Source: Planctomycetia bacterium (GTDB lineage: Bacteria; Planctomycetota; Phycisphaerae; Phycisphaerales; SM1A02). Taken from it: DNA of 34,125 nt. The position numbers and the translations under genes were made by a program. Location of the stretch: NCBI GenBank assembly GCA_005792145.1, contig SXSS01000103.1, positions 1 through 34,125 of the forward strand, read 5' to 3'. Shown here in pieces: positions 1 through 34,125 of this stretch. Numbering within the stretch: position 1 is the stretch's first letter; the number at the start of each line of letters is the position of its first letter. Below the pieces are notes generated by a model, which saw only the letters and a program-made list of their open reading frames with translations, was not told where the DNA came from and did no database searches.

Positions 1-1
1 G

Positions 2-1117
2 TCACTTCGCCGCAAATCGCTTCAGCCCCCAAACGAGTATCAATGCCTGCGCGATCAATCCAATCACAACCGCCCCTGCCGCCAACCATCTGAATTGCGC
101 CAGACTGTCGAGCGAATGCAACGATCGGAGATTCTGAAGTTCCGTCACCATCTCCAGATTTTTCAGGGAGTCCAGATTTTTCAGCGCTTCAATGTTCTTG
201 AGCAATTCAAGATTTTTAATCGCATCAAGCTTTTTCAACTCATCAAGTGACTTGAGTTGCTGTAAAGCTTGCAGCCCTTGCAGTTCTTTCAAATCCTTCA
301 TCAGCTTGGACATCTGCGAGAATTCGGCTTGGATTTTCTGAAATGAAGGGTCGTTGATCGTCGCAATCAACGCGCGCCGCAAACGAAACTCCATCGCCAG
401 AGGCAACTGTGCTAACACAGCGCTACCTTCTTGTGCGGCGAGTCGCACGGTGTGAATCTCCCCCAGTCCGCGCTCAAGCACCCCATTGTCATCAAACTGA
501 ACGAATGAAGAATCGATCTGAATACTCTTTGGCATTTTGAATTTCGTAAGAAGCATTTCATTCACAACAAGAAGTGTCGCCAATGGGGTCGAATCCTTTG
601 CATCCTTGCGAGCAGTGATCAATCGAACCTGCGCGATGACTTCGGGAGTCAGCCACTTGTCGCCAAGCTTGAACAAATCTGACTCGATTGAATCAATCGT
701 TGCGATCATTGGCAGGAGAGATGGATATGGACCACTCTCGGCTGCAGATGTGAGCGCGTTGCGAATCGACTCGCCAGAAATCAATAAGTTGGTCAAGCCA
801 ACCCGTGGATCTGGAGCAGATGTTTGCATTGCGGCATAAATTCCTGCGATCGCCGCAATGTCCATCAAGGATTCCCGTGTCTGAAAATCTGATATGTTCG
901 CGAGTGCCGTATTACAGTCCAGTGGAAGGACCACAGAAATCTGCCGAACAATCGGCGCCATTTCGGTGCGTAATTGTTCGAACTTGGCTTGCTGTTCCAT
1001 ATATGTGCGCTGTTCAGAAGTTGACTGAATGTTGCTTTCGCTCAATTTTGCTGGCACGCATCCAGAGACCGCGAATACTGAAACAACAAGAGTGATTTGA
1101 AAAGCTTTTTGCATCAA
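2..1117 (-). CDS. Putative lipoprotein with C-terminal leucine-triplet repeat and terminal transmembrane helix; function unknown
   Basis: 371-aa ORF; N-terminal signal with lipobox-like VSGC; hydrophobic residue at every third position before a C-terminal hydrophobic segment (AAGAVVIGLIAQALILVWGL). Confidence 0.75.
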   Translation of the reverse strand: MMQKAFQITLVVSVFAVSGCVPAKLSESNIQSTSEQRTYMEQQAKFEQLRTEMAPIVRQISVVLPLDCNTALANISDFQTRESLMDIAAIAGIYAAMQTSAPDPRVGLTNLLISGESIRNALTSAAESGPYPSLLPMIATIDSIESDLFKLGDKWLTPEVIAQVRLITARKDAKDSTPLATLLVVNEMLLTKFKMPKSIQIDSSFVQFDDNGVLERGLGEIHTVRLAAQEGSAVLAQLPLAMEFRLRRALIATINDPSFQKIQAEFSQMSKLMKDLKELQGLQALQQLKSLDELKKLDAIKNLELLKNIEALKNLDSLKNLEMVTELQNLRSLHSLDSLAQFRWLAAGAVVIGLIAQALILVWGLKRFAAK

Positions 1118-1183
1118 CTGATCCTACGAAAATATGGCTGTCATGCGGTTGCGAGAGCAACTGATCTCTGCGAACCTATACCT

Positions 1184-2467
1184 ATGGAAACACGACCATC
1201 ACGACGCGAATTCATCCAAAGCGCCGCGGCAGTTGCCGCAATGTTTGCCGTGACACCCACAAAGTTTGCTGGCGCTTCAGCCAAGCGACCATCTGCGAAT
1301 GATCGGCTGAATGTCGGCATCATCGGATTCGGCGTGCGTGGACAGGAGTTGTGCGGCGGATTTCTTGATGACCCAACAATCGAGATTATTTCGGTCGCTG
1401 ATGTGTGCGCCGCACGCGCGGATGAAGGCGTGCGACTGGTGAACGATCGTCGCAAAGCCACAGTTTGTCGACGCGCCGAAAATTGGCGTGCGCTCATCGC
1501 AGATCCATCCATCGATGCGGTTCTGATTGCCACGCCTGATCATTGGCACGCAGAACCCGCAATCGCCGCGTGTCTCGCTGGTCGACATGTGTACTGCGAA
1601 AAACCAATGTCATTGACCATCGCTGAAGGACGCACGATGGCCGACGCCGCGCGCACGGCGGGAATCCGCTTTCAAACGGGATCTCAACAGCGGTCAGAGT
1701 TCTCGCACTTTTTCGTGCGCGCCGCCGAAGCTGTGCGTAATGGTCGCATCGGCACACTGAAGCGAATCACGATTGGTGTCGGCGAGCCACCAATCAACTG
1801 CGATCTGCCAGAAGAAACACTCCCAAAAGGAATCAACTGGGATAGCTGGCTAGGACAAGCACCGATGCGTGGATTCAATACCGATCTCTGTCCAATCGGC
1901 ATGCATAATCACTATCCAAATTGGCGGGCATATCGCGAGTACGGAAATGGATATCTCGCCGATATGGGGGCGCATCATTTCGACATCGCACAATGGGCGA
2001 TGAGAATGGATCACAGTGGTCCGCGCGAATTGATTCCACCTTCCGATGGCGCAAAGACGGGTTTGCGATTTCTCTATGAAAACGGTGTGGAATTAGTGCA
2101 CGGCGGTCCGACAGATTGCACATTCGAGGGCAGCGAAGGAACCATCGAGTGTTCGCGCGGTCACATCAAAGCGCTCAAGAATGGAGTTGAAGCCCCTCAA
2201 ATTCTTGATGCGCCAACTGGCAACGAAGAACGCCTCGCACGAAATACTTCGCACATCGCAAATTTCATTGCGGCAATTCGCGGAGGATTCGACCCGATCT
2301 GCACCGCCGAGACAGGACATCGCACTGCGTCGATTTGCCAACTTGCCGTGATTGGATATGCGGTCGGCAAACCGCTTTCCTGGAACCCTGTCACCGAACG
2401 ATTTGGCGGCACGCATGCAGTAGAAGGCGACGCACTTCTTTCGCGACCGATTCGCAAGCACGCTTGA
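1184..2467 (+). CDS. Gfo/Idh/MocA-family oxidoreductase with twin-arginine signal
   Basis: Start placed at METRPSRREFIQSAAAVAAMFA (Tat-like RR); NVGIIGFGVRGQEL Rossmann motif; HVYCEKPMSLT matches the family EKP motif. The listed ORF start at 1097 precedes the Tat signal and is less likely. Confidence 0.9.
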   Translation: METRPSRREFIQSAAAVAAMFAVTPTKFAGASAKRPSANDRLNVGIIGFGVRGQELCGGFLDDPTIEIISVADVCAARADEGVRLVNDRRKATVCRRAENWRALIADPSIDAVLIATPDHWHAEPAIAACLAGRHVYCEKPMSLTIAEGRTMADAARTAGIRFQTGSQQRSEFSHFFVRAAEAVRNGRIGTLKRITIGVGEPPINCDLPEETLPKGINWDSWLGQAPMRGFNTDLCPIGMHNHYPNWRAYREYGNGYLADMGAHHFDIAQWAMRMDHSGPRELIPPSDGAKTGLRFLYENGVELVHGGPTDCTFEGSEGTIECSRGHIKALKNGVEAPQILDAPTGNEERLARNTSHIANFIAAIRGGFDPICTAETGHRTASICQLAVIGYAVGKPLSWNPVTERFGGTHAVEGDALLSRPIRKHA

Positions 2468-2470
2468 ATT

Positions 2471-2532
2471 GCGCGGAAAAGTTTGCGCGGAAAAGTTTGC
2501 GCGGAAAAGTTTGCGCGGAAAAGTTTGCGCGG
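2471..2532. repeat. Short tandem repeat, 14-bp unit gcgcggaaaagttt, 4 full copies plus a 6-bp partial copy
   Basis: Read directly: gcgcggaaaagttt x4 then gcgcgg, starting 3 nt after the stop codon of the upstream gene. Confidence 0.95.
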
Positions 2533-2727
2533 CTCATTCCGGCTTTGGATCGCCAGGCTTCACGACTTCATCCAGATATTTCTGGAAGTCGGCCATGTGA
2601 TACGAAATGAAACAGAATGCGTGGTGCAACGCAAACCACTCAATATCGGTTGGGTCCTTGGAAAGATCATTGCGCTGACGATTGAGTTCGGCGAGGATTG
2701 GTTCGACCTTCATATCAGCGCAGGTTA

Positions 2728-3552
2728 CTACGCAGCCTTGGAAGTCCCCGCAACCCCATCACGGGTCACGATGAAGAAATCGCTGGTGATTGGATATGGC
2801 AATCGAGAATAATCGCGGGCAATTCTGGCACGAATACGGTCAAGAAATGGATCGGGACCATACGAAAGCGCTATGAAGACATCGCGTGCGGGGGTTGCGA
2901 CATAGAAATCGCCGCGAAGTTCTTTGGCTAGCCGTTCGTGCAATTTGGACAAGAGCAATCGCGCCGCGTCATATCCATCTTTCAGAGACAAGAGCGCGGC
3001 GCGTCCACCATCGTGACTTGCGATCACTTGCACTTGCAGATCGGGCGCGTATGAACCAAGATTCTGGCGAGCGATTTCCTCGAGTTCCTCTGGACCAATC
3101 CCCCATCGCACCATTTGCTCGGTGGAAACGCTGACAGTCATCTCGGGCATATCAAGCACAAAGACAATCACCGTTCCATTGACCCATGGCAAATGTGCGA
3201 TCGATTGACGATCGACGCCATCGAAGATCGACTCTGGTTGAATACGCGGCATGATGCGATGACGCGCGACGGAGAAAGGAATCAAACTTGCGCCGACGGA
3301 ATCTCCCTCGAAGATTCTCTCGAAATAACTTCGCACAAACGCATGACCGCGCTGTGGATCCTGCTGAACCATGCGAAAGAGATTCTCCAACCCCAATGCC
3401 TTGCCATCAATGGTCAAGCTGAGCGGAGAAATGATTTCGACTGGCCTTTGTTGGTACCAACCTTTCAGCAAGCGACTGACCATTTCAGTAAAACCCTGCC
3501 AATCATCGGGGAATTTCTCTTGGGGCAATTTATCTTGGTTCGAATCACTCAT
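2728..3552 (-). CDS. DUF1444 (YtpQ-like) family protein
   Basis: Start at MSDSNQDKLPQEKFP; overall resemblance to DUF1444 proteins (ENLFRMVQQDP, RIMPRIQPES, DVFIALSYGP segments). Confidence 0.6.
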   Translation of the reverse strand: MSDSNQDKLPQEKFPDDWQGFTEMVSRLLKGWYQQRPVEIISPLSLTIDGKALGLENLFRMVQQDPQRGHAFVRSYFERIFEGDSVGASLIPFSVARHRIMPRIQPESIFDGVDRQSIAHLPWVNGTVIVFVLDMPEMTVSVSTEQMVRWGIGPEELEEIARQNLGSYAPDLQVQVIASHDGGRAALLSLKDGYDAARLLLSKLHERLAKELRGDFYVATPARDVFIALSYGPDPFLDRIRARIARDYSRLPYPITSDFFIVTRDGVAGTSKAA

Positions 3553-3665
3553 TCCTAGACCTCCTGAAGACGCACGGAATGTGCGCACCTTCAATTGAAC
3601 TATCGGATAAAATGCCATCCAATGCCAAAGAAAGTGACGATTATTTTGAATGGAAAAATCTAAAA

Positions 3666-4505
3666 ATGGCGCTTGACAACACCTTGTTTTTTTCCCACAA
3701 AGCCTCGACTTTGGGTCCAGGCAGTCGTGGTCCTTTGCTGATAATTGCCGGCCCATGCATCTTGGAAAGTGACGCGATCAATATGCACATCGGCGAAACA
3801 ATGCGAGATGCTTGCGCGAAGCATGGACTTTCATTTGTCTTCAAGGCAAGTTTCGATAAAGCGAATCGTTCGAGCGTCAAGAGCGCGCGCGGCCCTGGAT
3901 TGGAACGCGGATGCGACATGCTGGCGAAATTGAAGACGGCTCTGGGCGTTCCCGTCACGACCGACATTCACGAACCACAACAAGCCGCGCGCGCCGCGCA
4001 GGCTGTCGACATCTTGCAGATACCCGCATTCCTCGCGCGACAAACGGACTTGCTCAGTGCCGCCGCAGCAACTGGCAAAGCAGTGAATGTGAAGAAGGGA
4101 CAATTTATGGCTCCAGCTGAAATGGCGGGAGCGATCGGCAAATTGCGCGAGAGTGGCGCGAAGCAAATTATGCTGACCGAACGCGGAACATTCTTTGGAT
4201 ATCACAGACTTGTGAACGACTTCGCTGGAGTCGGCGACATGATGCACATGGGCGTTCCAGTTTGCTTTGATGCGACGCATTCCACGCAACGACCTGGAGA
4301 GGGCGAAACGAGTGGCGGAAATCCACATCACGCCCCACTGCTTGCGCGCGCTGCAGTTGCTGCGGGTGTTGATGCGATTTTTCTTGAGTGTCATCCGGAT
4401 CCTGCTGCTTCGCTGAGTGATCGAGCAACGATTCAACTTCTTGATCGCATGCCTGCGCTCTTGGGGCAACTTGCGGAGATTCGCCGAGTGGTGGCGGCGA
4501 AATGA
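3666..4505 (+). CDS. kdsA: 3-deoxy-8-phosphooctulonate synthase (KDO-8-P synthase)
   Basis: IIAGPCILES, FKASFDKANRSS, DILQIPAFLARQTDLL and NVKKGQFMAP are KdsA hallmarks; start set at MALDNTLFF. Confidence 0.95.
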   Translation: MALDNTLFFSHKASTLGPGSRGPLLIIAGPCILESDAINMHIGETMRDACAKHGLSFVFKASFDKANRSSVKSARGPGLERGCDMLAKLKTALGVPVTTDIHEPQQAARAAQAVDILQIPAFLARQTDLLSAAAATGKAVNVKKGQFMAPAEMAGAIGKLRESGAKQIMLTERGTFFGYHRLVNDFAGVGDMMHMGVPVCFDATHSTQRPGEGETSGGNPHHAPLLARAAVAAGVDAIFLECHPDPAASLSDRATIQLLDRMPALLGQLAEIRRVVAAK

Positions 4506-4999
4506 ATTGCGATCATTGCGATAAGCCCGCGGTCGTGCACGAAATCGTCATCAAAGGCGGCGTTTCGAAAGAAGTCCACTTGTGCTCGGAACATGCCATT
4601 GCTGCGGGATATCCACTGCCAGTCGAACAACCCATCGCCGACATTTTTCCAAAGCTTGGCTCTGTTGCGAAAGTAGAAGCCGCCAAAAGCAAGGAACGAT
4701 CTGCAAAGTGCAGCGCATGCGGTTTGACTTTCACAGTCTTTCGGAAGTCCGCGACGCTGGGATGTCCCGCGTGCTATGACGCGTTTATGCCGATGATCGA
4801 AAAAGTTATTGAGAGTGCGCAAGATGGTGCGACGCATCATTTGGGAAGAAGCCCCATCGGAGGAGCGGAAATCGAACGCGTGCAGAACTTGCGCGTGAAG
4901 TTGATGCACGATTTGGAAGCTGCTGTTGCTGCTGAACAATACGAGCGCGCCGCGAAATTGCGAGACGAGCTGAAAGCATTGGATTCCCAATCGCCATGA
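4502..4999 (+). CDS. mcsA: McsA-like protein: CxxC zinc-binding motifs plus UvrB/UvrC motif
   Basis: CDHC..C, CSAC..CPAC pairs and C-terminal AAVAAEQYERAAKLRDELKAL; ATGA overlaps with kdsA and mcsB. Confidence 0.85.
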   Translation: MNCDHCDKPAVVHEIVIKGGVSKEVHLCSEHAIAAGYPLPVEQPIADIFPKLGSVAKVEAAKSKERSAKCSACGLTFTVFRKSATLGCPACYDAFMPMIEKVIESAQDGATHHLGRSPIGGAEIERVQNLRVKLMHDLEAAVAAEQYERAAKLRDELKALDSQSP

Positions 5000-6063
5000 G
5001 TCAGCCTTTCTCCGCTGCAATGTCGCAAGTTGGACCCGACTCCGATGTCGTCGTGACAAGTCGTGTGCGTTTGGCGCGCAACATCTCTGGATTTCCATTC
5101 ATCAGTCGAGCAAGCAACCCAGTCAGACAGGAAATTATGCGCGTTGTTCGCCGCGCAGTTGATCAGTCGTGTCAAGGGATCGATGCGAATCAGGAATTGC
5201 GCTGGATCGAATTGCAATCTGCTCCATCGCGTGATCGCATTCTGCTTTCTGAACGCCACCTTGTCTCGCGCCACTTTGCCAATAGCGACGGACCGCGCGC
5301 CCTCGCGCTTTCCAGCGACGAACATTCAAGCATTATGGTGAATGAGGAAGACCATCTGCGAATTCAATTTCTTTGCGCTGGATCTCGATTGTCCGATGCA
5401 TTCAAGGCTGCTTTCGCGCTGGAAAATGCGCTGGCAAATACGACCAATTTTTCATTTCACCCGCGCTGGGGATATCTGACTGCCTGCCCGACAAATGTTG
5501 GTTGCGGAATTCGTATGAGTGCGATGCTTCATCTTCCTGGCGCGCAGATCATGAAGGAAACTGATCGAATTCAGCGCGCAGCGAAGGAATTGCATCTTGC
5601 TGTGCGTGGTTATTACGGCGAAGGTTCAGAATCGATCGGAGACTTTTTCCAATTTTCGAATCAAACAACTCTGGGTTCAACCGAGGATGCGCTGCTCGAA
5701 GAATTCAATGGCGTCGTGCTTCCACGCTTGATCGGATACGAGCGCGAAGCGCGCACTGCTGCTCTCGCCCGTTTTCGAAGTCGTATCGAAGACATCGTCT
5801 TTCGGTCGCATGCGAATTTGAGCGCGGCGAGATTGCTGACCGCTGATGCAGCAACCAAGGATCTCAGCCGTATGCGCTTCGGAGTGGTGATGGGTCTTCT
5901 GTCGATTGAATTGACGACCATTCAGCGCTTGCTCCTGCAAGTACAACCCGCGCATCTTTCGCTGATCGATCCTCGTTCACTCGACAGCGAAGAGGCTGAT
6001 CGAGAAGTTCGAGCGGCATATGTTCGACAAGAGTTGACGCGCGGCACGACAGATACGAAGTAA
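4996..6063 (+). CDS. mcsB: Protein arginine kinase McsB (ATP:guanido phosphotransferase family)
   Basis: VVVTSRVRLARNISGFPF and TACPTNVGCGIRMSAMLHLPG motifs; next to mcsA. Confidence 0.92.
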   Translation: MSQPFSAAMSQVGPDSDVVVTSRVRLARNISGFPFISRASNPVRQEIMRVVRRAVDQSCQGIDANQELRWIELQSAPSRDRILLSERHLVSRHFANSDGPRALALSSDEHSSIMVNEEDHLRIQFLCAGSRLSDAFKAAFALENALANTTNFSFHPRWGYLTACPTNVGCGIRMSAMLHLPGAQIMKETDRIQRAAKELHLAVRGYYGEGSESIGDFFQFSNQTTLGSTEDALLEEFNGVVLPRLIGYEREARTAALARFRSRIEDIVFRSHANLSAARLLTADAATKDLSRMRFGVVMGLLSIELTTIQRLLLQVQPAHLSLIDPRSLDSEEADREVRAAYVRQELTRGTTDTK

Positions 6064-6087
6064 AGTTCTCGTTCAGACGGCGCTTGT

Positions 6088-6375
6088 TCAGATTGCGCAA
6101 GCCGCATCGGCAGCTGCAGCTCCGTCGAAGTCTTTCACCGTCAAACCACCTGCATCGTGCGTGGAATATCCCAGCGTGACCTTGTTGTATTTGACAAGAA
6201 TGTCGGGGTGATGCTGGGTTCGTTCTGCTTCAATTGCCATCTGATTTACAAATCGCATCGATGCGATGAAATCTGGAAAGACGAAAGTTCGCTCGATCAA
6301 ATCGCCCGTGCGGGACCAGTGTGGAACGAATGACATTTTCGCGTTGACTTCTGCGAAGGAGAGTTTGTTTGCCAT
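6088..6375 (-). CDS. Pterin-4a-carbinolamine dehydratase (COG2154)
   Basis: FPDFIASMRFVNQMAIEAERTQHHPDILVKYNKVTLGYSTHDAGGLTVKD matches the family core. Confidence 0.9.
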   Translation of the reverse strand: MANKLSFAEVNAKMSFVPHWSRTGDLIERTFVFPDFIASMRFVNQMAIEAERTQHHPDILVKYNKVTLGYSTHDAGGLTVKDFDGAAAADAACAI

Positions 6376-6414
6376 ACACCGCAAATGCTAGCGAATCATT
6401 ACCATTAGATTCTT

Positions 6415-7650
6415 GTGGCAATACCCGCTGAACACCAATCTCTGAACAATCAGCAACCACGCATCGCGATCAGTTCGCTCCAGCCCGGCGACACGCACGA
6501 AACGGTTGCGCGAGTGCTCCGCGCACGATTCAACTTTGATACCCATGTGATCAATGAACGAGATCCCGTTTCAATTGCGATGGCCGTGCGCGATTCCCAA
6601 GCATTGGTATTGGTCGGCGCTCCAACGGTCGAAAACATGCAGTCCCCTGCAATCGAGGAGGCGATCTCTTCGATGATTCCTGTCGTCGCACTTTGTGCAG
6701 AATTTGGTGATAGTCAAGATGCGCCAGCAGGGATTTCATTTGTGCTTGACCCGCAACTTGGCCCAGAACATTTGGCGACAGCTTTGTCCGCTCTCATCGC
6801 GCGGCAACGAGAGATTCAGCGATTGCAACTGGACAAGGCGACAGCAATGCGATTTTCTGGTGGACTGCGAAATCAAATCGATAACATTCAGGAAGAATTG
6901 CAATTGGCAGCCAGCGTTCAGCAAGAATTTCTCCCTCGCATCTTGCCATCACTGGGCGGAATTGCATCAGCCGCTTTGTGGCGACCCGCCGCGTATGTCT
7001 CGGGTGATATCTATAACGTCATGCGTCTGGACGAGCATCATCTTGGACTCTTTGTGACGGATGCGGTTGGTCATGGCGTGCCTGCTGCGCTGCTGACATT
7101 GGTCATTTCTCGAAGTCTCCAAACCAAGGAGATCAGAGATAATTCTTACCGAATTCTTTCTCCAAGCGAAGCACTGTCTCGGGTGAATGCGGACATGATT
7201 ACTCGCGCTGGGATAACCACGCGTTTCGCGACTGCAATTTATGCAGTCATCGACACGCGCAATCGACAACTGACTGTCGCAAGCGCTGGCCATCTTCCAA
7301 TGCTGCGAATCTCGGCTGGCGGCAAGTGCGAAGCGATCCCGACTGTTGGCGGACTTCTGGGAGTTTTCGATGACGAAACTTTCACCGAGGAGGTGATCAC
7401 TCTCTGCCCAGGCGATAAAATTCTTTTTTATACCGATGGATTCGAACAAGCATTCCCAGAATTGGGGCAAGAACCATCTGCCCCGCGATTACCGAATCGC
7501 AGATACTTGGATGTCTTCAACGAATTTGCATCGACCGCAAATTCGCACGAGTTCATCGAGAACATCAATCGTCGACTTGACGAAGAATCGCAAGACTTTC
7601 CCCAAATCGACGATCTGACTTTGCTTTGCGCGAGTTGGACTGCGATTTGA
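6415..7650 (+). CDS. SpoIIE/PP2C-type serine phosphatase with N-terminal receiver-like domain
   Basis: LAASVQQEFLPRILP, SGDIYNVMRLDEHHLGLFVTDAVGHGVPAALL, ITLCPGDKILFYTDGFEQA; TTG start as given in the ORF track. Confidence 0.85.
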   Translation: MAIPAEHQSLNNQQPRIAISSLQPGDTHETVARVLRARFNFDTHVINERDPVSIAMAVRDSQALVLVGAPTVENMQSPAIEEAISSMIPVVALCAEFGDSQDAPAGISFVLDPQLGPEHLATALSALIARQREIQRLQLDKATAMRFSGGLRNQIDNIQEELQLAASVQQEFLPRILPSLGGIASAALWRPAAYVSGDIYNVMRLDEHHLGLFVTDAVGHGVPAALLTLVISRSLQTKEIRDNSYRILSPSEALSRVNADMITRAGITTRFATAIYAVIDTRNRQLTVASAGHLPMLRISAGGKCEAIPTVGGLLGVFDDETFTEEVITLCPGDKILFYTDGFEQAFPELGQEPSAPRLPNRRYLDVFNEFASTANSHEFIENINRRLDEESQDFPQIDDLTLLCASWTAI

Positions 7651-7670
7651 ACGGTCTGCAACGCGACGGA

Positions 7671-8282
7671 CTATCGCGCGTCAAGGTGTCGGCGAACAGC
7701 CTGATCAATCATCCGTGCAACCGAATCAATTTCTATGTTGACGCGATCTCCGATCACCGCTTGGCCAAGAGTTGTGCGAGTGAGAGTCTCAGGAATAAGC
7801 GCGACTTCAAACCAATCTGCGGTGCAATGTGCAATCGTCAATGAAACGCCGTTCAAGGTGATCGATCCTTGCGGAGTGATGAGCGCGAGCGAATCGCGAT
7901 CGTTGCGCAGTGACTTCACTCGAATGCGCCACTGGCCATCCGTCCGATCAACGAGAGAAATTTCGCCGATTGAATCGACATGACCCTGCACGATATGACC
8001 CCCCATCGGATCTCCCATACGCAGTGCAGGTTCGAGATTAACTGAATCCCCATCGGACATTGCACCGAGTGTTGTCATCGAAAGAGTTTGAGGTATGACA
8101 TCGACCTCGAATTGACCCGAGCGAATTTCGACTGCTGTCAAGCAGACGCCGTGAACGCTGACGGAATCACCACGGCGAAGAAGCGACGCCATTTCTCCGC
8201 ATTGGATGACCATATGCATTCCACTTGCCGTTGCTGTGTGATGAGCGATTGTGCCGACGGATTGAACGAGTCCCGTAAACAC
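7671..8282 (-). CDS. ribE: Riboflavin synthase, alpha subunit
   Basis: MFTGLVQSVGTI N-terminus; two internally repeated lumazine-binding domains (GDSVSVHGVCLTAV / GSITLNGVSLTIA). Confidence 0.95.
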   Translation of the reverse strand: MFTGLVQSVGTIAHHTATASGMHMVIQCGEMASLLRRGDSVSVHGVCLTAVEIRSGQFEVDVIPQTLSMTTLGAMSDGDSVNLEPALRMGDPMGGHIVQGHVDSIGEISLVDRTDGQWRIRVKSLRNDRDSLALITPQGSITLNGVSLTIAHCTADWFEVALIPETLTRTTLGQAVIGDRVNIEIDSVARMIDQAVRRHLDAR

Positions 8283-8285
8283 AGA

Positions 8286-9734
8286 TTATTTCCAAGCCTG
8301 CACGATCATTGTTTGAGGATAGTAACGGGCAAGAATCTGTTTATAACTGCTGCCCTTGCGACCCATTTCCTGCGCACCGTGCTGGCAAAGACCCACGCCA
8401 TGTCCAAATCCGCGACCTGAAAACTCCGCGTTTCCAGCAGAAATTTGAATAGAACAATCGCAAGACCGCATGCTGGACTTCGAGTCTCCTGCAGCATTGA
8501 TTGCTCGACGAAAATCCTCCGCCTCGATGAGGACCGAGCCGCCCTTGCGAGTTCGAATGCGAAATTGCTCTGGACGACCCGCCGCATTTTTCTCCGCGAC
8601 CTCGATGCTTGTCGGCAGTTGAAGTGCGGACAAATCCGCGCGACCATTTGCACTCCCCCACGCTTGAAGGCGAGATTGGATCTTGGTCAGTGCAATCGAT
8701 GCTTTCCAAGTTGCCACTGATGTTCTTTCGCAACACGAAGTGCGTCCAGCAGATTTGTTTCCAGTTGAGACACAAACGATGTTGTGAAATGGATTGTCGG
8801 TCAGCACGCCGAGGGCATTTGCGGGTCGACCACCGCAAGCGCTCGAGTAGTACGCGGGAACCACCACGCCATCGTGCACCAGCACTTGACCGCGCGTATC
8901 ACGAACTGCGGCGAGAGCTTTCGCATTATCAGTTGCACCGATCCAAGCCTGACTTTGTTGACCCGCGACCATGTCATAGTGACGACGACCTTCCCAGCGA
9001 GCCTCTTCTACTACCGCGAAACTCCGCGCGGCAATTGCCTGAGCGTGATAGGCCGCATCGCACCATGAAGGATAAAGTTCTTTCGCAATCACGCCAGGAA
9101 GATACGAGTCCATCTTCACATCCATCACCAAGTCAATGTTGCTTGGAGTACGCACGACGCGCAGTTTTCCCGGCCATTGCTTTTGATTCCACTGAATCGG
9201 ACGAGTGTCACCATTGAGAACATCAACAGTCAGTTCGCCGGCGGGAAAGTCGCGCGACTGCGAAGGCAATCCAGATTTTTTTTGCGAAGTCACACGCCAT
9301 CCTTCACCTTGCATACGAATCTCAATTGGCGTGTTTGCCATCCACTCTTGATCGTCCGCAGAAGAATGCTTGGAAGAAATTTGCAATCGACCAGCAGCGT
9401 GATTGATGATGACCGCTTGATTGAGCGCAAGTGTTTCAATTCGAATTGCAACTTCGGGTTCCGTGATTGGCGGAATCGGAAGTGGCTTTGGCGGAATCGG
9501 CTTAGGCTTGATGGGCAAATCGGCGACGGCGACAGTCTCAGGACTTTGAATCGGCGTTGGCGATTGAGAAGTTTCGGCGGCGAGTTGCGCGGGCGATGCA
9601 GAAAGTCGAGCAGGTTGACTCGATCGAACTGGCGTTGGATCGTTCGAACACGATGCGACGAAAATGAATATCGATGCATTTGCAAGGAGTATGCAGGTAT
9701 GAAGGGCGCGACGATTGTGCTTGAGGAGTTGCAT
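8286..9734 (-). CDS. SpoIID/LytB-domain protein, putative lipoprotein
   Basis: YLPGVIAKELYPSWCDAAYHAQAIAARSFAV, VPAYYSSACGG and GRGFGHGVGLCQHGAQEMGRKGSSYKQILARYYP are SpoIID motifs; start at MQLLKHNRR gives lipobox-like ASCS. Confidence 0.88.
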   Translation of the reverse strand: MQLLKHNRRALHTCILLANASIFIFVASCSNDPTPVRSSQPARLSASPAQLAAETSQSPTPIQSPETVAVADLPIKPKPIPPKPLPIPPITEPEVAIRIETLALNQAVIINHAAGRLQISSKHSSADDQEWMANTPIEIRMQGEGWRVTSQKKSGLPSQSRDFPAGELTVDVLNGDTRPIQWNQKQWPGKLRVVRTPSNIDLVMDVKMDSYLPGVIAKELYPSWCDAAYHAQAIAARSFAVVEEARWEGRRHYDMVAGQQSQAWIGATDNAKALAAVRDTRGQVLVHDGVVVPAYYSSACGGRPANALGVLTDNPFHNIVCVSTGNKSAGRTSCCERTSVATWKASIALTKIQSRLQAWGSANGRADLSALQLPTSIEVAEKNAAGRPEQFRIRTRKGGSVLIEAEDFRRAINAAGDSKSSMRSCDCSIQISAGNAEFSGRGFGHGVGLCQHGAQEMGRKGSSYKQILARYYPQTMIVQAWK

Positions 9735-9945
9735 AAATAGGTTCAAGGGTAAAACTGGAAGAACTGTGCACGGATGGCGGGCTCTCATTGATCGTCACTT
9801 TGAGCGTTTCTCGTGCAAATTGTCGACGTTTGGGCGAGTGATGGATTGAGACCCTCGAAGCGCATCGCCTATGCCCCTTGCGCTGATACTCTGACTTGAA
9901 CAAGATCGACATCCGCACAAGGAGTGATACTTTTCTAGGACCTTC

Positions 9946-10518
9946 ATGAAATCTGCCACAAAGAACCAAAGTGAATGCTTGACCTCCGTCATGGTGCGGG
10001 AAATCCACATCTCGCCTGGGCATAATTTTTTTGGTCATCATGGAAAATTGGCGGGGACTCATCCGACACTCTCGGTTGATGAGGTGGAATGCGTTGCAGG
10101 CGAAGGTCTGCGCGGCGACCGCTTTTTTGGATACAAGAAAAACTATCAAGGGCAAGTCACATTTTTTTCCGAAGAAGTCTTCCGAGATCTCTGCGAGCAT
10201 TTCAAAGTTGTCGGAAAGTCAGCTGGGGTGCTTCGGCGCAATGTCATCACCAGCGGAATTGATTTGAACCAGCTTGTTGGCGCGCAATTTGAGTTGCAAG
10301 GGATTCGCTTTGAAGGTGTCGCTGAATGCAGCCCCTGCTTATGGATGAACGAAGCCTTTGGACCAGGCGCTGAAGAATTCCTGAAAGATCGCGGCGGACT
10401 TCGAGCGCGCATCTTGACCACAGGGATTCTGCGCGTCGCAGATTTATGCCGTGACAACAAACTTGAATGCGGCAACGAGCAGCACAATTCCAAGGGCTCT
10501 GCGAAGCCACAACTGTGA
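9946..10518 (+). CDS. MOSC-domain protein
   Basis: GEGLRGDRFFGYKKNYQGQVTFFSEEV, RRNVITSGIDLNQLVG and GVAECSPCLWMNEAFGPGA match the MOSC fold including a conserved Cys. Confidence 0.88.
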   Translation: MKSATKNQSECLTSVMVREIHISPGHNFFGHHGKLAGTHPTLSVDEVECVAGEGLRGDRFFGYKKNYQGQVTFFSEEVFRDLCEHFKVVGKSAGVLRRNVITSGIDLNQLVGAQFELQGIRFEGVAECSPCLWMNEAFGPGAEEFLKDRGGLRARILTTGILRVADLCRDNKLECGNEQHNSKGSAKPQL

Positions 10519-11187
10519 TCCACTGCGGATACTCCAGCGAGAACCAATCAATCCACCGATGACGGCGCCCGCGGATGCCCACCAGATCCATTGTTCGACC
10601 ACGAAACCTATATATAGAAGGCCGCCAAGTCCCGCAAGCGAATTGAGCAATATGAATGGCGCGGAAACCGCGGCTGCCTCGCGTGGTGTCGCCCATCGGC
10701 AGAGAATCATCAGCGGCGTGAGCAAAATTCCTCCGCCGATTCCAACCAATCCAGAGAGAATGCCGATCAAACCTCCGATGACTGCCGCGAGTGGAATAGG
10801 CAGTGGTCGAATGACTTCATCTCGTTGCCCTATGAACATCCGCACGCCTGCGATGACCAATGTTGCAGCAACGAGGATTTTGAATGTCGGCTCGTTGATC
10901 GAATATGCGCCAGCGAGAAATGCGCACGGAATTGAAGTGATCAAAAATGGCCATAACAATTGCCAGCGAAAAAAACCTGCGCGAACAAACATAATTGTGG
11001 CAAGTGCGGCAACAAGAACATTCAAGATCAATGCCGATGGTCGCATCAGCGCGGCGCTGACTCCAATCAGTGCCATAATCGCCAGATATCCCGATGCGCC
11101 GCCATGACCCACGCTGGCATAAAGCGCGGCCATCACGCAAATGAGCAATACAAGAATGACAATTTCAAATCCTGTCATGCGCAACAA
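10444..11187 (-). CDS. TauE/SafE-family (sulfite/sulfonate exporter-like) membrane protein
   Basis: Multiple hydrophobic segments; VGHGGASGYLAIMALIG and LSGLVGIGGGILLTPLMI motifs; the start may be the ATG at 11178. Confidence 0.88.
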   Translation of the reverse strand: MLRMTGFEIVILVLLICVMAALYASVGHGGASGYLAIMALIGVSAALMRPSALILNVLVAALATIMFVRAGFFRWQLLWPFLITSIPCAFLAGAYSINEPTFKILVAATLVIAGVRMFIGQRDEVIRPLPIPLAAVIGGLIGILSGLVGIGGGILLTPLMILCRWATPREAAAVSAPFILLNSLAGLGGLLYIGFVVEQWIWWASAGAVIGGLIGSRWSIRSGSQLWLRRALGIVLLVAAFKFVVTA

Positions 11188-11254
11188 ATGTACGGCGATA
11201 CGAACGCATTTGCACTAATCGAACGAGCGAGTGCGTGATAGGCTTCTCAAAGCA

Positions 11255-12388
11255 ATGCAACGCAGCGCGTCATCCTTCACGCCGTTTCCCCTGAACCTTT
11301 TCAAGGCGAGTGCCGGTGATTTGGAAAACACAGTGCGAACGCGTGCAAAATCCGTGATCGAGCCACTGCCCAAAGCGCCAGAATCGATCCGTGCGGCACG
11401 GCGAATGATGGACTCGTATGGTCGCACCATCTTGGACCTTCGCATCAGCGTCACGGATCGCTGCAACTTTCGCTGCGTCTATTGCATGGAACCCGATGTG
11501 CAATTCCAACCACCCGAAGCGTTGATTTCACCAGCAGAAATCGCGAGACTTGCGAAAGTCGCAGGATCGCTTGGAGTGCGAAAGATTCGTGTGACCGGAG
11601 GCGAACCCACGCTTCATCCAAAGCTTGAAGAGATCATTTCTGGCATTCGTCAAACAAGCGGTATCGAGATTGCGATGATCACCAATGGGTCGTTGCTCAC
11701 TCGCGAAAAACTTGCGCGCTGGAAACGCGCGGGTCTTGATCGGATCACGATCAGTATTGATTCTGTTCGCAGTGATCGATTTTCCAAGGTGACACGTTCG
11801 ACAACCACGCCTGATGATGTCTTGCGTGGCATTGATATGTGCATCGCAGAAGGATTGACACCGCTGAAGTTGAATGCGGTGCTTGTGCGGGGCGTGAACG
11901 ATGATGAAGCAGTCGAACTTGCGGGACTTGCTCGCCGATTCGGCGTGGAAATGCGCTTCATCGAATATATGCCGCTCGATTCTGCTCACGCATGGGACGC
12001 TGCGCAGGTCGTTTCGGCACGAGAAACTCGCGAAGCAATCGAAGCTGTCTTTGCGCTCACCCCCACCAACGCAGATGATCCACACAGCACCGCGAGAACC
12101 TATCGCTTCGCCGATGAAACCGCTGGTCAGATTGGTTTTATTGCGCCCGTCAGCGAGCCATTTTGTGGCGCATGCAGCAGATTGCGTTTGACCGCCGATG
12201 GCAATGTGCGCCCCTGTCTTTTTAGCACCAAGGAATGGAGCGTGATGCCGCTGCTGCGCGGCGGCGCAAGCGATAGGGAGATTGCGGATTTTCTGATCGA
12301 CGTGACTTGGACGAAACTCGCTGGACACAATATTGCCGCCCCAACATTTGTTCAGCCACAAAGACCAATGTCAGCCGTAGGAGGGTGA
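11255..12388 (+). CDS. moaA: GTP 3',8-cyclase MoaA
   Basis: Radical-SAM CNFRCVYCMEP, VTGGEPTLHP, C-terminal FCGACSRLRLTADGNVRPCLF and terminal MSAVGG (GG end). Confidence 0.96.
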   Translation: MQRSASSFTPFPLNLFKASAGDLENTVRTRAKSVIEPLPKAPESIRAARRMMDSYGRTILDLRISVTDRCNFRCVYCMEPDVQFQPPEALISPAEIARLAKVAGSLGVRKIRVTGGEPTLHPKLEEIISGIRQTSGIEIAMITNGSLLTREKLARWKRAGLDRITISIDSVRSDRFSKVTRSTTTPDDVLRGIDMCIAEGLTPLKLNAVLVRGVNDDEAVELAGLARRFGVEMRFIEYMPLDSAHAWDAAQVVSARETREAIEAVFALTPTNADDPHSTARTYRFADETAGQIGFIAPVSEPFCGACSRLRLTADGNVRPCLFSTKEWSVMPLLRGGASDREIADFLIDVTWTKLAGHNIAAPTFVQPQRPMSAVGG

Positions 12389-12423
12389 CAGAAGGCAGTG
12401 GAAGGCGCGAACGCCACGATATG

Positions 12424-12972
12424 TCACTTTGCGTTTCTGCTTTTCAAGATTTCGTTGTTGCGTGGCAGAATCAATTTCAGTTTGCACGCTCGCAGAATTC
12501 GGCGTGGGCTGTCATTGCCTTTCGAAAACGCTTCAAGAAAATTCTGTTGCGCACGAGGTTCCCAAAGTGCGATCATTGGTTCAATTTCATTTTCTCGTTC
12601 GTTGAAGAATGCGATTGCTTCAATATCTGATTGGCGTGCGTCGACCAAAGATTGAATATCTGCAGATTCAAGCAGTGGATAATCGCAACCAACAACCAAC
12701 CACGCACATTGACCTGAAGCGGAGAAGGCCGCATGCAAGCCACTTGCAGGTCCGTGTCCGTCGATGAGATCGACCAACCCAAAATCGCCAAGTTGCCAGT
12801 GCGTTTTTTGCTCCGGCGTGCACGACCAATAGACTTTGGCGCAAAACGGGCGCAAAAGATCAGCAACTTCTTGCCACTGAGGATGAGTTGAATATGTGAT
12901 TTGGGCTTTGTCTTTGCCCATTCGCGAACTTTTGCCGCCGGTCAGAATCAATCCGCAAATTTCAGCGGTCAC
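12424..12972 (-). CDS. mobA: Molybdenum cofactor guanylyltransferase-like NTP transferase
   Basis: GLILTGGKSSRMGKDKA, LIDGHGPASGLHAAF, WLVVGCDYPLL; GTG start at 12972 overlaps the upstream stop. Confidence 0.88.
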   Translation of the reverse strand: MTAEICGLILTGGKSSRMGKDKAQITYSTHPQWQEVADLLRPFCAKVYWSCTPEQKTHWQLGDFGLVDLIDGHGPASGLHAAFSASGQCAWLVVGCDYPLLESADIQSLVDARQSDIEAIAFFNERENEIEPMIALWEPRAQQNFLEAFSKGNDSPRRILRACKLKLILPRNNEILKSRNAK

Positions 12973-15262
12973 TCGGGACTTTCTCAAGGGAAACAATAAT
13001 CGATTTCGAAGTTGGAGTGTGACTTGTCTTGGCAAAACTATCGATCGGCACGAGAACATTGGCTTCTGGGAAATAAGTCGCAAGGCATCCGCGTGGAATC
13101 TCGTACGCCACCACGCGAAAGTTTTTCGCACGGCGTTGTTTTCCAAGATGGTGGCTGACAATATCAACAGCGTCATTTGCAGATAGTTTTTGCGCAGCCA
13201 TATCGTCCGCATTCATCAGAACCACGCGTCGACCATTGTGAATGCCGCGATAACGATCCTCCAAACCATAGATGGTGGTGTTGTATTGATCGTGGGAGCG
13301 AATTGTGGTCATAACGAATTGACCAGGCCCAACATTCAAATGTGGAATTGGGTGGACAGTGAAGAGAGCCTTCTTGCTTGCAGTGCGAAACTCTCTCGAG
13401 TCGCGCACAGCATTTGGCAATTCGAATCCGTTTGGTGTACGAATGCGTGAATTGAGATTTTCAAATCCAGGAATGACTGCGGCGATTCGATCGCGAATCG
13501 TGTCATAGTTGCCAACAAATTCACTCCAGTCAACACCCAAAGTTGTGCCCAAAGTTGCCTGTGCAAGCGCAACAACGATGGCAGGCTCGCTCATCAATTC
13601 TGTCGAGGCTGGATCGAGACGACCTTGGGAGGAATGAACCACTCCCATCGAATCTTCCACACACACAAACTGAGCGCCGCTTGCCTGCAAATCTCGCTCT
13701 GTGCGACCAAGGCACGGCAAGATCAACGCTTCATCTCCCGTAATCAAATGAGATCGATTCAATTTGGTGGAGACTTGCACCGTCAATTCACAGAGATTCA
13801 GACCGTGCGCGGTATATGCCGTATCAGGTGCTGCGGAAAGAAAGTTTCCACCAAGCGCGAAAAAGATTTTGACCTTGCCTGCGTGCATCGCTTCGATCGC
13901 TTCGACCGTGCTGTACCCATGGGCATGAGGCGGAGTGAAATGAAACTCCGCGCCAAGGCGCCGCAGGAAATCGTGCGACGGTCTTTCCCAAATTCCCATC
14001 GTGCGATCACCTTGAACATTGCTATGCCCCCGCACTGGACATGCGCCGGCGCCAGGCCGACCGAAATGCCCGCCAAGAAGAAGCAGATTGATGATTTCCT
14101 GGATATTGGAGACAGCATTCTGATGCTGCGTCAGTCCCATCGCCCAACAACAAATCATTGCTTTACTGCTCGCGATGACATCTGCGACTTCGCGAATGTC
14201 TTTCTCGCTGATTCCAGAACCTTCAACAATTTCTTCCCAAGTCACGCTGTGAAGATTCGTGCGTAGTGCCTCAAAGCCTTCTGTGAATTGCGCGATGAAA
14301 TCCAAATCGATCCGCGGAGTCGCTTCGTCCAGTATGACCTTCTGAATACCCTTGAGAAGCGCCACATCTCCATTGATCTTCACTGGCAAATGATGCGTTG
14401 CCAACCTCGTTCCAGAGCCGAAAAATCCGCTGATTTCTTGCGGATGCCCGAAGCGTTTCAAACCTGTCTCCACAAGCGGATTGATACTGATAATTTTGCA
14501 ACCACGGCGAACCGCGTCCTGCAATGTGCGCAACATCCGCGGATGATTCGTGCCTGGATTTTGACCTATCACCACGATGCAATCTGCAAAGTCAAAGTCC
14601 TTCAACGAGACAGTCCCCTTCCCGGTGCCGATAGTGTGATTCATCGCGAGTCCGCTTGACTCGTGGCACATGTTTGAGCAATCAGGAAGGTTGTTTGTTC
14701 CAAAGAGACGCACGAACAGTTGATATAAGAAGGCGGCTTCGTTGCTGGTTCGCCCAGAAGTATAAAAAACTGCGTCATTTGGCGAACCAAGCGATTTCAA
14801 TTTATTGCCAATTTTATGAAACGCATCTTTCCAAGAGATCGGCTGATAGTGCGTCGCCCCCTTGGGCAAATACATCGGCCTTGTCAATCGACCTTGCTGT
14901 CCCAGCCAATGATCTGATTGCCGTGAGAGTTCGTTGATGGAATGTGCGGCGAAAAATTCAGCCGTCACCCGTTTCAGCGTGGCTTCTTCCGCGATGGCTT
15001 TGGCTCCGTTCTCGCAGAATTCAGCGACCGACCTGTGGTTTTCAGGATCAGGCCACGCACAACCTGGGCAATCAAACCCTGTCTTTTGATTGACATCAAG
15101 AAGCGCGGAAATCGCGCGAGCCACTCCCATTTGCTTCACAGAGGTCGTCAATCCAACCTTGACGGCGGCGGCTCCACCCGCCGATTCCGCAGGTTTACCA
15201 ATGCGAAGATTTGCATCGAGCACCTCGGGACTTAAATATTCTGGATTGCGTTCGTCGGTCAT
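12962..15262 (-). CDS. Molybdopterin-dependent oxidoreductase, FdhF/YdeP-like (formate dehydrogenase alpha-type)
   Basis: FDCPGCAWPDPENH, FYTSGRTSNEAAFLYQLFVRLFGTNNLPDCSNMCHESSG, QNPGTNHPRML; start MTDERNPEYL overlaps the fdhD stop (ATGA). Confidence 0.9.
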   Translation of the reverse strand: MTDERNPEYLSPEVLDANLRIGKPAESAGGAAAVKVGLTTSVKQMGVARAISALLDVNQKTGFDCPGCAWPDPENHRSVAEFCENGAKAIAEEATLKRVTAEFFAAHSINELSRQSDHWLGQQGRLTRPMYLPKGATHYQPISWKDAFHKIGNKLKSLGSPNDAVFYTSGRTSNEAAFLYQLFVRLFGTNNLPDCSNMCHESSGLAMNHTIGTGKGTVSLKDFDFADCIVVIGQNPGTNHPRMLRTLQDAVRRGCKIISINPLVETGLKRFGHPQEISGFFGSGTRLATHHLPVKINGDVALLKGIQKVILDEATPRIDLDFIAQFTEGFEALRTNLHSVTWEEIVEGSGISEKDIREVADVIASSKAMICCWAMGLTQHQNAVSNIQEIINLLLLGGHFGRPGAGACPVRGHSNVQGDRTMGIWERPSHDFLRRLGAEFHFTPPHAHGYSTVEAIEAMHAGKVKIFFALGGNFLSAAPDTAYTAHGLNLCELTVQVSTKLNRSHLITGDEALILPCLGRTERDLQASGAQFVCVEDSMGVVHSSQGRLDPASTELMSEPAIVVALAQATLGTTLGVDWSEFVGNYDTIRDRIAAVIPGFENLNSRIRTPNGFELPNAVRDSREFRTASKKALFTVHPIPHLNVGPGQFVMTTIRSHDQYNTTIYGLEDRYRGIHNGRRVVLMNADDMAAQKLSANDAVDIVSHHLGKQRRAKNFRVVAYEIPRGCLATYFPEANVLVPIDSFAKTSHTPTSKSIIVSLEKVPSDR

Positions 15263-16203
15263 TGCGAACAAACTTTCTGCGTCGATGGCGCAGTCTTGAT
15301 CTGTGGAGAATTCACTCGCCACTCTCCGTGGTAGATATTGAATCGACCATCGCGCACGAATCCGACAAGCGTGATGTTGAATCGCTTTGCAAGTTCGACA
15401 GCGAGGCTTGATGGCGCACCAACCGCGACAATCATTGGGATGCCAGCAACAAGTGCTTTTTGAACGAGTTCGAAACTCGCTCGACCGCTCAAGAAGAGAA
15501 GGCAATTCGAAAGCGGCGTCTTGCCTGAATTGAATTGAGCGCCAAGAAGTTTATCGACGGCGTTATGCCTGCCAACATCTTCGCGAACTTCCAGCAATTC
15601 GCCCTTTGCTGTGAAGAGCGCCGCGCCGTGCAGGCCGCCTGTCTGATCGAAAACTGATTGGTGCGCCCGAACCTGTCCCTGCAGGGCGGAAATTTCCGTC
15701 GCCGCGATTTGGAAACCTTCGCTGGCGATTTGTCGCAGCCCTGGAACTTCGAGCGCATCCAGAGATGCCTTGCCGCAGACTCCGCAACTTGATGTGGAAT
15801 AGAAGTGCCGCTCCAACTTTGGCCAATTCACGCTGGCATTTGGAGCCAATCGCACCTTCACGGTGTTGGGAGTTTGTCCCGCGCCAGTCTTTGGTCCGCA
15901 TCCAATGATTTCGATGACATCAGATGGAGATCGCAAAATTCCTTCTGTGAATAAAAAACCTGCCGCCAATTCCTCGTCGTGACCAGGCGTGCGCATGGTG
16001 ATCGAAACACTTTTGCTTTTCTTTTCTTCGCCTTCAAAAAACTCCACTCGGATTTCCAGCGGCTCTTCGATCGCCAAACGATCTGCCAAGGGTTGCGTTC
16101 CAGCATCAGAAACTCGCGTCACTTGCATCTCGACACTCTTCGCTATCACCGATGCGGTTGTCTTGGCAGAAAAGACAGGCAATTTCGCATTGGGCGTTTG
16201 CAT
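15259..16203 (-). CDS. fdhD: Formate dehydrogenase accessory sulfurtransferase FdhD
   Basis: RTPGHDEELAAGFLFTEGI, SSCGVCGKASLDAL, GRHNAVDKLLGA, SGRASFELVQKA. Confidence 0.95.
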   Translation of the reverse strand: MQTPNAKLPVFSAKTTASVIAKSVEMQVTRVSDAGTQPLADRLAIEEPLEIRVEFFEGEEKKSKSVSITMRTPGHDEELAAGFLFTEGILRSPSDVIEIIGCGPKTGAGQTPNTVKVRLAPNASVNWPKLERHFYSTSSCGVCGKASLDALEVPGLRQIASEGFQIAATEISALQGQVRAHQSVFDQTGGLHGAALFTAKGELLEVREDVGRHNAVDKLLGAQFNSGKTPLSNCLLFLSGRASFELVQKALVAGIPMIVAVGAPSSLAVELAKRFNITLVGFVRDGRFNIYHGEWRVNSPQIKTAPSTQKVCSQ

Positions 16204-16240
16204 CTTGATAATCCTAACGGAGACGGCCAGACAGAGATGG

Positions 16241-16645
16241 TCAGGAATAGACCGGTGACTTCCAAATTGGGACATCGCATTTCATTCGGTTGATGAACTC
16301 ATCGGTTGCGGCAAGCGCTTCTTTACGGTGTGCCGATTGGACTGACAATCGAAATGACCGCTCGCCCACCAAGACTTGACCACAACTATGTTCAACTATG
16401 ATCGTGGTCAGTCCATACTTGGCGAGAATATCTTGCGCCAAACCAGCGAGTGTCCGAGATGCCATTGGTTCGTACGCTTCATACTCGAGCGCTCGAATGT
16501 GGCGTGCGCCTTCGAGTGCGCGGACAACTCCTTCGAAGACGAGTGTCGCGCCGATGTTCGTCGCAGCCTGGTCGAGAGAGTTCTGCGCGGCACAATTTGT
16601 TGCATCTTGCAATGGACCATCGACAATATGGATTGCAACGCTCAT
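16241..16645 (-). CDS. moaE: Molybdopterin synthase catalytic subunit MoaE
   Basis: GATLVFEGVVRALEGARHIRALEYEAYEPMA, HRKEALAATDEFINRMKCDVPIWKSP; start MSVAIHIV overlaps the moaD stop. Confidence 0.92.
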   Translation of the reverse strand: MSVAIHIVDGPLQDATNCAAQNSLDQAATNIGATLVFEGVVRALEGARHIRALEYEAYEPMASRTLAGLAQDILAKYGLTTIIVEHSCGQVLVGERSFRLSVQSAHRKEALAATDEFINRMKCDVPIWKSPVYS

Positions 16646-16887
16646 CCTCCACCTACAAGTTCTATGAGCGCAACTTCGTCGCTTGCTTTGATGGGCGAGT
16701 CTGGCGAAGTAAACGCGTGATTGACTGCAAGCCTTGCGGCTTGAAAGAATTGCGATTTCGCAGGAAATTCCGCCGCCAAAGCAAGATTTACATCGCGAAC
16801 TTGCGCAGGCGACTGAACATCCACAGCAATTTCCTTGCACGATAACTCCCGCGCAAGTTCTCCGAAAATCAGTACACGAACTTTCAC
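16642..16887 (-). CDS. moaD: Molybdopterin synthase sulfur carrier subunit MoaD
   Basis: MKVRVLIFGELAREL start, NHAF, DEVALIELVGGG with C-terminal GG; adjacent to moaE. Confidence 0.88.
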   Translation of the reverse strand: MKVRVLIFGELARELSCKEIAVDVQSPAQVRDVNLALAAEFPAKSQFFQAARLAVNHAFTSPDSPIKASDEVALIELVGGG

Positions 16888-17013
16888 ATTTGAAGTGTAA
16901 CAGTGTGGCTTCGCAGAAACTTTACTTCATCCGATCTGCTTGCTGCGATGCGTATCATCGAGCTGCGTATTTCCACTCAATCTCCCCTCCCGAATCAATC
17001 ACTCGCACTCTCA

Positions 17014-18297
17014 ATGACAACGCAAACTCCACATTCAGTTCTTTGCGAGATTTCATCGCCACAAGCGGCAATCGATGCGGTCTGCGCACGCGTCATCTCT
17101 GTGCCAACGGAAACCATCGCACTTGCAAACTCCTGTGGCCGCGTGCTGGCGAAAACACTTTTTGCCGACCGCGATAGCCCCGCGCTCGATTTGAGTTCGA
17201 TGGATGGATTTGCCATAAAAATTTCTGACCTCGCCATCATCTCAAGCGCAACAGGGTTGCCAGTCGCAACGACTTCAACACAGGGGGATCATGAGGCGCG
17301 AATCGGTCACTCCCCTATTGAAATGCCCGTCGCACATGCCGTCCGTATTGTGACCGGCGCGCCGATTCCTCTTGGATCGGACGCTGTTGTTCGTCATGAA
17401 GATGTATCGCGAGTTGGAGATCGCGTGCGATTGGCGATTGATCCCGCTTCGATCAAGAATGGCGCGAACATTCGACGACAGGGAGAGAACGCGAAGAGTG
17501 GCGCGCAAATCGCGCCAGCAGGCTTGATGATTTCTGCCGCAACAATTGGAGCTCTTGCTTCATTTGGCGTTTCGCAAATTCAAGTGCATCGACGAGTGCG
17601 GGTTGCAATCGTGATCACAGGCGACGAACTTGTCTCCATCGACGGCAATGTGCAACCGTGGCAAGTTCGTGACAGCAACGGACCCGTGCTTCAGGCACTG
17701 CTCGGTACGCGAGCGTGGATAGAAATTATTTCTTGCGCCCGTGCAGTTGACGATGTGGATTCATTGACCGCGACTCTTGCGCTAGCGATGAAATCTTCTG
17801 ACGCAGTGATCTTGACTGGCGGTGTGTCGATGGGACACCGCGACTTTGTTCCTCAAGTTGTGGGAAAACTTGGCGCAGAAACTATTTTTCACAAATTACC
17901 CCAGCGTCCAGGTCGTCCAATGATGGCGGCAGTACGACCCGCAACTGCATCGAATGCTCCTTGCCTGATACTTGGCCTTCCCGGAAATCCAATTTCTGTG
18001 ATGACCACTGCTCGCCGACTTGGCATTCCAATGTTGGGTGCAATTGCAGGATTATCGCGGCTCGCTCTTGCACCTGCCAAACGCGTTCTTGCCAGCGACG
18101 ATCATTCCACGCTTGGGATGTGGTGGTTTCGACTTGTCGGCGAGCGTCTTGGCGCTGATTGTTGTAGCGAGCTGTATTTGCTCGGGGGAAAAAGTTCTGG
18201 CGATGTCGCGACTGCCGCAACAAGCGTGGGCTTTGTCGAAATCGCGCCAGGCAAATCAACCAATGGCACTCAAGACTTTTATGCTTGGGCTGAGTGA
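17014..18297 (+). CDS. moeA: Molybdopterin molybdotransferase MoeA
   Basis: SPALDLSSMDGFAIK, VRIVTGAPIPLGSDAVVRHED, TGGVSMGHRDFV, LGLPGNPIS; start MTTQTPHSV. Confidence 0.94.
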   Translation: MTTQTPHSVLCEISSPQAAIDAVCARVISVPTETIALANSCGRVLAKTLFADRDSPALDLSSMDGFAIKISDLAIISSATGLPVATTSTQGDHEARIGHSPIEMPVAHAVRIVTGAPIPLGSDAVVRHEDVSRVGDRVRLAIDPASIKNGANIRRQGENAKSGAQIAPAGLMISAATIGALASFGVSQIQVHRRVRVAIVITGDELVSIDGNVQPWQVRDSNGPVLQALLGTRAWIEIISCARAVDDVDSLTATLALAMKSSDAVILTGGVSMGHRDFVPQVVGKLGAETIFHKLPQRPGRPMMAAVRPATASNAPCLILGLPGNPISVMTTARRLGIPMLGAIAGLSRLALAPAKRVLASDDHSTLGMWWFRLVGERLGADCCSELYLLGGKSSGDVATAATSVGFVEIAPGKSTNGTQDFYAWAE

Positions 18298-18334
18298 AAA
18301 CATCTCAAACAGACTGACATAGATTGGACACGCA

Positions 18335-18892
18335 ATGGCAAAGAAGAAATCCCCCTCGAAAAAAACTTCCCAGATCGGCAAGGGCGCTGCGCGCTTGACG
18401 CATATCGACGCGAAGGGCCGCGCCGCGATGGTGGATGTTGGTGCGAAGGAAGTCACATCTCGTCGCGCAGTTGCGGAAGCGCGAGTGAATATTTCCGCGG
18501 AACTCGCCAAACGCATCGCACAGAATTCGATCTCGAAGGGAAATGTTCTTGATGTTGCACGACTCGCTGGCATTCAAGCCGCGAAGCGAACCGACGAGCT
18601 CATTCCACTTTGTCATTCGTTGCCACTTGATTCGATCAATGTTTGCGTCGAACTTCGCCGCGGCCATGTGTATGTCTGGGCCGAAGCGAAAGTGACCGCG
18701 AAGACTGGCGTCGAAATGGAAGCGCTGCTTGCTGTTGCCGTCGCAGCGTTGACGGTGATTGATATGGGAAAATCCATTGATCGTTCGATGACCATCGAAG
18801 GAATGCGCATGCTTGAAAAGGAAGGCGGGCGAAGTGGGCATTTTCGCGCGGTCACAGCAGCAAAGCCTTCACGAAAGCGAGTCGGGATATGA
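18335..18892 (+). CDS. moaC: Cyclic pyranopterin monophosphate synthase MoaC
   Basis: MVDVGAKEVTSRRAVAEA, GNVLDVARLAGIQAAKRTDELIPLCHSLPLDS, GVEMEALLAVAVAALTVIDMGK. Confidence 0.96.
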   Translation: MAKKKSPSKKTSQIGKGAARLTHIDAKGRAAMVDVGAKEVTSRRAVAEARVNISAELAKRIAQNSISKGNVLDVARLAGIQAAKRTDELIPLCHSLPLDSINVCVELRRGHVYVWAEAKVTAKTGVEMEALLAVAVAALTVIDMGKSIDRSMTIEGMRMLEKEGGRSGHFRAVTAAKPSRKRVGI

Positions 18893-19467
18893 CTGACGCT
18901 ATCCGTGCCGTCATATTGACTGTCAGCGATCGTTGCTCTCGTGGCGATGCTGTCGACACATCGGGACCAACGCTGGCATCACTTGCAATCAAACACTTGC
19001 GCGCCGAAATCGTTCACACGGATTGCTTACCCGACGATCTTTCCTCCCTTGCCAAGTTTTTTGTCAATTGGTCACAACCTGCGCATTCAGTTGACCTGAT
19101 ACTGAGTACAGGTGGCACTGGCTTGGCACCGCGCGACATCACTCCCGAAGCCCTTCGTACTGTGATGCACCGCGAACATGCTGGCTTGATGGATCTTTCG
19201 CGATTGCGCTGCTTGCAGAAGACGCCACGGACTTTTCTTTCGCGCGGAATTGCTGCGACAATTCACCAAACTCTTGTCATTACGCTTCCAGGCTCTCCAC
19301 GAGGTTGCAGCGAGATGTTCGAAGCAATCGCGGACATTCTTCCACACGCGATTGAAACTCTTCGCGGCGATGTCAAAGATGATGGTCGTCCAGAGTTGGA
19401 TGCAACTTCGCAAGATGGTTCAGGTTCGGGTTCAGGATTGGGGCGAGTCATCCATCACAAGGATTGA
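18889..19467 (+). CDS. mogA: Molybdopterin adenylyltransferase-type protein (MogA/MoaB)
   Basis: AVILTVSDRCSRGDAVDTSGP, LILSTGGTGLAPRDITPEA, ITLPGSPRGCSEMFEAI; ATGA overlap with moaC. Confidence 0.92.
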   Translation: MTDAIRAVILTVSDRCSRGDAVDTSGPTLASLAIKHLRAEIVHTDCLPDDLSSLAKFFVNWSQPAHSVDLILSTGGTGLAPRDITPEALRTVMHREHAGLMDLSRLRCLQKTPRTFLSRGIAATIHQTLVITLPGSPRGCSEMFEAIADILPHAIETLRGDVKDDGRPELDATSQDGSGSGSGLGRVIHHKD

Positions 19468-19512
19468 TCGCCCCTGTTCGAGCACGCTCCACTTTTCCCA
19501 ATCACTTCCTAA

Positions 19513-20424
19513 TCACTTCGCGGACACAAACTGAAACTCGATCTGCTTCGCAAAGCGTGAGTGCCACCATGTCTGAATGTGTGCGGGCTTCTTCGCGGGC
19601 AATTCAACAATTCGCGCTGGCATCATCACTGGCAGTGGATCAACATCGAATGGATATGGATCGAGTTCAATTCTTCGATCACCTCGCGGCGTCACCGTGA
19701 TTGTGCAGCGATCCGACCAACTTCCGCGCGGAACCTCGTGGAGTTCATACGGATCTTCACCAAGACCGTTCGAAGCTCCAGACTTCGCAGGGATCAGCGC
19801 AGAACAAAGCGCAAGCGAAATGCCATCACACAACTGAATAAGTCTTTGCAGTGGGGCGAGACTTGCGGGCTCGATCCAGGATGCCCCTTCAGGATCTGCG
19901 CGGAGTTCTGCGATCCAACCAAGTTGCATCTTCTTGCACTCCGCCATAAAAGCAAGTGGCGCCTCATTACTTCCAGCATAAAGTTTTTCAGGCGCGCCCT
20001 TCCAGAAGAGAGGATGATTGAATGCAGGTTCTGGATTTTGTATTGCACGCGCGGCATAGAGCCAATATGCATGAGAACTGATGAGAAGATTTACCATCGG
20101 GCGGTTCTGAAATCTTGTAAGTGCACTTCGCCATCGATCCATTCCTGCTTGCTGACTCTGCAATACCTCGCCAAGTCCTGCAGAAAATCCATCTGCTACA
20201 GAAACATCTGGAATCGCTTCCCACTCCCACCAACCATTGTCATGCTCAGCGATAGCAAGAATTGCTTCTGCACGCAGTCGCTCTGGATCTTTGACTGACG
20301 CCGAAAAATATCCCGGACAAGCGAAGAGTCTATTGCCCCAATGCGCCGCGATATATCCAGCGATCTGACTGTGATCAGGCTGGGTGACCATCCAAATTTT
20401 TCCATCTTGAATTGTCTTGAGCAT
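19513..20424 (-). CDS. DUF3891-family protein
   Basis: QPDHSQIAGYIAAHWGN, ILAIAEHDNGWWEWE, LISSHAYWLY, QLCDGISLALC; last gene of the xdh-containing minus-strand run. Confidence 0.75.
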   Translation of the reverse strand: MLKTIQDGKIWMVTQPDHSQIAGYIAAHWGNRLFACPGYFSASVKDPERLRAEAILAIAEHDNGWWEWEAIPDVSVADGFSAGLGEVLQSQQAGMDRWRSALTRFQNRPMVNLLISSHAYWLYAARAIQNPEPAFNHPLFWKGAPEKLYAGSNEAPLAFMAECKKMQLGWIAELRADPEGASWIEPASLAPLQRLIQLCDGISLALCSALIPAKSGASNGLGEDPYELHEVPRGSWSDRCTITVTPRGDRRIELDPYPFDVDPLPVMMPARIVELPAKKPAHIQTWWHSRFAKQIEFQFVSAK

Positions 20425-20451
20425 TGACAGCCTCGTCCAGTGTGGGTCATA

Positions 20452-21306
20452 TCACACAACGCATTTTCTGATCACGTCGCGTTCCTGCAGGAGTTGCGCA
20501 GCGATGCTCACTGCAATTTCTGGCGGGGAATTTGATCCAATTGGCAGACCGATCGGGCAGTGAATCCGACCAACCATCGCCTCATCAAATCCCTCTTTGA
20601 GAAGCGTGCTTCGCAGCGTTCGCGACTTTGGCTCACTGCCGATGACACCGATGAATGCGGCATCACCTCGTCGAAGAATTTCGCGCACAATCGGCAGGTC
20701 GGTTGCGTGACCTTGCGACATACAAAGATAAAATGTTCCTGCAGGCAACTTCGAAACAAACTCCGCTGGTTCTGCAACAAGCATCTTTCGCAAATTAGGC
20801 TGCGAGATAATTTTCGTCAGCCATTCCTCGCGTGGATCAATGCAGGTCAAACTGCAATCAAATGTGCATAGAAGCGAAACCGTCGCTTGCGCGACATGAC
20901 CCGCACCGAAGAGGGCGATGTTCCAGTTTGTCAGCGCAGAAATTTCATAAAACAAAGTTGCGGCACCGCCACAAACCATATTCAAGTCGCGAAGAAGTTC
21001 GTATCGAACAATTTCTGATTGAATCGCAGCAGCAGGAATTGCTCCTTGAACTTGGCGTGCAATCATCGCTTGCGAATGGGTGATTGCGCGCGCTTCCAGA
21101 CGACCTCCGCCGACAGTTCCCCATACCACTCCAGCTGCGGTGATGATTGCTTTTGCCCCAATGTCTTGCGGAACATGACCTTCAGGCTCGACAAGTGTGA
21201 CGGTGACAAAGACAACTCCTCGCTCTGCAAGCGCGCTTGCACGCTGGAGATATTCGCGCATCGAGCAACTCATCGTGTTCGATCCTTTTTCATGCGCCAC
21301 TTCCAT
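20452..21306 (-). CDS. xdhC: XdhC-type xanthine dehydrogenase accessory protein
   Basis: GSNTMSCSMREYLQRASALAERG, GTVGGGRLEARAI, WNIALFGAGHVAQATVSLL, FIGVIGSEPKSRTLRSTLL, HCPIGLPIGSNSPPEIAVSIAAQLL; start at 21306 or 21273. Confidence 0.92.
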   Translation of the reverse strand: MEVAHEKGSNTMSCSMREYLQRASALAERGVVFVTVTLVEPEGHVPQDIGAKAIITAAGVVWGTVGGGRLEARAITHSQAMIARQVQGAIPAAAIQSEIVRYELLRDLNMVCGGAATLFYEISALTNWNIALFGAGHVAQATVSLLCTFDCSLTCIDPREEWLTKIISQPNLRKMLVAEPAEFVSKLPAGTFYLCMSQGHATDLPIVREILRRGDAAFIGVIGSEPKSRTLRSTLLKEGFDEAMVGRIHCPIGLPIGSNSPPEIAVSIAAQLLQERDVIRKCVV

Positions 21307-23773
21307 TTGTATCTTGCTTATCCCAGATGACGAATGCCTCTGGAGAAAGACCACGCAAGACTCGCTCTGCCGTTGCGGGAATTGCCAGTGGCACAAGTTG
21401 CGATTCGCCTGCGACAGAATTCTTCCGCGCAGACATAACTGCGTCGCGAATCGCGGTCCACACAGAAATCGACAGGAGAAGCGGAGGTTCGCCAGAAGCT
21501 TTCGATCCTCGGATGTTCTGTGTATTGTCCTCGTTGAAAATCAAATCAGCATTGAACACGCGCGGAGTGTCTTGCACATTTGGAATCTTGTATGTGCTTG
21601 GTGAATGCGAAATCAACTTCCCGTTGTTGTCATAAACAAGGTTCTCAGTTGTGAGCCATCCCATTCCCTGAATGAATCCCCCCATCACTTGCCCCATATC
21701 AAGCGCATGATTGACTGGTCGCCCCAGATCCATCAATATGTCAACGCGGCGCACTTTCACTTCGCCAGTATCGGAGTCCAGTTCGACTTCACTTGCTGCG
21801 ACGCCTTGGGTGAAATACAAAAACGCCTTGCCCTTGCCATCCACTTTGTTAAAGCCCAGATTTGGAGTTGAGTAATAGCCATAGTCGCTGACTGAAATCC
21901 GATTGCGGTATGCCTCACGAATCAATTGCGCCAAAGCAATTGTAAAAACAGCACCTGAAGGATCTGTCACCGTGACATTCGAACCAACAAATTTCACGCG
22001 ATGTTCAGATGTGCCACTTGGACCGACAGTCTCGTCAACAATAATCTCTGGCATCGTGCCCAGCCCCGCGGTCTTGCTCGCCCACAATTCTGCGGGAATT
22101 GATCGAAGCTGAATCGCCAGCGAAGCGAGTCGACTGCAAATTGATTCACACGCATTCAAGGCCGCAGCGCCATTGATATCCGTTCCTGTCGATGCGGCGG
22201 TCGGCGATGTATTTGCATTTTTTTCAGTTGAAGTCGGCATAATCCGCACGCATGCCAGCGGCAATCCAAGTTGTTGCGCGACAATTGTTGCGATGCGCGA
22301 ATTGACTCCCTGCCCCATCTCAACAGCGCCGGTCGAGACTTGCGCCGTTCCATCGCGGTGAAGATTTACAAGTGCGTTTCCTTGATTGAGAAAACGCGTG
22401 GTGAAGGAAATGCCAAACTTGACCGCGGTCAATGAAAGACCGCGCACAAATCTGTTGTTGCCACTCGTGCAATCAGCGTTCCATGCGATGATTCCCTCAC
22501 GGCGTTTTCGGTACTCGCAGCGTTTCTCCAACGATGCGAAAAGCGAAGGCAAATGATTGCCCTCGACGCGTTGACCATAATGAGTGATGTCCTGATTTTG
22601 GTTATAGCAATTGAGCAAACGCACATCGAGCGCATCACGACCAACAATTCGAGCGATATCTTCGATGATTGACTCGATCATCGCGACACCCTTGGGACCT
22701 CCAAAGCCTCGGAACGCGGTGTGTGGGTGAAAGTTTGTGCGACACACTTGACCCCGAACGCGCATATTGGCGATCGAATATGCGTTATCGCAGTGCAAGA
22801 GAGCGCGCTCCATGATCGCAGTTGAAAGATCGGCATACGCGCCTCCATCAGAGTGCAACATTGCGTCAAGCGCGAGAATCTTTCCTTTGCCATCGAAACC
22901 ACAACGATATTCAATTTGAAATGGATTTCGCTTTCCAGTGATGATCATGTCATCGTCCTTCGAAAGCGCCAAGCGTGCAGGTCGACCGCTGCGCTTGGCG
23001 ATCAGCGCCGCGTATGCGGCGATCGGCGAAGCCTGCGACTCTTTACCGCCGAATGCGCCGCCGAGACGCTTTGCGATGCAGACCACATCGCTGTAGCGAA
23101 GTCCGCACGCTTCGGCAACAACGTGCTGCGTTTCGGTGGGATGTTGAGTCGAAGAGTGCACTTCGAATTGTCCATCCTCCTTTGGATAGACAACAACCGC
23201 TTGACTCTCAAGATAGAAATGGTCCGCACCGCCGATTTCAAGCGTGCCAGAAATCTGGTGAGGCGCGCTGGCAAGAGCGCTCTGCACATCTCCAGTTGAA
23301 ATAGTGCGCATCGAACCAATAAAACTCTTCGCCGTGATTGCCTGTGAAATCGTGCGGATATCCGGCAATTTTCCCCACTCGACGACGATAGCTGCCAAAC
23401 CCTTTGCGAGCGCTTCCTTGGTTTCTGCGCCGATCACGGCGACTACCTCGCCAACATAATGAACCTCATCCGCTGCGATGATTGGCTGATCTTGAAAAAT
23501 GCTCCCCCACATATTGTGCGCGACATCCTTTCCCGTGACGGCGCAGATGACACCAGGAATTTTCAGCGCGGGCGCAGTATCGAGGCGAACAACACGAGCA
23601 TGTGCATATGGGCTATAGACCAACCCACAGTGCAGTTCGCCTTTGAGCATCGGCCGATCATCAACATATTCTGATTTTCCTGTGACATGCGTAATCGAAG
23701 AGTCATGCGGTGGAGAACCGTGATCGCTGATCAGGGTCGACATTGGAACAGGCGTTCGTGTTTGATCAGCCAT
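21290..23773 (-). CDS. xdhB: Xanthine dehydrogenase molybdopterin-binding subunit
   Basis: VTGKSEYVDD, KRLGGAFGGKESQ, TAFRGFGGPKG, GAVEMGQGVNSRIA, KASGEPPLLL (catalytic Glu region). Confidence 0.94.
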   Translation of the reverse strand: MADQTRTPVPMSTLISDHGSPPHDSSITHVTGKSEYVDDRPMLKGELHCGLVYSPYAHARVVRLDTAPALKIPGVICAVTGKDVAHNMWGSIFQDQPIIAADEVHYVGEVVAVIGAETKEALAKGLAAIVVEWGKLPDIRTISQAITAKSFIGSMRTISTGDVQSALASAPHQISGTLEIGGADHFYLESQAVVVYPKEDGQFEVHSSTQHPTETQHVVAEACGLRYSDVVCIAKRLGGAFGGKESQASPIAAYAALIAKRSGRPARLALSKDDDMIITGKRNPFQIEYRCGFDGKGKILALDAMLHSDGGAYADLSTAIMERALLHCDNAYSIANMRVRGQVCRTNFHPHTAFRGFGGPKGVAMIESIIEDIARIVGRDALDVRLLNCYNQNQDITHYGQRVEGNHLPSLFASLEKRCEYRKRREGIIAWNADCTSGNNRFVRGLSLTAVKFGISFTTRFLNQGNALVNLHRDGTAQVSTGAVEMGQGVNSRIATIVAQQLGLPLACVRIMPTSTEKNANTSPTAASTGTDINGAAALNACESICSRLASLAIQLRSIPAELWASKTAGLGTMPEIIVDETVGPSGTSEHRVKFVGSNVTVTDPSGAVFTIALAQLIREAYRNRISVSDYGYYSTPNLGFNKVDGKGKAFLYFTQGVAASEVELDSDTGEVKVRRVDILMDLGRPVNHALDMGQVMGGFIQGMGWLTTENLVYDNNGKLISHSPSTYKIPNVQDTPRVFNADLIFNEDNTQNIRGSKASGEPPLLLSISVWTAIRDAVMSARKNSVAGESQLVPLAIPATAERVLRGLSPEAFVIWDKQDTNGSGA

Positions 23774-25250
23774 GAAGAACCTCGTTGCCAAATCTGCGAA
23801 AGAGATTTGCGGCTGCCACTCTGCGATAGGACGCGCTACCACGAACATCAGAAATCGGCTTGATAGAACCCGCGATCAACAGGGCAACTGATTCGATTCG
23901 GGCTTGATTCAATTCGCCGCAGAGCGCAAGCTCGACTTCTGGCATACGAACTGGTGTCGCAGCAACACCTCCGTATGCGATTCGTGCGCTGACAACATTT
24001 GGCGCAGCTTTTCCTTTGCCGCCTGCTCCTCTGCGTCCTTTCAAAGTGAGCGAAAATGCGCCGCTGACTGCGCTGATATCAAGATCTTTCCGCTGCGTGA
24101 CTTTGCACAGACTCATCACATCATTTGCCCCCGTGCGATCGAAGCTGATGTGGGTGATGATTTCCCCAGGCTCGAGCGAAAGCTTTTTATAGCCGACATA
24201 CAAATCGGTCATCGGGATTTTTCTCTTGCGAACCACGCCCTTCGCACCTTGCCTGCTTGCAACATGAACTTCTCCCCCAGCAATCAGAAGAAATGGCAGC
24301 GTGTCGCCAATGGGAGATGCGTTGGCGATGTTGCCCACAAGCGTCGCCACATTCTTGATCTGCGGGGATGCGAAAAGATTCAGGAATCGCGCAAACTCTG
24401 GCGCGACATCTTCGCTGACTCGCCGCACTTCGGCAAGGGTGACGCGCGATCCAAATGTGACGCCACTACGCGTCAACTTTGTTTCATACAGTTCGGGGAT
24501 CAAGTGAAGACTTATGAGTGAAGTCGGCAGAGGCTTACCCTTGTTCACATGCACACCGATATCAGTCGCGGCACCAAGCACCCGCGTCCCAGGATTGATC
24601 GAGGTAAATGTCACCGCCTCTCGCAAGGAAACAGGGGCGAAAAGTTTCGTGCCTTCATACTCGACCAACATTGACAACTTCGTCGAAGCAACAGAATCTT
24701 TGATTGATTGTGGATCGGAGTATCGACGGGCGACCGAATGCGTTTCGGTTGCCCGCACAGTGAGCGCCGCTTCAATAATCGGTGCATATCCAGTGCATCG
24801 GCAGAGATTTCCCGTGAGATAATTGGATGCTGTGCGTGCATCTGCTTGATCGTGGCGCTCCAACATTGCGCTCATCGCCATCACGAATCCTGGAGTGCAA
24901 TAACCGCACTGAGAAGCGTGGCATCTACGCATCGCTTCCTGTGCCGGTGACAAATGATCGCCGCACTGCATCCCTTCCACTGTGACGATGTGCGTTCCAT
25001 CCATTTGTGCGACGGTGGCGATACAGGAATTCATCGCCTCGAAACTCAATTGGGAGATTGGCTGCGCGCTTGGTTGACACGAAGATCGAAGCACGGTGCA
25101 TGCGCCGCAGTCGCCTTCGGCACAAACGATTTTTGTCCCACTCAGTCCAGCCTCTTTACGCAACCATTCCGCAAGCATCATCAATGCTTCCCGACCACGA
25201 ATCTCTCGGCGCACGCCATTCAGATGGATTAGTGCGAAGTCACGCATCAT
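23766..25250 (-). CDS. xdhA: Xanthine dehydrogenase small subunit ([2Fe-2S] plus FAD domains)
   Basis: CAEGDCGACTVL and CGYCTPGFVMAMSAM..NLCRCTGYAPIIEA ferredoxin motifs, then FAD-domain segment LVGNIANASPIGDTLPFLL. Confidence 0.94.
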   Translation of the reverse strand: MMRDFALIHLNGVRREIRGREALMMLAEWLRKEAGLSGTKIVCAEGDCGACTVLRSSCQPSAQPISQLSFEAMNSCIATVAQMDGTHIVTVEGMQCGDHLSPAQEAMRRCHASQCGYCTPGFVMAMSAMLERHDQADARTASNYLTGNLCRCTGYAPIIEAALTVRATETHSVARRYSDPQSIKDSVASTKLSMLVEYEGTKLFAPVSLREAVTFTSINPGTRVLGAATDIGVHVNKGKPLPTSLISLHLIPELYETKLTRSGVTFGSRVTLAEVRRVSEDVAPEFARFLNLFASPQIKNVATLVGNIANASPIGDTLPFLLIAGGEVHVASRQGAKGVVRKRKIPMTDLYVGYKKLSLEPGEIITHISFDRTGANDVMSLCKVTQRKDLDISAVSGAFSLTLKGRRGAGGKGKAAPNVVSARIAYGGVAATPVRMPEVELALCGELNQARIESVALLIAGSIKPISDVRGSASYRRVAAANLFRRFGNEVLHG

Positions 25251-25287
25251 GGCGATCGTAGCACCACGCCGTTGCAACGCACCAAAA

Positions 25288-28200
25288 TCATCCCGCGGAA
25301 AAAACTCGAACACGATTCATCCCACCATCTGGGAAAACTGTCACTCGAACTTGATCGCATGGCTCAGCGCTCTCGACGGCAAATGCGACAGCGCTTCCTG
25401 CGAACGCCTTGACATTCGTTCGTGCCACAAGTGCGATCCACTTGCCAGCGCACAATCCATCGACCGAAATCTCCTGCGGATTATTATTCACAAATCGTTT
25501 GAAATCCACGACAATTCGCTTGATCTTCGCTTTGCGACCAAGTGCGATCACCACATTTTCGCTGTGTCCCGCCACACGGCTTCGCGCAGATTCCAGACCG
25601 TCGACCATGTTCAGCGGCGGATAGGGCGAGATGACTTGTGTCGCAGGCGAATAGTGTTCGTTGGAAGCAGAGATCACTCGGCCACCGAACGCTGCGCTTG
25701 CAATATCCACTTCGCTGCCTTTATGCCTTTCAAAGTTGGCGGAGATCTCTGCCTCAGTCGCGACATACTTTGGTGTCATCGGCTTGCGAGTCTGCGAGTC
25801 AAATTCTGGGTGCTGTCGAATAGCCGGCGAAAAAAGATTTGCTTTTTCTTGAGCTGGTAATTCGACTCCATAAAGCGCCAACCGTGTCAGCCCTCCGTCT
25901 GGATACATACGCACTCGAATGCGGCGAAACTTTCCGTCGCCAGAAACGGAATGAGCGGCATGCAAAGAGTGACCATACAACTGCATCCGTGGCACGATTG
26001 TCTGCCAGCGACCCTGAATCGAATTCCATCCTTCGACCTCGAATCCTTCGGCATGATTTCCAAGATGGAATTGAGTCGAAATCACAACGCAATCTATCGC
26101 CGCTTCAGAAACCATCTCGAAGATCATCCAATCGCAACTTGCCGAATTGTGACGAACGGTTTCCCAGCTATCCATAATCTTGCCTTGTCTGCCAAAGAGT
26201 GCTGGATCGAAAACAGGAAGATTCTGCGAAAGCAAGTTTTCTGCTCGTGCGAAACGCTGATTTGAAGCAGACTCCACCCGCGCGCCAACAACAAGATTGA
26301 AATCGGCGAGAGGATCTCGCGGACCACGATCAAAGATTTCTTCAGGGAGATCCTCTTCAAATGCAGAGAAAACAAGTTCCCGATATCCCACATTCACCCT
26401 TTGTACTTGCTCAGCGCCTTCGAGCGCCCTCGCGCTTGATCTAGAAAGTTCAGTTTGAAAGCGCGAGCAATCAACGCCACGAATTGCCAGATGCCGCAAG
26501 ATAATCTGCGCAGCTTGCGAGATGAAGCGCATCCCCGCTTCTTCGCCATTGCAAAGAACGACAAATCCTTTGCCAGCATCGGGACCAGTGTGGCATTGAA
26601 TAAAAATCGAGCGGAAGCCATCATTTGATCCTTGATGGATCGACAATCGATTGGGCCCTGCTTCCGCGACAAAGATGCCAAGGCCCATCATGCATCCCAT
26701 AAAATCGCGAGCACCCTTATCGAACCCATGCAACATTCGCATCGCAGTCTCGTGCGAAATCGGCCCGCATCCACCAAGATCCTGTGCAGCGTGCGTAAGC
26801 GCGGAAAGAAATCGCAGGACATCGGCGGCGGTTGCCACCGCTCCAGCAGCAAGCGCTGGGAAAATCTTGCGTGTTCCTTCGACAGCCGAACCAGAATCCA
26901 GAAAACCACTCGCACACTCTCTGTCTGCGAGCGCAGATTCCTCGAACGAACATGAATTCATTCCAAGCTTGCGCAGAAACACAGCCATCAATGTATTGAT
27001 TGGTGCCCTTTCGATGCTCTGGATCAAATGCTGAAGCACCATAAATCCTCCGCCTGAATATTGAAACTTCGTCCCAGGCGCATTGATCGCCCTGATCGGC
27101 TTATATCCATATCGCGCGTTGCCTTCGAGCAATTCCTCAATCGGCGGCATCGCTTCATTCGCGGGGATGCCGTTGACATAGTGCGTGTTCATCGCTTGAT
27201 GCGAAATCAGATGAGCGATCGTCACTTGATCAGCCCACTCTGGATGATTCGCATCGTGTGATCGAATCCGAAAAGTCGAAGCGCTCTTGGCGAAAAGCGT
27301 ATTGACCTGCGTATGGAGCGGCGTTTGGGCTGCACGAAAATATTCCATCGCGAAGCAAGCCGCAATACTCTTGCTGAGTGATGCGATCTCGAAAAGAGTT
27401 TGGCCAGTCACAGGATGCAACGCATCTCGATTGCCGAATTGCAATTCTTGAATGTGCTTGCCATCTTCAGTCATACTGATCGAAGCACCGTGCACACCGT
27501 GTTTCGCAAGCGCCTCGGCAAGTTCCTGCTGAACAGTATCAATCGGCTGAGACTCCAACCGATTTTTGGTGATCTGCCAAAGTGCTTTGCGTGCGTTTTC
27601 GATTTCTTCGCTCTGAGTATGATTCAATCGCTCTTTCAGCGCGCCAAGAAGTTCCACTTCCGATCGCCCCTTTGCCGCGATCAAGAACTTGAAACCAAAT
27701 CGCTCTCGATAAGTCCGACCAAGGGAGAGAAGTTCTTCCCCCTGACCAACCTTGCCCGCAGATTTCTGAAACACGTCTGATTGCTCCTGTGCAGCAGTCG
27801 CATCGAGCGAACGCGCAGATTCCCCAATATCACCATGAAAACCTGCCGCTTCGTTGATCTCATCAAGCGTAAAACTTCCAACCAACTCTTGCGCCACGCG
27901 CAGATTGACCACAGAGTCGCGCGACATCTGCGCCGCGAATCTCTGGCTTGCACATACAGAAAAGAATGCGTGCAATCGAGCAACTCGCATTGGAATTTGA
28001 TACTTCCTCGGCTCGATCGATTGCGCAACAGCCCAAGGATCATCGTGGCGGCGAATGGTCTCGAGCGTAAATGGCAACATCAACTCGGTTGCAAATTCAA
28101 CTGGTGTATCGCTTGCCATCAACTGCAGCATGATGTTCATTGCGACGGGATACCACTTGCGGGTGCGATCATCCCACTTCACTTGCACGATCTTGCTGCC

Positions 28201-30096
28201 ACTCGAAAGATTCTTACGAATGAAATGTAATTCTTCGTGTGCGATGCGCACGAAATCTTCATAGTTGAATCGCCCATAATGCAGTTCGTGCCAGACTTCC
28301 CAGCGTGATCTCTCCGCCGTCGCCAAATCATCCATCACCCGCACTGGCACGCCATCAATGGTCGCGGGAAGTGCGACGCATCCATTTCCGCAGAGCCAGT
28401 CAGTCAGATATTGCAGCGACTGAAAAATGTTGTAACGAATCTCATCAGGGTGGTTGTTGGCGACCGTTGCAGATTCCCGTCCATCCGCAACCAGAATCGA
28501 CCGCGCATACAAAGGATCGTCTCGATCAAGCCCACGCACATCTTGCCCTTGGATGAAATCCAAGACTTCGCGTTGATGATCAGGTGCCAACAAAGCACAC
28601 ACCAAATCATCGAGCGGTGCGGATTCGCCATTTTTCGTGCGCTTCCATCCTTCAACAAGCGCAAGTCCAAGCCTGACAAAATCTGGATGAGCGACCCAAA
28701 ATCCATCAAGATTCCGCTTCATCTGCGTGATCACATCTTTGATGAATCCTTTGATCGCAACTTGGAACGAAGCACTCCGCATATCACCATCTGATGGAAG
28801 CACTCCATACATTCCCCCCACCTTGATGCCTCCGCGCGAACCAACAACCTCCGCAAGCAAGTCATGCGACGCCTTGATGTTGTTGATGACTATGTTCGGA
28901 TCAGCCTTGACTGGAATTCGATAGTTGCCATCATTCTTCATCAAGCGCGCGGTTGATGCGAGAAAATCGTGCCAGCCAAGCGATGCGCCTGCAAAGTATG
29001 GATGCAACTCATCCATAATCTCATTCATACGGAAGACTGCGCGCGGATTTTCTAGAACGATCATCACTCGAATCGTGCCAATCCTGTACCGCGGGTGCCG
29101 AGCGCAAATCATTCGCTCTGCGTTTTCCATCATGATGCGGATGTACGCCGCCTCTTCTTGTGTCTCCAACTTTGGAACATAAAACACAAGCGCCTGAGGA
29201 TTATTCCAATTCGCAAAGAGATGAAGCGCAAAGTCATACAAATGCAAAGGCAACGGGTTGTCGCCCAGGAAAAGAAATGGACAAGGCATCGCAAGACCCG
29301 GAAATCGCTTGATTGGCAGCGAAAGTTGCGATGACGCCAATCGATATTCCTTTCCAGTGCGCCCATCCACATATGTGATGGTCCCCTGCAAGCAGCCAGT
29401 CAGATTTTCCCCCGCCAAGATCAGGTCGCTGCGCAAAGGTGTCTTGGAATCTTCATCGTCTGCTCCCCACTTTGCGCTTGCGCTGAAGTCCTTCAGCAAC
29501 TCCGCAACAATCGCTGGCTCGCCATCAAGCTTGCGATGAAATGCATTCATTGCATTGATCGAAAGCTTCGCGTCATCCGGTGGACCAAAGAGGGTGACAT
29601 GCTCTCCACGCAAAAACTCAGGAACCAAAGCAATGGGCTGACCGCCGCCCGAGCGACAAAAGAATTCGCTCAGCGGACCAATGACCACTCTCCCCTGAGC
29701 GTCTTCTTGACCAATGACTGTGCGATAGTCGGGATCGCTATAAGCAACCTTCAGCGAAGAGTTCAGCTCGAAGCACGCTTGCGTTCGCTCGTCGATGAAT
29801 GCTCGGTCGACGACTCGTTGTTGCAACACTTGCCGCAAGTGCGTTTTCACAGATTCATAAAGTTCGCAAAGAAACTGCAGAGATTCTGGGTTTTCCAATC
29901 CCCCGCTCGCGCCAATCTGCCACATATTCGCCACGCCATCAACTGGCTTGCGCTGATCGGCAAGATGCATCAACAATTCATGTGAAATAAAATCTCGGTA
30001 TGTTGGAATCTCCGCGCCATCCATAACTCCACGTCCGATCATCGAAGCACGATACCCATGCCGCACAACTTGTCGCAGCGTTGACCCGCACGACAT
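25288..30096 (-). CDS. Four-domain fusion: malate synthase - OHCU decarboxylase - beta-lactamase-type serine hydrolase - allantoicase (1602 aa)
   Basis: Single uninterrupted ORF; each domain supported by separate motifs (see domain entries). The start may be internal (ATG at 30042 or 30024). Confidence 0.9.
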   Translation of the reverse strand: MSCGSTLRQVVRHGYRASMIGRGVMDGAEIPTYRDFISHELLMHLADQRKPVDGVANMWQIGASGGLENPESLQFLCELYESVKTHLRQVLQQRVVDRAFIDERTQACFELNSSLKVAYSDPDYRTVIGQEDAQGRVVIGPLSEFFCRSGGGQPIALVPEFLRGEHVTLFGPPDDAKLSINAMNAFHRKLDGEPAIVAELLKDFSASAKWGADDEDSKTPLRSDLILAGENLTGCLQGTITYVDGRTGKEYRLASSQLSLPIKRFPGLAMPCPFLFLGDNPLPLHLYDFALHLFANWNNPQALVFYVPKLETQEEAAYIRIMMENAERMICARHPRYRIGTIRVMIVLENPRAVFRMNEIMDELHPYFAGASLGWHDFLASTARLMKNDGNYRIPVKADPNIVINNIKASHDLLAEVVGSRGGIKVGGMYGVLPSDGDMRSASFQVAIKGFIKDVITQMKRNLDGFWVAHPDFVRLGLALVEGWKRTKNGESAPLDDLVCALLAPDHQREVLDFIQGQDVRGLDRDDPLYARSILVADGRESATVANNHPDEIRYNIFQSLQYLTDWLCGNGCVALPATIDGVPVRVMDDLATAERSRWEVWHELHYGRFNYEDFVRIAHEELHFIRKNLSSGSKIVQVKWDDRTRKWYPVAMNIMLQLMASDTPVEFATELMLPFTLETIRRHDDPWAVAQSIEPRKYQIPMRVARLHAFFSVCASQRFAAQMSRDSVVNLRVAQELVGSFTLDEINEAAGFHGDIGESARSLDATAAQEQSDVFQKSAGKVGQGEELLSLGRTYRERFGFKFLIAAKGRSEVELLGALKERLNHTQSEEIENARKALWQITKNRLESQPIDTVQQELAEALAKHGVHGASISMTEDGKHIQELQFGNRDALHPVTGQTLFEIASLSKSIAACFAMEYFRAAQTPLHTQVNTLFAKSASTFRIRSHDANHPEWADQVTIAHLISHQAMNTHYVNGIPANEAMPPIEELLEGNARYGYKPIRAINAPGTKFQYSGGGFMVLQHLIQSIERAPINTLMAVFLRKLGMNSCSFEESALADRECASGFLDSGSAVEGTRKIFPALAAGAVATAADVLRFLSALTHAAQDLGGCGPISHETAMRMLHGFDKGARDFMGCMMGLGIFVAEAGPNRLSIHQGSNDGFRSIFIQCHTGPDAGKGFVVLCNGEEAGMRFISQAAQIILRHLAIRGVDCSRFQTELSRSSARALEGAEQVQRVNVGYRELVFSAFEEDLPEEIFDRGPRDPLADFNLVVGARVESASNQRFARAENLLSQNLPVFDPALFGRQGKIMDSWETVRHNSASCDWMIFEMVSEAAIDCVVISTQFHLGNHAEGFEVEGWNSIQGRWQTIVPRMQLYGHSLHAAHSVSGDGKFRRIRVRMYPDGGLTRLALYGVELPAQEKANLFSPAIRQHPEFDSQTRKPMTPKYVATEAEISANFERHKGSEVDIASAAFGGRVISASNEHYSPATQVISPYPPLNMVDGLESARSRVAGHSENVVIALGRKAKIKRIVVDFKRFVNNNPQEISVDGLCAGKWIALVARTNVKAFAGSAVAFAVESAEPCDQVRVTVFPDGGMNRVRVFSAG
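25291..26325 (-). other. Domain 4 of fusion: allantoicase, two repeats (about aa 1258-1602)
   Basis: ARVESASNQRFARAENLL..GKIMDSWETVRHN..CDWMIFEM..STQFHLGNHAEGFEVEGW and second repeat FGGRVISASNEHYSPATQVI..MVDGLESARSR..HSENVVIALG..VVDFKRFVNNNPQEISVDG; both end in a (Y/F)PDGGxxRxRxx-type strand. Confidence 0.88.
26482..27540 (-). other. Domain 3 of fusion: class C beta-lactamase-type serine hydrolase (about aa 853-1205)
   Basis: SLSK (Ser-x-x-Lys, aa 906-909), APGTKFQYSGGGFMVLQHLIQ (Tyr motif at aa 1013), IHQGSNDGFRS (HxG at aa 1154). Confidence 0.88.
27547..27984 (-). other. Domain 2 of fusion: OHCU decarboxylase (UraD-like, about aa 705-850)
   Basis: CASQRFAAQM, FHGDIGE (candidate catalytic His), AAQEQSDVF, YRERFGFKFLIAAKGRSEVELLGALKERLNHTQSEEIENARKALWQITKNRLES. 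Confidence 0.85.
27997..30096 (-). other. Domain 1 of fusion: malate synthase A-like (about aa 1-700)
   Basis: LSINAMNAF, WGADDEDSKTPLRSDLILAGENLTGCLQGTITYVD.RTGKEYRL, YVPKLETQEEAA, VMIVLENPRAVFRMNEIMDEL, DGFWVAHPDFV, VMDDLATAERSR (compare MEDAATAEISR of malate synthases). Confidence 0.88.
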
Positions 30097-30115
30097 TCTG
30101 ATTTATTCTGACTGT

Positions 30116-30466
30116 GTGACACCTCTCGCCATACTTGGACTTTCGACTCATGTCCTCAATACAGCAACTGGCGATCCTGCTGCGGATATGAAAGTGCGAT
30201 TCCAATCACTTGAAGGTGGCGCATGGTTCGATCGACACGAAACGCACACCGATGCTGACGGACGAGCGCAAGGATTTTCCAAGGGACCACTTGCCGCAGG
30301 AAATTTTCGACTCATCTTCGATGCGGGACCGTGGTTTACTCGGCGCGGCCAAGATTGTTTTTTCCCCCAAGTCACCATCGAGTTTCAAGTGACTGATCCC
30401 AAACGACACCATCATGTGCCTCTGCTGCTCAGCCCATTTGGATATTCAACCTATCGAGGCAGTTGA
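30116..30466 (+). CDS. uraH: 5-hydroxyisourate hydrolase (transthyretin-like)
   Basis: GTG start; LGLSTHVLNTATGDPAADM and C-terminal HHHVPLLLSPFGYSTYRGS. Confidence 0.95.
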   Translation: MTPLAILGLSTHVLNTATGDPAADMKVRFQSLEGGAWFDRHETHTDADGRAQGFSKGPLAAGNFRLIFDAGPWFTRRGQDCFFPQVTIEFQVTDPKRHHHVPLLLSPFGYSTYRGS

Positions 30467-30468
30467 AC

Positions 30469-31404
30469 ATGGCGATCATCCTTGGCGAAAATCGATATGG
30501 AAAAGCGGAAGTCAGAGTCTTTCGCGTCACGCGCAGTGGTGATACGCACGAAGTCCTCGACCTGAATGTGACTGTTTTATTGAGCGGCGATTTCACGGCA
30601 ACACACTTGACCGGCGATAACACGCAAGTGTTGACAACCGATGCAATGAAAAACACAGTCTTTGTTTTTTCCCACGAGTATGGCGCAATGGAACCCGAAG
30701 CATTTGGATTGTTGCTTGCAAGACATTTCGTCTCCACGCAATCGCATGTATCCAAAGCTGAAGTCCGTATCGAAAAATTTGATTGGGACCGGATTATTTC
30801 CAAAGGCAAGCCGCATCCGAGCGCGTTTCGCAAAAGTGGATCGATGACAAGAACGGCGACTGCGCTCGTCTGCCGAGATGGTGCGAAGACGCAAGATTTT
30901 ATTGTCGGTGGACTGAATGACTTGGTGATCTTGAAGACAAGCAAGAGCGAATTTCGCGGATTTCTGCGCGACAAATTTACAACACTTGCCGAAACCACCG
31001 ACCGAATCATGGCAACGGAAGTCTGCGCTCGTTGGAGGATTTCTGCTTCAGAATCATTGAGGCTTGACCACATCGACTGGGCAAAGAACTTTCTCAACAC
31101 GGTCGACACCATGCTGGGCGCATTCGCCGAACATCACAGCCATTCATTGCAGGAAACTCTTTTCTTGATGGGCGAGCGCGTTCTATCCAATCACCCTGAA
31201 ATTGCCGCCATTCGGCTCTCACTTCCAAACAAGCATCACTTTGCAGTTGACCTTTCGGCTTTCGAGCGCGAGAACCACAACGAAGTTTTCATCGCCGCAG
31301 ACAGGCCATATGGATTGATCGAGGCGGTAATCGAGCGCGATGATCCCAAGACATCATCGGCATCATCGGGGTCTGCTGTGGCGCACACTTGGCCAGCGTG
31401 GTAA
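30469..31404 (+). CDS. Urate oxidase (cofactor-independent uricase)
   Basis: GDNTQVLTTDAMKNTVFVFS, LPNKHHFAVDLSAFERENHNEVFIAADRPYGLIEAVIER; ATG at 30469 (the track uses TTG at 30463). Confidence 0.93.
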   Translation: MAIILGENRYGKAEVRVFRVTRSGDTHEVLDLNVTVLLSGDFTATHLTGDNTQVLTTDAMKNTVFVFSHEYGAMEPEAFGLLLARHFVSTQSHVSKAEVRIEKFDWDRIISKGKPHPSAFRKSGSMTRTATALVCRDGAKTQDFIVGGLNDLVILKTSKSEFRGFLRDKFTTLAETTDRIMATEVCARWRISASESLRLDHIDWAKNFLNTVDTMLGAFAEHHSHSLQETLFLMGERVLSNHPEIAAIRLSLPNKHHFAVDLSAFERENHNEVFIAADRPYGLIEAVIERDDPKTSSASSGSAVAHTWPAW

Positions 31405-31504
31405 ATCGCTCGAAATTTACGACAAAGGCGTTGCAAACGAACCCACATTGGCCACTGCCATATTCCTGACCACCCTGATCATCCAACGCCCATAAAACAA
31501 TCCC

Positions 31505-31533
31505 AAAGAAAAACCCCCGCACTTGCGGGGGTT
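31505..31533 (-). terminator. Rho-independent terminator
   Basis: Perfect 9-bp stem aacccccgc/gcgggggtt with actt loop; on the minus strand it is followed by TTTTTCTTT, just downstream of the alpha-CTD gene stop. Confidence 0.88.
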
Positions 31534-31571
31534 GAATGAATCACTGGTTGAGAAACAAAGTCGAAGAGCGC

Positions 31572-32489
31572 TTACTCCAACACGCGAAGAGAAAGTCCGT
31601 GCGTTGCAAGCTGAGCCTTGATTTCGTCGAGGCTGGTCGAACCAAAGTTCTTCATCCCCATCAATTCGGCTTCCGTGCGACATGCGAGTTCTCCAAGCGT
31701 TCGCACTTCGAGCAACTGAACAGCCTTCTTCGCGCGGATCGTCAATTCGAGCGCGCTGATTGGCAGCTCCAACAATTCTGGTGCGACCTGCAAGCGCAAC
31801 TGATCCAAATATTCTCGGCGGTATGACTCTTCGAATCCACCTTCAAGACCTTGTCCCAAGCGCAGTCCGCGCGAATTGAGCATCGACTTGATCTCATTGA
31901 TGCTGGTTTCGCCAAAGTTCTTGAATGCCATCAGCTCCGCTTCGGTGACGCGCAAGAGATCTCCAAGCGTGCGAATTTCCACCTTTTTCAGGCAGTTTCG
32001 CGCGCGCGCTGAAAGTTCGAAGTCCGTGATCGGCGTATCGAGAATCGCATTGCGCCGCGCAGTTTGCTGTTCAGCATTCGGGTCATACGACATCGTCTTC
32101 ACAGCGCAGACATCTTTGACATACATGCGCGCATGACCATTGTTTGGATACAAAGTCAACACGCGTCGCAAGCATCGCTCCGCCCGTACGAGTTCTCCCA
32201 TGTCCTCATAAAGCACAGCAAGATTGATCATCGCATTGACTGGTGGGGTTGGGAGATAGCAGATCTCCTCGTACAAATCGATCGCCTCCTCGTCCTCTCC
32301 CATGCGATCGAGCAACTTTGCCAACGCGAAGAGCGTCGTGACCGAACGGTCAGACTCGAGAGCCTTCCTATATGCGGCAACCGCTTCATCTCGGCGACCT
32401 TCGTTCGCGTGGCGAACCGCTAGGTCGAAGTGTGGCTTGGCTGCTGTTGGATTCGCTGGATTGACATGCTTGATCGTTGCGTTACTCAT
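31572..32489 (-). CDS. TPR protein with two C-terminal RNA polymerase alpha-CTD-like domains
   Basis: TPR-like AVAAYRKALESD / EEAIDLYEEI / VRAERCLRRVLTLYP; two alpha-CTD cores: ISALELTIRAKKAVQLLEVRTLGELACRTEAELMGMKNFGSTSLDEIKAQL and ITDFELSARARNCLKKVEIRTLGDLLRVTEAELMAFKNFGETSINEIKSML. Confidence 0.88.
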   Translation of the reverse strand: MSNATIKHVNPANPTAAKPHFDLAVRHANEGRRDEAVAAYRKALESDRSVTTLFALAKLLDRMGEDEEAIDLYEEICYLPTPPVNAMINLAVLYEDMGELVRAERCLRRVLTLYPNNGHARMYVKDVCAVKTMSYDPNAEQQTARRNAILDTPITDFELSARARNCLKKVEIRTLGDLLRVTEAELMAFKNFGETSINEIKSMLNSRGLRLGQGLEGGFEESYRREYLDQLRLQVAPELLELPISALELTIRAKKAVQLLEVRTLGELACRTEAELMGMKNFGSTSLDEIKAQLATHGLSLRVLE

Positions 32490-32637
32490 TCGTATAAAAC
32501 CTCGTTGGGATAGAACTTGCGAAAACCTCTTTACCAAGAACCAAAATCTGCACCGCGCATTTTTGGGGGGGTCGAGAAGCATACCTCCAACCGCCCAAGT
32601 TCAACAAAGTTTTCCGAGACGCACAATTCGACCAAAT

Positions 32638-34092
32638 TCACCCCTTTGAAGCATGCAAAACCAATCGGTGAGTCCGCCATGGTCCCTTCTCGAAGCGCCA
32701 AGTCATCGCTGCGCCGAGAATGATGATGTAAATTGTCGATCCGATCCACGGTCCAACCGATCCAAGCTGCGGGAATGCGTTCGCGATCCAAGCACCTGCG
32801 CCAACAATCAAAGACCAACTCAGCGTGACCGTGATTATCCCAGGCCAAAAAGTATCGCCCGCTCCACGAAGCGCTCCGATGTAGACAATTCCAACCGCAT
32901 CGAATGCCTGAAAGATCGCAGCGCAAATCATGATGCGACTTCCAAGTTCGACCACATTCTGAGCAGATGCGCCATCATTTGCTGAGGCAGTTGTAAAGAG
33001 TCGCACCATCGGCTCGCGAAAGATCATCATCAAGACTCCCCACATTGCCATATACAAGACGCTCATCCAAAGTGCCGTGCGTGCATATCGCTCTGCAAGT
33101 TCAGGTTTATTCGCACCGATTGATCGACCAACAAGAGTCGTGGTTGCGATGCTGAATCCAACCGCGGGCATAAATGAAAGATGCATATATCGCAAGACGA
33201 TCCATCCTGCCGCCAAATGATCCGTGCCAAATTCGCCAACCAAGATTGTCATGAAGACCGACCAACAAAACATTTCGTTTCCAAACTGAATGCTTGCCGG
33301 CCAACCAACGCGGATCAAATCGAAAATCGCACCCCAATCGGGTCTCCAAGAAGTGCGCGTATGAAATTCGCGCGCCATTTTCGGTCCCAGAAAAATCGCC
33401 AGAGGCAGAAGGCATTCCACGGCAACACCCATCACCGTTGCGATACCCGCGCCGACGACACCCATCGGCGCGAACCAAGGCACGCCTGGAATTCCAAGTG
33501 GCGGCAAGCCAAACTGCGGCAAGCCAACATCACCATAAATCAGCGCGTAATTCATCACGATATTCACGACATTGCCAAGGATCGCAGCCAGCGTCACGAT
33601 CTTTGGACGAGAGATACCGAAGAAATAATTGCTCATCGCCTTGCCAACGAGAGTGAAGCAACCACCCGCCATCATCAACTGCGCGTATTGAACTTCCAGC
33701 AGTTCGAGGCGAGGCTCGTGATTCATCCACGAAAAACCAATTGGTATCAGTAAAAATCCCGCGGGAATAAGAATGACAATCCACGACAGCATCGCAAGCC
33801 AAATTCCAGACCATGCATATCGCGCCGCCTTGGTGGGTTCTCCAGCACCAACACTTTGCGAAACGAAAGTGTTGACAAGACTGATTGCACCAACAAGAAA
33901 TGCGATGATCGTCCAAGACCAAACTCCACCATTTCCTTGCGCTGCGAGTTCGAGCGGACCAAGTTGCGCGACCATAATGCTGTCCACGAATTGCATCAGC
34001 GTGTAACTGATCATCGTGATGACCGTCGGCCACGCAAGCGACCACACTTCGCTCGCAGAGCGAACTGCTGTCTTGACTTTATGAATTGGCAT
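32638..34092 (-). CDS. MATE-family efflux transporter
   Basis: Multi-spanning membrane protein; MQFVDSIMVAQLGPLELAAQGNGG, GAGIATVMGVAVECLLPLA, VGRSIGANKPELAERYARTALW. Confidence 0.9.
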   Translation of the reverse strand: MPIHKVKTAVRSASEVWSLAWPTVITMISYTLMQFVDSIMVAQLGPLELAAQGNGGVWSWTIIAFLVGAISLVNTFVSQSVGAGEPTKAARYAWSGIWLAMLSWIVILIPAGFLLIPIGFSWMNHEPRLELLEVQYAQLMMAGGCFTLVGKAMSNYFFGISRPKIVTLAAILGNVVNIVMNYALIYGDVGLPQFGLPPLGIPGVPWFAPMGVVGAGIATVMGVAVECLLPLAIFLGPKMAREFHTRTSWRPDWGAIFDLIRVGWPASIQFGNEMFCWSVFMTILVGEFGTDHLAAGWIVLRYMHLSFMPAVGFSIATTTLVGRSIGANKPELAERYARTALWMSVLYMAMWGVLMMIFREPMVRLFTTASANDGASAQNVVELGSRIMICAAIFQAFDAVGIVYIGALRGAGDTFWPGIITVTLSWSLIVGAGAWIANAFPQLGSVGPWIGSTIYIIILGAAMTWRFEKGPWRTHRLVLHASKG

Positions 34093-34125
34093 AAGTGATC
34101 TTTTTCAGTCGATGACTTTGGAGAA

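Follow-up and report, generated by a model that had tools for sequence, protein, structure and literature searches.

Which enzyme opens the hydantoin ring of allantoin in a purine-degradation locus that carries neither of the known allantoinases? The question is raised by a stretch of DNA of 34,125 nucleotides (the window) from a lake planctomycete, with a source genome of 2.5 Mb in 152 contigs. An initial annotation had read a xanthine-to-malate locus here, arranged as two divergent operons. The domains, the conserved active-site residues, and synteny in two phyla all support this prediction, and they point to a candidate for the ring-opening step.

The locus and its genes

Gene families at the locus were assigned by Pfam and NCBIfam profiles. 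Together with the ORF coordinates, these assignments bear out the order first proposed for the minus strand, fusion-xdhA-xdhB-xdhC-DUF3891 with overlaps or short gaps, as well as the placement of uraH and uricase on the plus strand, diverging from the start of the fusion. The genes are:

25288-30096, minus strand: fusion of malate synthase (MS), UraD, BL and allantoicase (Alc) domains, 1602 aa (ORF list and Pfam)
23766-25313, minus strand: xdhA-type small subunit with 2Fe-2S and FAD domains (Pfam/NCBIfam)
21290-23848, minus strand: xdhB-type molybdopterin-binding subunit (Pfam/NCBIfam)
20452-21396, minus strand: xdhC, xanthine dehydrogenase accessory protein (TIGR02964 above cut-off)
19513-20424, minus strand: DUF3891 protein, accessory (Pfam)
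30116-30466, plus strand: uraH, 5-hydroxyisourate hydrolase (TIGR02962 above cut-off)
30463-31404, plus strand: uricase, cofactor-free urate oxidase (TIGR03383 above cut-off)

As mechanical ORFs, the fusion, xdhA, xdhB, and xdhC overlap successively by 26, 83, and 107 nt, and a gap of 27 nt separates xdhC from DUF3891. With the likelier internal ATG starts, the xdhA-xdhB overlap shrinks to a few bases, and the remaining minus-strand gaps are about 16 to 40 nt. The uraH and uricase frames share 4 nt, and both start beside the 5' end of the fusion. Co-transcription is a prediction. Uricase scores 324 bits against the factor-independent urate oxidase model TIGR03383 (cut-off 168), UraH 120.5 bits against TIGR02962 (cut-off 87.5), and XdhC 174 bits against TIGR02964 (cut-off 161.6). 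xdhA (408 bits, TIGR02963) and xdhB (832 bits, TIGR02965) fall just under the equivalog cut-offs of 467 and 849.5, respectively; for both, the best family is xanthine dehydrogenase. No RNA elements or tRNAs were found in the window.

Other genes in the window include a Moco set (moaA, mobA, moeA, moaC, moaE, and a mog-like gene) together with fdhD and an FdhF/YdeP-type oxidoreductase gene, all at 9946-19467; the Moco set fits the presence of a molybdenum enzyme. Three relatives have fdhD and the gene for this oxidoreductase directly after the xdh genes. Adjoining the locus, a gene at 31572-32582 encodes TPR repeats and RNA polymerase alpha C-terminal domain(s) in one protein (TPR-alphaCTD), and it is conserved there also in the absence of the urate genes. 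Positions 4996-6063 encode a protein with an ATP:guanido phosphotransferase catalytic domain (McsB/arginine-kinase type).

The initial annotation listed DUF3891 at the end of the minus-strand series, but comparison shows that it does not belong to the core. Within the genus, a family search finds it in just 2 of 19 genomes, one of which lacks the fusion, and most fusions have either no copy or a remnant beside them. It was rejected as a missing pathway enzyme on the same grounds. A PDB sequence search with DUF3891 gave no match; its H..HD..H..D pattern resembles the metal sites of the HD superfamily, a putative likeness.

A four-domain fusion protein

In one open frame, the fusion joins a malate synthase-like domain, UraD (OHCU decarboxylase), a domain of the S12/class C beta-lactamase family (BL), and allantoicase. 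Its conserved part starts near residue 25, so the true start may be the ATG near 30024. The domains are:

28027..30024, minus strand: malate synthase-like domain, about residues 25-690 (Pfam TIM barrel 277-478, MS_C 551-670)
27547..28026, minus strand: UraD domain, residues 691-850 (Pfam match 727-848)
26452..27561, minus strand: BL domain, residues 846-1215 (Pfam match 856-1197)
25291..26394, minus strand: allantoicase domain, two repeats, residues 1235-1602 (Pfam match from 1271)

Statements about residue invariance refer to an alignment of 40 full fusions. The malate synthase domain shares a TIM barrel and a C-terminal domain with malate synthase A (AceB; 3cuz, 3cux). However, it is divergent, scoring 136 bits against the TIGR01344 equivalog (cut-off 594.5), and its N-terminal part is longer and matches no Pfam family. 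Residues E215, R264, E349, D377, D589, and D590 are invariant; of these putative active-site residues, R264, E349, D377, and D589/D590, which we take to be catalytic, align with 3cuz. The UraD domain passes PF09349 (71.5 bits, cut-off 24) and falls below the stricter TIGR03180 (63 bits versus 139); its active-site His and Glu-Gln (H754, E771, Q772) are invariant and align with OHCU decarboxylases in the PDB. Similarly, the two PF03561 repeats of the allantoicase domain score 177.5 bits against a cut-off of 27, and 198 bits against the stricter TIGR02961 (cut-off 278). This domain aligns with yeast allantoicase (1sg3), and several of its motif residues are invariant. The UraD-BL-Alc piece is predicted with confidence (pLDDT 91.5, pTM 0.90).

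The fusion is real. A frame of 1602 aa filled by four domains, in a window of 52% G+C and with stop-free full-length orthologues elsewhere, excludes chance. Fusions of adjacent purine-catabolic enzymes are known in general, for example of UraD with other pathway enzymes. No MS-UraD-BL-Alc protein of four domains turned up in a literature search of partial coverage, which also gave nothing relevant on DUF3891, on an allantoinase with a beta-lactamase or serine hydrolase, or on how Bdellovibrio or planctomycetes degrade purines.

Distribution and synteny of the fusion

Allantoicase is present in 33 of 400 genomes of the window's order. All 21 allantoicases of the window's family (four genera) lie within frames of 1337-1724 aa, some truncated by contig ends, and the same domain order, MS-UraD-BL-Alc, is found in all 21 genomes. 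The other 12, from a sister family of the same order, are unfused short frames. The BL-allantoicase part was scanned against a genome collection of 84,980 species, using two search patterns of which one (FMGCxMGLG) falls in BL; this yielded 53 loci in planctomycetes and Bdellovibrionota. About 30 of these belong to Bdellovibrionota (Bacteriovorax, Halobacteriovorax, Oligoflexus, Pseudobdellovibrio, and others), and many of the planctomycete carriers are lake MAGs by title. The domain order is identical in the two phyla, and a tree of the fusions splits them cleanly with full support. No stand-alone BL gene occurs among the confirmed scan loci; at two loci, L152 and L153, the end of the contig leaves just an allantoicase fragment. 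A frame of about 1553 aa in another genome of the order (G040, L028 6836-11494) was rejected as a related fusion, as it consists of malate synthase and isocitrate lyase. Most of the surveyed genomes are incomplete draft MAGs, so that single absences are weak and weight is placed on the repeated pattern.

The neighbors of the fusion differ between the phyla. Planctomycete fusions adjoin uraH and uricase and often xdhABC, followed at some loci by fdhD and the FdhF/YdeP oxidoreductase gene or by a cytidine-deaminase-family gene. In Bdellovibrionota, most fusions follow uraH and a urate oxidase of the PuuD type (PF06181), in the order PuuD-uraH-fusion. Uricase and PuuD are not homologous. Because two unrelated urate oxidases are thus joined to the same uraH-fusion pair, the fusion belongs firmly to urate breakdown. 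Clustering of the neighbors showed that only uraH is widespread in both phyla (15 planctomycete and 22 Bdellovibrionota loci), with xdh genes near the fusion at about 12 and 6 loci, respectively; across both phyla it revealed no conserved unknown gene that could serve as an alternative allantoinase candidate. In genus g41, the cytidine-deaminase-family gene by the fusion (L066 11057-11536, L068 8344-8853) is a possible guanine deaminase. This small gene was considered as AllA and rejected, since its product is a cytidine-deaminase-family protein, guanine-deaminase-like by eye.

The synteny comparison with relatives that the initial annotation called for found the gene order kept in related genomes. 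In one genome of the same genus (G008), synteny extends over the flanks, the Moco genes, DUF3891, and xdhABC, at identities of about 72-94%. What this genome lacks is exactly uricase, uraH, and the fusion, of which no remnant was detected; the pattern suggests gain or loss of these three genes as one unit. The cassette-free site (L162, G008 contig C62, 13361-15184) lies between xdhA and the TPR-alphaCTD gene and contains a multicopper-oxidase fragment; a longer multicopper oxidase is found beside uricase at another locus (L023).

Known allantoinases are missing from fusion genomes

AllB, the amidohydrolase allantoinase, exceeds the TIGR03178 cut-off in 14 of the 400 order genomes, 10 with an unfused allantoicase and 4 without allantoicase. 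Thus, AllB is found in 10 of 12 genomes with an unfused allantoicase versus 0 of 21 with a fused one (Fisher's exact p=7e-7, a descriptive figure rather than a clean test, as it ignores the kinship of the genomes). In the sister-family genomes where coordinates were compared, AllB adjoins allantoicase. Likewise, none of 25 Bdellovibrionota fusion genomes has AllB above the cut-off, and the fusion itself gives no match to TIGR03178 at E<=0.001. PuuE, the polysaccharide-deacetylase-like allantoinase, is above the TIGR03212 cut-off in none of 42 fusion genomes and in none of the 50 genomes searched. Weaker TIGR03178 matches, including a class at about 270 bits, were rejected as allantoinases, as those checked pass dihydropyrimidinase or dihydroorotase cut-offs. 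The absence of AllB alone does not imply BL, because one sister-family genome (G084, 94% complete; locus L082) has an unfused allantoicase yet lacks AllB; a class V aminotransferase gene adjoins its allantoicase.

The BL domain as a candidate allantoinase

BL carries the PF00144 S12 signature: S906-x-x-K909, Y1013-S-G, and H1154-x-G. Ser906, Lys909, Tyr1013, His1154, and Gly1156 are invariant in 40 of 40 fusions, as are H966, H972, Y973, N1158, and R1162, with much of the remaining domain variable. The AlphaFold2 model has the S12 fold (mean pLDDT 94), and Foldseek matches it to S12 structures with a probability of 1.00. The top PDB matches are IS11 esterase, R61 DD-peptidase, LACTB, AmpC, and D-amino acid amidase. 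BL thus shares fold, SxxK, Tyr, and HxG with this family. It differs from it in being at most 22% identical to any of these top matches and in being embedded in a pathway fusion with metabolic enzymes. It is also far under all class C models (42 bits against the class C beta-lactamase model NF033085, cut-off 415). Residing in one protein with malate synthase, BL would not be an exported cell-wall enzyme.

BL is the sole domain of the fusion without an assigned pathway step, and it sits between UraD, which makes allantoin, and allantoicase, which uses allantoate, where allantoinase belongs in the pathway. Against this argument from order, the order of domains in a fusion need not track the order of reactions, and malate synthase comes first here. 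Class C beta-lactamases open a four-membered cyclic amide by serine attack, forming an acyl-enzyme that is then hydrolyzed, and the reaction proposed for BL is likewise the opening of a cyclic amide ring. To our knowledge, no S12 enzyme is known to hydrolyze hydantoins. That reaction, hydrolytic opening of the allantoin ring, is also the one catalyzed by AllB. However, AllB is a metal-dependent TIM barrel and BL an unrelated serine hydrolase of the beta-lactamase fold. PuuE provides a precedent for a non-homologous allantoinase, although it has no sequence relation to BL. Because the known allantoinases are absent, the motifs are invariant, and the position is between UraD and allantoicase, we infer that BL is probably a third, non-homologous allantoinase, within a four-step enzyme that would feed malate synthase.

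Of the two steps left unassigned in the initial annotation, the opening of allantoin can therefore be given a strong candidate from within the fusion, while the conversion of ureidoglycolate to glyoxylate stays vacant: AllA (PF04115) is absent from all 50 genomes searched, fused and unfused alike.

Alternative roles for BL

This second vacancy is the basis of the likeliest alternative, that the substrate of BL is ureidoglycolate or some other product made by allantoicase, which BL physically adjoins, and that another enzyme opens allantoin. We consider this unlikely, though the least so of the alternatives. Sister-family genomes with AllB and an unfused allantoicase also lack AllA and have no fused BL, and the step seems to be accomplished there; moreover, where the sole TIGR03178 match is in the dihydroorotase score range, no candidate would be left for opening allantoin. 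Ureidoglycolate also decays spontaneously (PMC6320678). By this indirect argument, from unfused sister genomes that do without both AllA and fused BL, a role for BL in this step is less likely than spontaneous decay, an activity of allantoicase itself, or another enzyme. In three sister-family purine clusters (L082, L084, L085), DUF6986, related to HpcH/HpaI aldolases, takes the place that malate synthase has in the fusion, and it may be the glyoxylate-using enzyme there. Two of these (L082, L084) also carry adenine deaminase.

There is a smaller chance that the genome's dihydropyrimidinase or dihydroorotase opens allantoin promiscuously, with BL serving as esterase or amidase for some other metabolite. 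Dihydropyrimidinases are homologous to allantoinase, some fusion genomes carry ones that might act on allantoin, and the class at about 270 bits occurs in about half of the genus. However, it also occurs in members without the fusion, is not found beside the fusion, and is missing from three fusion genomes (G014, G192, G207). In these, and in many Bdellovibrionota, TIGR03178 matches are only in the dihydroorotase score range.

It is quite improbable that BL is a non-catalytic scaffold holding UraD and allantoicase: LACTB, a structural neighbor in the fold search, does form filaments (title of entry 7ulw), but every S12 catalytic residue and the five additional residues are invariant in an otherwise largely variable domain. 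Finally, an assembly or frame artefact can be dismissed, for although the window comes from a draft assembly, as one contig, and three loci (L123, L138, L147) have split frames, full-length stop-free fusions recur across two phyla, in dozens of assemblies made independently, and the breaks lie at differing positions, mostly within a domain and with no common linker, so that they look like assembly frameshifts.

The predicted pathway and its significance

The locus is best explained as an aerobic purine-degradation cluster around one four-domain enzyme, with BL as the probable allantoinase. XdhABC would convert (hypo)xanthine to urate, uricase would oxidize urate to 5-hydroxyisourate, and UraH would yield OHCU. 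Within the fusion, the UraD domain would produce (S)-allantoin, BL would open its hydantoin ring to give allantoate through a Ser906 acyl-enzyme, and the allantoicase domain would release urea and ureidoglycolate. Glyoxylate, formed from ureidoglycolate spontaneously or by an unassigned activity, would then be condensed with acetyl-CoA to malate by the malate synthase domain.

On balance, sequence and predicted structure favor an independently evolved serine-hydrolase allantoinase, carried in one OHCU-to-malate-synthase polypeptide that is common to Planctomycetota and Bdellovibrionota. OHCU is short-lived, and the fusion offers a compact four-domain enzyme for studying whether this intermediate may be channelled. 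If the assignment of BL is true, it adds a non-homologous allantoinase and brings hydantoin-ring hydrolysis, within central nitrogen metabolism, into the range of the beta-lactamase fold. It would also account for possible purine use by lake planctomycetes and Bdellovibrio-type bacteria despite a pathway that is annotated as broken.

Follow-up and report, generated by a model that had tools for sequence, protein, structure and literature searches.

Enzymes acting on neighbouring ureides have been described on single chains, as in the UraD–5-hydroxyisourate (HIU) hydrolase fusion and in Dal2,3,3 (PMC3646786), and channelling has been proposed for such fusions of consecutive urate-pathway enzymes, each of which unites two activities and contains neither a malate synthase nor a serine hydrolase. 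Like the protein reported here (P0001), the 521-position allantoicase model PRK13797/NF010371 combines allantoicase (ALC) and OHCU decarboxylase (UraD) on one chain, and it matches three stretches of P0001, its positions 341–519 corresponding to a UraD domain. However, P0001 scores 151 against the cut-off of 814 for this model, and it differs in placing UraD before ALC, with a class-C beta-lactamase-fold serine hydrolase (SH) between them and a malate synthase (MS) at the N-terminus. Allantoinase has also been joined to UraD, either as PuuE–UraD (implied by the name of TIGR03212, 'uraD_N-term-dom') or as AllB–UraD (found below in genome G577), with PuuE or AllB preceding UraD, whereas the beta-lactamase-fold domain of P0001 follows it. 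Finally, the bifunctional isocitrate lyase–malate synthase protein known from nematodes joins malate synthase to the enzyme supplying it with glyoxylate, as P0001 would do, but from isocitrate instead of ureides. A 1553-aa open reading frame of an order-level relative (G040; L104 5839–10497, minus strand), considered as a distant relative of P0001 for its malate synthase match, proved to be a malate synthase–isocitrate lyase fusion.

The SH domain shares its fold, SxxK motif, tyrosine and third motif with the PF00144 superfamily (class C beta-lactamase, DD-peptidase, LACTB and D-amino-acid amidase), from which it is set apart by an H-x-G third motif, an invariant H972-Y973 pair, its embedding between UraD and ALC, and its predicted substrate, allantoin. 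We know of no allantoinase of the class-C beta-lactamase fold. Searches of the open-access literature returned no description of a malate synthase joined to ureide enzymes, and nothing relevant on an allantoinase with a beta-lactamase fold or of serine hydrolase type, on an allantoicase with a beta-lactamase domain, or on allantoicase in Bdellovibrio. The fusion is a real, conserved and apparently undescribed architecture of known domains, one of which, SH, likely carries a function new for its fold.

Architecture of the fusion protein

Within the window (the whole 34,125-nucleotide stretch of DNA analysed here), the initial annotation had described a stop-free frame running through four enzyme domains. 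Both the frame, of 1602 aa with an ATG start, and its domain content were confirmed (Table 1), although it lies on the minus strand, a point previously missed: the plus-strand reading of the same interval contains many stops. As homology starts near residues 13–30, the true start may sit downstream of 30096, for example at Met19.

Profile searches, which had been proposed together with structure prediction, placed MS, UraD, SH and ALC in this order along the chain, all four above their Pfam gathering cut-offs: MS_TIM-barrel and MS_C (PF01274 and PF20659; 71 vs 26.4 and 36 vs 23.1 bits), OHCU_decarbox (PF09349; 71.5 vs 24 bits), Beta-lactamase (PF00144; aa 856–1197, 94 vs 27 bits) and Allantoicase (PF03561), found in two stretches (177.5 vs 27 bits). 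Pieces of the protein also match solved structures of malate synthase A (3cuz), OHCU decarboxylases (3o7h, 5uou) and allantoicase (1sg3), with which both ALC repeats align. Since they fall below the NCBIfam equivalog cut-offs (198 vs 277.9 with TIGR02961 for ALC), the domains are divergent family members.

The motif residues named in the initial annotation were confirmed, those with a catalytic role being invariant in 69 of 69 aligned full-length homologues. The invariant residues of this alignment include, in MS, R264, E349, D377 and D590, which align with E. coli MS-A (3cuz) and which we take to be the conserved arginine, two metal ligands (E349, D377) and the catalytic aspartate; in UraD, H754 and E771-Q772, presumably the catalytic histidine and Glu-Gln pair; in SH, S906, K909, Y1013, H1154 and G1156, together with the lineage-specific H972-Y973. 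AlphaFold modelling gave high pLDDT values both for SH alone (pLDDT 95.8, pTM 0.94) and for UraD–SH–ALC (aa 690–1602; pLDDT 93.4, pTM 0.92), the latter model suggesting a defined mutual arrangement of the three domains.

Table 1. Position of the fusion protein, its domains and the neighbouring purine and molybdenum cofactor genes in the window
Feature	Coordinates	Strand	Evidence
MS-UraD-SH-ALC fusion protein, 1602 aa	25288..30096	-	ORF, Pfam, 69 aligned full-length homologues, dN/dS
Malate synthase module, aa 1-710 (TIM barrel 277-478, MS_C 551-670)	27967..30096	-	Pfam, 3cuz alignment
OHCU decarboxylase (UraD), aa 690-850 (Pfam 727-848), H754, E771, Q772	27547..28029	-	Pfam, 5uou/3o7h alignment
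Class-C beta-lactamase-fold SH, aa 846-1212; predicted serine allantoinase	26461..27561	-	Pfam, AlphaFold, genome content
Allantoicase, two repeats, aa 1256-1602	25291..26331	-	Pfam; yeast allantoicase 1sg3 alignment
HIU hydrolase UraH, transthyretin-like, divergent	30116..30466	+	PF00576 119 bits, ORF
Uricase (urate oxidase)	30463..31404	+	PF01014 188 bits
Xanthine dehydrogenase FeS/FAD subunit	23766..25313	-	PF00111, PF01799, PF00941, PF03450
Xanthine dehydrogenase molybdopterin subunit	21290..23848	-	PF01315, PF02738, PF20256
XdhC-type molybdenum cofactor insertion factor	20452..21396	-	PF02625, PF13478
MoaB-like	18889-19467		
MoeA	16903-18297		
MoaA	11231-12388		

Conservation and taxonomic distribution

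A few loci carry a frameshift or an in-frame stop in or near UraD or SH (L070/L167, L082 and L100), which may correspond to draft errors or to real splits and which could recall the artefact against which the initial annotation had warned, namely a chimeric assembly of separate genes. The likelihood of such a chimera is close to nil, and it is already refuted because independent homologues share one frame: the fusion is full length and in a single frame in four further same-genus genomes (48–83% identity), and a scan of species genomes yielded, among 96 matches, 80 loci with the fusion protein, 67 of them full length in one open frame. The 69 full-length homologues that were aligned, from many assemblies including long contigs, show an identical domain order in one frame, with SH domains 32–83% identical. 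In every domain dN/dS ranges from 0.02 to 0.19 between close pairs, indicating purifying selection.

The architecture was thereby found beyond the window, in two phyla. Homologues come from metagenome-assembled Planctomycetota and, more often, from Bdellovibrionota (Bacteriovoracaceae, Oligoflexia and Bdellovibrionales, with taxonomy as recorded). The carriers, lake planctomycetes and relatives of predatory bacteria, number in the dozens. In the sample of the window's own phylum, 2 of 392 genomes carried the fusion, with a score gap from 532 to 141 bits, and in Bdellovibrionota (the phylum of genome G075) the SH domain was detected in about 69 of 369 genomes, mostly inside a frame of ~1500–1650 aa. 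In a midpoint-rooted tree, the root of which serves for drawing only, planctomycete fusions formed one clade (support 100) nested among the Bdellovibrionota forms, suggesting one transfer between the two phyla, whose direction we can only infer.

A divergent malate synthase, probably separate from the glyoxylate shunt

With 135.8 bits against the 594.5 of the malate synthase A equivalog (TIGR01344), the fused MS is, from its sequence, a divergent malate synthase. Among the 50 fusion genomes searched, which are drafts with completeness known for five of them, 15 encode a second, canonical MS (244–370 bits vs 61–90 for the fused one), and full isocitrate lyase occurs in exactly these 15, the other 35 having neither. 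Isocitrate lyase matches of 45–55 bits, among them all the planctomycete ones, cover only profile positions 151–255 and were rejected as isocitrate lyases. This exact co-occurrence argues that the fused MS draws its glyoxylate from elsewhere, most simply from the same chain, and that it is probably not the enzyme of the glyoxylate shunt. The retained malate synthase catalytic residues would also fit a domain working mainly for the shunt, with an incidental attachment to ureide enzymes, but this is very improbable given that 35 of the genomes have no true isocitrate lyase, while those with one also hold a separate canonical MS that far outscores the fused copy.

Gene neighbourhood

Immediately upstream of the fusion, and transcribed divergently from it, lie the HIU hydrolase and uricase genes, which overlap by 4 bp and had been omitted from the initial annotation. 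Both xanthine dehydrogenase subunits and XdhC follow downstream on the strand of the fusion, the FeS/FAD frame overlapping its 3' end by 26 bp, with molybdenum cofactor genes further along. Genes adjoining the fusion in 81 loci include the HIU hydrolase family (57 loci), PuuD-type urate oxidase (49, in Bdellovibrionota), uricase (9) and xanthine dehydrogenase genes (23–26). Among 61 relatives, HIU hydrolase was present in all five with the fusion and in 3 of the 56 without it (Fisher p about 1e-5, for relatives that are not independent). As judged from their families, the neighbouring genes complete the upstream purine route to the fusion.

The missing allantoinase step and the serine hydrolase domain

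The purine route of the fusion loci is complete except for two steps, from allantoin to allantoate and from ureidoglycolate to glyoxylate. Profile searches that gave matches over cut-off in control genomes detected AllB, PuuE and ureidoglycolate lyase (PF04115) in none of the 50 fusion genomes. The absence of the lyase can be excused because spontaneous decay turns ureidoglycolate into glyoxylate and urea (PMC3793230). Ten high-scoring AllB-like proteins were inspected as candidate allantoinases; nine score best as dihydroorotase or dihydropyrimidinase and were discarded, and that of G104 is ambiguous. About 15 fusion genomes show no AllB-family match above about 141 bits; one distant match of the 120-bit class (G074) was inspected and scores best as a dihydroorotase, and G101 gave no match at all in the AllB-family search. 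Two of the three relatives with HIU hydrolase and without the fusion do encode AllB (457 and 485 bits); in the third, G017 (same genus, 83% complete), AllB was not found and no purine genes were recognised among the open reading frames scanned in the vicinity of its HIU hydrolase.

Compared with ureidoglycolate, allantoin is much more stable and breaks down far less readily, and the opening of its hydantoin ring is an amide hydrolysis, a chemistry of the class-C beta-lactamase fold. Because the step is missing, because SH sits between UraD and ALC in the place of an allantoinase (the domain order UraD–SH–ALC being the reaction order) and because the chemistry of its fold fits, SH is probably a non-orthologous, serine-type allantoinase, and all four domains would then be steps of one nearly continuous route. 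The initial annotation had assigned three domains to one route: this holds for MS, UraD and ALC, while SH, which it left unexplained, probably provides the missing allantoinase step.

As a member of PF00144 by score, fold, SxxK motif, tyrosine and third motif, SH belongs to neither the AllB nor the PuuE family and could therefore only be an allantoinase analogue. The roles of S906, K909, Y1013, H1154 and G1156 are presumed from known class-C families. By score, the domain is only a generic class-C hydrolase, reaching 42 of the 415 bits of the class C beta-lactamase model proper (NF033085), and by this measure is not an antibiotic-resistance beta-lactamase. Its nearest PDB folds are esterase IS11, LACTB, R61 DD-peptidase and D-amino-acid amidase, at ~20% identity. 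With such esterases and peptidases as neighbours, in a functionally very broad family, SH might be unrelated to purines, a generic esterase or amidase or even a structural spacer trapped in the fusion. We find this improbable in view of its fully invariant active-site and H972-Y973 residues, its low dN/dS (0.02–0.13) and the persistence of the SH–ALC pair where MS and UraD separate. That SH is an HIU hydrolase was set aside as a leading idea, as a separate HIU hydrolase gene adjoins most fusions. The best SH match outside the fusions in the phylum (L127, 217–2538, plus strand) is an unrelated protein in which a purple-acid-phosphatase-like metallophosphatase is joined to a PF00144 serine hydrolase.

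A lineage with the fusion split over separate proteins

In three genomes (G577, G578 and G579), which represent a single evolutionary event, the parts of the fusion are found on separate proteins. SH and ALC stay together in one protein (764 aa in G578 and 794 aa in G579; the G577 copy is truncated where its contig ends), and G577 and G578 encode a malate synthase of ~730 aa without UraD. In G577, UraD is instead fused to AllB (508 bits) and followed by HIU hydrolase; the same pair is cut by the contig end in G578 (280 bits over the last 242 positions), on a contig that also carries xanthine dehydrogenase genes. In the SH of G578 and G579, Tyr1013 is replaced by Phe, His972 by Asn or Gly, and HxG by HxA, the cut copy of G577 showing the HxG to HxA change only, and the ALC motifs are preserved.

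SH has thus decayed where a canonical allantoinase is present, whereas its active site is invariant where none was found, with G579 as an exception: its SH is altered, yet AllB and PuuE were not found, and a ureidoglycolate lyase gene lies 3 bp from its SH–ALC gene. Either AllB is missing from this draft or SH does something else, and the exception therefore keeps in play the alternative that SH hydrolyses a different ureide, most probably ureidoglycolate (or allantoate), the allantoinase step being left to an unrecognised or moonlighting cyclic amidohydrolase. The lack of PF04115 in the fusion genomes is in line with this alternative, as is the dihydropyrimidinase carried by several of them, which could moonlight as an allantoinase. 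We nevertheless hold it to be rather unlikely: ureidoglycolate decays by itself and allantoin far less readily, ~15 fusion genomes show no AllB-family match above about 141 bits, that of G074 being closest to dihydroorotase and G101 giving none, and the chain order and the AllB–UraD protein of G577 and G578 are better suited to SH as an allantoinase.

The split lineage also encodes a stand-alone, single allantoicase repeat of ~170 aa (L163 8384–8923 and L183 3071–3568, both on the plus strand), located between a malate synthase and a class-V aminotransferase whose nearest match, below cut-off, is the aspartate–glyoxylate aminotransferase BhcA. This repeat might be a ureidoglycolate-processing enzyme.

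Proposed route and implications

We consider it likely that P0001 is a single-chain assembly leading from OHCU to malate, with SH as the allantoinase. Xanthine dehydrogenase, uricase (PuuD-type urate oxidase in Bdellovibrionota) and HIU hydrolase would convert xanthine to OHCU, which the UraD domain would decarboxylate to (S)-allantoin. Ser906 of SH, aided by Lys909 and Tyr1013, would then attack the hydantoin ring carbonyl and water would release allantoate, SH in that case standing in, as a non-orthologous enzyme, for the usual metal-dependent allantoinase. ALC would split allantoate into ureidoglycolate and urea, ureidoglycolate would yield glyoxylate and urea, either unaided or on the ALC domain, and MS would condense glyoxylate with acetyl-CoA into malate, trapping the toxic aldehyde at its source. 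These activities, that of the allantoinase above all, and any channelling between them are predicted; the coupling of late ureide catabolism to malate, already put forward in the initial annotation, is backed by profile matches, catalytic residues, gene neighbourhood and conservation in two phyla.

We lean towards SH being the first allantoinase of the class-C beta-lactamase fold, a metal-free serine acyl-enzyme, within a ureide-to-malate line that bypasses the glyoxylate carboligase–glycerate route and was probably transferred between Bdellovibrionota and lake Planctomycetota. If so, a whole pathway segment would reside on one polypeptide, and the missing allantoinase would be identified in a fold never, to our knowledge, linked to this activity before. 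Bdellovibrionota, a phylum that includes predators, would gain a way to burn purines, perhaps, as a speculation, those of prey nucleic acids. A published view holds malate synthase to be unsuitable as an outlet for the glyoxylate derived from allantoin (PMC12694930); the fusion would contradict it, its carriers appearing to do otherwise than Pseudomonas and E. coli. In addition, SH–ALC proteins may be misread as beta-lactamases by annotation pipelines.

Other genes of the window and related loci

Several further genes of the window were recorded. In the protein encoded at 31572–32582 (minus strand), TPR repeats precede a pair of RNA polymerase alpha C-terminal domains (PF03118, 125 bits), and a DUF3891 protein lies just past XdhC in the same direction (19513–20424, minus strand). 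Near the MoaA, MoeA and MoaB-like genes, a molybdopterin oxidoreductase of 847 aa is encoded at 12962–15505 (minus strand), and an ATP:guanido phosphotransferase catalytic domain, arginine-kinase or McsB-like, at 4996–6063 (plus strand). Among the PuuD-type urate oxidases of the related loci, one (L083 7966–9633, plus strand) has a carboxypeptidase-regulatory-like C-terminal part and another (L163 3016–4440, minus strand) a weak haem-binding match in its C-terminal part.
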